In this document: positions 1 to 64,000 of the stretch, one piece after another
Numbering within the stretch: the first letter of the stretch is position 1
How the letters are laid out: every line of letters starts with the position of its first letter
Assembly (NCBI GenBank): GCA_009829735.1
Contig: CM020618.1
Location: forward strand, 41,965,030 to 42,029,029
DNA: 64,000 bases
From: Pyropia yezoensis
Lineage: Eukaryota > Rhodophyta > Bangiophyceae > Bangiales > Bangiaceae
Direction of reading: 5' to 3'
Notes under the pieces: generated by a model
What the model was told of the DNA's origin: nothing
Databases searched by the model: none
Seen by the model: the letters and a program-made list of their open reading frames with translations, nothing else
Made by a program: the position numbers and the translations under genes

Positions 1-169
1 TAGTCCGGCACGTCCTCGGGCCGAACCAGGTGCCACCGTGCACAGCCTCGAGCACGTCCACACCGGTGCCGAGGTCGAGCGTCTTCACCCCGGTCACGAT
101 CACCTGCCCCGATTCTGCCCCCCTCCGCTCCTTCACCTTGGCCCTCTCGTTCCCCGGAGTCTGGACGGT

Positions 170-2287
170 ATGTCCAGTTCCGAGATCCAGGCTGGGCCCG
201 TGGTTCCGGCGGCGAGTGTTGTGGAGGAGAACTCGGGTAGTCGCGCCCCTCTCCTGCCTCCGGTTCCTCGGATGTCGGTGCCGGCGCCGGTCGCTACGGC
301 GGGGACGGATCGAGTTCCCCCGGCTTCCGCGATGCACCCGGTCGAGGCCCCCCCGGAGGGTCTCCCGGAGATGCTTCTTGGGCAGGACCCTCTGGCGGCC
401 CGGCGTTACTCCACGGTGGTCGGCAACGCCGGCGCGGCCCAGTGCCAGCAGGATTGCATGGACCTCTGGCGCAAGGAACTCCAGCGCGGGGTCTTGACCG
501 AGATGGACAAGGCACGTCTTCACACGGCGGACCAGATGCGCCTGGCACAAGACCGCTCCCAGAGCTTCTCGGGTTCCTCTTGGGTTGCTCGTCTGGAGGA
601 TCTCCCCTTCGCGCTGGTACTGGATCTACCCTTGACCGAGCGTCGCGTGTCCGCGTCCGTTCTCCGGTGGCCGGAGGAGGAAGGGTACGTCTACCGGGCG
701 CTCAAGGTCTGGGATGAGGCGCTCAAGGGGTCGGGAAGCTTGAACTGCGACCCCCGTCCGAGCATGGTCGCTCTGGAGCCGCCTTTCTTGACCCGGAAAT
801 ACTCCAAGTTGTCGCCGGCACGGGAGCAGGGTGAGCGACGCGGGCGTCAGCGTGACTTCCTTGTGAGCTGCAACCACCAGGAGTTCTGGAAGCTGGACAA
901 GGCTAACCGGGCGGCATACTACCCCAAGGTCATCCCGCAGCAGCAGGAAGTCGAGATCCCGGTCGGGTTTGCTCCTTCCAGCATCCCTTGCACCTGGTAC
1001 TTCTTGGACGCCTTGACTCAGGCGTCGATCAAGGGCTTCTTCCACTCAATCCCGTACATGATGTACACGTCCGAGATGACAGTCTTGGCGGCCAACCACT
1101 GGCTTCATGAGGTCTTGGTGTCCAACCGGCTTTGGTTTCTCCCTGACCTCCTGATGGTCTGGATTGTCGACAAGTTGACCGTCGACTTCCTGTGCAGCCA
1201 GGACGAGGAGTACAAGGAGCTCTTCCAGGCGATGATCGACTTCCGGCGTCTGGTGCCGGTGCATGACCGGAACTTCTTGAACGCGATTGCCGACCAGAAC
1301 CGCCCGCGTCGGGATGGCTTCGGTTGGGCGCAGGTGGTCTACCAGTCTTCTCCGGCCAAGGTGCAGCTGGCGACGCCGCTTCCGGCGTGGCCGCAGCTAG
1401 GTAGCTTTCCTGCTCCGGCCGCCCTTGATCTTCTGCCAGTTGGGCCGCCGGTGCAGGAGTCGGGATGGGCCGCGGCGGTCGGTCGGGCGTCTGCGGCGGC
1501 TCCGCTTCCTCCGGTTGCCCCTGTCGCCCCGGTCGCCTCGCCTGAACCGTCACCGGCACGTCCGCGCCCTGTTCCGGCTGTGCCAGTACTTCAAGCTCCT
1601 CCGGCACCGCGCTTGTCTGCGGCGAGTCTGGGAGTGGCCGTGCGGTCGCCGATTACTCCGGCCGCTCTACCCCGGACGCCTTCTTCCAACGCCGGCGGCG
1701 CTGTGCCTCCGCTGGAGTTGGGCACTCCGGTCTCGGGGGCCGTTGTGGACCGTCCGGTAGTGTCATCCTCGGGCCGGTTCGAGATTCCGGCGCCGACTCT
1801 GCGCCTTACCCGCTTCCGGGTGCCTGACTGGTACCTGAACCAAGGTGGTCCAACATGCGACCAGTACGACGTCGGCATGATTGAAGACCAGCTGGGTCGT
1901 CTTCCGGTGCAGGTTGAAGGCGTCGGGTCCTCTCTGGTGCTGGGTACTTACGCCAGCGTCTTGAACGACGTGGTCGACCGGGTGTTTGCTTGCGCGGACA
2001 GCGGCCAGATGTCGAACAACCCGGTGGTTGGCGAACTTCTGGCGACTTTGACGCGGCATGGCCTGGCCCAGCAGTGGTCAGAGACCTTCACGGGCTTCCA
2101 GCGGCGCCGACGGACATATCTGGATGAGCGGGAGCCACCGGCAACTACTGGTACTACTCCGATGGCGTCATACCGGGATGCGCCGCGTCCACCGCACTAC
2201 GTCATCCCGTCTTCCTCCGGTTCCCGTCGTACCGCGGAGGCAGCGCCGGAGGACACTCCCGCGGCTCAGCGTCCGCGCCGGGAGTAG
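170..2287 (+). CDS. Antisense ORF of family 1 retrotransposon, 705-aa protein of unknown function
   Basis: The frame is open from ATG at 170 (Met-Ser-Ser-Ser-Glu) to TAG at 2287 and runs opposite to gag-pol of the same element, between pol and the 3' LTR. The ATG is chosen because copies C and D share it; the frame is open a little further upstream without support. Roughly, residues 1-60 are low complexity, 80-430 a conserved globular part (YYPK near 249, EVEIPVGF near 260, MTVLAANHWLHEVL near 302), 430-550 a Pro/Ala-rich linker, 553-640 a second conserved part, and the tail is basic (QRRRR near 644). No signal peptide, membrane segment, zinc knuckle or polymerase motif is visible. The only relatives I can see are in C, D and, more distantly, the family 2 antisense genes. 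Function unknown; plant Grande/Tat-type elements also carry antisense genes, but no sequence link is claimed. Confidence 0.85.
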   Translation: MSSSEIQAGPVVPAASVVEENSGSRAPLLPPVPRMSVPAPVATAGTDRVPPASAMHPVEAPPEGLPEMLLGQDPLAARRYSTVVGNAGAAQCQQDCMDLWRKELQRGVLTEMDKARLHTADQMRLAQDRSQSFSGSSWVARLEDLPFALVLDLPLTERRVSASVLRWPEEEGYVYRALKVWDEALKGSGSLNCDPRPSMVALEPPFLTRKYSKLSPAREQGERRGRQRDFLVSCNHQEFWKLDKANRAAYYPKVIPQQQEVEIPVGFAPSSIPCTWYFLDALTQASIKGFFHSIPYMMYTSEMTVLAANHWLHEVLVSNRLWFLPDLLMVWIVDKLTVDFLCSQDEEYKELFQAMIDFRRLVPVHDRNFLNAIADQNRPRRDGFGWAQVVYQSSPAKVQLATPLPAWPQLGSFPAPAALDLLPVGPPVQESGWAAAVGRASAAAPLPPVAPVAPVASPEPSPARPRPVPAVPVLQAPPAPRLSAASLGVAVRSPITPAALPRTPSSNAGGAVPPLELGTPVSGAVVDRPVVSSSGRFEIPAPTLRLTRFRVPDWYLNQGGPTCDQYDVGMIEDQLGRLPVQVEGVGSSLVLGTYASVLNDVVDRVFACADSGQMSNNPVVGELLATLTRHGLAQQWSETFTGFQRRRRTYLDEREPPATTGTTPMASYRDAPRPPHYVIPSSSGSRRTAEAAPEDTPAAQRPRRE

Positions 2288-2543
2288 TAGTTGGAGACAA
2301 GGAGGGTGAGGGTCTTGGGAGAAGCGAGGAGGGAAGAGGCGGAGAGAAGGGTTGCTCGAGCGGGTGCTTGTTTTCCTTGATTGTTCCATGCTTGCATTGC
2401 GTGTTCTCCTTGATATACCCGTTCCCTTCTTCTCAATCCTCTTGTTCCGCATCCGTTGCGGGTGAGCTCGTCTCGTCCCGAGGGTCTTGGGTGACCCCGT
2501 CCTCTTGGTCCTCCTCCGTGTCCGACTCCAGAATCTTGCCGGC
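2288..2543. other. Convergent intergenic strip between antisense gene and pol of A
   Basis: The two genes of A end facing each other across this strip. The first 145 bases are non-coding and purine-rich on the plus strand. The rest (2433-2543) would encode the acidic C-terminal tail of pol, ending Glu-Gln-Glu-Asp, if the premature TGA at 2544 were absent. In copies C and D the tail is open. Confidence 0.6.
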
Positions 2544-5500
2544 TCAGGCCGCGGGAGTGCCCTCAATCCCGTTCCGTCGCGTGTAGGCACAGACGTCCGC
2601 GATGGGTAGCCGGTTTGAGGGTTCCCATGTATCATCTGCCGGGTTGAAACCGAACCAGCGTACTCGCAGGTACAGGCGTCCATCTCTCCAGGCATGGTCG
2701 ACAAACTTGACGTAGACAAATTCCCGACCTTCTTCTTGGGATAGCCAGGGTATCGCAGTCCGCTTACGCCGGGTCAAGTCCCGTTGGCTTGGCGGTGGAG
2801 CTCGGGTGACATGGTCGCTGCTCACCCGGTACGGAGAGCCATCCACGTCTAGAAGGAAGGTCCAGCCATCCGTATTGAGAATCTCATAAGGTCCATCCGT
2901 CTTAGAGTCCAGCTTCCCCCGGGTCTTGCTATGGTTGTCCACAAAAACCCAGTCGCCACCACCCAGTTCCTTGTTCTTTTCCCGGACACCCTTGTCATAG
3001 TCCCGCTTGTATCGCTCCTGGGTCTTTGAAATTGACTCCTTGACTCTTGGGAGCAGGAGCTTTAGTTGTTCCAGGAACTCATCCTTTGCCTTGGGACCTG
3101 ACTTCAGTGCAGGCTGGAGACCATCCGGTATTCTTTCCAGGGAGAAGTTGGTCAGCCGCCTCGGGGTGACAAAGTCGAGTGGAGCGACTCCCGTTGTCCG
3201 GTGAACTCGGGAGTTGTAGGCTAGAGTGAGGACAGCCAGGAGCTCGTCCCAGTCTTCTTGGTGCTCCTCCACGTAGTGCCGTAGCATGTCCACTAGGGTC
3301 CGGTTGAATCGTTCCACCTGGCCGTTCGTTTGAGGGTGGTACGTCGTGGTGTACAAGTTCTTGATGCCCATCAGGTCGCAGACTCCTTGGAAGAACAGGG
3401 ATGCAAACTGGGGACCGTTGTCGGTTAAGACGGAGTCTGGAGGGCCGTAGGCAGCTATCCAGTACTCGCAGAAGGCCGACGTGACATCCAGAGCCGTGAT
3501 GGTTCTCAACGGGATTGCTCGAGTGAACTTGGAGAACCGGTCACAAATGATGAGCAGGTATATGTTGCCACTGGAGGTCTCAGGTAGGGGCCCCAGGATG
3601 TCCATGCTTAAGCTTGCAAAGGGCTCCGCCGCAGGGAATAGGCGTAGCTTAGAAGTCTTCTTCCTCTGGGACAACCGGTTCCTTGCACAAGAAATACAAG
3701 CCTCCAGGCACTTATGGACGTCACTGGCCATGGTTTCCCAGTAATAATGTCGTCTCATGGAAGCATACATCCGATTGATACCAGGATGCCCGGCCTGGGG
3801 AGACGAGTGCTCCAGGCGTAGGATGTCAGTCCGTAGGCTCCGGGGTACGTAGACTTGAGTTGCCCCATCGAAGGGTGACACCCGTACCAGGAGTCCGTCT
3901 GTAGACTCGGAGAAGCGACTGTTCCGGTTCAGGTCCATTTGGTGGCGAAGCTCCAAGCATTGAGGGTCCGTCAATTGTGCCTCCAGCATCCGGTGAATGG
4001 TTACCGGTTGATGAGCGTCAGGTGTCTCGTACAGGGGAGCGTGCCAGCCACGTCCGACATTCGGGAGGATGAAGCAAGGTATTTCCTCCGGGATAGGACC
4101 GGTATCGGCTGCAGGAGTCTCCAGCCGGGACATGGTGTCGGCGCAGTGATGCTCCCTCCCTGCTCTGGTGCACACCTTGTACTTGAACTCCGAAAGGCGT
4201 AGGCGCCACCGGGCGACCCTTCCTTGACTGCTGTCCATGCATAGCAGCCACCTTAGACTGGCGTGGTCCGTCCGGATGAGGAACTCTTGTCCTTCAAGAT
4301 ATGGACGTAACAGGAAGCAAGCCCAGACGACCGCCAAGCACTCGCGCTCGGTCGTGGAATAGTTCTTCTCGGCTGGAGTCAAGACGCGACTGTAGTAGCC
4401 TATCGGGAGGAAGTGCCCATCAGGTTGCTGCTGGAGTAGTGAGCACCCCACCTGGACGCCACAGGCGTCAGTCTCCAGAACAAACTGACCCTCCCGCTTG
4501 GGTAACGCCAGTACTGGGGTGGTGGTCAGGCGCTTCTTGAGCTCTTCGAAGGCTGCTGTCTGCTTCTCGTCGAACACCGGGAGTTGTGCTGGAAGCTTCT
4601 TGCTAGTAAGCTTGGTCAAGGGCCGGGCAATCAGAGCGTAGTCTCGTACGAACCGGCGGTAGACGTTGCACATACCCAGGAAGCTCTTGAGTTCCGTCTG
4701 GGTTTTAGGTTGCCGTGCATGCCGGAGGGCCTTGATGTTCTTCTCATTGACTCGGAGCTCCCCCGGACTCAGCACGTGCCCCAGGTACTCCACCTCAGTC
4801 TCAAACAGGTGGCACTTCTCGGCCTTGAGGGTAACTCCAGCCTTGGACAGGAGGGCCAGGACCTCTCGAAGGTGCTCCAGGTGTTCCGCTGGGGTCTTGG
4901 AGAAAACAATGATGTCGTCCAGGTAGACCAAACATGTTCTCCACCTTAGCCCGGACAGGATGATGTCGATGGCTCTCTGGAAGGTTGCCGGAGCATTAGT
5001 GAGACCAAAAGGGAGACGCTTGCACCGGAACAGTCCCATGTGGCACGTGAAGGTAGTCTTGTCCTTGTCCTCGTCAGCCAGAGGGATCTGCCAGTAACCG
5101 GCATTACAATCCAGCGTCGAGAAGAGGGTGGCATCACCAAGAAAGTCGAGGCAATCATCCATCCGGGGTATCGGGTATACATCCTTGACTGTCATCTCGT
5201 TCAGGCGTCTGTAGTCAACGCAGAAACGGAAGTGACCGCCAGGTTTCGGGACGACTACCACCGGGAAAGCCCACTCGCCATCAGACGGCTCGATAACATC
5301 CATCTTGAGCATCTTGTTAACCTGCTTCTCAATCTCATCCCGGCGATGAGGTCCAGCCCGGTATGGGTGCATGTGCACTGGTTTGGCATCTGGCTTGAGT
5401 TGAATCCGGTGTAGGGTGGCGTCCATCTTGCCCAGCTCTCCAGACCACAGGTGCCGATATTCGTGGAGAAGCTTCTCCAGTGCCTCCTTCAAGTCGGGAG

Positions 5501-6533
5501 GGACGTTTTCTTGGTTGACCTTCGGCATCCCGGGCGGTGCTTGTTCCGGCTTCGGAGTAGTACGGCCAGCCTGCTCTTGTTCCGGAGATACGTCTAAGGC
5601 CGTCAAGTTGGATGCCAGCTCTTGTTGCAGGTTGAAGAGGTCTTCCTTGCTCATAGCGCGGGCGGACCCCCGGTAAGGCTCTGCTGTACCAACTCGAGTG
5701 CCCTTGGCGAGGGTTATTGGCTTCCGGCTCACGTTGACGATCAGCACCGAGAACGGGGTGTGCCTCCCCACCTTCTTGTGATGTCCGTGGGCTAGGTATA
5801 ATCGGTGTTTCGCCAGAAATTCCTTGCGTCCATAGATCAGGCATTGACCTGCAGTCCGGGTCGTGACTTGAACCTTGGTCTCCGAGCGGGGAGGTAGGAG
5901 CACCGGTTTGATGAGGGTCAAGGTAGAGGGTGGGATGCGTTCCTTCTGGTTCTTGGCCACACGAACCTTGGTGTCCAGGCGCTCCAGCACTGGTGACACA
6001 AACCCATGGTTGAACTGCACCTTTCCTTCTCCGGGTAGGATGCTCTTGACATGCTGCTTCTGGAAGTCCCAGCCTAGGATGAGGGGGACTGATAAGGTCT
6101 TGACTACTAGAAAGGGAAAAAGCATTGGTTCATTGTTGACATAGATGGCGACGGGAAGACGGCCAAGCGGTCGTAGGGTTTGACCTGATGCGTCTACAAT
6201 CCGGGTCTTGGTAGGCGCTCTCCAGGCATGTCGACGCCAGCCCGGAGGTAACAGGTTCTCAGTGATGACGCTTGGTCCGGCTCCCGTGTCGACCACCGGC
6301 GTAACAGCTTGGGGGAGGCTATCCCCCACACGCATACGAGCATTAATCTTGAGGTTTTCCTTACGCAGGACGAGCAAGGTCCCCTTGAACAAACAGGGTG
6401 TCCAGGCGGCTACCGGTTGAGCAGGTAACTGCCGTCCTTTCTCCCGGCACGCAAGGGGAGAACAGGTAGAAGTACCCTGCCGTTGGAGATTCGGGAAGAC
6501 ACTTGGGGAGAGCGCCTGCCCTACTCGTTTCCC
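2544..6533 (-). CDS. pol: Ty3/gypsy Pol polyprotein (PR-RT-RH-IN-chromodomain), element A
   Basis: This polyprotein copies the element RNA and integrates the DNA. Numbering from the TTG at 6392 (1282 codons): protease DTGAG near 35; RT with FCVDYRRLN near 388 and YLDD near 487; RNase H with TDACG near 639 and RTDHASL near 706; integrase zinc finger near 860-900; catalytic D in LSMDILG near 929, D in TDNGPQFAS near 990, E in VERFN near 1024; chromodomain-like end near 1205-1260 (VRWFGFNPADDTWEP). The frame opens after a TAA just upstream of the gag stop and has no ATG before the protease, so translation most likely enters by -1 frameshifting from gag at 6527-6533. Compared with C and D, an AGA-to-TGA change removes about 36 C-terminal acidic residues. 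Confidence 0.95.
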   Translation of the reverse strand, partial: GKRVGQALSPSVFPNLQRQGTSTCSPLACREKGRQLPAQPVAAWTPCLFKGTLLVLRKENLKINARMRVGDSLPQAVTPVVDTGAGPSVITENLLPPGWRRHAWRAPTKTRIVDASGQTLRPLGRLPVAIYVNNEPMLFPFLVVKTLSVPLILGWDFQKQHVKSILPGEGKVQFNHGFVSPVLERLDTKVRVAKNQKERIPPSTLTLIKPVLLPPRSETKVQVTTRTAGQCLIYGRKEFLAKHRLYLAHGHHKKVGRHTPFSVLIVNVSRKPITLAKGTRVGTAEPYRGSARAMSKEDLFNLQQELASNLTALDVSPEQEQAGRTTPKPEQAPPGMPKVNQENVPPDLKEALEKLLHEYRHLWSGELGKMDATLHRIQLKPDAKPVHMHPYRAGPHRRDEIEKQVNKMLKMDVIEPSDGEWAFPVVVVPKPGGHFRFCVDYRRLNEMTVKDVYPIPRMDDCLDFLGDATLFSTLDCNAGYWQIPLADEDKDKTTFTCHMGLFRCKRLPFGLTNAPATFQRAIDIILSGLRWRTCLVYLDDIIVFSKTPAEHLEHLREVLALLSKAGVTLKAEKCHLFETEVEYLGHVLSPGELRVNEKNIKALRHARQPKTQTELKSFLGMCNVYRRFVRDYALIARPLTKLTSKKLPAQLPVFDEKQTAAFEELKKRLTTTPVLALPKREGQFVLETDACGVQVGCSLLQQQPDGHFLPIGYYSRVLTPAEKNYSTTERECLAVVWACFLLRPYLEGQEFLIRTDHASLRWLLCMDSSQGRVARWRLRLSEFKYKVCTRAGREHHCADTMSRLETPAADTGPIPEEIPCFILPNVGRGWHAPLYETPDAHQPVTIHRMLEAQLTDPQCLELRHQMDLNRNSRFSESTDGLLVRVSPFDGATQVYVPRSLRTDILRLEHSSPQAGHPGINRMYASMRRHYYWETMASDVHKCLEACISCARNRLSQRKKTSKLRLFPAAEPFASLSMDILGPLPETSSGNIYLLIICDRFSKFTRAIPLRTITALDVTSAFCEYWIAAYGPPDSVLTDNGPQFASLFFQGVCDLMGIKNLYTTTYHPQTNGQVERFNRTLVDMLRHYVEEHQEDWDELLAVLTLAYNSRVHRTTGVAPLDFVTPRRLTNFSLERIPDGLQPALKSGPKAKDEFLEQLKLLLPRVKESISKTQERYKRDYDKGVREKNKELGGGDWVFVDNHSKTRGKLDSKTDGPYEILNTDGWTFLLDVDGSPYRVSSDHVTRAPPPSQRDLTRRKRTAIPWLSQEEGREFVYVKFVDHAWRDGRLYLRVRWFGFNPADDTWEPSNRLPIADVCAYTRRNGIEGTPAA

Positions 6534-8281
6534 GGCTCCGAGGAGTCCTTAGAGGTTTCGGTCTCCAGGTCAAAGTCCGTAGGAGCTTCCCTTGCCAGAG
6601 CCTCCGTGATGCTCTGTAAGGTTGCCACTCGGATGGCATGTACCTGTGCCTTGTCCATCTTGGAGGGTGCCCGCCGGTCAGCCCAGTTGACCGCCTTTGC
6701 AAACACCAGTCCTTGACGCTTGAGTTTCTCCTGGAGATCCTCGGGAATGGTCGGGCACTGGTAGGACATATGATCCTCCTTCTGGCACAGCCAGCAAGAC
6801 CGGAACCGCTGGTTCCTGATCTGCTTGGGGGCGACCAGGGAAGGTTGCTCCTTAGAAACGAAGCCGCCCCACTTGTCCCTTGACTCCATGGGTGAGGCCT
6901 CGCCAACTGCGAGTACCGGTACAGGGTTATCACCTCCCTTATACTTGTCGGGTCCGGGACGAACTCGCGACAACGGCTTGGGGGTTGATACCATAGGAGC
7001 CTGGAGGGCCTTGGCTTGCCGGTGCTTGCCCTGGGTATAGGCCATCAACTGCTGGAAGGTATGTTCTTGATGTTCCTGGTTGTAGTTCTCCGCATCCACT
7101 TGAAGATATTCAGGAAGCCCCTCCGAGAAGATCATCTTGAGCCTGTCCTCAGGGTAAACGTTGCCACAAGCATCGCTCATCTCCCGGACACGACGGGCGA
7201 ACGCCTCTGGAGTCTCTTGTCTCTCCATGGTTGCCCGGTTCAGCCTACCGACTGCCTTACGCAGGGAGTCCGCGTCTGCGTAGTTGGACAGGAGCCAGTT
7301 GACCGCCTCCGGATAACTCGCGACGGTACGTCCAACAATGTGCCCGGCAGAGTCTGGTAGAACCTGTGCAAACCGCTGTTCCGCTTCTCCGGTCATGAAG
7401 TTAACCAGGAGATAGAGAGCCTTGCCCTCGGACACATCGTTGTCATTGCATGCCTTGACAAACCGGCGCAGGAAGGCAAAGATAAGCGCCGGTCTCTTCC
7501 CGGAAAACTTAGGATGCCCCCCAAAGCTCGGCTGCATTCGCCGGTTCAGGGATGCCATCTTCTTGGCCATCTTCCGGGTGTAACCTTGGTCTTGGTTCTC
7601 CAGCCGGTAGTTACCCCAATACGTGACCTTGTTCAGGGTGGCATCTCCCACTTGGTGGGCAGGGAAGTCGAACTCGACTAGCCTGCGCCGGGTAGGACCG
7701 GGAGATGCATCCCAGTCATATCCCTCCTCAGAGCTGGAGGAACTGGTCTCGCTGGTGCTAGAGCGGCGGCGACGACGCCGACGCCTACGGCTGCTCCGGT
7801 CACCGGTCTTGGAGCTCCCCGCCCCATAGGACGCAAGGGGAGGAAAAGCTTGGCCGGTCCCAGGAGTCGAAGTCTCAGGAAGACCCGTAGAACCAGTCAT
7901 AGCGGTGCCTCTGGCACTGCTAGTGCCCACAGGAAGAGGTGTATACACCCAGCTGCCATGTGTGGGTCCAGGAGTAAACACACCAGGGGCTATCCCTGGA
8001 GGTTGAAGAGTAGAACCGACAGGAGGGAGACGTCTGCTGCGAGCGGACTCAAACGCCGTTGACCCCGGGGTGGCTCCCACCGGAGGAACAGCCGGAGGAA
8101 CGGGAGCAGGCGGTACTTGGCCGCCTGTAGACTCCAGTCCACTACCGGATGTCACGCCCAGGTCTGCTTCACCCGTAGGGAGAACGCCGGGTTGGGCACC
8201 GTCCCCCGCGGTGACCAGGGATGCGTCAAGGGACGCGGGGTCTACCCCTTCGGGCACCGTCGTGCCAGGGAGGGTAGCCAT
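6521..8281 (-). CDS. gag: Gag nucleocapsid/capsid protein, element A
   Basis: This 586-aa structural protein packages element RNA in virus-like particles. The N-terminal third is Pro/Gly/Thr-rich, followed by an Arg run near 165-175 next to a Ser/Glu-rich stretch. The central part (about 210-400) is a retrotransposon capsid-type region, and one zinc knuckle CWLCQKEDHMSYQC lies near 494-507. The ATG at 8281 follows the 5' LTR, primer site and a leader of about 190 bases. The last codons are CCG GGA AAC GAG TAG, which holds the frameshift heptamer. The frame is undamaged. Confidence 0.93.
   Translation of the reverse strand: MATLPGTTVPEGVDPASLDASLVTAGDGAQPGVLPTGEADLGVTSGSGLESTGGQVPPAPVPPAVPPVGATPGSTAFESARSRRLPPVGSTLQPPGIAPGVFTPGPTHGSWVYTPLPVGTSSARGTAMTGSTGLPETSTPGTGQAFPPLASYGAGSSKTGDRSSRRRRRRRRRSSTSETSSSSSEEGYDWDASPGPTRRRLVEFDFPAHQVGDATLNKVTYWGNYRLENQDQGYTRKMAKKMASLNRRMQPSFGGHPKFSGKRPALIFAFLRRFVKACNDNDVSEGKALYLLVNFMTGEAEQRFAQVLPDSAGHIVGRTVASYPEAVNWLLSNYADADSLRKAVGRLNRATMERQETPEAFARRVREMSDACGNVYPEDRLKMIFSEGLPEYLQVDAENYNQEHQEHTFQQLMAYTQGKHRQAKALQAPMVSTPKPLSRVRPGPDKYKGGDNPVPVLAVGEASPMESRDKWGGFVSKEQPSLVAPKQIRNQRFRSCWLCQKEDHMSYQCPTIPEDLQEKLKRQGLVFAKAVNWADRRAPSKMDKAQVHAIRVATLQSITEALAREAPTDFDLETETSKDSSEPGNE
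6527..6533 (-). promoter_or_regulatory. Probable -1 ribosomal frameshift site G GGA AAC (gag/pol, A)
   Basis: The heptamer GGGAAAC is in the X XXY YYZ phase relative to gag codons and sits two codons before the gag stop. Slipping back one base enters the open pol frame directly. The same heptamer, phase and distance occur in G (62483-62489), in decayed D (18143-18149) and in family 2 E2 (50850-50856). A hairpin TTCTCCC/GGGAGAA lies tens of bases downstream in family 1 copies; whether it stimulates shifting is unknown. Confidence 0.7.
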
Positions 8282-8469
8282 GTTGGTCTCTTGACAGCCA
8301 CAGTCCAGTTACCTGCGTGTCCAAAGATCGCAAGACCACAAGAGAGGGGTTGGAGAGCCAGGAATGGGGTTCCCGTGAACGGGTGCAAATAATTCCCAAA
8401 CCACAGAAAAAGACAGAATAGGAACAACGCAACCGCTGCTCCCAAATGTCTCTTCTCAAACACTCCAAT

Positions 8470-8486
8470 CCCCTGCTGCTCCACCA
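8470..8486 (-). other. Primer-binding site, element A (TGGTGGAGCAGCAGGGG)
   Basis: The site lies four bases inside the 5' LTR on the minus strand and starts with TGG, the complement of a tRNA CCA end. It implies a primer tRNA with acceptor 5' strand GGAGCAG. Family 2 uses the same site. I cannot name the tRNA. Confidence 0.75.
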
Positions 8487-8490
8487 AATA

Positions 8491-9062
8491 TGTGGTATAA
8501 AACTCGATCCTCTCAGACACGTGTCAATATCCCTCGGGGGAAAGGGACAGGTAACGCAGAAAGGGGAACTACGAGAATGGTATGCCTGTTGCCTCACGTG
8601 CCTGCTCGCAGGGCAAACAGATACGCACGGTAGTGCACACGGGGAAGAGGAAAGCAAACGCGCAGTTGTCTTTTTCCCTGAGGGCGCGGGCCGAGGGCGC
8701 CTCGCTGTCCCTCTTAACGTGCATCTGGGGGAACCCCGGCACGTTGGCCCGGTAGCCCCCCCATAACCCCGAGTGGCCCCGACCCGAGTCTAACCTCGTC
8801 AGGTCGGGGGCCACTATCACTACTAATTCTATTCCCACTCACTAATCTCACACTCAAATTCTCTCAAATCAAGTCCCTCACAAATATGCAAAAACACATC
8901 AGAAATCCCTCTCTCGCGTGTGGATAGCGTAGTCCACCGCATCCCAGTGCCGGGCACGGGCCACGGCCGCCAACCATCGCCACACGGCGGGCGTGTTCTG
9001 GCACCTGGTGCCCTCTGGTTGCAGTCCCGGGTCGGCGCCAAGTCGGGGCCAGGGATGCTACA
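8491..9062 (-). repeat. 5' LTR of element A (572 bp)
   Basis: On the minus strand it starts TGTAGCATCCC and ends TTTTATACCACA. Copies of the same repeat are at 24689-25259 (D) and 55617-56189 (C). The inner edge is set by the primer site, the outer edge by resumption of element B sequence at 9063. Confidence 0.93.
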
Positions 9063-9813
9063 GATGGAGGTGGTGACAGTGGTGGGTTTGAGGAAGAGGA
9101 CGGCGCGACGTCGGTGGTGATCGAGAGGGTTCAAAGGGTGAAGGTCGTCTTTGGTCTGTGTCTGTGGTTACCCCTCCGGTCTCCCCCGGTAGCGCCGACA
9201 CCCACGCACTATATACTCGCGTCGGGGCACCCGATGTGCCCCAAAGCATGCGTTTCCCCGTCGCGCCACCGGTAGGCACAAAACGGCCCAAAAACAAAGC
9301 ATGGCTCTCAGACCAAAGCATGGGCGGGCGTGCGCACTAAAGGAGTGCAGCCCCAGTTTGCCCCAAACGAAGGGGTCCGGCGTGCGGCGCCTAGGGTGCC
9401 GCCCCAGCCGGCCTCAGACGCCAGTCGGCCCGAAGGTCCGAGAGGCGTGTAAGCTCGGTTCGATCGAGTCGACCGAATCGGCCAGCCGGCTAGCCAGTCA
9501 CATCGCTGCAATGCTGCAGCGAGGACATTTTAACGGACTCGCCAGCTGTGGCAGATGTGGCTCGTCATGGGTGCTGACGGTGGCGCCTTTCGACAGGCCA
9601 TGATGGGCTGTCGATGGCTGCTGTCGTGCGGCCGGCAGACACCATGAGACAGCGGCTGACTCATCTTGAGTCTGGAAGGTACACCGCGTCATGCCCCACA
9701 ATACAAGGAGTTGATCCATGTTGCCAGGAGTTGATTCGGCAGGATCTGTAAGGAGAGGTCCCAGATATTATCCCTTAAGTATTAGGCATGGGATTAGGGG
9801 GGAAATCCTTACA
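9063..9813 (-). repeat. 3' LTR of element B, interrupted by A
   Basis: Nearly identical to the 5' LTR at 15677-16429, with a few substitutions, for example within the palindrome beside the TATA box. On the minus strand it begins TGTAAGGATTTCC next to a G-rich polypurine tract (9814-9824). Confidence 0.92.
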
Positions 9814-12800
9814 CCTCCCCCCCTGAGGACGTGCGTCGAAGGAAGGCGTCGAGAACCTCAGGTGCGTTGTCGAGGTCTTGCGTGGTCAGCCAGGTGTTCT
9901 CACTGACATCGCAGCCTTTCCACTTGACCAGGTACTGCAGTCGTCCACGGCGTTTTCGTGACCGAATAATGGAGTCCACTTTGTACCCAACCGATCCGTA
10001 CGGAAATGCTACCGGAGGTGGAGCGGGAGGAAGTCGACCATACGGATCAGCGTTGTACGGCTTCAGTAGACTGGCGTGAAAGGCGTTTTGCACCTTTCGA
10101 TCAAGGACTGCCTGAGGAAGATCCAGACGGAACGTATCATCATTCATGCTTTCAGTGACTCGGTATGGTCCCGAAAACTTGGGCATCAACTTGCGAGCGC
10201 CCTGGAAGGCGTCCGGCATAAGGTTTAGGTGCTCAGGAGCACGAGATCGTCGACAGTGATCGTACATGGTCGGCGTCGACGGTTAGCGTATGCCGAGCGC
10301 ATCTCAATGGCCTTGTTGATGGCGGTAATGGCAGTCTCCTGAGCTTCTTGCAGACTGCTTAGCCAATCTGAGACTGCTGGTAGTTTTGATTCGTTGCTGT
10401 CGACGATGTCGACAGGTACTGTCCTTGGTTCAAACCCATAGTTCAGGAAGAATGGGGAGTACGTCGTGACCGCATTGGGTGACCTGTTGTAAGCTACTTC
10501 TGCAGCAACAAGGAAGAGGTCCCAATCAATTTGATGATGGTTTACGAAGTTTCGCAGAATTTCTTCAATCTTCATGTTCATGATCTCGGTTTGTCCGTCC
10601 GTCTGGGGATGATAGGCTGAAGATGCCTTGATCTTGACCTTGAGAATTTCGGTGAGCGACTGCCAGAAGTTGGAGAAGAAGATACGGTCTCGGTCGCAGA
10701 CGGCGTCGGATGGTAGACCGTGATGACGGTAGACGTGATCATGGTAGAGTTGCGCTACGACTGGTGCAGTACAGTCGGGCTTCATTGGTGCTAGTCGAAT
10801 CATCTTCGACAGTCTGTCCACAATGACGTAAATGCCATTGTGGCCCCTTTGTGTCAGTGGAAGGGGGGTGATAAAGTCCACGGAGACACTTGCCCATCGT
10901 TCGTTCGGTGGATCTAGTGGTTTGAGGTGACCCAGAGGTGAATGGGTGCCAGCTTTGTTCCACTGGCACAAATTACATGATTGTACGTATCTTTGGATGT
11001 CCTGCCGCATTGTTTTCCAGTAGTAATTGGAAGAAATGGCCTTGGTGGTTTTCTTCACTCCCATGTGCCCTTGGCACGGGACATCGTGGTAGTCGTGGAG
11101 TAGTCTTTGGCGTAGAGTACCAACGGGGATGCACGTACGGTCACCTCGTTTCAACAACCTCATGTGAAGCCGGTCTGGAGATACCGGGTCTTTGACTAGG
11201 TCGGCAAACTCGGGGTCCGCGTTGTACACTTGGTCTAGGGTGGCAAGGTCTTGATCACTTTGGTTGATGGTCATGAGGTTGTTGATTTCAGTTTTCTTGG
11301 GTAGACTTTCGGTGGTCTTGGTTAGCACGTGACTAAGGAGATCTTGATTGGGAGCGTGCTTATCGGGGGCGTCTTGTGGTTGCCTCGAAAGAGCATCAGC
11401 TACGGGGTTGGATGCGCCCTTGATGGGGATGATCTTGAAATCGAATTGCTCCAACAGCTCTAGCGTCTTGACTTGGCGGTCGTTCAGCTTCTCTTGGGTT
11501 TTCGAGTACCTTAGGGACTCATGGTCGGTGTGCACCTCGAAATTTCTTCCATGGAGGTAGCAGCGCCAGTGTCGAATGGCTTGTACAACTGCGAGCAGTT
11601 CGCGCTCGCGGAGACTGTAGCGCTGTTCGTGAATGTTCAGCGTCAATAAGAAGTAGGCCACTGGGCGTCGTCCTTTTCCGTCATCTTGTTCAAGGACAGC
11701 GCCAACAGCATACCCACTGGCATCTGTGGAGACGAAGATTGGTTGCCTCTTGTCCTCAGTACTGGTGCACTTGTCGTCAGGGTTTGTAGTTGCTTAAAAT
11801 CCTTGTGGGCGTCAGAGTTCCATTCGAAGTCGACGTTCCCAGTAAGCCTTGTGAGAGGTGCAGCCACGGATGCCATTCCCTTAATAAATCGACGATAGAA
11901 GTTGACCATGCCGAGGAAAGATTGCACATCTTTTTTGCTCTGTGGCGTTGCCCATGATCGAATGGCTTGGACCTTGTAGTCCTCCATAGAGAAGCCTTGT
12001 TGGAAATGACAAGGCCGAGGTAGTCCACAGTTGATCGCACAAATTGGCATTTGCTGAGTTTGGCGTAGAGTTTATGCTCTCGCAGCTTGTCCAGGGCTTG
12101 CCTTAGGTGCTTTAGATGATCTTCGTAAGCTTCACTATAGACCAGGATGTCGTCGAGGTAGACGCAGATAAACTCGTAGAGAAAGGGTCGGGAGACGTCA
12201 TTCATTAGGTTCATGAAGACCGCGGGGGCATTTGCTAGCCCAAAGGGTAGCACGGTAAACTCGTAGAACCCGAATTTTGTTGGGAACGCCGTCAGTGGAA
12301 TAGTATCAGGGTAAAGCCGGATCTGGTGGTAACCCGATCGGAGGTCGATCTTCGTGAAGTACTTGGCCTTTCGCAGTTGGTCGAAGATGTCGTCTATTCT
12401 TGGTAAGGGATATGCGTTCTTGATAGTGGCTTTGTTCAATGCTCGATAATCGATGCACATTCGCCAGCCACCGTCCTTCTTTGCGGCAAAGAGTACAGAA
12501 GAGCCCCACGGTGAGGCACTTGGTTGGATGAACCCCTTTCGTATGAGGGTTGCAAGTCGTGTCTTGAGTTCATCGAGTTCCAATTCAGATAGGCGATACA
12601 TGCCACTGCGACGTGGTTGAGCGTCCTTCGTAAGCTTGACGCTAAACTTGTGACTGCGTTCAGGAGGAAGTCCATCGGGAAGCTCTTCCGGAAAGACGTC
12701 GGCGTACTTCTTGAGAATCTCTTGGACATCATTCTTGTCTTTAGCTTCTCCCATTTTGATTGCATTGATGTCAAAGATGCTGGAAGGATCTTCGGATTGC

Positions 12801-13306
12801 AGGTAAATGGCGAAGACAGGATCTTTTTGGATAAGGTCCTTGGCGAGGCGTTGCCTGCTAATCAGGCCATGGGGTTTCTTGATGGAGGCAGTGATGGAGA
12901 TGTTCTTTTGGTTAAACTTCAAAGAGATCTTGTTCTTCTTGTTGTTGATTTTGGCGTCCTTGTCGCCACGCCATTTCTTTCCGAGGATGATGTCGTACGC
13001 AATCAGGTCGCATACAGCAAACCAAAGACGTTCTTGGTATGGGCCGATGTGAATCTCTAAGGGTTCAATGGTCTCTGCGAGGACGTGGGAGCGACCATCG
13101 GGCATGTTAGCTGCGAAGTCCGTTTCTTTCGTGGTCACATTCAGGGTACTCACGAGGCGCCTTGATACAACGTTAATGGGAGATCCGTCGTCAAACAGCA
13201 CCTTAACAAGATGTCCATTGACAGAGGCAGTAGAAAGCAGAAGTCCGAGACGCGGGCCTTCAAATGGTGACGACATGTTTTCATTAACCGAAGAAGCGTA
13301 TGGCAC
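9809..13306 (-). pseudogene. pol: Ty3/gypsy pol of element B, broken by frameshifts
   Basis: Readable in pieces: 13306-11777 (protease and RT), about 12000-11750 (RT thumb and start of RNase H), 11661-10225 (RNase H and integrase), 10267-9809 (chromodomain). Frame changes fall near 12010, 11750 and 10240, relative to copies H and F. The protease active site reads FDDGSPIN rather than DTG or DSG. RT has CIDYRALN and YLDD; integrase has the H/H/C/C finger and the DFITPLP and HPQTDGQTE motifs; a chromodomain with VDSIIRSRKRRG and YLVKWKGCD ends the protein. The polypurine tract overlaps the last codons. The three breaks make a functional polyprotein unlikely. Confidence 0.9.
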
Positions 13307-13329
13307 CGGTTTTGATGACGGTTGCTGCT

Positions 13330-14199
13330 TCAGTTCCGCTGGCCTATTGGGCAGTCCTTGGCCATATGTCCTTTCTGACGGCAGCGGAGGCAGAGGCCTT
13401 CACGCATGCAGCGCTGACGCTCTTCAGGCGTGAGTTTCTCGACTTTGATGCTGGAGATATCCATGGGAATGACACCAGTCGTGGATGGCCTCGCAGATGT
13501 GCCGCTGAGGTGCGTCGAGGCACCAGCCTTGGCAGCCTCCACGCGCAGAGCGTCAGTCATGATAGATTCAAGATCCGAGTAGGTCTTGAGACAAAGAGCC
13601 TGCCAGATGTCCCGCTTCAAGCCTCGAGTGTAGCGGTAAATTTTCTCGGCTTCCGTGATGTCAGGGATGTCCAAGAGGACGCTCAGAAACGTCCTGTTGA
13701 ACGTTCCGACGTCTTTGATTTGGCGCCACGAGTGCAGCTTGTCTCGTGCCGCTTGTGTCTTGTTTAGTGGACTGAAGCGTCGGATTGGAGCAGAACGGAC
13801 GGATTCCCAGTTCGGGACAGCTGTAGTCTGACTGTAGACCTTCCACCAGTCGAACGCTTCGCCGTCGAGGAAGGTGCAAGCGATACTGCACGCATCGTCG
13901 GGGTCACTCAGTCGCACATAGAAATCCATATGCGAGCACCACGCTTCAACCGTCCCAGGTTTACCGGAGAAAGCTACGGGTTTGTTCGGCCTCGCGGATT
14001 TCATGCCACTAGTAGTGGCCCTGGCCTTGGCTTCGGACACTTGCTGCTTAGCGTCGGCTAGTTCCATCTTATGAGTCTCGAGTTGTTCGCTCATTTGCGC
14101 GACAAACGCTGTAAGCTGGGTCCAGGCTTCCATGGTCGGTGCGTTCGAGCCCGAGCCCGGATTGGCCGGGTTGACACCCCCTGGCATTGGTACATCCAT
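13330..14199 (-). CDS. gag: Gag, element B (family 3)
   Basis: A 289-aa gag, shorter than family 1 gag. After a Pro/Gly-rich start comes a helical region near residues 25-65 ([17 protein letters not shown]), a capsid-type region with [13 protein letters not shown] near 93, then a zinc knuckle [14 protein letters not shown] near 270. The ATG at 14199 starts Met-Asp-Val-Pro-Met. The frame is intact, unlike the pol that follows 24 bases downstream. Copy H matches it well. It should coat the element RNA. Confidence 0.9.
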
Positions 14200-14546
14200 G
14201 GTGTCTTGGGTTCAAGTCCGAGGCAAACAAACTTACAACCCAGATTTCACAAGACTTGCTTGGGGAGGACCCCAAAGGAAGATCTCGGAGATGTGGGATA
14301 GGAGTTTGTCTGCAGCAGTAGTGGTGTACACGATTTGGATAAGCGCTGCGGTAGTTGCTGCAACGTTCCAAGTGATGTACAGCACTACTTCGAGAAGCAC
14401 AAGAAATTCGGTTGGAATCACACAAACGAATTATTCAGAAGCGTCCGTGCACAGGCCCTAGTCGGGCCGTGTCGGATTTCCAAGCGGGGGGATCAATGGA
14501 TGGAAATCGGCCTCTTAGGCCAGATCCAGGGGTGTGTCAACAAGTG
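14200..14546. other. Spacer between zinc-finger ORF and gag in B
   Basis: No supported gene. The corresponding spacer exists in H (33200-33534). It carries a repeated purine/pyrimidine pattern but no motif I can name. Confidence 0.5.
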
Positions 14547-15344
14547 TCAATCGGTGCGGCGCGCCACCGTGCGGTGATGATCCTTGCCACGTGTGTGCCG
14601 CTCGAAATGTTCCACCGACTCAAATTCGCGACCGCAGGGTTCGCAACGGGGAAGGGTGTCCGGGCGGTTAATTACGTATCGGTGGCGACGGGATCCGCGG
14701 TGATCACGCAGCACAGTGAGGCTGTTGCACCGCACACCGCACGGATTGCAAAGAAGTTTCCGGTGCGCCCCACGGTGGCTCTTGGCAATTCGGCGTTGCT
14801 CACGCTGCTCTACCGCGCGCGCGGTGGATGGTTTGACATCACCAATCACCGGAGGCGGCGGGGCGGTGTAACGGCGCCCCGATTCTTGCGGGGGCAGTAA
14901 CAGGCGACAGTTGACGGAGACTGCCGTGTCCTTGGTGGCAGGGCCCTTGCCCTTGCCCGAGAGGGGGGGCTTAGGTGCGGCCCGGCCCGCCGAGGCGAGG
15001 CGGACTGGGACCGCCGGGGTAGGAATCGAGCGGGCGCCCGCCGGGGGGTTGTGTGCCCTCGGGCGGGCGTGTGCCTGCGGGGAGCCGCGTGCCGACGGCG
15101 GGCCGCGTGCTGACAGGGGGCGACGTGCCGACGGACCGTGGGCCGTGAAGGCGCCACGGGCCGTCGGGAGTGCGCGGACCGTCGAGGGTGCGCGGGCCGT
15201 GGGGGGTGCGCGGATCGTCGAGGGTGTGCGCACCGGGGGGGTGCCACGTGATGTGGACCCCGTATCGCGCGCCGAGGCCGCCGAGGATGTCGGGCCGGCC
15301 GCCAGTGCTGAGGAAGAGTATTCCGAATCTGATGTGGATCTCAC
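14547..15344 (-). CDS. Extra ORF upstream of gag: double C2H2 zinc-finger protein (family 3)
   Basis: About 265 codons on the same strand as gag-pol, between primer site and gag. The first 120 residues are Ala/Pro/Arg-rich. The C-terminal third has two fingers with C-x2-C-x12-H-x5-H spacing: CNPCG...RDHRGSRRH and CEPCG...ERHTRGKDHH. That spacing is typical of JAZ/zf-met/U1-type fingers, known to bind double-stranded or structured RNA. Copy H keeps all eight ligands. In the finger region I count about 20 synonymous against 17 non-synonymous codon differences between B and H, which points to protein-level constraint. No ATG begins the frame; it opens after a conserved TGA, so splicing or non-AUG initiation is needed. 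The role in the element is unknown; RNA packaging or silencing suppression are guesses. Confidence 0.72.
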   Translation of the reverse strand: MRSTSDSEYSSSALAAGPTSSAASARDTGSTSRGTPPVRTPSTIRAPPTARAPSTVRALPTARGAFTAHGPSARRPLSARGPPSARGSPQAHARPRAHNPPAGARSIPTPAVPVRLASAGRAAPKPPLSGKGKGPATKDTAVSVNCRLLLPPQESGRRYTAPPPPVIGDVKPSTARAVEQREQRRIAKSHRGAHRKLLCNPCGVRCNSLTVLRDHRGSRRHRYVINRPDTLPRCEPCGREFESVEHFERHTRGKDHHRTVARRTD

Positions 15345-15582
15345 TGGGATTCAAGAATCGGTTGACCAAAAGAAAAATTCCGTGAAAAAAAACCACAAGA
15401 GTTGTGTCAGGAAATTGTTTGTTCGGTGTGATTCGTGGAACCCGCTACGTTCGTATTACAATGCCCGTGGCAAGCCGAACGTAGGGGGCAACACGACTGC
15501 ACAATCGCTGGGAGAGCCAAATCAGAAACAGAATCGCAAGTCACCTCCAGGTAGAAAAGTCAAACTATCTGAAGCTACCACA
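15345..15582 (-). other. 5' leader of element B with primer-binding site
   Basis: Lies between LTR and zinc-finger ORF. The primer site is at 15565-15580 (TGGTAGCTTCAGATAG on the minus strand), two bases from the LTR. Toward the ORF there is a T-rich run followed by CCCAG, which resembles a splice acceptor. Confidence 0.6.
15565..15580 (-). other. Primer-binding site, element B (TGGTAGCTTCAGATAG)
   Basis: It predicts a primer tRNA ending CTATCTGAAGCTACCA. The implied A1:U72 pair, and AAAC before the T stem, are hallmarks of eukaryotic initiator tRNA-Met. H uses the same site at 34374-34389. Confidence 0.75.
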
Positions 15583-16429
15583 TGTGAGAAACCACCCATA
15601 CTTGAGCAGCCCTCAACGTACTCGTGACGGTGTCAGGGACCCGTGCCAGCCAACAGGGCGACAGGGTGCGGGGAAGAGGATGGAGGTGGTGACAGTGGTG
15701 GGTTTGAGGAAGAGGACGGCGCGACGTCGGTGGTGATCGAGAGGGTTCAAAGGGTGAAGGTCGTCTTTGGTCTGTTTCTGTGGTTACCCCTCCGGTCTCC
15801 CCCGGTAGCGCCGACACCCACGCACTATATACTCGCGTCGGGGCACCCGAGGTGCCCCAAAGCATGCGTTTCCCCGTCGCGCCACCGGTAGGCACAAAAC
15901 GGCCCAAAAACAAAGCATGGCTCTCAGACCAAAGCATGGGCGGGCGTGCGCACTAAAGGAGTGCAGCCCCAGTTTGCCCCAAACGAAGGGGTCCGGCGTG
16001 CGGCGCCTAGGGTGCCGCCCCAGCCGGCCTCAGACGCCAGTCGGCCCGAAGGTCCGAGAGGCGTGTAAGCTCGGTTCGGTCGAGTCGACCGAATCGGCCA
16101 GCCGGCCAGCCAGTCACATCGCTGCAATGCTGCAGCGAGGACATTTTAACGGACTCGCCAGCTGTGGCAGATGTGGCTCGTCATGGGTGCTGACGGTGGC
16201 GCCTTTCGACAGGCCATGATGGGCTGTCGATGGCTGCTGTCGTGCGGCCGGCAGACACCATGAGACAGCGGCTGACTCATCTTGAGTCTGGAAGGTACAC
16301 CGCGTCATGCCCCACAATACAAGGAGTTGATCCATGTTGCCAGGAGTTGATTCGGCAGGATCTGTAAGGAGAGGTCCCAGATATTATCCCTTAAGTATTA
16401 GGCATGGGATTAGGGGGGAAATCCTTACA
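15583..16429 (-). repeat. 5' LTR of element B (847 bp)
   Basis: On the minus strand it begins TGTAAGG and ends in CA next to the primer site. Internal marks are the palindrome GGGGCACC/GGTGCCCC (15840-15858) and a TATA box (15825-15833). Its outer end joins gag of element D. Confidence 0.93.
15825..15858 (-). promoter_or_regulatory. LTR core promoter of B: TATA box with upstream palindrome
   Basis: Reading on the minus strand, GGGGCACC-tcg-GGTGCCCC is followed after about seven bases by AGTATATAG. The same arrangement is kept in H (34641-34675) and F (43323-43356). It probably drives transcription toward gag. Confidence 0.6.
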
Positions 16430-18157
16430 GATAGACCGCGCGTCCCTTGACGCATCCCTGGTTACCGCGGGGGACGGTGCCCAACACGGCGTTCTCCCTA
16501 CGGGCGAAGCAGACCTGGGCGTGACACCAGGTAGCGGACTGGAGGCTACAGGCCGCCAATTACCTCCTGCTCCCGTCCCTCCAGCTGTCCCTTCTGTGGG
16601 AGCCACCCAGGGGTCAACGGCGTTCGAGACCGCTCGAAGCAGACGACTCCGTCCTGCCGGTTCTACTCCTGAACTTCCAGGGATAGCCCCTGGTGTGTTT
16701 ACTCCTGGACCTACACATGCCAGCTCCGTGTATACACCTCTTCCTGTGGGCGCTAGCAGGGCCAGAGGCACCGCCATGACTGGTTCTACGGGTCCCCCTG
16801 AGACCTCGACTCCTGGGACCGGCCAAGCTTTTCCTCCCCTTGCGTCCTATGGGGCGGGGAGCTCCAAGATCGGTAACCGGAGCAACCGGAGGCGGCGTCG
16901 TCGTCGTCGTCGCTCTAGCACCAGCGAGACCGATTCCTCCAGCTCTGAGGAGGGATACGAATGGGACGCATCCCCTGGTCCCACCCGGCGCAGGCTAGTC
17001 GAGTTTGACTTCCCTGCCCACCGAGTGGGGGATGCCACCCTGAACAAGGTCACGTATTGGGGTAACTACCGGCTGGAGAATCAAGACCAAGGTGAGATCC
17101 GGAAGATGGCCAAGAAGATGGCATCCCTGAACCGGCGCATGCAGCCGAGTTTCGAGGGACATCCTAAGTTTTCCGGGAAGAAGCCGGCGCTTATCTTTGC
17201 CTTCCTGCGCCGGCTTGTCAAGGCATTCAACGACAGCGATGTGTCTGAGGGCAAGGCACTCTACCTCCTGGTTTACTTCATGACCGGAGAAGCGGAACAG
17301 CGGTTCGCACAGATTCTACCAGACTCAGCCGGAAACATCGTCGGGCGTACCGTTGGGAGCTATGCGGAAGCGGTCAGCTGGCTCCTGTCCAACTACGCTG
17401 ACGCGGACTCCCTGCGCAAGGCAGTAGGCAGGTTGAACCGGGCAGTCATGAAACGACAAGAGACTCCAGAGGCCTTCGCCCGCCATGTCCGGAAGATGAG
17501 CGAGGCTTGTCGCAACGTTTACCCTGAGGACAGGCTCAAGATGATCTTCTCGGAAGGGCCTCCTGAATATCTTCAAGTAGATGATGAGAACTACAAACAG
17601 GAGCACCAAGAACAAACTTTCCAGCAGCTGATGGCCTATACCCAGGGCATGTACCAGCAAGCCAAGGCCTTACAAGCTCCCATGGTATCGTCTCCCAAGC
17701 CATTGTCGCGAGTTCGTCCCGGACCCGACAAGTGAAAGGGAGGTGATAGCCCTGTAACGGTACTCGCAGTTAGCGAGACCTCACCCGGGGTGTCAGGTGA
17801 CAAGTGGGGCGGCTTTGTTTCTAACGAGCAACCTTCCATGTTCGCCCCTAAGCAGGTCAATAACCAGCGGTTCTGGTCTTGCTGGCTGTGCCAGAACGAA
17901 GACCACAAGTCCTACCAGTGCCCGACCATTCCTTAGGACCTCCAGGAGAAGCTCAAGCGTCAAGGACTGGTGTTTGCGAAAGCAGTCAACTGGGATGACC
18001 GGCGAGCACCCGCCAAGACGGACAAGGCACAGGTACAAGCAGTCCGGGTGGCAGCCTTACAGAGCATGACGGAGGCTCTGGCCAAGGATGCTCCTACGAA
18101 CTTTGACCTCGAGACCGAGACCTCCAAGTGATCGTCGGACCCGGGAAACGAGAAGGG
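16430..18157 (+). pseudogene. gag: Gag of element D, decayed
   Basis: It matches the gag of A from residues near Ala-Ser-Leu-Asp-Ala-Ser onward. In-frame stops occur at 17733-17735, near 17935 (just after the zinc knuckle CWLCQNEDHKSYQC) and at 18129-18131. The Arg run followed by an acidic Ser-rich tract is kept. The slippery heptamer remains at 18143-18149, but the gag stop after it has mutated to AAG. Confidence 0.9.
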
Positions 18158-21100
18158 CAGGTGCTCTCCCCAATTGTCTTCCCGAATCTCCGACGGCAGG
18201 GCACTTCTACCCGTTCTCCCCCTGCGTGCCGGGAGAAAGGACGGCAGTTACCTTCTCAGCTGGTAGCCGCCTGGACACCCTGTTTGTTCGAGGGGACCTT
18301 GCTTGTCCTGCGTAAGGAAAACCTCAAGATCAATGCTCGTATGCGTGTGGGGGATAGCCTCCCCCAAGCTGTTACTCCGGTGGTTGACACGGGAGCCGGA
18401 CCAAACGTCATCACTGAAAACCTGTTACCTCCGGGCTGGCGTCGACATGCCTGGAGAGCGCCAACCAGGACCCATATTGTCGATGCTTCGGGTCAAACCC
18501 TACGACCGCTTGGCCGCCTTCTTGTCGCTATCTATGTCAACAATAAACAAATACTTTTTCCCTTTCTAGTAGTCAAGACTCTCTCAGTACCCCTCATCCT
18601 AGGCTGGGACTTCCTGAAGAAGCATGTCAAGAGTATCCTGCGCGGAGAAGGAAGCGTGCAGTTCAATCATGGGTTTGTGTTACCAGTGCTGGAGCATCTG
18701 GACGCCAAGGATCGTGTAGTCAAGAACAAGAAGGATCGCATCGCACCCTCTCTCTTGACTCTCTTCAAACCGGTGCTCCTACCTCCTCGTTCGGAGACCA
18801 AGGTTCAAGTGACCACCCCGGACAACGGGTCAATGCCTGATCTACGGACGTAAAGAATTTCTGGCGAAGCACCGGTTATACTTGGCCCCCGGACATCACA
18901 AGAAGGTGGAGAGGCACACCTCATTCTCGGTGCTAATCGTCAACGTGAGCCGGAAGCCGATAACTCTCGCCAAGGGCACCCGAGTTGGTACAGCAGAGCC
19001 TTACCGGGGGTCTGCCCGTGCCATGAGCAAGGAGGACCTCTTGAACCTGCAACAAGAACTGGCATCCAACCTAACGGCCTTAGACGTACCTCCGGAACAG
19101 GAGCAGGCTGGCAGCATCACCCCGAAGCCCGATCAAGCACCACCCGGGATGCCGTAAGTCAACGAAGAAAATGTCCCTCCCGACTTGAAGAAGGCACTGG
19201 AGAAGCTTCTCCAGGAATATCGGCACTTGTGGTCTGGAGAGCTGGGCAAGATGGACGCCACCCTACAGCGGATTCAACTCAAGCCAGATGCCAAACCAGT
19301 GCACCTGCAACTGTACCGGGCTGGACCACATGGCCGGGATGAGATTGAGAAGCAGGTTAACAAGATGCTCAAGATGGATGTTATCGAGCCGTCTGATGAC
19401 GAGTGGGCCTTCCCGGTGGTAGTCGTCCCGAAACCAGGCGGTCACTTCCGTTTCTTCGTTGACTACAGGCGCCTGAACAAGATGACAGTCAAGGATGTAT
19501 ACCCGATACCCCGGATGGACGATTGCATCGACTTTCTTGGTGATACCACCCTCTTCTCAACGCTGGATTGTAATGCCGGTTACTGGCAGATCCCTCTGGC
19601 TGACGAGGACAAAGACAAGACCACTTTCACGTGCCTTATGGGGCTAGTCCGGTGCAAGCGTCTTACTTTTGGTCTCACCAATGCTCCGGCTACCTTCCCG
19701 AGAGCCATTGACATCATCCTGTCGGGGCTAAGGTGGAGAACATGTTTGGCCTACCTGGACGACATTATCGTGTTCTCCAAGACCCCGGCGAAACACCTAG
19801 AGCACCTTCGAGAGGTCCTGGCTCTTCTGTCCAATGCTGGAGCTACCCTGAAGGCCGAGAGGTGCCACCTGTTTGAGACGGAAGTGGAGTACCTGGGGCA
19901 CGTGCTGAGTCCGGGGGAGCTCCGGGTCAACGAAAAGAATATCAAGGCTCTCCGGCACGCCCGGCAACCTACGACCCCGACAAAACTCGAGAGCTTTCTG
20001 GGAATGTGCAACGTCTACGGCCGGCTCGTACGGGAATATTCCCTGATTGCCCGGCCATTAACCAAACTGACCAGCAAGAAGCTCCCCGCACAACTCCCGG
20101 TGTTCGACGAGAAGCCGACCGCTGCCTTTGAGGAGCTCAAGAAGCGCCTGACCACGACTCCAGTACTGGCGTTACCCAAGCGGGAGGGCCAGTTTGTCCT
20201 GGAGACTGATGCCTGTGGCGTCCAGGTGGGGTGCTCTCCACTCCAGCGACAACCTGATGAGCACTCTTTTTTGATAGGCTACTACAGTCGCGTCCTGACT
20301 CCAGCGGAGAAGAACTGCTCCACAACGGAGCGCGAGTGCTTGGCGGTCGTCTGGGCTTGCTTCCTGTTACGCCCCTATCTAGAAGGACAAGAGTTTCTCT
20401 TCCGGACGGACCACGCCAGCTGAAGGTGGCTGCTATGCATGGACAGCCGCCAAGGAGGGGTCGCCCGGTGGCGTCTACGCCTCTCGGAATTCAAGTACAA
20501 GGTGTGCACCAGAGCAGGGAGGGAGCACCACGGCGCCGACATCATGTGCTGGTTGGAGACTCCTGCAGCCGACACCGGCCCTATCCCGGAGGAAATACCT
20601 TGGTTGATCCTCCCGAAAGTCGGACGTGGTTGGCACACCCCCTTGTATGAGACTCCTGAAGCTCATCAACCCGTAACTATTCACCGGATGCTGGAGGCAC
20701 AGCTCACGGATCCTCATTGCTCGGAGCTCCGCCACCAGATGGACCTGAACCGAAATAGTCGCTTCTTCGAGTCTGCGGATGGACTCCTGATACGGGTGTC
20801 ACCCTTCGATGGGGCATCTCACGTCTACGTACATCGAAGTCTACGAGCTGACATCCTTCGCCTGGAACATTCGTCTCCCCAGGCCGGACATCCTCGCATC
20901 AACCGGATGTATGCCTCGGTGCGGCGACACTACTACGGGGAAACCATGGCAAGTGACGTCCGCAAGCATCTAGAGGCTTGTGTCTCCTGTGCAATGAACC
21001 GGTTGACCCAGAGGAAGAAGACTTCTAAGCTACGCCTATTCCCTGCGGCGGAGCCCTTTGCAAGCTTAAGCATGGATATCCCGGGGCCCCTACCTGAAAC

Positions 21101-22243
21101 ATCCAGTGGCAACATATACCTGCTCATCATTTGTGACCGGTTCTCCAAGTTCACCCGAGCGCTCCCGCTGAGGACCATCACGGCCCTGGATCTCACGTCA
21201 GCCTTCGCGAGTACTGGATAGCTGCCTATGGCCCTCCAGACTCCGTCTTAACCGACAACGGTCCCCAGCTTGCATCCCTGTTCTTCCAAGGAGTCTTTGA
21301 CCTGATGGGTATCAAGATCTTGTTCGCTAAGACGTATCACCCACAAACGAACGGCCAGGTGGAACGATTCAACTGGACCCTGGTGGACATGCTACGGCAC
21401 TACGTTGAGGAGCATCAAGAAGACTGGGACGAGCTCCTGGCCGTCCTCACGCTAGCCTGCAACTCTCGGGTCCACCGGACAACGGGGGACGCTCCACTAG
21501 ACCTTGTCACCCCAAGACGGCTGACCAACTTCTCCCTGGAAAGAATACCAGATGGTCTCCAGCCTGCCCTGGAGTCGGGTCCCAAGGCAAAGGATGAGTT
21601 CCTGGAACAACTGGAGCTCCTGCTCCCAAGAGTCCAGGAGTCAATCGCAAAGACCCAGGAGCGATACAAGCGGGACTATGACAAGGGTGTTCGGGAGAAG
21701 AACAAAGATCTGGGTGGTGGCGACTGGGTTTTTGTGGACAACCATAGCAAGACCCGGGGGAAGCTGGACTCTAAGACGGATGGACCTTATGAGATTCTCA
21801 ATACGGATGGCTGGACCTTCCTTCTAGACGTGGATGGCTCTCCGTACCGGGTGAGCAGCGACCATGTCACCCGAGCTCCACCGCCAAGCAAACGGGATCT
21901 GACCCGGCGCAAGCGCGCCGCAGTACCCTGGTTATCCCAAGAAGAAGTCCGAGAGTATGTCTACGTTAAGATCGTTGACCATGCCTGAAGGGACGGGCGC
22001 TTGTACCTGCGAGTACGCTGGTTTGGTTTCATCCCGGCTGATTATACCTGGGAACCTTCAAACCAGTTGCCCATTGCAGACGTTTGCGCCTACACGCGTC
22101 AGAACGGGATTGAGGGCACTCCGGTGGCTAGAGCCGGCAAGATCCTGGAATCCGACTCGGAGGATGACGAGAAGGAAGGAGCTGATCAAGACCCGCGGGA
22201 CGAGCCGAGCTCACCCGCAACGGACGCGGAACAAGAAGATTGA
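18143..22243 (+). pseudogene. pol: Pol of element D, decayed
   Basis: Protease (DTGAGPNVI), RT (FFVDYRRLN and YLDD), RNase H, integrase and chromodomain-like end are all recognisable, but frames break near 18820 and 21205 and stops occur near 19155, 20421 and 21986. The last part (to TGA at 22243) keeps the acidic tail ending Glu-Gln-Glu-Asp, which element A has lost. D therefore shows that the long tail is ancestral. Confidence 0.92.
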
Positions 22244-22389
22244 GAAAAGGGAACGGGTGTATCAAGAAATAAAAGCAATACAAGCATGGACCTACCAGAA
22301 AACAAGCAAGCACCCGCTCGAGCGACCCTTCTCTCCACCTTTTCCCTCCTCCCTCCTCCCTAGATTCTCACCCTCCTTGCCTCCAAGTG

Positions 22390-24506
22390 CTACTCCCGGC
22401 GCGGACGCTGCGCCGCAAGAGCGTTCTCCAGCGCTGCCTCCGCAGCACGACGGGACCCAGAAGAAGACGGGATGTCGTAGTGCAGCGGGTGAGGAGCTTC
22501 CACGTACCCCGCCACCGGAGTAGTACACGTGGTCGCCGGGCGCCCCGCTCCCCCAGATACGCCTGCCGGCCCCCCTGGAAGCTAGTGAAGGTCCCCGACC
22601 AACGCTGGGCCAAGCCATGCCGCGTCAAGGACGCCAGAAGCTCACCAACCACCGGGCTGTCCGACATCTGGCCGCTGTCCGCGCAAGCAAGCACCCGGCC
22701 GACTACGTCGTTCAAGACGCTGGCGTATGTGCCCAGCACCAAGGAAGTCTCCACGCCTTCGACCTGCACCGGAAGACGACCCAGCTGGTCCTCAATCATG
22801 CCGACGTCGTACTGGTCGCACGTCGGGCCACCTTGGGTCAGGTACCAGTCGGGCACCAGAAAGCTGGAAAGGCGCAGGGTCGGCGCCAAGGTCTCGAACC
22901 GACCCGAGCTTGCCACACCCGGACGGTCAGCAGCGGCGCCGGAAATCGGAGTCCGCAACTCGAGGGTGCGCACCGGGCCGCCACCAGACGTAGAAGGCGC
23001 CCAAGGAGGAACGGCCGGAGTAGCCGGTGCCCGGATGGCAACGCCAAGAGCCGCCGCAGACAAGCGGGGTGCCGGAAGAGCCTGAGGCACCGGCACAGGT
23101 AGAGCTGGGCGCATACGCGCCGGCGACGGCAAAGGCGAAGCAACCGGGGCGACAGGCGCAACTGGAAGAAGTTGAGACGCCACAGACGCTCGACCGACCG
23201 CGGCGGCCCATCCCGACTCTTGTACCGGCGGCCCAGTCGGCAAAAGATCAAGAGCGACCGGAGCAGGAAGACTGCCCAGCTGCGGCCACGCCGGCAGAGG
23301 CGTCGCCAGCTGCACCTTGGCCGGAGAAGACTGGTAGACCACCTGGACCCAGCCCGAGCCATCCCGGCGCGGGTTGTTCTGGTCGGCGATCAGATGCAAG
23401 AAGCTCCGGTCATGCACCGGAAGCTGACGCCGGAAGCCGATCATCGCCTGGAAGAGCTTCTTGTACTCCTCGTCCAGGCTGCACAGGAAGTCGACGGTCA
23501 ACTTGTCGACGATCCAGACCATCATGAGGTCGCGGAGAAGCCGAAGCCGGTTGGACACCAGGACCTCGTGGAGCCAATGGGTGGCCGCCAAGACCGTCAT
23601 CTCGGAGGTGTACATCATGTACGGGATGGAATGGAAGAAGCCCTTGATCGACGCCTGGGTCAAGGCGTCCAGGAAGTATCACGTAAAGGAGATGCTGGAC
23701 GGAGCAAACCCGACCGGGATCTCGACTTCCTGCTGCTGCGGGATGACCTTGGGGCAGTACGCCGCCCGGTTGGCCATGTCCAGTTTCCAGAACTCTTGAT
23801 GGTTGCAGACCACGATGTAGTCACACTGGCGCCCAAGCCGCTCGCCTTGCTCCTGCGCCGGCGACATCATGGAGTACTTCCGGGTCAAGAAAGGCGGCTG
23901 CGAAGCGACCATGCTCGGACGGGGATCACTAGTCAGGCTCTTCGACCTGTTGAGCGCCTCGTCCCAGACCTTGAGCGCCCGCTGGACGTACCCTTCCTCC
24001 TCCGGCCACCAGAGAACGGACGCAGACACGCGACGCTCGGTCAAGGAATGATCCAGCACCAGCGCGAAGGCGAGATCCTCCAGACGTGCAACCCAAGAGG
24101 AACCCGAAACGCTCTGGGAGCGGTCTTGAGCCAGGCGCATCTGATCCGCCGCGTGGAGACGAGTCTTGTGCACCTCCGTCAAGACCCCGCGCTGGAGTTC
24201 CTTGCGCCAAAAGACGAGACAATCATGCTGGCACTGGGCCGCGCTGGCTTTTGCGACCACCTTGGAGTAGCGCCGGGCCGCCAGAGGATCCTGCCCAAGA
24301 AGCATCTCCGGGAGACCCGCCGCGGGGGTCTCGACCGGGCGCGACACAGAAGCCTGGGGAACTCGATCCGCCTCTGCCGTGGCGACCGACGCCGGCACCG
24401 ACATCCAAGGAACCGGAGGCAGGAGAAGGGCACGGCCGCCCGAGCTCTCCTCCGCAACACACGCCGCCGGAGCCGCGGGCCCAACCAGGATCTCGGAGCT
24501 GGACAT
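22390..24506 (-). pseudogene. Antisense ORF of element D, lightly damaged
   Basis: Homologous to the 705-aa antisense proteins of A and C along its length, from Met at 24506. One TGG-to-TGA stop lies at 23679-23681 (same frame continues after it), and the C-terminal 50 or so codons are frameshifted near 22550. Over 67 codons in the conserved core (about 23395-23595) I count nine synonymous and seven non-synonymous codon differences from A. The convergent arrangement relative to pol is the same as in A. Confidence 0.85.
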
Positions 24507-24688
24507 GTCGTCCAGAATCCGGGGTAACGGGAAGGTCAAGGTGAAGGACGGATGGGGGGCAGGGTTGGAGAAGGTGACCGCGCTCGGGGTGAAGACGGTC
24601 GACCTCGGCACCGGTGTGGACGTGCTCGAAGCTGTGCACGGTGGCACCTGGTACGGCCCGAGGACGTGCCGGACAAGGGAGGGAGCTA

Positions 24689-25259
24689 TGTAGCATCCCT
24701 GGCCCCGACTTGGCGTCGACCCGGGATGGCGACCAGAGGGCACCAGGTGCCAAAACACGCCCGCCGTGTGGTGATGGTTGGCGGCCGTGGCCCGTGCCCG
24801 GCACTGGGATGCGGTGGACTACGCTACCCACACGTGAGAGAGGGATTTCTGATGGTTTTTTGCATATTTGTGAGGGACTTGATTTGAGAGAATTGGAATG
24901 TGAGATTAGTGAGTGGGAATAGAATTAGTAGTGATAGTGGCCCCCGACCTGACGGGGTAAGACTGGGGTCGGGGCCACTCGGGGGTATGGGGGGGCTACC
25001 TGGCCAACGTGCCGAGGCTCCCCCCGATGCACGTTAAGAGGGACAGCGAGGCGCCCTTGGCCCGCGCCCTCAGGAAGAAGACAACTGCGCTTTTGCTTTC
25101 CTCTTCCCCGTGTGCACTACTGTGCGTATCTGTTTGCTCTGCAAGCAGGCACGTGAGGCAACAGGCGTACCACTCTCGTAGTTCCCCTTTCAGTGTTACC
25201 TGTCCATTCCCCCCGAGGGATATTGAGAAGTGTCTGAGAGGATCGAGTTTTATACCACA
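24689..25259 (+). repeat. 3' LTR of element D (571 bp)
   Basis: Starts TGTAGCATCCC directly after the polypurine tract AAGGGAGGGAGC (24675-24686) and ends TTTTATACCACA. It matches the LTRs of A and C. Sequence right of it (25260 on) belongs to an unrelated inverted repeat. Confidence 0.93.
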
Positions 25260-25450
25260 GTGTTATGACCCCAGATGGGCTATCTATGCACGGAGAGCAC
25301 GTGCGCCGAAGGCGTCAAGCGCACCACGCGAGCTACAGCATGGTGAGATTCTGGGGGATACAAGCAGTGAGTGGTCAGATTCACCGGAATATCGTGATTT
25401 CCATTTACGGCCCTATTGTTCATGAAATGCCATGTATTACAGCACTACTG
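25260..25450 (+). repeat. Left arm of a diverged inverted repeat
   Basis: Begins TGTTATGACCCCAGATGGGC and matches the reverse complement of 25815-26002 at roughly 85-90% in the first 150 bases, then fades. It abuts the LTR of D, so D may have inserted into it. Confidence 0.7.
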
Positions 25451-25814
25451 CTATTCCCGTGCTTAGGAAAATATCGCAGATCATCCATTCGCTTATATCG
25501 TTACAACCTCTGTCCGCTCGTCTGAGCCATGGCACGATCCGCACCGTTCGGGCCAGGCTCACAGCAAGAGCCGTGGCAACGTACCCCTACCCGGCCCCGC
25601 TCTACCGCTTCACGTATCCGAGGACAAGTTTGATTCGTAACAAGCGACAACCAGGTTAAGTCGGACAGCGGGCCGTCTTCAGACGGCCAAAGCTCAAGCC
25701 GTCTTCATCGCCGCTGTCACTCGCCACAACACGGCGACGGCGTCTACGTGAAAGCCGCAACGCTAGTCGCGCCGGATTCCTGCCAAGGGGGCGCAGAGCA
25801 CAGGAATCTCACTA
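25451..25814. other. Spacer of inverted repeat, no gene seen
   Basis: No supported coding frame, RNA gene or element signature. Confidence 0.5.
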
Positions 25815-26002
25815 TCGCGCTTCGATACATCGTATTTTGAGAACCATAGATCCGCGAGTGGCAATCACGATATTCCTGTGAATCTGACCACTCACTGCTT
25901 GTATCTCTCAGAATCTCACAATGCTGCAGCTCGCGAGGTGTGCTTGACGCTCTCGGCGCACCTGCTCTCCGTGCGTAGATAGCCCATCTGGAGACATAAC
26001 AC
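25815..26002 (-). repeat. Right arm of a diverged inverted repeat
   Basis: Reverse complement of the left arm at 25260-25450. A shared frame is open in both arms, but I count nine non-synonymous against three synonymous differences, as expected for non-coding DNA. The parent repeat is not identified. Confidence 0.7.
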
Positions 26003-26879
26003 GTTCTGTTTGTTCTTGTGACCTTTGTAGGCAAGTGGCGCACGACCTGAAGCATACCACCAGCACCCGCCGTGTGCACGTTCTGACCCCGTGAAGGAGT
26101 CTGCTTGTTCAGGTGGTTGGAAGGCGTGCACACACCAAAACGACGAGAACAAACAAAAAAAATAAAAGAGCTGTATCGGACCTATGTCGTGTCCTGACAA
26201 CAGTTGTTGATGGGTCGCGAAGCGCGCCGATGTCTCCTTCGTCTCTTGTTGCCCTACAGATGATCCTCCGCGGAAGGGCGCTGCAGGGCCGCTGTGCACC
26301 ACGGCAGCGACCCCGCTGTCACAGTGTCCGGCGCCGAAGAGCGCTCCGCCACCCAGACAACAGCACGATTCCACGTCAGCTGCTTCGATCCAAATTTGCA
26401 GCCGCCCTCGCGACGGCGGCCGCCCCCACTAGCGCCAATCGCTCTAAGAGCTCACCGCCGGCATCACGAAAGACCAATTTTCCCGCGCCAGCGATGGCCG
26501 TCCCCAGCTCCGCACGGCAGCCACCGCCGACTCGCCGCCCTTCACGCCCTTCCTACCACCTCTCGCCACCGGTACTGTCACGCTCGTGACGCGGCAGCGG
26601 CGGCAGCCGCGCCGGCAAGTGTCGGCCGCCCCCCACCCCCCCCCGAGCGCCCCGGCTCGCGCCTTCGGCTAAGTCGCCGCCCGGCGCAGAGGCGCCAGCC
26701 CCGGCCGCAGGCCAGCCCCCCACCACAACCCCCGCTGGCCCGCCGACGCCCACCGACGCCACAGGCGGCACAATGAGCGGGGAGATATGTGGGCGTACAC
26801 CCCCCCCCCCGCCGTCGCTCGAGGACGCGCTCCCTTCCCCACGAGGCGCGGCCGACGATTGCGCCGCGGACGGGAGGCG
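26003..26879. other. GC-rich non-element DNA, no supported gene
   Basis: Contains an A-rich stretch near 26152-26165, then increasingly C/G-rich sequence with long frames in several phases. Frames of this kind are expected from GC-rich low-complexity DNA, so none is called. Confidence 0.45.
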
Positions 26880-27814
26880 CTAAGCGAGCGCCGTGCGGCG
26901 GTAGCCGCGGGCAGTAGTGCCCCTCGCCACCTTCGCCGCCGTCGTCGCCGCCGCTGCCGCCGCCGCCACCATCTTCTTATCCGCCGTCGACCGTGCGGCC
27001 GCGTGGGCGACAGCGGTCACTGCTTCGGTAGCAATGGCCCCAACCCCCCGTGCGTTGGTCGACCCATCTCCTGGTGGCGACGGACGCGTCGGCTTCTGCC
27101 GCCACAACAGCGGCGCGAAGACCGCCCGCGACTCCACGGCGGCCACATCACCCAACGCCGCCGCGCTCTTCACCGCCGACGCGGTCGAAACGGCCGCACC
27201 GCCCGCGGTCCCCCTCCCGACCGCCACCGCTGCGTCGCCCACCGCCGATATCAGCGTCAAAACCGCCTCAGCCCCAGCCTGGCGCAGCGCGGCGCCACCG
27301 CCGCCTCGGCCGCGGCGGCCGCCGACGTCGCGCGGCGCCCCGCGACCGCCGTCGCGGCGCCGAGTGCCACGCCGTCGGCGGCGACCGCCGCGGCGGCGGC
27401 ATCGATAGGGCCGTGCACGGTGGCGACGGCGGCGGCAACGCCATTGGCCGCCGCGGCGGCCGACGCCCCCGTTGCAGCGGCGTGCGCCGTCACCGCTTCT
27501 ACAATGTCGGAGAGGGCGGCGCGCACGTCGGTCGCACCGACTGGGGCGGCAGCAGCCAGGTAGGCCGCCGCCGCCGTCGCCGTGTCGTACACTTCGGCGG
27601 TGGCGGCCACCGCAACGGCATTCTCTGCAGCGCCTCCCCCCGCAGGACGCCGCCGCGGTGGTTGCGTCGAGAGCCGCCTCCGCCACCGCCACCGCCGGCG
27701 TCCGCAGCGTAGCGCTCCAGCGCGTATTTTACATACCTGGCGGAGGATGGTGGTCGCTGTTGGGTGCGGCAGTAGCTCGAGGGAGGGGAAAACGCGCCTA
27801 CCATGTACAGACAC
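26880..27814 (-). pseudogene. Ala-rich, possibly frameshifted coding relic
   Basis: On the minus strand, an Ala-rich helical-looking frame (about 27650-27290; includes YDTATAAAAYLAAAAP and DVRAALSDIVEAVTAHAAA) could continue after a shift near 27290 in a second frame (EAVLTLISAVGDAAVAVGRG and on to about 26880). Together they would resemble a repetitive Ala-rich protein. The DNA is a GCC-rich near-repeat, so open frames arise easily, and no family is recognised. This may equally be non-coding. Confidence 0.2.
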
Positions 27815-27905
27815 GGACATCAAGAAGGGACCGCAGGAGCGATCCGTAGAAGCGCGGCGGGCCACGACGCTTCGTCACGAACGGCCCCTCATGATTCTCA
27901 GACGC

Positions 27906-28777
27906 TGTAAGGCACCACCCACACCCGGGCAGCCCTCAACGTACTGGCAAACGGTGTCAGCTGCCCGCGCAAGCCAATGAGGCTGCGGGGCCCGGTGAAC
28001 GTGACGGGCGGGGTTACGGTGATGGGGGTGGGGAAGAAGATGGGCGTGACGTCGGTGAGGGTCGAGGGGGTCGAGGGGTTCGAGGGTAAAGGAGGTTGTT
28101 GTCTGTGTATGTTGTTTCCCCCGAGGTCCCCCCGGGTGGCGCCCGCACTTACGCATTATATACTCCCGGGGGGGCACCCAGGGTGCCCAAAAGCATGCGA
28201 TTGCCCGTGCCGCCGGGGGGGCGGCACCAATGGGCTCAAAACAAGGCATAGGCTCTCAGAAAAAGTCAAGGTGGGTGTGCGCGCCCCAAGGCGCCCCACC
28301 AGACAGCCCCAAGCGGGGGCGGGGGCGGCGTGCGGCGCTCGTGGCGCCGCGCGGCTGGCCTCACACGCCGGTCAGCCAGAAAGGCCGCAGAGGCGTGTAA
28401 GCCAGACGCCAGTCTTCGGGTTCGAAAATCTCCCAAGGGTCAGCAAATCTTACCGTTATTATTGGCTCGTGGGGAGATTGTTCCGGCTGGCCGATGAATC
28501 AGAGATGTCGCTTGTCCTGTGGTCCGTTAGTCCTCTGATCCGCGGAGAGAAAATATCCGTCCGGTGATGAGTCAGGGTACTAACGGGTAGCCGATCCGCG
28601 GCTCTCGTTCTGACCGTCCGCGAACCGTAGAATCTCGGCCGGACACCGCGGCATCTCCAGATTACCAGGGAGTTGATGCGTCTTGGAAGTAGTTGGCTGA
28701 GAAGGACAGGGAAGGAGAGGCCCCAGTCCTTATCCCCGAAGCTAGAGTCTTGGGGATTTAGGGGGCATATCCTTACA
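27906..28777 (-). repeat. 3' LTR of element H (872 bp)
   Basis: Pairs with 34392-35262, with few differences. Bounded by TG...CA and preceded on the minus strand by a G-rich polypurine tract (28778-28788). Confidence 0.94.
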
Positions 28778-28781
28778 CCTC

Positions 28782-31700
28782 CCCCCCCTTTGAACGCTCG
28801 GCGATGCAACGCGTCCAAAACCTCAGGTTCGTGCGCAAGGTATTGCTTGGTCAGCCAGGAGTTCTCGCTGACGTCACAGCCTTTCCACTTGACGAGGTAC
28901 TGTAGTCGTCATTGGCGCTTTCGTGACCGTATGATGGAGTCGACTTCGTACTCGACCGAACCGTCCGGAATGGTAACCGGAGGCGGAACGGGAGGAAGTC
29001 GGCCGTACGGGTCAGCGCGGTACGGCTTTAGCAAGCTCGCATGGAAGGCGTTGTGAACCTTGCGATCGAGCACCGCTTGGGGAAGATCCAGGCGGAAAGT
29101 CACATCATTGATGCTTTCAGTGACGCGATAGGGTCCTGAGTACTTGGGCATCAGCTTCCGAGCGCCTTGGAAGGCGTCTGGCATAAGGTGTTTGGTTCTT
29201 AGAAGCACCAGATCGTCGACGGCAATCTTGCAAGGTCGGCGATGGCGATTTGCGTACGCCGAGCGCGCCTCATTTGCACTCTTGATGGCTGATATGGCAG
29301 TCTCCTGAGCACGTTGGAAACCGCTTAGCCAGTCAGACACTGCAGGTCTACTTGATTCTGACTTGTCGAGGATGTCCATTGGAACTGTCTTGGGTTCGAA
29401 TCCGTAGTTCAGGAAGAAGGGTGAGTACGTCGTCACAGCATTTGGCGACCGGTTGTAGGCTACTTCAGCAGCAGCCAAGAATAGGTCCCAATCGCCCTGG
29501 TGATGGTTGACGAAATTTCGCAGGATTTCCTCAATCTTCTTGTTCATAATCTCAGTCTGTCCGTCAGTTTGCGGGTGGTAGGCTGAAGATGCCTTGACCT
29601 TGACTTTAAGGATCTCCGTGAGTGACCGCCAAAAGTTGGAGAAGAAGATGCGGTCCCTGTCGCAGACGACATCAGCAGGGAGTCCGTGGTGTCGATAGAC
29701 ATGATCGTGATAGAGCTGTGCTGCAACTGGCGCGGTACAGTCCGGCTTCATAGGGGCGAGGCGAATCATTTTGGAGAGGCGGTCGACGACGACGTAAATC
29801 CCGTTGTGACCTCTTGGAGTCAGAGGAAGAGGCGTGATAAAGTCCATGGAGACACTTGCCCATCGTTGGTTCGGGGGATCTAGTGGTTTGAGGTGACCCA
29901 GAGGTAAATGGGTGCTAGCCTTGTTTCGCTGGCACAAATCACATGTTTGTACGTATCTTTGGATGTCCTTCCGCATTGTTTTCCAGTAGTACTTGGAAGA
30001 AAAGGCCTTCGTTGTTTTCTTGACTCCCATGTGCCCTTGGCACGGGACATCGTGGTAGTCGTGGAGTAGTCTTTGGCGTAGAGTACCGACAGGGATACAG
30101 GTACGGACACCTCGTTTCAACAGCCTCATGTGCAGCCGGTAGGGAGATACCGGGTCCTTGACTAGGTCGGCAAACTCGGGGTCCGCGTCGTACTCTTGTT
30201 CTAAGGTGGCAAGGTCTTGATCACTTTGGTTGATGGTCATGAGCTTGTTGATTTCAGTTTTCTTGGGGATGGCTTTGAGGTCTTGGCCAGCACGCGACTA
30301 AGGAGGTCTTGATTGGGGGCGTGCTGGTCGGGAGCTTTTGTGGCTGCCTGGAAAGGGCATCAGCCACGGGATTTGAAGTGCCTTTGATGGGGACAATCTT
30401 GAACTGGAACTGGTCCAGAAGCTCCAGCCATGTGACTTGACGATCGTTGAGCCTTTTTTGGGTTCTTAGGTATCTCGGGGACTCATGGTCGGTGTGGACC
30501 TCAAAGGGTCTTCGTAGAGGTAGCAGCGCCAATGGCGGATGGCTTGTACGACTGCAAGAAGTTCTCGTTCACGAATGCTGTAGCGCTGCTCGTGGATGTT
30601 GAGAGATAACGAAAAGTATGCCACTGGACGCCGGCCGCGTCCGTCATCTTGCTCAAGGACTGCGCCAACAGCATATCCGCTGGCATCGGTAGACACATAG
30701 ATTGAATATCTCTTGTCGAAAGGCCTTAGTACTGGTGCGGTTGTTGTCATATTCTGCAGCTGCTCGAAAGCTTTCTGGGCGTCTGGGGTCCACTCGAAGT
30801 CGACTTTCCCAGTCAGCCTCGTCAAAGGCGTGGCTACGGCCGCCATTCCCTTGATAAATCTGCGGTAGAAGTTGACCATACCGAGGAAGGATTGCACGTC
30901 CTTTTTGCTTCTCGGTGTTGCCCATGTACGAATGCCTTGGACGTTGTTGTCTTCCATGGAGAAGCCTTTCTCGGAGATGACGTGACCGAGGTAGTCCACA
31001 GTGGTCCGGGCGAATTGGCACTTGCTCAACTTGGCGTAGAGCTTGTGTTCTCGTAGTTTGTCGAGTGCTAATCTTAGGTGCTTGAGGTGATCGACATAGG
31101 TTTCGCTGTAGACTAGGATGTCGTCGAGTTTGACGCAGATGAAGTCGTACAGGTAGGGTCTGAATACATCGTTCATTAGGTTCATAAAGACCGCGGGTGC
31201 ATTCGTAACACCAAAGGGTACGACAGTGAGCTCATAGAGTCCGTACTTGGTTCGAAACGCCGTCAGAGGTATTGTTTCCGGATCAAGGCGAATCTGGTGG
31301 TAGCCAGAACGGAGGTCGATCTTCGTAAAGTACTTGGCCTTTCGCAGTTGGTCGAAGATGTCGTCGATGCGTGGTAGTGGATACGCGTTCTTGATGGTGG
31401 CCTTGGTTAGGGCCCTGTAGTCGATGCGCATTCGCCAGCCACCGTCCTTTTTTGCCGCAAAGAGGACGGAAGAGCCCCATGGTGAGGCGCTTGGCTGGAT
31501 GAATCCATTCCAAATCAGGGTCGCAAGTTGTGTCTTGAGTTCATCGAGTTCCCACTCGGAGAGGCGGTAAATACCGCTGCGACGTGGTTGGGCATCGTCG
31601 GTAAGCTTGATGCTAAACTTGTGACTGCGCTCAGGAGGAAGTCCGTCGGGGAGCTTGTCTGGAAAGACGTCGGCGTATTCTTCGAGGATCTCTTGAACTT

Positions 31701-32247
31701 CTCTCTTGTCGTCGGCGTGTCCCATCGTAATTGCGTTAATTTCGAAGTGGGTAGAGGGATCTTCGGACTGCAGGTGGATGGCAAAAACCGGGCACATTTG
31801 GACGAGGTCCCTGGCGAGACGTTGCCGACTGATCAGGGGTTTAGGCTTCTTCAGGGAGGCTGTGATAGAGATGTTCTTGTGGTTGAACTTGAAGGAGATC
31901 TTTTTTTTTTTGTTGTTGATTTTTGCGTCCTTATCATCGCGCCACTTCTTTCCCAGGATGAGGTCGTATGCGTTTAAGTCACATACAGCAAATCTTAGTC
32001 GTTCTTGATACGGTCCAATGTGAATCTCAAGGGGTTCAATGGTTTCAGCGAGGACATGAGAGCGGGCATCGGGCATGCTTGCCGCAAACTCCGTCTCCTT
32101 AGTGTTCACAAGCAGGGAGGTCACGAGGCGCCTTGAGACGAAGTTGATGGGAAATCCGTCGTCAAACAGCACCTTCATGACTTTGCCATTGACAGAAGCA
32201 GTAGAAAGCAGAAGCCCCAGTCGCGGGCCTTCAAACGGTGACGACAT
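28782..32247 (-). pseudogene. pol: Pol of element H, damaged
   Basis: Protease with FDDGFPIN, RT, RNase H, integrase and chromodomain are in the usual Ty3/gypsy order. The RT catalytic box reads KLDD instead of YLDD, which should disable the enzyme. The frame changes near 30500 (inside RNase H) and between about 30340 and 30260. An in-frame TGA at 28909-28911 falls inside the chromodomain, after SRKRQ; reading past it restores YLVKWKGCD. Integrase motifs DFITPLP, DRDRIFFS and HPQTDGQTE are intact. Confidence 0.9.
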
Positions 32248-32300
32248 ATTTTCAGGAACCGAAGAAGCGTCTTTTACAAGTGTTGATGACGGTTGCTGCT

Positions 32301-33199
32301 TCAGTTCCGCTGGCCTTTTGGGCAGTCCTCAGCCAAGTGCCCTTTCTCGCGACAGCGGATGCACAGACCCTCGTGCATACAGCGCTGGTGTTCGTCTGGC
32401 GTCAGCTTGTCGACCTTGATGCTGGAAATGTCCATTGGGATGACACCCGTCGTCGCTGGCTTCCTAGAAGTGCTGCTAACATTGCTGGTAATATGGGACG
32501 CTCCATCTTTGGCCGCTTCGACGCGCAGAAAGTCCGTCATAAGGGACTCAAGATCCGTGTAGGTCTTCAGGCACAGTGCCTGCCAGATGTCTCGCTTAAG
32601 GCCTCGGCTATAGCGGTCGATTTTTTCCGCTTCGGTGATGTCGGGGATATCCAAGAGGACGCTTAGGAACGTCCTGTTGAACGTCCCGACGTCCTTGACT
32701 TGACGCCAGGAGTGCAGTTTGTCCCGCGCCGCCTGCGTTTTTTTCAGTGGGCTGAAGCGACGGATGAGCGCAGCCCGCAGGGCAGTCCTGTCGGGGACCG
32801 TGATGGTACGACTGTAGGTCTACCACCAAGTGAGCGCCTCTCCGTCCAGGTAGGTGCAGGCGATCGGCACGCTTCGTCATGGTCAGTCAGCCGCACATAA
32901 GAGTCCATGTGCGAGCACCACGCTTCAATTGTCCCGGGCTTGACGGAGAACAGCGCGGGCTTGTGCGGCCTCGCAGTCGTTGTGCCTGCACCGGTGGTCT
33001 TGGCCTGGGGGTCCGACAGCTGTTTCTTGGCGTCCGCCAGTTCTACCTTTTGAGCCTCGAGTTCGGCGCTCAACTGCGAGACGAACGCAGTTAGTTGATT
33101 CCATGATTCCGCTGAGGGTGCGGTTGACGCCGTGCCTGGATTAGTCGGGCTAATACCAGAAGGATTAGGGGGATCCATGGTAAAATTCGCAGCGATCAA
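32301..33199 (-). pseudogene. gag: Gag of element H, frameshifted
   Basis: The N-terminal part (33199 to about 32870) matches gag of B, up to the DEAC of the capsid region. A small indel near 32865 and a stop near 32820 disrupt the middle. The C-terminal part (from about 32654) has the knuckle CIRCREKGHLAEDC. Confidence 0.88.
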
Positions 33200-33534
33200 A
33201 TTAACTAAGCAGATCTAAATCGACTTACTCCGGTTGGCCGCCGGGCAGGTCCTTAAAGATGCGCAAGGTAGTTTGATCCGTCAAAGTAGTGGTACACGAG
33301 CTTCTGGACGTGTGCGGCCGCAGTGGCTGCAACGATTCCAAAGATGTACAACACTTTTTGATGGTTCACAAGTGATGCGATGGAACAGAATTCGACGACT
33401 CAAGAATGCAATCGGATTTTGCTGCCGGCGTCCGCGCCCGGGCCCAAGTCCGGTCGCGCCGGATTTCCAAGCGGGGGGTAATCCACGTGGCAAATCGCGC
33501 CTCTCGCACAGATCCGGGGGGGTGTTGCAAGGTG
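33200..33534. other. Spacer between zinc-finger ORF and gag in H
   Basis: Equivalent to 14200-14546 in B. No gene supported. Confidence 0.5.
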
Positions 33535-34155
33535 TCAACTGGTGTGGCGCGCCAGCGTGCGGTGGTGATCCTTGCCACGCTGGTGGCGTTCGAAGTGTTC
33601 CACCGTCTCGAGTTCGCGATCGCAGATGTCGCACCGCGTGCGCGTGGCTGGACGGTTGACCGTATTGCGGTGGCGCCGCGACCAACGATGATCGCGCAGC
33701 ACTGTCAGGCTGTTGCAACGCACGCCACATGGCTTGCACACGTACTTCTCCTTGGGGATGCTCTTGGCGATCCGGCGCTGCTCCCGCTGCTCCGCCGCAC
33801 GCGGCGCCGTGGGTCGGATGTGCCCAATACGTGGGGCGAGGGGCGCAGTGTATCGCCGCGCGGGGTCCAGCGGGGGCAGCAGCAGGCCCCGACTGGCCGA
33901 GCCCGCCGAGCCGGGCGTGGCGGGGCCCTTGCCCTTGCGCTAGAGGGGGGGCTTGGATGCGGCTGCCGCCGCCGAGTCGGCCGTCGCCGGCACAGAGGAT
34001 GACGTGGATGCCGCCGCCGGTAATGCGCGCGCCGCCGGGGTGACGCGTGCCTCCGCGGTCGCGCGCGCCGCCGGGGCGCGCGCAGTCGCCGCCGAGGAAG
34101 TCGGGGCGCCCGCCAACGCCGAGGAAGAATATTCGGAACCTGATTTGGCACCCAC
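33535..34155 (-). pseudogene. Zinc-finger ORF of element H, one in-frame stop
   Basis: Same position and frame structure as 14547-15344 in B. The frame is open apart from a TAG at 33940-33942 where B has a TCG serine codon; on both sides the protein aligns with B (SEYSSSALAG before it, RKGKGPAT and EQREQRRIAKS after it). Both C-x2-C-x12-H-x5-H fingers are complete (CKPCG...RDHRWSRRH and CDICD...ERHQRGKDHH). As in B, no ATG starts the frame and a TGA precedes it. Confidence 0.75.
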
Positions 34156-34373
34156 TGGGTTTCAACAATCCGTTGACCAAAAGAAAGAAACCGTGACAGG
34201 GGCCACCAGGGCAGTGTCAGGGCCGTGTTCTTTCGGTGTGATTCGTGGAACCCGCTGCGTTCGTATTACAATGCCCGAGGCACGCCGAACACAGCGGGCA
34301 GCACGAGAGCACAAACGCAGGGGGGACAAAATCGGAAATGGAGTCGCAACGTCACCGACAGGAGGAAGTCAAA

Positions 34374-34389
34374 CTATCTGAAGCTACCA
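34374..34389 (-). other. Primer-binding site, element H
   Basis: Identical to that of B (TGGTAGCTTCAGATAG), two bases from the LTR; initiator tRNA-Met-like primer inferred. Confidence 0.75.
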
Positions 34390-34391
34390 CA

Positions 34392-35262
34392 TGTGAGGCA
34401 CCACTCACACCCGGGCAGCCCTCAACGTACTGGCAAACGGTGTCAGCTGCCCGCGCAAGCCAATGAGGCTGCGGGGCCCGGTGAACGTGACGGGCGGGGT
34501 TACGGTGATGGGGGTGGGGAAGAAGATGGGCGTGACGTCGGTGAGGGTCGAGGGGGTCGAGGGGTTCGAGGGTAAAGGAGGTTGTTGTCTGTGTATGTTG
34601 TTTCCCCCGAGGTCCCCCCGGGTGGCGCCCGCACTTACGCATTATATACTCCCGGGGGGGCACCTAGGGTGCCCCAAAGCATGCGATTGCCCGTGCCGCC
34701 GGGGGGGCGGCACCAATGGGCTCAAAACAAGGCATAGGCTCTCAGAAAAAGTCAAGGTGGGTGTGCGCGCCCCAAGGCGCCCCACCAGACAGCCCCAAGC
34801 GGGGGCGGGGGCGGCGTGCGGCGCTCGTGGCGCCGCGCAGCTGGCCTCACACGCCGGTCAGCCAGAAAGGCCGCAGAGGCGTGTAAGCCAGACGCCAGTC
34901 TTCGGGTCGAAAATCTCCCGAGGGTCAACAAATCTTACCGTTATTATTGGCTCGTGGGGAGATTGTTCCGGCTGGCCGATGAATCAGAGATGTCGCATGT
35001 CCTGTGGTCCGTTAGTCCTCTGATCCGCGGAGAGAAAATATCCGTCCGGTGATGAGTCAGGGTACTAACGGGTAGCCGATCCGCGGCTCTCGTTCTGACC
35101 GTCCGCGAACCGTAGAATCTCGGCCGGACACCGCGGCATCTCCAGATTACCAGGGAGTTGATGCGTCTTGGAAGTAGTTGGCTGAAAAGGACAGGGAAGG
35201 AGAGGCCCCAGTCCTTATCCCCGAAGCTAGAGTCTTGAGGATTTAGGGGGCATATCCTTACA
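34392..35262 (-). repeat. 5' LTR of element H (871 bp)
   Basis: Minus-strand start TGTAAGGATATGCC, end CA beside the primer site. It contains the TATA box and palindrome listed separately. Confidence 0.94.
34641..34675 (-). promoter_or_regulatory. LTR core promoter of H: palindrome and TATA box
   Basis: On the minus strand GGGGCACC-cta-GGTGCCCC precedes AGTATATAAT by about six bases. The palindrome arms are perfect although the loop differs from B, suggesting the arms matter. Confidence 0.6.
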
Positions 35263-35439
35263 GACGTATCCCTCACACATCGAGTAACGGGAAAACGATC
35301 CGTCGCATAGCACGTCACACCACGACCGACATGTGCCAGAGAGTCCCCCGCCTAAGCGTGTCCCTAATGGGGTATCCGAACCCGCTCCCTACCAGATAAG
35401 AGAAAATAACGCTGTATTTATCTCAAGCCCAAACGGCGA

Positions 35440-35850
35440 GCCCGGGTGGACCCCCCCCCCCCCCAGGGACCCCCAGGCTGCCCCCCCACCCCCCCCCCTT
35501 ACACACCCCCCCGGCGACCCCCCGCCCCTCACCCCCCCCCGAACACCCCCCCCGCGCCTCCCCCCTGAAACCCCCCCCCGGCCCCTGACCCCTCTTTCCC
35601 GCCACCTGCGGAGGATCCCGCAACTGGGCCCGACCGTGACCAGAGGCGGCGGTTTCAAGGGGCCGGCCCGGCGGGTGCCGCCGGGGTTGGCCAAGCGGCG
35701 GACGCGTCGACGCTACCCCACTCCCCCCTTTCCCCCGGTACCACCTTGTCCCAGCGGCACCGGGCCCCCCCCCCCCCCCCCCCCCATCCCCCCTTGCCGC
35801 CCCCCTCGTGGGTGCGAGGTGGGTGGGCGGGGGGGAGGGGGGCGCTCGGC
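35440..35850 (+). repeat. C-rich tract with long C homopolymers
   Basis: Runs of up to about 20 C on the plus strand, interspersed with short breaks. On the minus strand this is a series of G runs able to form G-quadruplexes. The Pro-rich frame across it is a compositional effect. Confidence 0.8.
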
Positions 35851-36148
35851 CCCTGAAGGTGCCGGGGCGGCGGTCCACGCATGGGCCGCTTCGCCCTCGC
35901 AGCTGCTGCCGCACGACGCCTGGGCGCCGGGCGACGATAGGCGCACGCGGCGGCTGGCCGGGGGGCACTCGCCGGGCAGCAGCTGGGCAGCCCTGCGTGG
36001 CTTATCTACCGCCTGCCCGGGTCACTACCACCGACCCCAGCTGTTGGCAGCGTCCCGTGCCTCGCGCCGCAATTGCGCCGCGGGCAGGGTCTCCCTTGCC
36101 GCATGGGGCTTGTGGTCTACGTTGGTTCTGCGTCTTCGTCGCGTGAGT

Positions 36149-36960
36149 ATGGGTGACGAAGGGGTGGACGCTGCGACCATCGAGGCCGACATCGAAGCGC
36201 TGCGGGTGCAGGTGGAGGGGCTGGTGTCGGCGCTCAATGCGTCGCAGCCACTGGTTTGCGGGGAGGACCCCCCCGCCCCTGCCGCCGCTACCACCGAGAC
36301 GCCGGCCGGTGATGGCGCGACCATGCCTCCGAGTGACGCTGTCGGTGAAGGTCCTCCCGCCGGGCGTCTAGGCCGACCCGACCGAGGTGCTGAAGGGAGC
36401 CGCGATGCGCCGTCTGACGACGGCACCCTCGATTCCCTTGTCCTCCAGTCAGACGGGGAGGACGGTGAAGCTCACCGTCCCCTCGCAGGGGATCCCAAAG
36501 GCCACCCCGACAGCTGTGACGGCCCGCGAATATCTGCCCCGGGCGACACCTTGCACAAATTCACCGTCCCGCAGCGCGTCCGGACGCGCAGACGGGCTTC
36601 CGTACCCTTCCGCCCCACTGACCCCGAGCACCTTGAGTCTTTCCCGGCCAACGACCCGGACGCCGACAAGGCAGCCGCGCTCTACCAAGCTTGCGCCTCG
36701 GCCTAGTTCATCACCAATAAGGCGCTCTCCCTGTGCCACCAGCGCGACGAGCTGGACAAGGCCTGCCTCGACCAGCGCCTCGCTTGGCTGGCGGTCGCTG
36801 CCCGTCTCCACTACCACATCACCGCGGCTCGCTACGACTACCTGCACGCTGCCAAGGACGAGCCCGGGATGGCCGAGCTCTACCGCGCGACTGATGCCGT
36901 GCCGCGCAACGTCGGCTGTAGACCAGGGTGGCGCAAGTTCGTCGAGACGGTCGCCGTCGA
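36149..36960 (+). pseudogene. gag: Gag-like ORF of a non-Ty3 retroelement (X), 5' part
   Basis: From ATG at 36149 (MGDEGVDAATIEADIEALR) the protein starts with a short coiled coil, then a low-complexity stretch, then a helical part (FRPTDPEHLESFPANDPDADK). A TAG at 36704-36706 interrupts it, and the same frame continues with AARLHYHITAARYDYLHAAK to Val-Asp at 36960. The next codons, Asp-Glu-Ala-Lys-Ala-Tyr, appear in the same phase at 42274, beyond element E1. The gag assignment rests on position upstream of an RT and is tentative. A frameshift in the low-complexity part is possible. Confidence 0.45.
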
Positions 36961-36990
36961 CTGTAGCAGAAGTCACGTTGAAATCGCCAG

Positions 36991-37076
36991 AAAAATCGAT
37001 GTTGGATGCCCGGAATCGAACCCACGCCATGGAACATATGTTCACCAGGCGTTGTGGACCACTGCGCCACGGGTTG
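36991..37076 (-). ncRNA. tRNA-derived Pol III segment (SINE-like or tRNA pseudogene)
   Basis: On the minus strand there is a perfect A box TGGCGCAGTGG (37059-37069), then a perfect B box GGTTCGATTCC (37012-37022) 36 bases later, then a TTTTT terminator (36991-36995). Acceptor and T stems do not pair properly, so a working tRNA is unlikely. The palindrome GAACATATGTTC (37032-37043) sits where the anticodon arm would be. It lies inside the disturbed start of the E1 5' LTR. Confidence 0.5.
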
Positions 37077-37148
37077 AATCCTTGACATCTTGGGCCAGAT
37101 ATGGGGTTTTCAGCCCAAACCCTTACAGCACCGATCGCTGGGTCCGTT

Positions 37149-37211
37149 ATACGTGGCAGTCGCGATGCTGCCACGTATCCCCCTTCCGAAGGCTTGACCG
37201 CCCCGGTCAAG
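37149..37211. repeat. Two adjacent perfect hairpins
   Basis: First: ATACGTGGCAG, 8-base loop, CTGCCACGTAT (37149-37178). Second: CTTGACC, 5-base loop, GGTCAAG (37193-37211). Both lie in the segment of about 375 bp that replaces the first part of the E1 5' LTR. Function unknown. Confidence 0.75.
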
Positions 37212-37336
37212 TAACGTTCCCGGCTACTGACGCGACTACTCCGAGACGACTTCCACCGTGCAGCTGGAAATTCCGGTACTTAAGTACACGGACGGCTTAC
37301 GGCATACTGACTTCCACACGCTTCCTGGAACGTGCC

Positions 37337-37727
37337 TCCCCCTGCATTTGGGTCCATATTCCCTAAGTTTGGGATAGTTAGCTTAGTAGTAAATCCAACT
37401 TGGATTTGAGGGTTTTCTTCATTTATCGTCTTGAATTTTCGTGTGGCCCGGTGGGCAGGTGCTGGGGTGGGAGATTCTGAGTGGCGAGATTCTGAGAGGA
37501 CCCGGGGGGGATAAGGGGAGGGACAGCGGGGCTTGGCCCTGCGTCCCCGTCCCGACCAAGAAACTGTTTGACCACACAGCATCCTCTTGTTTGTCCGTGG
37601 GGGGTTTGCCCCACAACAGGGACAGAGTGTGTGCGACTTGCACTTCTTCCGGTTCACCCGACACGGGAGGCAGCCCTTGCACACCGCCCCAACTTGGGTG
37701 CCGTGTGTGTGAGTGGTTTTTGCCTTA
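37337..37727 (+). repeat. 5' LTR of element E1, remnant
   Basis: Matches the family 2 LTRs from about base 78 onward. The first part is replaced by 36962-37336, which itself begins TGTAGCAG, close to the family start TGTGGCAG. Confidence 0.85.
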
Positions 37728-37729
37728 TT

Positions 37730-37746
37730 TGGTGGAGCAGCAGTGG
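37730..37746 (+). other. Primer-binding site, element E1
   Basis: TGGTGGAGCAGCAGTGG, two bases after the LTR, the same site as in E2 and family 1 with one change. Confidence 0.7.
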
Positions 37747-37846
37747 ACAGAGGTAAACTTTACCTCCGGGTGCACCCGGGTGTAGGGGGCCCTCTTTCTC
37801 AGAGGAACGGTGGTCTTGGACTGTGTCGTGTGGATCGTGAGCCAAC

Positions 37847-38250
37847 ACGGCTGGATCGGACCTCCCGACGTTCGGGAAACTCTCCGGCGACGACTTTACT
37901 CCGGCGCCTTTGAATACTGGCCAGACACAGGGTGTACCTGGGGTCGCAGAGGTGCTAGAGGCACTCCAGCCAGCAGGGCCGTGGGTATCGGTGCGGGCGG
38001 CATGCCACCCCGACCCAGTCGGGTGTTCACCCTGAGGGTCTTCCTTGGACCGGTGGTTCGCACTTCGGCCACCGGGTGGTATACTCAAAGGGAACGTCCC
38101 AAAGTGAGAGGACTGTCCCCGCGAGATCCACTCGGGTTGGATTCAACTTCGGCATAGAGCCGTCGCCAACTAGGCGGGTGAAGGACGGCGGACCTGCACT
38201 CGTCGATGATGGGCTCAAGCCTGTGACAGGGGTCGTAGCAAGTTGCTACC
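37847..38250 (+). pseudogene. gag: Gag remnant of E1
   Basis: Aligns with the N-terminal region of E2 gag (the sequence around 52787 down to about 52390). The start codon has changed from ATG to ACG and the frame is broken. It ends where a large deletion joins it to the late protease region of pol. Confidence 0.75.
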
Positions 38251-38282
38251 CACGCCACCCTCAAAGAAAGTATCTTTGATCG

Positions 38283-39413
38283 GGAGCCAAGTTCGGCTAT
38301 GTCGACCAACATGAGGGACCGGTAGTAGCGGTCACCCTCAACGCGGGCGCAAGTAGCGACCCGCAGTCCGGAAAGGAGACGCACCAAGCCAAGTCGGCCG
38401 CCTCTCCTCGTCCCCATGTAAACATGGAGGGTGTTCCACCCAGGTTGAGGGTTCAAGTTGAACGCCTCTTGGACCAATATCACAAGTTGTGGGATGGTCA
38501 GTTGGGACTCATGAGAGCCACCCAGCACCGGATCGAGTTGAAACCCGGTGTACCCCCTATACGCCAACAACAGTGTAGGGGAGGGCCCCGTTCAAGGGCC
38601 CTCGTTAAGGAGCGCTTCAACAAAACTATTGTTAGGCGGCTGCGCCACTATGTGAGTGAGCTTGTGAAAACGTGGGACCAATACATTTCTATCCTTACTA
38701 CTGCCTACAATTCGCAGGTTCACTCATCTACAGGGGAAGTAACCCTCGCTTTTGTGACCCCCCGTCGTGCGCGGTCTATTGCCGTGCGGCGGTCGCTCCC
38801 AACTAGGGAGGATGGTGGCAGGACGCCTACTCCTACTGAGAGTAAGGCGGACTTCGCTGCTAGGCTTGAAGAACTCATCCCTAAAGTCAGGGCTGAGATG
38901 GACGAAGCGCAAAAGCGCTACAAGCGTACCTTTGACAAAAAGGTGCGCAACGCCAAGTATGTCCCCGAACAGGGTGACTGGGTGCTGGTTCACTCACACA
39001 CCCCAACTGGGGGTAAGTTGGTATTCCAGACGAAGGGGCCGTACCAGGTCCTTCGTACTGATGGGCGGCGCTTCACCATCGAAAGTGACGATGAGGTCCG
39101 CACAGTGAACGGACAGGACGTGGTCAAAGTTGCACCACCACCTGCAGGCGACCCAGCTTGGGCGCGTGCTTTGGAAGCGTGGCGCCTCCCCTCACTGCCT
39201 GCGGCCAAACAGGGCCCGCAGGAGTACGTGATCGATAAGTTCATCGACCACGGATGGGATGAGGACACTGACCGCCTTATGTTGAGGGTGCGTTGGTTTG
39301 GCTACAAAGCCAAGGATGATACGTGGGAGTATGTGGAGGACCTTCCCGCTGAGAAGGTCCGGGCGTACTGTGCCCGGAATGAGATAGACCCTAACAGCCC
39401 TCCCTCAACGTGA
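38283..39413 (+). pseudogene. pol: Pol remnant of E1, in-frame internal deletion
   Basis: Open frame from Gly-Ala-Lys-Phe-Gly-Tyr to TGA at 39413. It keeps the linker before RT (up to SRALVKE), then jumps directly to the integrase C-terminal part (RFNKTIVRRLRHYVSE) and the chromodomain-like end (VRWFGYKAKDDTWEY). Compared with E2 about 2 kb is missing, and the joint near 38610 lies at a GGAGC shared by both parent sites. No polymerase or integrase activity is possible. Confidence 0.88.
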
Positions 39414-39524
39414 GGGAAGGCCGAGCAACAGTGCCAAGAGAGTGCTTCAAGTCGAAGTGGTACGCCGAGTGGCTTTTAACTACAGCCCTAACCCTCACAC
39501 TCTCACAACAAAGGCAGCTGCCAA

Positions 39525-41465
39525 CTAGGCATGCATGCTAGACTCTCCAACCCCACGGCCCTCGCCCTCACGTAGAGGCGAGCGGCGAGACCCACGCCGA
39601 TACCGGTCTCCACTCGTTGGAAGGGGCGGCGGCTCCAAGTCGGAGCCGTCGCCCTCACGGTCGCGCAAGTGGCGCCGACCGTGGCTACTCTTCTGCCTGG
39701 TTTTGCGCGCAAGTTTGCGACGCAGACGCTGGACAGACTCCGTCTCCGACGGGGTAGATGACTCCGAGACGGAGTAGGACAACTCGTCTTCCGACACGGA
39801 GGGAGAGCGCCGCGAGTGTCGGCGACGACGGCGAGGAGGCGAGTATGCCCGGCTCGCACGACGTTTGCCACGCCCAAGTGGGGCTGGCTGGGGCATAATA
39901 GCCCCAATGCGAGCCAACTCGGCCGTCATAAACTCCGCCACCGACTCGCAACTCGCGGTCGCCACTGCAGTACGAACGCGCTCCTCAAGTTGAGGAGTCT
40001 CGGAGCTCTGGAGGGTTGCGGTCGACGCGGCCAACCAGGAAATGGTGCGCACCAACGTGGTGATCATCATCTCTGAGGTTAGAGGCGTGGGCGGTAACAC
40101 CAACTTGGGGTATACCGTCAGGAGGGTGGCCCCCAAGTTGGGGGACACCGGGGTGGACGATTCAACGGCCACGCTAATCGGGATGTTCCCGTGAGGCTGG
40201 AAAGGAACAGGAGGAAGCGGAGGGGCACGCCGAGGTGGCGGTACCCGGGTGTAACTGCGACCCCGACTTGGGGCCCCCGCAGTGGGTTGAGTCATGTGGT
40301 CATCATAGGACGGCACGGCCGTAACTATGGGCTTGTCCGGGGGTGGCGCAGTGTGGCGATCCACCCCCGGGGCATACGGGTATTCCCCGATGCTCAACCC
40401 CTCTCGTAGGACCACACGGCCGTCGTGAAGTTCACAAGCGACCCACACGAACTGGCGAAGTGCGCCATCGTCCTTGGGCCCACGAGTGGGGCGGCGCAAC
40501 TTGTGCTCGATGCTCTCCCACTCGATAAACTTGTGGAGGCGGAGCATCCCCTCAAGTAGAGTGAGTTGTCCTGATGAGCACCCCTCAGCAACTAGCTGAG
40601 GGGTGAGCTGTTCCAAACCTTGGATGAGCCGGAGGGGGAGATGCCAGAGCATCCCCCGCCGCTGAACACAAGACACCCAGGTCGACATGATCTCGAGGAG
40701 CCACTGGGTGGCCAAAATGGCCCACACCAGGTGATCAGGGCCAGCCGTCAACATGACGGAGCCGAAGTGGTCAAGCAACCGTGGCAGCAACGCCGGGAAC
40801 CCGTAGGGGACCTCAACTTGAGGCCACCACTCGGGCCTCTTGGGATAGTACTGCTCCTTACTGGCAGCAAACTGTTGAGGAAGCTCAAGTTGAGCCGAGG
40901 TCACCAAGTAGGGACCTCGCCGGAAGTCCTTCTCCATCCGCACATCAAAGTGATGAGTGTGCGGATCGGCCTCGTGGAGGTACGGGGGGCGAGTTGCCAC
41001 CGCGTCCCAAGTAAAGGTCGGCAAGTCGCCGGGACCCGGGATAGTTCCCCCGCGGTCCACCATGGCCTTGGCACGCTGAACGTCCTCAACCTCCTCATCG
41101 TCCAGGAAGGCAAACTGGTCCGTCCTGAAGCCGGCAGGGAACCCGACCCTACGGGGATACTTCTCCCGTAGGCGGTCCTATACCCGACCCATCGCTGCGC
41201 CAAGTCGGCCACAGAGAAGAACAGTCAACCCCTCCTCATATAGAGGCCAAGCGGGGTAAAACCACCGCCCCAAGGCCTCACGCGGGACAACTTGTCCCGC
41301 CTCCGGGGGAGACCCCGCCGTCAGCCCAATGCCGGGTGACGCGGGAGTCCCATCCCCCGGAGCGATCTCGGAGCCCCCGCCGGAAGTCCCGGCGGGTGCT
41401 GCACCGTAGGTGGTGTCCTCCATACGCTCATCTAGCGAGTCCGTCTCCACTCCCGGGGTCGCCAT
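39525..41465 (-). CDS. Antisense ORF of family 2 (E1 copy), with in-frame TAG
   Basis: Starts at ATG 41465 (Met-Ala-Thr-Pro-Gly-Val) and ends at 39525, convergent with pol. A TAG at 41178-41180 divides it; reading through gives about 646 residues, and a product starting after it from 41063 would have 512. The core has YYPKRPEWWPQVEVPYGF and WLLEIMSTWV, matching the spacing of YYPK, EVEIPVGF and WLHEVLVSN in the family 1 antisense protein. The C-terminus is rich in Arg/Ser and Glu/Ser (SPPRRRRRHSRRSPS), resembling an RS or nuclear-localisation region. E2 carries the same TAG. Function unknown. Confidence 0.72.
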
Positions 41466-41803
41466 GGCTCTCCCCAAGTTGGGGAGAGACGCGCTGGCTA
41501 TCGCGGCACGAGACCCGCCTCGAGTTGAGGGGGACTCGGATCGTGGGTATACGGGTGGCCTCCTCAGCGTGGGGCGGCTCAGTGGAAGGTGAAGGGGAGG
41601 TGGTGGTGGTGGTGGAGTGTGAACTGAGGAGAGCAAGCTGCCGAGTGGGCAAGCTTGATGAGGGGGGCGGTCAACGTGACCGCCTCCACATCCGCGTTAC
41701 GTACTCCGGGGGGGGCAGCAAGTCGCGCCCCCAACGCCGAGACGTGCGTTTACGCACCCCCTCACAGGGCCGACCGGGTCGGTCGGAACTGAGGAGAGGG
41801 GAG

Positions 41804-42270
41804 TGTGGCAGTATTGACCCCCAGGTAGGGGGGAAACACGTGCCATGCAAGGGGCGGCAGGCCACTAGCCTGACCCGTTCCTCCCCCTGCATTTGGGTCC
41901 GTATTCCCTAAGTTTGGGATAGTTAGCTTAGTAGTAAATCCAACTTGGATTTGAGGGTTTTCTGCATTTATCGTCTTGAATTTTCGTGTGGCCCGGTGGG
42001 CAGGTGCTGGGGTGGGAGATTCTGAGTGGCGAGATTCTGAGTGGACCATGGGGGGATAACGGGAGGGACAGCGGGGCTTGGCCCTGCCTCCCCGTCCCGA
42101 CCAAGAAACTGTTGGACCACACAGCATCCTCTTGTTTGTCCGTGGGGGGTTTGCCCCACAACAGGGACAGAGTGTGTGCGACTTGCACCTCTTCCGGTTC
42201 CCCCGACACGGGAGGCAGCCCTTGCACACCGCCCCAACTTGGGTGCCGTGTGTGTGAGTGGTTTTTGCCA
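41804..42270 (+). repeat. 3' LTR of element E1 (about 467 bp)
   Basis: Starts TGTGGCAGTATTGACC after the polypurine tract TGAGGAGAGGGGAG (41790-41803) and ends near TTTTTGCCA. Its exact right end is uncertain by a base or two. Confidence 0.9.
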
Positions 42271-42502
42271 CGTCGATGAGGCCAAGGCGTACACCAAGAA
42301 GGCGGCCGAGTGCCACGTCAACGGCACAACCAAGCGGCGACGCCGGGGCCATGGAGGGGGGGGCAACACCCTGAAGCCAGATGCGCCACTGGCTGCCGCT
42401 CCTGGCCCTGGCGGAGGCGGCGGCGGAAGCAGCAACAAGCCTGGCGCGGGGGGCGAAGGGGGGAAGAGGGGAGGGGACAAGGGTGGTGGGGCTAAGGCCT
42501 GA
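42271..42502 (+). pseudogene. Element X: end of gag-like ORF after E1
   Basis: Continues in phase from 36960: Val-Asp-Glu-Ala-Lys-Ala-Tyr-Thr-Lys-Lys, a basic TTKRRRRGH segment and a Gly-rich tail to TGA at 42502. The Gly/Lys-rich C-terminus would suit nucleic-acid binding. Confidence 0.45.
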
Positions 42503-42513
42503 CCGCCCACACG

Positions 42514-43081
42514 ATGGGCGTTGTGGGTCCCGCCTGCCCCAACGCAACCACGTCGGGCCCTGGTGGCAAAAGGCCAACCCCGCTCCCGCCCCAGTACAAG
42601 TCGGCTCGCCAAGCCATCAAGGCGTGGACAGCCTTCGGGGCGCCGAGGTGGGTCATCAAGAACCTGCTCCACAGGGCGCAGCTCCCGTGGAGTCGGGGAA
42701 CGAGATCACCCCGACACAGAGCTCGGCCGTTTAGGTTGGCGGCCGAGGACGAGGACTTCGCGAGGGAGGAGATGGAGAAGAACCTGCGGGCGGGCTTTTG
42801 GACGGAGCTGAGCAAGAAGCATATCGGGCAGGCGGAGGTATTCGTCAACGGCTTTGTTACCTGGTCGGCAGGGAGCAAGCGCTTCGTCATCGACGCATGG
42901 TATCAGAACGAGTACGTCGACGACCGACGGTTCCAGTACGAGTCCTCGATGGACCTCTCCTCGCAGCCGCGCCCCAAAGACAAACTCAACGGCTGCGACG
43001 TGCGGGGGGCGTATCACCACGTGGCGTTGCGGCAAGACGACCAGCGGTTCTTTTGCTTCCAGTTCCTGCGCCGCTTCTTCC
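42514..43081 (+). pseudogene. Element X: N-terminal part of a reverse transcriptase (DIRS/Ngaro-like?)
   Basis: From ATG at 42514 the protein has a basic Pro-rich start, then an RT fingers/palm start: RFVIDAWYQNEYVDD resembles RT motif 1-2 and DVRGAYHHVALRQDD fits motif A. The pattern differs clearly from the Ty3 RTs here and recalls DIRS/Ngaro-type RTs, from memory. It is cut at 43081 by the 3' LTR of element F before the catalytic YxDD motif, so only about 190 residues remain in view. The rest should lie beyond F, outside the window. Confidence 0.5.
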
Positions 43082-44004
43082 TGTGAGGACCCACAGAAAA
43101 CCGGGGAGCCCTCAACGTACTCGTGGGGGTGTCAGCGGGCCCTGCGAGCCAATGGGGCGGCGGGGCACGAGGAAGAGGACGGTGGTCTCGACGGTAGTGG
43201 GTCTGGGGAAGAAGATGGGCGCGACGTCGGTGGGGATCGAGGGTACAAAAGGTTAACAGTGTCTTTGGTCTGTGTCTGTGGTTGCCCCTCTCGTCTCCCC
43301 CGGTGGCGCCGACACCCACGCACTATATACTCGCGTCGGGGCACCCGAGGTGCCCCAAAGCATGCGTTTCCCCATCGCACCGCCGGTAGGCACAGAACGG
43401 TCCAAAAACAAAGCATGTCTCTCAGAACAAAGCACGGGCGGGCGTGCGCACTAAAGGAGTGCAGCCCCAGTTTGCCCGAAACGAAGGGGGTCCCGTGGAT
43501 GGCGCCCAGCGCGCGCCACCAGCCGGCTCAGCACGCCGATCGGCCAGAAGGTCCGACTGGCTGTAAGGGCCAGCAAGGCCAAATTCAATCAATCCCTTGA
43601 CCGGCCAGCCAGGCACCAACCAGCTGGCCGAATTCAATCAATCCAAAAGCCGGCGAGCCAGTCATATCGCACTCAGCCGCCAGCGAGGATGTGCGGTGTC
43701 CTCAGTGTCGGTGAACCATGTGACTTGTCCTTGATGCCAGCTTTCAAGCAGCGCAGAGAATAAAATTCAGGCAGCACAGACGGGGATGTCCGCCCGTGGT
43801 TGGTCGACGATGTCACTCGCTCCTCGTTGTCGAGTTTCGACGTCCATGACAGGATTCCGACAGTGCGTCGACGGCGGCTGTCATGCAGTCGGCCGACGTC
43901 CGCAAAACGTCAGGGATACAGCGTGGTGTCGCCCAGGGTAGTGGGGAACTGATGTGTCTTGGGGGGAGTTATCGGGGCCGGACATGTAAGGAGAGGTCCC
44001 AGTC
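43082..44004 (-). repeat. 3' LTR of element F, left piece
   Basis: Begins TGTGAGGACCC and shares the blocks CCTCAACGTACT, the TATA box (43323-43331), the palindrome (43338-43356) and AGGAGAGGTCCCAG with the LTRs of B. It breaks off at the CAGTC (44000-44004) where E2 inserted. Confidence 0.88.
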
Positions 44005-44473
44005 TGTAACAAAAACCACTTGCACACACGACACCCAAGTTGGGGCGGTGTGCAAGGGCTGCCTCCCGTGTCGGGGGAACCGGAAGAGGTGCAAGTCGCA
44101 CACACTCTGTCCCTGTTGTGGGGTAAACCCCCCACGGACAAACAAGAGGATGGTGTGTGGTCCAACAGTTTCTTGGTCGGGACGGGGACGCAGGGCCAAG
44201 CCCCGCTGTCCCCCTCCTTATCCCCCCAGGGTCCCCTCAGAATCTCGCCACTCAGAATCTCCCACCCCAGCACCTGCCCACCGGGCCACACGAAAATTCA
44301 AGACGATAAATGCAGAAAACCCTCAAATCCAAGTTGGATTTACTACTAAGCTAACTATCCCAAACTTAGGGAATACGGACCCAAATGCAGGGGGAGGAAC
44401 GGGTCAGGCTAGTGGCCTGCCGCCCCTTGCATGGCACGTGTTTCCCCCCTACCTGGGGGTCAATACTGCCACA
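44005..44473 (-). repeat. 3' LTR of element E2 (469 bp)
   Basis: Pairs with 52907-53375, same length, with a modest number of substitutions. The polypurine tract (CTGAGGAGAGGGGAG on the minus strand) is at 44474-44488. Confidence 0.95.
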
Positions 44474-44811
44474 CTCCCCTCTCCTCAGTTCCGACCGACC
44501 CGGTCGGCCCTGTGAGGGGGTGCGTAAACGCACGTCTCGGCGTTGGGGGCGCGACTTGCTGCCCCCCCCGGAGTACGTAACGCGGATGTGGAGGCGGTCA
44601 CGTTGACCGCCCCCCTCATCAAGCTTGCCCACTCGGCAGCTTGCTCTCCTCAGTTCACACTCCACCACCACCACCACCTCCCCTTCACCTTCCACTGAGC
44701 CGCCCCACGCTGAGGAGGCCACCCGTATACCCACGATCCGAGTCCCCCTCAACTCGAGGCGGGTCTCGTGCCGCGATAGCCAGCGCGTCTCTCCCCAACT
44801 TGGGGAGAGCC

Positions 44812-46752
44812 ATGGCGACCCCGGGAGTGGAGACGGACTCGCTAGATGAGCGTATGGAGGACACCACCTACGGTGCAGCACCCGCCGGGACTTCCGGCGG
44901 GGGCTCCGAGATCGCTCCGGGGGATGGGACTCCCGCGTCACCCGGCATTGGGCTGACGGCGGGGTCTCCCCCGGAGGCGGGACAAGTTGTCCCGCGTGAG
45001 GCCTTGGGGCGGTGGTTTTACCCCGCTTGGCCTCTATATGAGGAGGGGTTGACTGTTCTTCTCTGTGGCCGACTTGGCGCAGCGATGGGTCGGGTATAGG
45101 ACCGCCTACGGGAGAAGTATCCCCGTAGGGTCGGGTTCCCTGCCGGCTTCAGGACGGACCAGTTTGCCTTCCTGGACGATGAGGAGGTTGAGGACGTTCA
45201 GCGTGCCAAGGCCATGGTGGACCGCGGGGGAACTATCCCGGGTCCCGGCGACTTGCCGACCTTTACTTGGGACGCGGTGGCAACTCGCCCCCCGTACCTC
45301 CACGAGGCCGATCCGCACACGCATCACTTTGATGTGCGGATGGAGAAGGACTTCCGGCGAGGTCCCTACTTGGTGACCTCGGCTCAACTTGAGCTTCCTC
45401 AACAGTTTGCTGCCAGTAAGGAGCAGTACTATCCCAAGAAGCCCGAGTGGTGGCCTCAAGTTGAGGTCCCCTACAGGTTCCCGGCGTTGCTGCCACGGTT
45501 GCTTGACCACTTCGGCTCCGTCATGTTGACGGCTGGCCCTGATCACCTGGTGTGGGCCATTTTGGCCACCCAGTGGCTCCTCGAGATCATGTCGACCTGG
45601 GTGTCTTGTGTTCAGCGGCGGGGGATGCTCTGGCATCTCCCCCTCCGGCTCATCCAAGGTTTGGAACAGCTCACCCCTCAGCTAGTTGCTGAGGGGTGCT
45701 CATCAGGACAACTCACTCTACTTGAGGGGATGCTCCGCCTCCACAAGTTTATCGAGTGGGAGAGCATCGAGCACAAGTTGCGCCGCCCCACTCGTGGGCC
45801 CAAGGACGATGGCGCACTTCGCCAGTTCGTGTGGGTCGCTTGTGAACTTCACGACGGCCGTGTGGTCCTACGAGAGGGGTTGAGCATCGGGGAATACCCG
45901 TATGCCCCGGGGGTGGATCGCCACACTGCGCCACCCCCGGACAAGCCCATAGTTACGGCCGTGCCGTCCTATGATGACCACATGACTCAACCCACTGCGG
46001 GGGCCCCAAGTCGGGGTCGCAGTTACACCCGGGTACCGCCACCTCGGCGTGCCCCTCCGCTTCCTCCTGTTCCTTTCCAGCCTCACGGGAACATCCCGAT
46101 TAGCGTGGCCGTTGAATCGTCCACCCCGGTGTCCCCCAACTTGGGGGCCACCCTCCTGACGGTATACCCCAAGTTGGTGTTACCGCCCACGCCTCTAACC
46201 TCAGAGATGATGATCACCACGTTGGTGCGCACCATTTCCTGGTTGGCCGCGTCGACCGCAACCCTCCAGAGCTCCGAGACTCCTCAACTTGAGGAGCGCG
46301 TTCGTACTGCAGTGGCGACCGCGAGTTGCGAGTCGGTGGCGGAGTTTATGACGGCCGAGTTGGCTCGCATTGGGGCTATTATGCCCCAGCCAGCCCCACT
46401 TGGGCGTGGCAAACGTCGTGCGAGCCGGGCATACTCGCCTCCTCGCCGTCGTCGCCGACGCTCGCGGCGCTCTCCCTCCGTGTCGGAAGACGAGTTGTCT
46501 TACTCCGTCTCGGAGTCCTCGACTCCGTCAGAGTCGGAGTCGGTCCGGCGTCTGCGTCGCCAACTTGCGCGCAAGACTAAGAAGAAGAGCAGCCGCGGTC
46601 GTCGCCACTTGCGCGACCGTGAGGGCGACGGCTCCGACTTGGAGCCGCCGGCGCTGCCGACTGGTGGGGAGCGTTATCGGCGTGGGTCTCGCCGCTCGCC
46701 TCTACATGAGGGCGAGGGCCGTGGGGTTGGAGAGTCTAGCATGCATGCCTAG
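44812..46752 (+). CDS. Antisense ORF of family 2 (E2 copy), with in-frame TAG
   Basis: The frame runs from ATG 44812 to TAG 46752, opposite to gag-pol. A TAG at 45097-45099 interrupts it; the codons on both sides are in one frame (AAMGRV before it, DRLREKYPRRVGFP after it) and the part after it aligns with the family 1 protein (VEDVQRAKAMVD against VYRALKVWDEAL). Residues near 206-225 carry YYPKKPEWWPQVEVPY; a conserved helical block (LATQWLLEIMSTW) follows, then a Pro-rich linker, a second helical block (LEERVRTAVATASCESVAE), and an RS-rich tail. No catalytic motif or membrane segment is visible. Downstream of the TAG a start at 45214 is annotatable but lacks special support. Confidence 0.75.
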
Positions 46753-46863
46753 TTGGCAGCTGCCGTTGTTGTGAGAGTGTGAGGGTTAGGGCTGTAGTTA
46801 AAAGCCACTCGGCGTACCACTTCGACTTGAAGCACTCTCTTGGCACTGTTGCTCGGCCTTCCC

Positions 46864-49800
46864 TCACGTTGAGGGAGGGCTGTTAGGGTCTATCTCATTC
46901 CGGGCACAGTACGCCCGGACCTTCTCAGCGGGAAGGTCCTCCACATACTCCCTCGTATCATCCTTGGCTTTGTAGCCAAACCAACGCACCCTCAACATAA
47001 GGCGGTCAGTGTCCTCATCCCATCCGTGGTCGATGAACTTATCGATCACGTACTCCTGCGGGCCCTGTTTGGCCGCAGGCAGTGAGGGGAGGCGCCACGC
47101 TTCCAAAGCACACGCCCAAGCTGGGTCGCCTGCAGGTGGTGGTGCAACTTTGACCACGTCCTGTCCGTTCACTGTGCGGACCTCATCGTCACTTTCGATG
47201 GTGAAGCGCCGCCCATCAGTACGAAGGACCTGGTACGGCCCCTTCGTCTGGAATACCAACTTACCCCCAGTTGGGATGTGTGAGGGGACCAATACCCAGT
47301 CACCCTGCTCGGGGACATGCTTGGCGTTGCGCACCTTTTTGTCAAAGGTACGCTTGTAGCGCTTTTGCGCTTCGTCCATCTCAGCCCTGACTTTAGGGAT
47401 GAGTTCTTCAAGCCTAGCAGCGAACTCCTCGTTGCTCTCAGTGGGAGTAGGCGTCCTGCCACCATCCTCCCTAGTTGGGAGCGGCCGCCGCACGGCAATA
47501 GACCGCACGCGACGGGGGGTCACAAAAGCGAGGGGTACTTCCCCGGTAGATGAGTGAACCTGCGAATTGTAGGCAGTAGTAAGGATAGAAATGTATTGGT
47601 CCCACGTTTTCACGTGCTCACTCACATAGTGGCGCAGCTGCCTAACAATAGTTTTGTTGAAGCGCTCCACCTGCCCATTAGTTTGTGGGTGGTAGGGGGT
47701 GGCATAGTTTGCCCGCCCCGCCAACATATCCAGCACTCCCTGAAACAGTACAGACGCAAATTGCGGTCCATTGTCCGATAGTGTACTATCCGGGATGCCA
47801 TACGCGGCAACCCAGTGATCTAGGAAGGCTGACACGACCGACATGGCCGTGATCTCCGCCAGTGGGATCGCTCGCGTAAGTTTCGTAAAGCGGTCACAGA
47901 TGACCAGGAGGTACTGGTTGCCCTCCTCGGTCACTGGCAGTGGCCCAAGAATGTCCATCGCCAACGCGGCAAAGGGCTTCTTGGCCGGGAACAATAGCAT
48001 AGCCGTAGTAGGCCGCCGTTCCATCAGACGGTTCTGCGCACAACTTGTGCAGGCAGCCACCCAACTGTAGATGTCCACCACCATGGACGGCCAGTAGTAC
48101 CTGGTCCTCAGGGTCCGGTACAGTTTACTAGACCCCAGGTGTCCACCTGTGGGAGCGTTATGCTCCCTCTCAATAATACTGTCCTTGAGGGATGCGGGGA
48201 CGACAAGTTGTTCGGTCCCCTGGAATACCCCCCTCCTCATGAGGAGGCCATCGTCTTCCAGAAAGAACCGCGTCTCCGCCACTGTATCCAGCGTATCCCT
48301 CTGCGACTTGCAGAAGGGGTCCTCGGCCTGGGCCTTCACCACCTCTTCCAGGGACAGGGGCAAGTACTTCTTGTTCCCTGGCGCCTCGGGGTCCAACGCC
48401 TGACCTGAGCGCGTGGCTACCCCCACGATGGGGATGTCCTCATCGCCTGGGTTAGTGTCCAGCCCCTCGGTAGGTACCCGAGAAAGGCCGTCGGCAAGGG
48501 CATGTTGCCTGCCAGGTCGGTACTCAATATCAAAGTTGAAGGGTGCCAGTCGCACCCTCCACGTGTTGAGGCGTGTGTTCGTGCGATCCGTCTTGAAGAT
48601 GAACTGCAACGCGCGGTGGTCACAGCGGATGAGGAACGTCTCACCCTCTAGGTAGTGAAGAAGTGACGTCACCGCCCACACCACTGCGAGTCCTTCCAAC
48701 TCGGTGACTCCATAGTTCTTCTCCGCCGAGTTCAGGCCCTTGCTGAAGTATCCCACCGGCAAGTACTCCTTGTCCGGCTGCTGCTGAAGCAACACACAAC
48801 CAAGTTGGTCGTAGCTAGCGTCCACGTCCAGGATGTAGTGGCCTCCCAACCTGGGAATAGCCAAGATAGGGGGCTTCAGCAGAAGGTCCCGAAGAGTCTC
48901 GAAGGATTCCTGCTCCACCCGACTTGGGGGAGGCAGGTTCTTCGGTAGCGCTGAGCTCACTAACTCATTCAACGGTTTCGCCACCTTGGCGAAGCCCTGG
49001 GTGAAGCGTCGGTACACGTTACACATCCCGAGGAAGCTCCTCATCTGGGTCTGGGTCCGGGGGTACTGAGCCTTACGGATGGCCCTCAAGTTTTTCTCGT
49101 TGACACTGAGGCGCCCCGGACGGACAACATGTCCCAAGTATTCCACCTCCTGAGTGAAGAGGTAGCACTTACTCGCCTTCAGTGATACACCGGCGTCAGC
49201 AAGTAGCTTGAACACCTGGCCAAGATGGCCAATGTGTTCCTCCGGACTTCGGGAGAACACAATGATATCATCTAGGTACACGAGACAGATCTGCCACCGT
49301 ACTCCGGCCAGAATCATGTCCATAGCGCGCTGGAAAGTTGCCGGCGCGTTACACAGGCCAAACGGTAGACGCTTGCACTGGTAGGTACCACAGTGACAGG
49401 TAAAGGTAGTTTTATGCCTGTCCTCCGGGGCAATGGGAATTTGCCAGTACCCCGCGTTACAGTCCAGGGTAGAGAACACGTTCGCCTCCCCCAGAGAGTC
49501 CAGACAGTCGTCCATCCTAGGTAGGGGATAACTGTCCTTCACCGTGCTCTCGTTGAGCTTACGGTAGTCGATACAGAACCGGGGGGTCCCATCAACTTTG
49601 GGGACGATAACCACCGGACTCGCCCTCTCGGCGTTGCTGGCCTCGATCACATCGAGGGCCTCCATGCGAGCAACTTGCTCCTTAACGAGGGCCCTTGAAC
49701 GGGGTCCTCCCCTATACGGTTGTTGGCGTATAGGGGGTGCACCGGGCTTCAACTCGATTCGGTGTGGGGTGGCTCTCATGAGTCCCAATTGGCCATCCCA

Positions 49801-50856
49801 CAACTTGTGATATTGGTCCAAGAGGCGTTCAACTTGAACTCTCAACCTGGGCGGGACACCCTCCATGTTCACATGGCGCCGAGGAGAGGCGGCCGCCTTA
49901 GCTTGGTGCTTCTCCTTTCCGGACTTCGGGTCGCTACTTGCGCCCACGTTGAGGGTGGCCGCTACTACCGGTCCCTCATGTTGGTCGATATAGCCGAACT
50001 TGGCTCCCGACTTGAAGTACTTGGGCGACGAGCTCAGATTCATAACCTGGATCCTCCACGGGACTCCGGCTTTGGAGTCCATCGTGCCAAGGGCGACATG
50101 CACTTGGTGCTTGCGAGCAAGACGGGGGTGAGGGTGCACCAACCCGTTCCCCGTATAATCAGTTACAACATCAACGTGCGCCACCGAGTTGGGGGGCAAC
50201 GTGACTTCACAGGCTAAACGCAGAGTAGCAGTAAACGCTTCCCTCACAGAGCAATCAGGCTTCGACTGTGAGACTGTCACAGGAGCGACAGACTTTCCCT
50301 TACCAAGGATGGGGATAGTCTCCCCATTCATCAACTTGACCCAGTACTCAGGGCCACAAATCAAAAACACTTGTGTAACAACATAAGGGGCACCCAGAAG
50401 CAGGGGTACCGATATATTCTCGACTACTCCATAGGTCACGTCGACCTCATGGGTCCCCAACCTAGTTGGTAGGGTCACGGCACCAACGATGGGAAGTACC
50501 CCACCATTGATGTCGATCAGATGGTCAGCTTTAGACTTCCAGCTTTGGAGCTTCATTTCCTTTGGTAATAGCGACTTGCGTATCAAGGAGGCTCCTGACC
50601 CGGTATCAAGTACGATACGGGCACAACAGGCACGGCCGGGGGCTAGTTGCACCCGTCCAGCCGCCTGGAAGTTCTCTCCCGTCAGCACCGCGATGACCCG
50701 ACGTGGGTTTACGTTCTTGGGGAGTCCTACCCGAGGTGGGCGGACTCCCTTAGGTCGCCGCAGTATCCGGCACGGTTGATTCGTCCTCTTGGTCCACTTG
50801 GCAGAGGCTGCCTTTGTGAGCTTCGGACGACCAGCTCCAACGGTCATTCGTTTCCC
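46864..50856 (-). CDS. pol: Ty3/gypsy Pol polyprotein, element E2
   Basis: 1327 codons from an ATG at 50847 that overlaps the gag stop. Protease VLDTGSG near 80; RT FCIDYRKLN near 424 and YLDD near 521; RNase H LDVDASYDQLG near 672; integrase finger EREHNAPTGGH to CTSCAQNR near 892-934; catalytic D in LAMDILG near 966, D in SDNGPQFAS near 1024, E in VERFNKT near 1059; chromodomain-like end near 1272-1315, where the usual DDTWEY reads DDTREY in this copy. Entry is probably by -1 frameshifting at 50850-50856; reinitiation at the overlapping ATG is an alternative. No stops or frameshifts are visible. Confidence 0.96.
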   Translation of the reverse strand, partial: GKRMTVGAGRPKLTKAASAKWTKRTNQPCRILRRPKGVRPPRVGLPKNVNPRRVIAVLTGENFQAAGRVQLAPGRACCARIVLDTGSGASLIRKSLLPKEMKLQSWKSKADHLIDINGGVLPIVGAVTLPTRLGTHEVDVTYGVVENISVPLLLGAPYVVTQVFLICGPEYWVKLMNGETIPILGKGKSVAPVTVSQSKPDCSVREAFTATLRLACEVTLPPNSVAHVDVVTDYTGNGLVHPHPRLARKHQVHVALGTMDSKAGVPWRIQVMNLSSSPKYFKSGAKFGYIDQHEGPVVAATLNVGASSDPKSGKEKHQAKAAASPRRHVNMEGVPPRLRVQVERLLDQYHKLWDGQLGLMRATPHRIELKPGAPPIRQQPYRGGPRSRALVKEQVARMEALDVIEASNAERASPVVIVPKVDGTPRFCIDYRKLNESTVKDSYPLPRMDDCLDSLGEANVFSTLDCNAGYWQIPIAPEDRHKTTFTCHCGTYQCKRLPFGLCNAPATFQRAMDMILAGVRWQICLVYLDDIIVFSRSPEEHIGHLGQVFKLLADAGVSLKASKCYLFTQEVEYLGHVVRPGRLSVNEKNLRAIRKAQYPRTQTQMRSFLGMCNVYRRFTQGFAKVAKPLNELVSSALPKNLPPPSRVEQESFETLRDLLLKPPILAIPRLGGHYILDVDASYDQLGCVLLQQQPDKEYLPVGYFSKGLNSAEKNYGVTELEGLAVVWAVTSLLHYLEGETFLIRCDHRALQFIFKTDRTNTRLNTWRVRLAPFNFDIEYRPGRQHALADGLSRVPTEGLDTNPGDEDIPIVGVATRSGQALDPEAPGNKKYLPLSLEEVVKAQAEDPFCKSQRDTLDTVAETRFFLEDDGLLMRRGVFQGTEQLVVPASLKDSIIEREHNAPTGGHLGSSKLYRTLRTRYYWPSMVVDIYSWVAACTSCAQNRLMERRPTTAMLLFPAKKPFAALAMDILGPLPVTEEGNQYLLVICDRFTKLTRAIPLAEITAMSVVSAFLDHWVAAYGIPDSTLSDNGPQFASVLFQGVLDMLAGRANYATPYHPQTNGQVERFNKTIVRQLRHYVSEHVKTWDQYISILTTAYNSQVHSSTGEVPLAFVTPRRVRSIAVRRPLPTREDGGRTPTPTESNEEFAARLEELIPKVRAEMDEAQKRYKRTFDKKVRNAKHVPEQGDWVLVPSHIPTGGKLVFQTKGPYQVLRTDGRRFTIESDDEVRTVNGQDVVKVAPPPAGDPAWACALEAWRLPSLPAAKQGPQEYVIDKFIDHGWDEDTDRLMLRVRWFGYKAKDDTREYVEDLPAEKVRAYCARNEIDPNSPPST

Positions 50857-52787
50857 GCCGTTTTGGCGTCCGAATCTGAGGACGAAGGGGAAGACGAGTC
50901 CGAGGACGACGTGTACGCCCCCTCCGCCGAGGGTGTGGCGACCGCCACCACCGGTCGAGACCCACCCTCGCGGCGTGAACGTACTTCGTTCGTAACCGAC
51001 TTCTTACTCGCATTCCTAACAAGTTGTTGGATGCGTTTACTCAACTTGGGGCAATCATATGCCCAGTGTCCATCGGAGTTGCAGTTCCAACACCGATTGT
51101 CAGTTCCCGGAGGGGTCTTCCCAATTGGGGAAGACAAAGAGATACCCTGGGAAGTTCCCACGGCAGCTACCACCCTCTCCTTGCAGATTCGGCGTGCCTC
51201 TCTCAACTCTCTGGCCTGGCGCGCCTCCTCCCGTTCCTTGGCCAACTCGGCTTGACGCTCCTGGCGTTGTTCCTCCCGCAACTTGCGGTAGGCCTCGCCT
51301 CTGCGGTAGGCGAACCTAGCCAACTCGGCCAGGGTCGTTCGGGCATTGTTATGCTCCCGGGTCTCCATCCGGACTGACCAGTGGAGTCCCTCCACAAACC
51401 GACTCTTCACCACAGCTTGTGGATGAAGAAACCCACAAAGATTGTTGAGCTTACGGACTCGCTCCGCAAAGGACAACTCGTCCTCCGCCTCTTCCTGATG
51501 GGCTTGCGTAAGCTCCTCGACTTGAGAAGCCAACGCCGCTTCATCAACCATGGCCCTCAACAACCACTCGACGAGCTTCAAATAGGACGTCACCTCCCCA
51601 GCGCCTCCACTTGAGGAGCTGGGCATGACGGACATAAGTTCTGTCCGTAGGTCGCCCTTCGTAAACTCCTGTAGCATGTAAAAAGCCATGCCTTCACTTA
51701 TGGCATTGTCGTCACAGGCTTTTGTGAAACGACGTAGGAACTCAAAGACACGGAGGGGGGGAGTTCCATCCCACTCCGCTTTGTGTCCAAAAGAGTGAAG
51801 TGCATTCTTCTTGGGACGGCCCATGGCTCGGGCCTGGTCAGGACCATACGCCACCGACTTGTTGTGGAGGGCGTAGGTCTCACAATCAATGATCCTCTGG
51901 TAGACCGGGTTGGCTACCTGGATCTTGGGCGGCACCTCACGTTGAGGGAACAGCCGCTGTGGCACTGGGGTAAGTTCACCCTCAGTGCCTGTAGTCCGGC
52001 GCGGCGCGCTTTGTGTAGCCGCCGGCGTCGCCGGGGGGAGCTCCCCCATGAAGGGCGTACGCCCCACCGAGTATGGTGTGGCTCTCTCGTTGGGAGTCGC
52101 AGGTGTCGCCCCCTGTTTGGGGCGACCCGAGATAGGCGTGAGGGGGGATTCCCCCTGCACCTGCGGGCTCGAAAGCCCCAATCCGGTCTGGACATTAAGG
52201 CCATCTGGCAAACTCGCCACAATCTGATTCAGAATAGTATTCGTCATCGTGACCACCAGGTCCGGCAAAGTCTGCCGCAACACATTGGTCGCCTCCCGAC
52301 GGACAGTTTCCGCGAGGAGTGGATTGTCGACTCCAGTTGAGTCTCGGTCCGCCACCGGGAGTCCACCTGAGGGGTAACCACGATCCTCAGGGGTCTCAAC
52401 CGGGGGCATGGGCGCGAGCCCATCGCCGACCAACGGAGGTCCGCCGTCCTCCGAAAGAATAGTTGGCGATGGCTCCAAGCCAAAGTTGGCTCCAACCCGA
52501 GTGGAACCCGCGGGGACAGTCCTCACCCCTTGGGACGTTCCCGTTGAGTATACCACACGGTGGCCAGACTTCGGCCCACCCACATCAAGAGTGTCACCCG
52601 AGTGAACTCCCGACTGAGTCGGGGTGGCCTGTTGCCCGCCCGCACTTCCAGTCCTGCTGGCTTGAGGGACCTCCAGTCCCTCTGCGACCCCAGGTAAACC
52701 CACCTGTGTCTCACCAGTATTCAAAGGCACTGAAGTACGTGCGTCACCCGTGTACTCCCCGGACGACGGGGGGTCCGAGCTAGCCAT
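50844..52787 (-). CDS. gag: Gag, element E2
   Basis: 647 residues from ATG 52787 (Met-Ala-Ser-Ser-Asp-Pro-Pro). The frame is also open upstream into the LTR, but that ATG is chosen because it follows primer site and leader and is the site mutated in E1. A Pro/Thr/Gly-rich N-terminal half is followed by a capsid-type domain, then a strongly charged coiled coil (EEQRQERQAELAKEREEARQ), and a zinc knuckle CWNCNSDGHWAYDC. An Asp/Ser-rich end leads to GCG GGA AAC GAA TGA. Confidence 0.92.
   Translation of the reverse strand: MASSDPPSSGEYTGDARTSVPLNTGETQVGLPGVAEGLEVPQASRTGSAGGQQATPTQSGVHSGDTLDVGGPKSGHRVVYSTGTSQGVRTVPAGSTRVGANFGLEPSPTILSEDGGPPLVGDGLAPMPPVETPEDRGYPSGGLPVADRDSTGVDNPLLAETVRREATNVLRQTLPDLVVTMTNTILNQIVASLPDGLNVQTGLGLSSPQVQGESPLTPISGRPKQGATPATPNERATPYSVGRTPFMGELPPATPAATQSAPRRTTGTEGELTPVPQRLFPQREVPPKIQVANPVYQRIIDCETYALHNKSVAYGPDQARAMGRPKKNALHSFGHKAEWDGTPPLRVFEFLRRFTKACDDNAISEGMAFYMLQEFTKGDLRTELMSVMPSSSSGGAGEVTSYLKLVEWLLRAMVDEAALASQVEELTQAHQEEAEDELSFAERVRKLNNLCGFLHPQAVVKSRFVEGLHWSVRMETREHNNARTTLAELARFAYRRGEAYRKLREEQRQERQAELAKEREEARQARELREARRICKERVVAAVGTSQGISLSSPIGKTPPGTDNRCWNCNSDGHWAYDCPKLSKRIQQLVRNASKKSVTNEVRSRREGGSRPVVAVATPSAEGAYTSSSDSSSPSSSDSDAKTAGNE
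50850..50856 (-). promoter_or_regulatory. Probable -1 ribosomal frameshift site G GGA AAC (gag/pol, E2)
   Basis: Same heptamer, phase and distance from the gag stop as in family 1, although the surrounding sequence differs. Pol continues in the -1 frame. Confidence 0.7.
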
Positions 52788-52888
52788 GTTGGCTAACGAT
52801 CCGTATGACACGGTCCAAGTCCACCGATCCTCTGAGACAGAGGGCCCCCTACACCCGGGTGCACCCGGAGGTAAAGTTTTCCTCTGTA

Positions 52889-52904
52889 CCCTGCTGCTCC
52901 ACCA
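52889..52904 (-). other. Primer-binding site, element E2
   Basis: TGGTGGAGCAGCAGGG on the minus strand, two bases from the LTR, shared with family 1. Confidence 0.75.
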
Positions 52905-52906
52905 AA

Positions 52907-53375
52907 TGTGGCAAGAACCACTTGCACACACGACACCCAAGTTGGGGCGGTGTACAAGGGCTGCCTCCCGTGTCGGGGGTACCGGAAGAAGTGCAAGTCG
53001 CACACACTCTGTCCCTGTTGTGGGGCAAACCCCCCACTGACAAACAAGAGGATGGTGTGTGGTCCAACAGTTTCTTGGTCGGGACGGGGACGCAGGGCCA
53101 AGTCCCGCTGTCCCTCCCCTTATCCCCCCAGGGTCCACTCAGAATCTCGCCACTCAGAATCTCCCACCCCAGCACCTGCCCACCGGGCCACACGAAAATT
53201 CAAGACGATAAATGCAGAAAACCCTCAAATCCAAGTTGGATTTACTACTAAGCTAACTATCCCAAACTTAGGGAATACGGACCCAAATGCAGGGGGAGGA
53301 ACGGATCAGGCTAGTCGCCTGCCGCCCCTTGCATGGCACGTGTTGCCCCCGTACCTGGGGGTCAATACTGCCACA
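52907..53375 (-). repeat. 5' LTR of element E2 (469 bp)
   Basis: Minus-strand TGTGGCAGTATTGACC to GGTTCTTGCCACA; flanked on the right by the CAGTC duplication. Confidence 0.95.
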
Positions 53376-53427
53376 CAGTCCATATCCCCTGGGTTCCGGG
53401 TGGCGATATAAGGGGCAAATCCTTACA
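53376..53427 (-). repeat. 3' LTR of element F, right piece
   Basis: Begins with the duplicated CAGTC and ends ATCCTTACA before the polypurine tract, as in B and H. Confidence 0.85.
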
Positions 53428-53465
53428 CCTCCCCCCCCTTAGGACGCGCGTCAAAGAAACGCGTC

Positions 53466-55616
53466 TCAAACTTCAGGGGCGTTCACAAGGTCTTGCTTTG
53501 TCAGCCAAGAGTTCTCGCTGATTTCGCAGCCTTTCCATTTGACGACGTACTGCAGTCGTCCACGGCGCTTTCGTGACCGTACAATGGAGTCCACTTCATA
53601 CTCGACCGAGCCATCCGGAAATGCAACCGGAGGTGGAACGGGAGGAAGTCGACCATACGGATCAGCGCGGTACAGCTTCAGGAGGCTGGCATGGAAGGCG
53701 TTGTGAATTTTGCTATCGAGGACAGCTTGAGGAAGATCGAGACGAAACGTGACGTCATTGATGCTCTCCGTGACTTTGTAGGGTCCGGAGTATTTGGGCA
53801 TCAGCGTACGAGCGCCTTGAAAAGCGTCGGGCAAGAGGTTCTTGGTGCTGAGGAGTACGTGGTCGCCCACAGTGATTGTGCATGGTCGGCGATGACGGTT
53901 TTCGTACGCCGAGCGCGTCTCATTGGCGCTCTTGACGGCGGCGATAGCCGTGTTTTGGGCATCGTGGAGGCTGGATAGCCAATCCGACACAGCAGGAGGA
54001 TTTGAGTCCCTGCTGTCGAGGATGTCGACAGGTACTGTCCTTGGTTCAAACCCGTGGCTCAAGAAAAATGGAGAGTACGTGGTTACGGCATTAGGTGACC
54101 GGTTGTACGCAACTTCCGCGGCAACGAGGAAAAGGTCCCAGTCGCCTTGATGATGGTTGACGAAGTTTCTTTGGATTTCTTCAATTTTCTTGTTCATAAT
54201 CTCAAGTTGGCCGTCCGTCTGCGGGTGGTAGGCCGATGAGGCTTTGATCTTGACCTTAAGAATCTCTGTCAGTGACCGCCAGAAGTTGGAGAAAAAGATG
54301 GGGTCGCGGTCACAGACGACTTCTTGAGGTAGGCCGTGGTTGCGATAGACGTGATCGTGGTAAAGCTGAGCTGTGACCGGCGCTGTACATTCCGGCTTCA
54401 TTGGTGCCAGGCGAATCATCTTGGTGAGTCGGTCAACAACGACATAAATGCCGTTGTGGCCTCGTGGTGTCAGTGGCAGTGGGGTGATAAAGTCCATGGA
54501 GACACTTGCCCATCTTTGGCTTGGGGGTTCGAGTGGTTTGAGATGACCCAGAGGTGAATGAGTGCTAGCCTTGTTCCGCTGGCACGAATCACATGATTGT
54601 ACGTATCTTTGGATGTCCTGCCGCATAGAGTTCCAGTAGTAATTGGAAGCAACGGCCTTGGTGGTTTTCTTCACTCCCATGTGCCCTTGGCACGGGACGT
54701 CGTGGTAGTCGTGGAGGAGTCTTTGGCGTAGAGTACCAGCGGGGATGTACGTACGGTCACCTCGTTTCAACAACCTCATATGAAGCCGGTAGGGAGATAC
54801 CGGGTCCTTGGCTAGGTCGGCAAACTCGGGGTCAGCTTTGTACTCTTGTTCTAGGGTGGCAAGGTCTTGATCACTTTGGTTGATGGTCATGAGGTTGTTG
54901 ATTTCAGTTTTCTTGAGGGTTTCGTCAATGCTCTTGGTCAGCACTCGACTAAGGAGATCTTGTTTGGGCTCGTGCTTGTTAGGGGCATCTTGGGGTTGCC
55001 TGGAAAGGGCATCAGCTACGGCGTAGGAGATGCCTTTGATCGGGACAATCTTGAACTGGAATTGATCCAGAAGTTCAAGCCATTTGACTTGGCGGTCGTT
55101 CAGCCTTTCTTGGGTTCGCAGGTATCTCAGGGACTCGTGGTCGGTATGGACCTCAAAGGGTCTTCGGTGGAGGTAGCAGCGCCAGTGCCGGATGGCTTGG
55201 ACCACTGCGAGCAGCTCACGTTCGCGGATGCTGTAGCGTTGCTCGTGGATATTCAAGGTCAGGGAGAAGAATGCCACTGGACGCCGTCCCTTTCCGTCGT
55301 CTTGTTCGAGGACTGCGCCAATAGCATACCCGCTGGCATCAGTAGACACGTAGATGGGATATTGTTTGTCAAGCGGCCTTAGTACCGGTGCACTTGCTGT
55401 CAGAGTCTGCAGCTGCTCGAAGGCTTTCTGGGCGTCCGGCGTCCACTCAAAGTCGACCTTACCCGTCAACCTTGTAAGAGGGGTCGCAACTGCGGCCATT
55501 CCCTTGATAAATCGGCGATAGAAGTTGACCATACCGAGGAAGGACTGCACGTCCTTCTTGCTCTTGGGGGTTGCCCACGTCCGAATGGCTTGGACCTTCT
55601 GGTCCTTCATGGAAAA
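53466..55616 (-). CDS. pol: Pol of element F, C-terminal two thirds
   Basis: Open for its whole visible length. Starts in the RT thumb (FSMKDQKVQAIRTW), then RNase H (STDASGYAIGAVLEQDDG), integrase finger (HDYHDVPCQGHMGVKK...CDSCQRNKAS), VSMDFITPLP, DRDPIFFSNFW, HPQTDGQLEIM with the catalytic Glu, and a canonical chromodomain (VDSIVRSRKRRG, YVVKWKGCEISENSW). It stops at TGA 53466, about 15 residues before the end of the B protein. The N-terminal protease and RT palm were separated by insertion of C at 55617. Confidence 0.93.
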   Translation of the reverse strand, partial: FSMKDQKVQAIRTWATPKSKKDVQSFLGMVNFYRRFIKGMAAVATPLTRLTGKVDFEWTPDAQKAFEQLQTLTASAPVLRPLDKQYPIYVSTDASGYAIGAVLEQDDGKGRRPVAFFSLTLNIHEQRYSIRERELLAVVQAIRHWRCYLHRRPFEVHTDHESLRYLRTQERLNDRQVKWLELLDQFQFKIVPIKGISYAVADALSRQPQDAPNKHEPKQDLLSRVLTKSIDETLKKTEINNLMTINQSDQDLATLEQEYKADPEFADLAKDPVSPYRLHMRLLKRGDRTYIPAGTLRQRLLHDYHDVPCQGHMGVKKTTKAVASNYYWNSMRQDIQRYVQSCDSCQRNKASTHSPLGHLKPLEPPSQRWASVSMDFITPLPLTPRGHNGIYVVVDRLTKMIRLAPMKPECTAPVTAQLYHDHVYRNHGLPQEVVCDRDPIFFSNFWRSLTEILKVKIKASSAYHPQTDGQLEIMNKKIEEIQRNFVNHHQGDWDLFLVAAEVAYNRSPNAVTTYSPFFLSHGFEPRTVPVDILDSRDSNPPAVSDWLSSLHDAQNTAIAAVKSANETRSAYENRHRRPCTITVGDHVLLSTKNLLPDAFQGARTLMPKYSGPYKVTESINDVTFRLDLPQAVLDSKIHNAFHASLLKLYRADPYGRLPPVPPPVAFPDGSVEYEVDSIVRSRKRRGRLQYVVKWKGCEISENSWLTKQDLVNAPEV

Positions 55617-56189
55617 TGTGGTATAAAACTCGATCCTCTCAGACACGTGTCAATATCCCTCGGGGGAAAGGGACAGGCAACGCAGAAAGGGGAACTACGA
55701 AAATGGTATGCCTGTTGCCTCACGTGCCTGCTTGCAGGGCAAACAGATACGCACGGTAGTGCACACGGGGAAGAGGAAAGCAAACGCGCAGTTGTCTTTT
55801 TCCCTGAGGGCGCGGGCCGAGGGCGCCTCGCTGTCCCTCTTAACGTGCATCTGGGGGAACCCCGGCACGTTGGCCCGGTAGCCCCCCCCATAACCCCGAG
55901 TAGCCCCGACCCGAGTCTAACCTCGTCAGGTCGGGGGCCACTATCACTACTAATTCTATTCCCACTCACTAATCTCACACTCAAATTCTCTCAAATCAAG
56001 TCCCTCACAAATATGCAAAAACACATCAGAAATCCCTCTCTCGCGTGTGGATAGCGTAGTCCACCGCATCCCAGTGCCGGGCACGGGCCACGGCCGCCAA
56101 CCATCGCCACACGGCGGGCGTGTTCTGGCACCTGGTGCCCTCTGGTTGCAGTCCCGGGTCGGCGCCAAGTCGGGGCCAGGGATGCTACA
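55617..56189 (-). repeat. 3' LTR of element C (573 bp)
   Basis: Matches the LTR of A with a few changes. The polypurine tract (TAGGGAGGGAGCTA on the minus strand) is at 56190-56203. Confidence 0.94.
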
Positions 56190-56375
56190 TAGCTCCCTCC
56201 CTAGTCCGGCACGTCCTCGGGCCGAACCAGGTGCCACCGTGCACAGCCTCGAGCACGTCCACACCGGTGCCGAGGTCGAGCGTCTTCACCCCGGTCACGA
56301 TCACCTGCCCCGATTCTGCCCCCCCCCCTTCCGCTCCTTCACCTTGGCCCTCTCGTTCCCCGGAGTCTGGACGGT

Positions 56376-58493
56376 ATGTCCAGTTCCGAGATCCAGGCTG
56401 GGCCCGTGGTTCCGGCGGCGAGTGTTGTGGAGGAGAACTCGGGTAGTCGCGCCCCTCTCCTGCCTCCGGTTCCTCGGATGTCGGTGCCGGCGCCGGTCGC
56501 TACGGCGGGGACGGATCGAGTTCCCCCGGCTTCCGCGATGCACCCGGTCGAGGCCCCCCCGGAGGGTCTCCCGGCGATGCTCCTTGGGCAGGACCCTCTG
56601 GCGGCCCGGCGTTACTCCACGGTGGTCGGCAACGCCGGCGCGGCCCAGTGCCAGCAGGATTGCATGGACCTCTGGCGCAAGGAACTCCAGCGCGGGGTCA
56701 TGACCGAGATGGACAAGGCACGTCTTCATACGGCGGACCAGATGCGCCTGGCACAAGACCGCTCTCAGAGCTTCTCGGGTTCCTCTTGGGTTGCTCGTCT
56801 GGAGGATCTCCCCTTCGCACTGGTACTGGATCTACCCTTGACCGAGCGTCGCGTGTCCGCGTCCGTTCTCCGGTGGCCGGAGGAGGAAGGGTACGTCCAC
56901 CGGGCGCTCAAGGTCTGGGACGAGGCGCTCAAGGGGTCGGGAAGCTTGAACTGCGACCCCCGTCCGAGCATGGTCGCTCTGGAGCCGCCTTTCTTGACCC
57001 GGAAATACTCCAAGTTGTCGCCGGCACGGGAGCAGGGTGAGCGACGCGGGCGTCAGCGTGACTTCCTTGTGAGCTGCAACCACCAGGAGTTCTGGAAGCT
57101 GGACAAGGCTAACCGGGCGGCATACTACCCCAAGGTCATCCCGCAGCAGCAGGAAGTCGAGATCCCGGTCGGGTTTGCTCCTTCCAGCATCCCTTGCACC
57201 TGGTACTTCTTGGACGCCTTGACTCAGGCGTCGATCAAGGGCTTCTTCCACTCAATCCCGTACATGATGTACACGTCCGAGATGACAGTCTTGGCGGCCA
57301 ACCACTGGCTTCACGAGGTCTTGGTGTCCAACCGGCTTTGGTTTCTCCCCGACCTCCTGATGGTCTGGATTGTCGACAAGTTGACCGTCGACTTCCTGTG
57401 CAGCGAGGACGAGGAGTACAAGGAGCTCTTCCAGGCGATGATCGACTTCCGGCGTCTGGTACCGGTGCATGACCGGAGCTTCTTGAACGCGATTGCCGAC
57501 CAGAACCGCCCGCGTCGGGATGGCTACGGTTGGGCGCAGGTGGTCTACCAGTCTTCTCCGGCTAAGGTGCAGCTGGCGACGCCGCTTCCGGCGTGGCCGC
57601 AGCTAGGTAGCTTTCCTGCTCCGGCCGCCCTTGATCTTCTGCCAGTTGGGCCGCCGGTGCGGGAGTCGGGATGGGCCGCGGCGGTCGGTCGGGCGTCTGC
57701 GGCGGCTCCGCTTCCTCCTGTTGCCCCTGTCGCCCCGGTTGCCTCGCCTGAACCGTCACCGGCGCGTCCGCGCCCTGTTCCTGCTGTGCCGGTACTTCAA
57801 GCTCCTCCGGCACCGCGCTTGTCTGCGGCGAGTCTGGGAGTGGCCGTGCGGTCGCCGACTACTCCGGCCGCTCTACCCCGGACGCCTTCTTCCAACGCCG
57901 GCGGCGCTGTGCCTCCGCTGGAGTTGGGTACTCCGGTCTCGGGGGCCGTTGTGGACCGTCCGGTAGTGTCATCCTCGGGCCGGTTCGAGATTCCGGCGCC
58001 GACTCTGCGCCTTACCCGCTTCCGGGTGCCTGACTGGTACCTGAACCAAGGTGGTCCAACATGCGAACAGTACGACGTCGGCATGATTGAAGACCAGCTG
58101 GGTCGTCTTCCGGTGCAGGTTGAAGGCGTCGGGTCCTCTCTGGTGCTGGGTACTTACGCCAGCGTCTTGAACGACGTGGTCGACCGGGTGTTTGCTTGCG
58201 CGGACAGCGGCCAGATGTCGAACAACCCGGTGGTTGGCGAACTTCTGGCGACTTTGACGCGGCATGGCCTGGCCCAGCAGTGGTCAGAGACCTTCACGGG
58301 CTTCCAGCGGCGCCGACGGACATATCTGGATGAGCGGGAGCCACCGGCAACTACTGGTACTACTCCGATGGCGTCATACCGGGATGCGCCGCGTCCACCG
58401 CACTACGTCATCCCGTCTTCCTCCGGTTCCCGTCGTACCGCGGAGGCAGCGCCGGAGGACACTCCCGCGGCTCAGCGTCCGCGCCGGGAGTAG
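56376..58493 (+). CDS. Antisense ORF of family 1 (C copy), 705 aa
   Basis: Uninterrupted and the same length as the copy in A, with only scattered amino-acid differences (for example Glu-to-Ala in LPEMLL and Tyr-to-His in GYVYRAL). It lies between the 3' LTR and pol, convergent with pol, 145 bases from the pol stop. The ATG used matches A and D. The domain layout is as described for the A copy at 170-2287. Function unknown. Confidence 0.85.
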   Translation: MSSSEIQAGPVVPAASVVEENSGSRAPLLPPVPRMSVPAPVATAGTDRVPPASAMHPVEAPPEGLPAMLLGQDPLAARRYSTVVGNAGAAQCQQDCMDLWRKELQRGVMTEMDKARLHTADQMRLAQDRSQSFSGSSWVARLEDLPFALVLDLPLTERRVSASVLRWPEEEGYVHRALKVWDEALKGSGSLNCDPRPSMVALEPPFLTRKYSKLSPAREQGERRGRQRDFLVSCNHQEFWKLDKANRAAYYPKVIPQQQEVEIPVGFAPSSIPCTWYFLDALTQASIKGFFHSIPYMMYTSEMTVLAANHWLHEVLVSNRLWFLPDLLMVWIVDKLTVDFLCSEDEEYKELFQAMIDFRRLVPVHDRSFLNAIADQNRPRRDGYGWAQVVYQSSPAKVQLATPLPAWPQLGSFPAPAALDLLPVGPPVRESGWAAAVGRASAAAPLPPVAPVAPVASPEPSPARPRPVPAVPVLQAPPAPRLSAASLGVAVRSPTTPAALPRTPSSNAGGAVPPLELGTPVSGAVVDRPVVSSSGRFEIPAPTLRLTRFRVPDWYLNQGGPTCEQYDVGMIEDQLGRLPVQVEGVGSSLVLGTYASVLNDVVDRVFACADSGQMSNNPVVGELLATLTRHGLAQQWSETFTGFQRRRRTYLDEREPPATTGTTPMASYRDAPRPPHYVIPSSSGSRRTAEAAPEDTPAAQRPRRE

Positions 58494-58638
58494 TAGTTGG
58501 AGGCAAGGAGGGTGAGGATCTTGGGAGAAGCGAGGAGGGAAGAGGCGGAGAGAAGGGTTGCTCGAGCGGGTGCTTGTTTTCCTTGATTGTTCCATGCTTG
58601 CATTGCGTGTTCTCCTTGATATACCCGTTCCTTTCTTC

Positions 58639-61024
58639 TCAATCCTCTTGTTCCGCATCCGTTGCGGGTGAGCTCGGCTCGTCCCGAGGGTCTTGGTTGG
58701 CCCCGTCCTCTTGGTCCTCCTCCGTGTCCGACTCCAGAATCTTGCCGGCTCTGGCCATTGGAGTGCCCTCAATCCCGTTCCGTCGCGTGTAGGCACAGAC
58801 GTCCGCGATGGGTAGCCGGTTTGAGGGTTCCCATGTATCATCTGCCGGGTTAAAACCGAACCAGCGTACTCGCAGGTACAGGCGTCCATCTCTCCAGGCA
58901 TGGTCGACAAACTTGACGTAGACAAATTCCCGACCTTCTTCTTGGGATAGCCAGGGTATCGCAGTCCGCTTACGCCGGGTCAAGTCCCGTTGGCTTGGCG
59001 GTGGAGCTCGGGTGACATGGTCGCTGCTCACCCGGTACGGAGAGCCATCCACGTCTAGAAGGAAGGTCCAGCCATCCGTATTGAGAATCTCATAAGGTCC
59101 ATCCGTCTTAGAGTCCAGCTTCCCCCGGGTCTTGCTATGGTTGTCCACAAAAACCCAGTCGCCACCACCCAGTTCCTTGTTCTTTTCCCGGACACCCTTG
59201 TCATAGTCCCGCTTGTATCGCTCCTGGGTCTTTGAGATTGACTCCTTGACTCTTGGAAGCAGGAGCTTTAGTTGTTCCAGGAACTCATCCTTTGCCTTGG
59301 GACCTGACTTCAGTGCAGGCTGGAGACCATCCGGTATTCTTTCCAGGGAGAAGTTGGTCAGCCGCCTTGGGGTGACAAAGTCGAGTGGAGCGACTCCCGT
59401 TGTCCGGTGAACTCGGGAGTTGTAGGCTAGAGTGAGGACAGCCAGGAGCTCGTCCCAGTCTTCTTGGTGCTCCTCCACGTAGTGCCGTACCATGTCCACT
59501 AGGGTCCGGTTGAATCGTTCCACCTGGCCGTTCGTTTGAGGGTGGTACGTCGTGGTGTACAAGTTCTTGATGCCCATCAGGTCACAGACTCCTTGGAAGA
59601 ACAGGGATGCAAACTGGGGACCGTTGTCGGTTAAGACGGAGTCTGGAGGGCCGTAGGCAGCTATCCAGTACTCGCAGAAGGCCGACGTGACATCCAGAGC
59701 CGTGATGGTTCTCAACGGGATTGCTCGAGTGAACTTGGAGAACCGGTCACAAATGATGAGCAGGTATATGTTGCCACTGGAGGTCTCAGGTAGGGGCCCC
59801 AGGATGTCCATGCTTAAGCTTGCAAAGGGCTCCGCCGCAGGGAATAGGCGTAGCTTAGAAGTCTTCTTCCTCTGGGACAACCGGTTCCTTGCACAAGAAA
59901 TACAAGCCTCCAGGCACTTATGGACGTCACTGGCCATGGTTTCCCAGTAATAATGTCGTCTCATGGAAGCATACATCCGATTGATACCAGGATGTCCGGC
60001 CTGGGGAGACGAGTGCTCCAGGCGTAGGATGTCAGCTCGTAGACTTCGGGGTACGTAAACTTGAGTTGCCCCATCGAAGGGTGACACCCGTACCAGGAGT
60101 CCGTCTGTAGACTCGGAGAAGCGACTGTTCCGGTTCAGGTCCATTTGGTGGCGAAGCTCCAAGCATTGAGGGTCCGTCAATTGTGCCTCCAGCATCCGGT
60201 GAATGGTTACCGGTTGATGAGCGTCAGGTGTCTCGTACAGGGGAGCGTGCCAGCCACGTCCGACATTCGGGAGGATGAAGCAAGGTATTTCCTCCGGGAT
60301 AGGACCGGTATCGGCTGCAGGAGTCTCCAGCCGGGACATGGTGTCGGCGCAGTGGTGCTCCCTCCCTGCTCTAGTGCACACCTTGTACTTGAACTCCGAA
60401 AGGCGTAGGCGCCACCGGGCGACCCTTCCTTGACTACTGTCCATGCATAGCAGCCACCTTAGACTGGCGTGGTCCGTCCGGATGAGGAACTCTTGTCCTT
60501 CAAGATATGGACGTAACAGGAAGCAAGCCCAGACGACCGCCAAGCACTCGCGCTCGGTCGTGGAATAGTTCTTCTCGGCTGGAGTCAAGACGCGACTGTA
60601 GTAGCCTATCGGGAGGAAGTGCCCATCAGGTTGCTGCTGGAGTAGTGAGCACCCCACCTGGACGCCACAGGCGTCAGTCTCCAGAACAAACTGACCCTCC
60701 CGCTTGGGTAACGCCAGTACTGGAGTGGTGGTCAGGCGCTTCTTGAGCTCTTCGAAGGCTGCTGTCTGCTTCTCGTCGAACACCGGGAGTTGTGCTGGAA
60801 GCTTCTTGCTAGTAAGCTTGGTCAAGGGCCGGGCAATCAGAGCGTAGTCTCGTACGAACCGGCGGTAGACGTTGCACATACCCAGGAAGCTCTTGAGTTC
60901 CGTCTGGGTTTTAGGTTGCCGTGCATGCCGGAGGGCCTTGATGTTCTTCTCATTGACTCGGAGCTCCCCCGGACTCAGCACGTGCCCCAGGTACTCCACC
61001 TCAGTCTCAAACAGGTGGCACTTC
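58639..61024 (-). CDS. pol: Pol of element C, C-terminal part
   Basis: Visible from the end of the RT (FETEVEYLGHVLSPGELRVNEKN) through RNase H, integrase and the chromodomain-like end to the full acidic tail, which has AGKILESDTEEDQEDG and ends DAEQED. This tail is the form that A lost through a premature stop. The N-terminal half is hidden by the N gap. Confidence 0.94.
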
Positions 61025-61524
61025 NNNNNNNNNNNNNNNNNNNNNNNNNNNNNNNNNNNNNNNNNNNNNNNNNNNNNNNNNNNNNNNNNNNNNNNNNNNN
61101 NNNNNNNNNNNNNNNNNNNNNNNNNNNNNNNNNNNNNNNNNNNNNNNNNNNNNNNNNNNNNNNNNNNNNNNNNNNNNNNNNNNNNNNNNNNNNNNNNNNN
61201 NNNNNNNNNNNNNNNNNNNNNNNNNNNNNNNNNNNNNNNNNNNNNNNNNNNNNNNNNNNNNNNNNNNNNNNNNNNNNNNNNNNNNNNNNNNNNNNNNNNN
61301 NNNNNNNNNNNNNNNNNNNNNNNNNNNNNNNNNNNNNNNNNNNNNNNNNNNNNNNNNNNNNNNNNNNNNNNNNNNNNNNNNNNNNNNNNNNNNNNNNNNN
61401 NNNNNNNNNNNNNNNNNNNNNNNNNNNNNNNNNNNNNNNNNNNNNNNNNNNNNNNNNNNNNNNNNNNNNNNNNNNNNNNNNNNNNNNNNNNNNNNNNNNN
61501 NNNNNNNNNNNNNNNNNNNNNNNN
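61025..61524. other. Assembly gap, 500 N
   Basis: Exactly 500 N, which suggests a placeholder of unknown size. Family 1 sequence points leftward (minus) on one side and rightward (plus) on the other. Confidence 0.99.
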
Positions 61525-62495
61525 CTTATCTTTGCCTTCCTGCGCCGTTTGTCAAGGCAATGCAATGACAACGATGTGTCCGAGGGCAAGGCTCTCTATC
61601 TCCTGGTTAACTTCATGACCGGAGAAGCGGAACAGCGGTTTGCACAGGTTCTACCAGACTCTGCCGGGCACATTGTTGGACGTACCGTCGCGAGTTATCC
61701 GGAGGCGGTCAACTGGCTCCTGTCCAACTACGGCAGACGCGGGACTCCCCTGCGTAAGGCAGTCGGTAGGCTGAACCGGGCAACCATGGAGAGACAAGAG
61801 ACTCCAGAGGCGTTCGCCCGTCGTGTCCGGGAGATTGAGCGATGCTTGTGGCAACGTTTACCCTGAGGACAGGCTCAAGATGATCTTCTCGGAGGGGCTT
61901 CCTGAATATCTTCAAGTGGATGCGGGAGAACTACAACCAGGAACATCAAGAACATACCTTCCAGCAGTTGATGGCCTATACCCAGGGCAAGCACCGGCAA
62001 GCCAAGGCCCTCCAGGCTCCTATGGTATCAACCCCCAAGCCGTTGTCGCGAGTTCGTCCCGGACCCGACAAGTATAAGGGAGGTGATAACCCTGTACCGG
62101 TACTCGCAGTTGGCGAGGCCTCACCCATGGAGTCAAGGGACAAGTGGGGCGGCTTCGTTTCTAAGGAGCAACCTTCCCTGGTCGCCCCCAAGCAGATCAG
62201 GAACCAGCGGTTCCGGTCTTGCTGGCTGTGCCAGAAGGAGGATCATATGTCCTACCAGTGCCCGACCATTCCCGAGGATCTCCAGGAGAAACTCAAGCGT
62301 CAAGGACTGGTGTTTGCAAAGGCGGTCAACTGGGCTGACCGGCGGGCACCCTCCAAGATGGACAAGGCACAGGTACATGCCATCCGAGTGGCAACCTTAC
62401 AGAGCATCACGGAGGCTCTGGCAAGGGAAGCTCCTACGGACTTTGACCTGGAGACCGAAACCTCTAAGGACTCCTCGGACCCGGGAAACGAGTAG
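61525..62495 (+). pseudogene. gag: Gag of element G, frameshifted near the gap
   Basis: Aligns with gag of A from Leu-Ile-Phe-Ala-Phe-Leu on. Small indels near 61547, 61557, 61732-61747, 61832 and 61923 shift the frame repeatedly, all within about 400 bases of the N run. From 61925 on the frame is perfect through the knuckle CWLCQKEDHMSYQC to TAG 62495. This clustering looks like sequence error at a contig edge more than true decay. Confidence 0.85.
62483..62489 (+). promoter_or_regulatory. Probable -1 ribosomal frameshift site G GGA AAC (G)
   Basis: In phase in CCG GGA AAC GAG TAG. Here the preceding base also makes C CCG GGA, a second tandem X XXY YYZ heptamer; A has lost it. Confidence 0.7.
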
Positions 62496-64000
62496 GGCAG
62501 GCGCTCTCCCCAAGTGTCTTCCCGAATCTCCAACGGCAGGGTACTTCTACCTGTTCTCCCCTTGCGTGCCGGGAGAAAGGACGGCAGTTACCTGCTCAAC
62601 CGGTAGCCGCCTGGACACCCTGTTTGTTCAAGGGGACCTTGCTCGTCCTGCGTAAGGAAAACCTCAAGATTAATGCTCGTATGCGTGTGGGGGATAGCCT
62701 CCCCCAAGCTGTTACGCCGGTGGTCGACACGGGAGCCGGACCAAGCGTCATCACTGAGAACCTGTTACCTCCGGGCTGGCGTCGACATGCCTGGAGAGCG
62801 CCTACCAAGACCCGGATTGTAGACGCATCAGGTCAAACCCTACGACCGCTTGGCCGTCTTCCCGTCGCCATCTATGTCAACAATGAACCAATGCTTTTTC
62901 CCTTTCTAGTAGTCAAGACCTTATCAGTCCCCCTCATCCTAGGCTGGGACTTCCAGAAGCAGCATGTCAAGAGCATCCTACCCGGAGAAGGAAAGGTGCA
63001 GTTCAACCATGGGTTTGTGTCACCAGTGCTGGAGCACCTAGACACCAAGGTTCGTGTGGCCAAGAACCAGAAGGAACGCATCCCACCCTCTACCTTGACC
63101 CTCATCAAACCGGTGCTCCTACCTCCTCGCTCGGAGACCAAGGTTCAAGTCACGACCCGGACTGCAGGTCAATGCCTGATCTACGGACGCAAGGAATTTC
63201 TGGCGAAACACCGATTATACCTAGCCCACGGACACCACAAGAAGGTGGAGAGGCACACCCCGTTCTCGGTGCTGATCGTCAACGTGAGCCGGAAGCCAAT
63301 AACCCTCGCCAAGGGCACTCGAGTTGGTACAGCAGAGCCTTACCGGGGGTCCGCCCGCGCTATGAGCAAGGAAGACCTCTTCAACCTGCAACAAGAGCTG
63401 GCATCCAACTTGACGGCCTTAGACGTATCTCCGGAACAAGAGCAGGCTGGCCGTACTACTCCGAAGCCGGAACAAGCACCGCCCGGGATGCCGAAGGTCA
63501 ACCAAGAAAACGTCCCTCCCGACTTGAAGGAGGCACTGGAGAAGCTTCTCCACGAATATCGGCACCTGTGGTCTGGAGAGCTGGGCAAGATGGACGCCAC
63601 CCTACACCGGATTCAACTCAAGCCAGATGCCAAACCAGTGCACATGCAACCATACCGGGCTGGATCTCATCGCCGGGATGAGATTGAGAAGCAGGTTAAC
63701 AAGATGCTCAAGATGGATGTTATCGAGCCGTCTGATGGCGAGTGGGCTTTCCCGGTGGTAGTCGTCCCGAAACCTGGCGGTCACTTCCGTTTCTGCGTTG
63801 ACTACAGACGCCTGAACGAGATGACAGTCAAGGATGTATACCCGATACCCCGGATGGATGATTGCCTCGACTTTCTTGGTGATGCCACCCTCTTCTCGAC
63901 GCTGGATTGTAATGCCGGTTACTGGCAGATCCCTCTGGCTGATGAGGACAAGGACAAGACTACCTTCACGTGCCACATGGGACTATTCCGGTGCAAGCGT
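62483..64000 (+). CDS. pol: Pol of element G, N-terminal part
   Basis: Open from the frameshift site: linker, protease (VVDTGAGPSVI), a long connecting region with many basic residues, then RT fingers with FCVDYRRLNEM and the DCNAGYWQIPLADE of motif A, to the window end. Nearly identical to pol of A. One visible difference is AGPHR in A against AGSHR here. There is no ATG between gag stop and protease. Confidence 0.94.

Follow-up and report, generated by a model that had tools for sequence, protein, structure and literature searches.

The question raised by this locus is why Ty3-type LTR elements of Pyropia yezoensis carry a 705-codon open frame on the strand opposite to gag-pol, and whether that frame encodes a protein. 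The window, i.e., the whole stretch of 64,000 nucleotides that was analysed, consists by self-comparison of three Ty3-type LTR element families packed together (Table 1), family 1 being represented by copies A, C, and D and by a cut-off copy E. According to Pfam, the pol of families 1 and 3 has the Ty3-type order protease-RT-RNase H-integrase, with a single RNase H region in family 1. The chromodomain match reaches 20.4 bits in family 1, 23.6 and 12.0 bits in the two copies of family 3, and 39.4 bits in family 2, with a Pfam cut-off of 25.1. The family 1 element looks more like a chromovirus than like the plant Tat/Grande elements, although its chromodomain match is below the cut-off. In copy C, the 3' LTR stops about 12 bp short of the position that corresponds to window base 1, and so the 3' LTR of copy A would lie just outside the window. 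Exactly 500 N (an assembly gap) at 61025-61524 interrupt the pol of copy C, and copy E, past this gap, is oriented opposite to copy C.

Table 1. Positions of the antisense genes and of the elements that carry them, in window coordinates.
Feature	Position	Strand	Remarks
Antisense gene, family 1 copy A	170..2287	+	705 codons, no stops
Antisense gene, family 1 copy C	56376..58493	+	705 codons, no stops
Antisense gene, family 1 decayed copy D	22393..24506	-	One stop and one 1-nt deletion
Antisense gene, family 3 full copy	44812..46752	+	In-frame TAG at 45097; 512 codons open from ATG 45214
Antisense gene, family 3 deletion copy	39525..41465	-	TAG from 41180; 512 codons open from 41063
pol, copy A	2544..6392	-	Pfam: protease, RT, RNase H, integrase; chromodomain match below cut-off
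gag, copy A	6521..8281	-	Pfam: zinc knuckle match below cut-off
Putative primer-binding site TTTGGTGGAGCAGCAGG, copy A	8472..8488	-	Just inside 5' LTR; position counted by eye
5' LTR, copy A	8487..9062	-	Self-comparison
3' LTR, copy C	55613..56189	-	Self-comparison
Copy E, family 1	61525-64000	+	Window end falls before antisense region; absent from earlier note
pol, family 3	46864..50847	-	Pfam
gag, family 3	50844..53138	-	Pfam, zinc knuckle
3' LTR, family 3 full copy	44010..44474	-	Self-comparison
5' LTR, family 3 full copy	52912-53376	-	Self-comparison
Family 2	9063-16429; 27906-35262; 53401-55616		Ty3 elements, antisense gene absent

In copies A, C, and D, the frame lies where an earlier note on this DNA had placed it, on the strand opposite to gag-pol, convergent with it, and between pol and the 3' LTR. 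Copies A and C both translate to 705 residues without a stop, as had been claimed, their proteins being 99% identical, and the damage described for copy D (one stop and a late frameshift) corresponds to a single stop and a 1-nt deletion at nucleotide 1963 of 2115. The frame is no shadow of pol either, given that, on the minus strand, the pol of copy A stops at 2544, 256 bp past the antisense stop. The antisense gene has its first ATG about 180 bp inward of the 3' LTR in family 1, the distance being about 340 bp for family 3.

The 65% GC content of the region lengthens chance frames, and some LTR elements are regulated by antisense RNAs. The locus could then produce a regulatory antisense RNA, the long frame being a by-product of GC-rich sequence. 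However, the longest stop-free run in 1-2543 has 761 codons, compared with a mean of 240 and a maximum of 547 for the longest run in any of the six frames of 1000 first-order Markov sequences made from this same segment; for family 3, the run of 550 codons also exceeds the simulated maximum of 499. Moreover, the differences at codon positions 1, 2, and 3 of the antisense frame, being 3, 5, and 16 between copies A and C and 82, 79, and 153 between copies A and D, show an excess at the third position. The remaining five frames of the copy A region have 8-18 stops. Among the six frames compared, omega is below 1 in two, the antisense frame and its phase-matched counterpart on the other strand. 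This counterpart is interrupted by 12 stops in copy A, so that an open frame and a low omega coincide in the antisense frame alone. Also, a codon usage model built from the element's own gag and pol ranks the antisense frame best of six in families 1 and 3, and protein similarity is found across these families, the pols of which are 44% identical. The explanation by an RNA alone is largely refuted by the codon evidence and we consider it scarcely credible. The antisense frame behaves as a protein gene, and its protein is under purifying selection.

The strength of this selection can be compared with that on the sense genes. Omega for the antisense gene is 0.207 between copies A and C and 0.324 between copies A and D (dN 0.112, dS 0.344), where gag and pol give 0.287 and 0.152, respectively; the antisense gene is therefore similar to gag and higher than pol, all A-D values being biased upward since copy D is decayed. 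The earlier note proposed a check of dN/dS over genomic copies, taking a value near 1 as contrary to a gene, and the values found against copy A are 0.121-0.311 in all 20 fetched loci of the family 1 type, over a dS range of 0.028 to 0.53. For the last third of pol, omega is 0.047-0.321 (measurable in 18 of the 20 loci). The antisense protein evolves faster than pol in most of these 20 loci, yet it is constrained. For family 3, omega is 0.068-0.304 in 36 of 36 pairs, and for family 4 it ranges from 0.193 to 1.32 over 21 pairs, the four values above 0.6 coming from pairs with just 8-34 differences. On the other hand, the noncoding flanks of the antisense gene differ by 13% and 16.5% between copies A and D, which is less than the synonymous sites (dS 0.34), and the A-D dS of pol is likewise high (0.31). 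These flanks may be constrained or slower-mutating; with them as the neutral reference, the protein would seem less constrained, because the flanks diverge less than the synonymous sites.

A search of 107.5 Mb of the P. yezoensis genome scored at least 258 places with the antisense gene, at least 110 of them belonging to family 1, 84 to family 3, and 64 to family 4. All 20 fetched loci of the family 1 type and all 18 of families 3 and 4 show the gene convergent with pol (38 of 38 overall). Relative to copy A, it has neither frameshift nor stop in 15 of the 20 loci (the exceptions being L002, L014, L019, L020, and L021), and the last third of pol is free of such damage in 5 of the 18 measurable loci of the same set; the 38 loci were chosen from the match listings mostly for a long open frame, and their intactness does not represent a genome-wide rate. 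A search with the pol end only located 40 places (including copy A), of which at least 29 have an antisense match no more than 10 bases from the expected offset, and 27 of those 29 matches belong to frames that stay open for 705 codons or more. Dozens of family 3 antisense copies, distributed over all three chromosomes, have an identical score of 1098.1 bits, which suggests a recent burst. The published genome has three chromosomes, a GC content of 65%, and LTR elements as its main repeat, according to excerpts of PMC7423979. Light-harvesting genes are present in the genome searched (14 matches), and one of their proteins has its best PDB match in 7y5e, with 230 bits compared with 166 for the second best. 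The entry 7y5e comes from the red alga Porphyridium.

Anti-silencing factors occur in some plant DNA transposons, and the protein encoded here could similarly counter host silencing. It would fit this role as a large protein kept in high-copy families, the best-scoring matches being stop-free in 63 of 63 cases in family 1 and in 80 of 84 in family 3. However, it contains no known anti-silencing domain, and we regard this role as unlikely, if worth keeping in mind.

The earlier note described the gene as one of family 1, where it is indeed present; nonetheless, homologues are found also in family 3 and in family 4, the latter detected in the P. yezoensis genome by means of one public relative (at least 64 scored matches with 37-40% identity). 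The pol of family 4 is 55-60% identical to that of family 3. In family 3, both window copies have in common a TAG in the antisense frame. In 7 of 8 fetched loci elsewhere in the genome, the family 3 gene has 647 codons from the first ATG, and most of the scored matches (at least 84) correspond to a 724-codon stop-free run. Read from its first ATG, the family 4 gene is 638 codons long in 7 of the 10 loci fetched. Family 2 is different from these families, its pol being 27% identical to that of family 1. Its gap between pol and LTR is only about 0.1-0.4 kb (9063-16429 and 27906-35262), leaving no room for an antisense gene, and a comparison of 34 proteins with the window gave no match inside this family.

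Relatives are also found among public proteins, for which the best candidates, about 7,990, were scored in each search. The family 1 query gave one relative at 98% identity, the alignment with family 3 added gave a relative at 57% together with P0007, and the alignment including P0007 gave 28 proteins (P0007 among them), all from JGI/ENA contigs; several of the public members are fragments. The claim that this protein has no relative is then true with respect to named families but not with respect to families 3 and 4 and these public contigs. One fragment, P0033, begins as an N-terminal piece of a metagenome-group protein and continues into sequence similar to the antisense strand of family 3 pol (40% over 48 residues, E 0.002), suggestive of a deletion copy. 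As a proof that the metagenome-group gene is antisense to pol, P0033 was rejected, the match of its tail being suggestive only.

Comparison of the protein sequences places family 3, family 4, and the metagenome group as homologous beyond doubt, with mutual matches of E 5e-46 to 2e-67 (5e-46 for the antisense proteins of family 4 and family 3) and hhalign values of E 3e-31. For family 1, the signal is 43.1 bits against family 3 and 43.5 bits against family 4, where the maxima of 100 local shuffles are 30.4 and 26.9, respectively; against the metagenome protein alone there is no excess, the score of 26.2 bits being equal to the shuffle maximum of 26.2. When the family 1 profile is compared with that of the other members, the probability is 84.5 and E is 7e-6 over 271 columns, with residues 137-436 matching in the same order. 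The similarity across families corresponds to a central domain of about 270 residues. Common descent of the family 1 gene with those of families 3 and 4 is much the likelier explanation, since the genes occupy the same place on the same strand of elements with related pols, and the string TTTGGTGGAGCAGCAGG of family 1, resembling a primer-binding site, is also present in family 3.

This distribution bears on a further explanation, in which a captured host gene hitch-hikes in one element without function. The protein has no known host or viral relative, and thus an origin by capture is possible. However, a passenger would decay like a pseudogene, whereas this gene occurs in three families and is under selection in all of them, which makes a functionless passenger very improbable.

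In the aligned members, a Pro/Ala-rich part at the N-terminus is followed by a Trp-rich central domain, then by a Pro-rich linker, and finally by a C-terminal stretch. The central domain is predicted, with low confidence, to be mostly helical, and the AlphaFold models were unusable (mean pLDDT of 33.3 for the 512-residue protein and 29.9 for the 705-residue protein). An Arg/Ser-rich C-terminal tail is present in family 3 and absent from the other families. Profile searches of Pfam, NCBIfam, and PHROGs gave no match over the cut-off, the weak matches involving single members (E 0.05-0.3, the best in Pfam being E 0.051), and the best values in profile searches of the PDB were E 0.77 and 0.97. 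Weak matches to a Rieske subunit in the PDB (E 0.005), found by sequence, cover the Pro/Ala-rich linker and were judged compositional. Also, one match in viral contigs (L001; 28 residues, E 8e-4) was judged to be due to chance; the other scans of viral contigs found no relative, and none of the 58 pattern matches in prokaryote contigs is a relative.

The protein could also be a structural or particle protein (a second Gag-like, an envelope-like, or a packaging protein) that is antisense-coded by happenstance. In agreement with this, the omega of the antisense gene is near that of gag, and excerpts of PMC6317226 speculate that ORFs downstream of the polyprotein in plant elements are env-like. 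However, an origin from gag was discarded, as profile comparison with the elements' two gag proteins gives probabilities of 0.05 and 0.08 and the BLASTP matches are at chance level. Moreover, the maximum Kyte-Doolittle mean over 19 residues is 1.54 in P0001, 1.38 in P0004, 1.71 in P0009, and 1.79 in P0008, i.e., 1.4-1.8 with no clear transmembrane segment in these four members. Because no strongly hydrophobic window of this length is present in them, the protein is likely soluble. A structural role is, in our opinion, rather improbable.

Antisense accessory genes in LTR elements are known, mainly from flowering plants, and the kind of gene described here is thus not new. In Ty3 elements of the Retand/Tat type (maize Grande, rice RIRE2, and Silene Retand), excerpts of PMC11963269 describe antisense TRP28 (PF04195) genes, with a large antisense ORF between pol and the 3' LTR in nearly all Retand clusters, for which DNA binding and regulation are the proposed role; for Grande, a nuclear product and transcription from a promoter of its own are described. 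According to the same excerpts, Retand is classed as non-chromovirus and is found only in eudicots and Liliopsida (PMC11963269). The Pyropia elements resemble Retand in having an antisense ORF between pol and the 3' LTR, but they differ in their red-algal host, in looking more like chromoviruses, and in giving no PF04195 match in the members scanned (the window proteins and alignments A3, A5, and A10, with HMMER filters that lose very weak matches). On the algal side, REM1 of Chlamydomonas is a Ty3 chromovirus with a reverse-strand frame, which holds a truncated integrase (GPY/F module and chromodomain) in the excerpted description (PMC2774666). The Pyropia elements are likewise algal Ty3 elements bearing a reverse-strand frame; however, their integrase is in the sense pol, and the antisense protein has neither an integrase nor a chromodomain match in Pfam. 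The HBZ gene sits near the 3' LTR of HTLV-1. It is the antisense gene of that virus, as mentioned in part of PMC11963269. The likeness to HBZ is one of plan only, that of a retroelement with an antisense protein gene, the hosts being different. A survey of plant LTR elements, in its excerpted portion, defines an eORF-3'R class (at least 250 codons, in reverse orientation, in the 3' part of the element) and reports highly heterogeneous eORF proteins, with 314 groups in Ty3/gypsy (PMC6317226). In contrast to that survey, one similar protein spans Pyropia families with pols about 42-60% identical. The excerpts of PMC5348765, PMC5408684, PMC12477816, and PMC2864245 describe no such gene. In the open-licence literature, neither this protein family nor its red-algal chromovirus-like setting was found described.

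Taken with moderate confidence, these data point to an accessory protein gene of related Ty3 (chromovirus-like) elements, driven by an antisense promoter near the 3' LTR, whose product would be a regulator. A separate antisense mRNA would start in or beside the 3' LTR and terminate within the narrow gap that separates the gene from the end of pol, and the protein would influence, in trans, how its element is expressed or integrated, e.g., through sense-strand transcription or through silencing. This role is modelled by analogy on the antisense genes of the plant Retand and Grande elements. The Arg/Ser-rich tail of family 3 could aid nuclear import or nucleic-acid binding, although the step of a nuclear regulator is a guess, given that the basic tail is confined to that family. 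We consider it an evenly balanced proposition that these genes encode a protein family with no earlier description and no relation to TRP28, which at least three red-algal Ty3 families have retained, as an antisense accessory gene, across their divergence. If true, the same unusual genome plan would have evolved independently in red algae and flowering plants, which would suggest that these elements generally require a regulator coded in antisense and provided with its own promoter. Since this second antisense family, with no relation to the plant ones detected, occurs in a small sequenced red-algal genome at 258 or more places and under selection that can be measured, both the role of the antisense protein and the reason for its reversed coding become testable. 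For the annotation of red-algal genomes, such genes could pass as orphan host proteins.

Finally, the two window copies of family 3 differ in their state of preservation. Most of gag-pol is missing from the copy at 37331-42271 and its 5' LTR is truncated, with its 512-codon antisense frame still open. It was considered as a clean non-autonomous element and rejected as such on account of the truncated 5' LTR, being only a decayed deletion copy. Also, the two copies are identical over roughly the initial 400 bp of their antisense frame (44812-45213 and 41465-41064) and show 30 differences in the following 1536 bp, as if this patch came from gene conversion or recombination.
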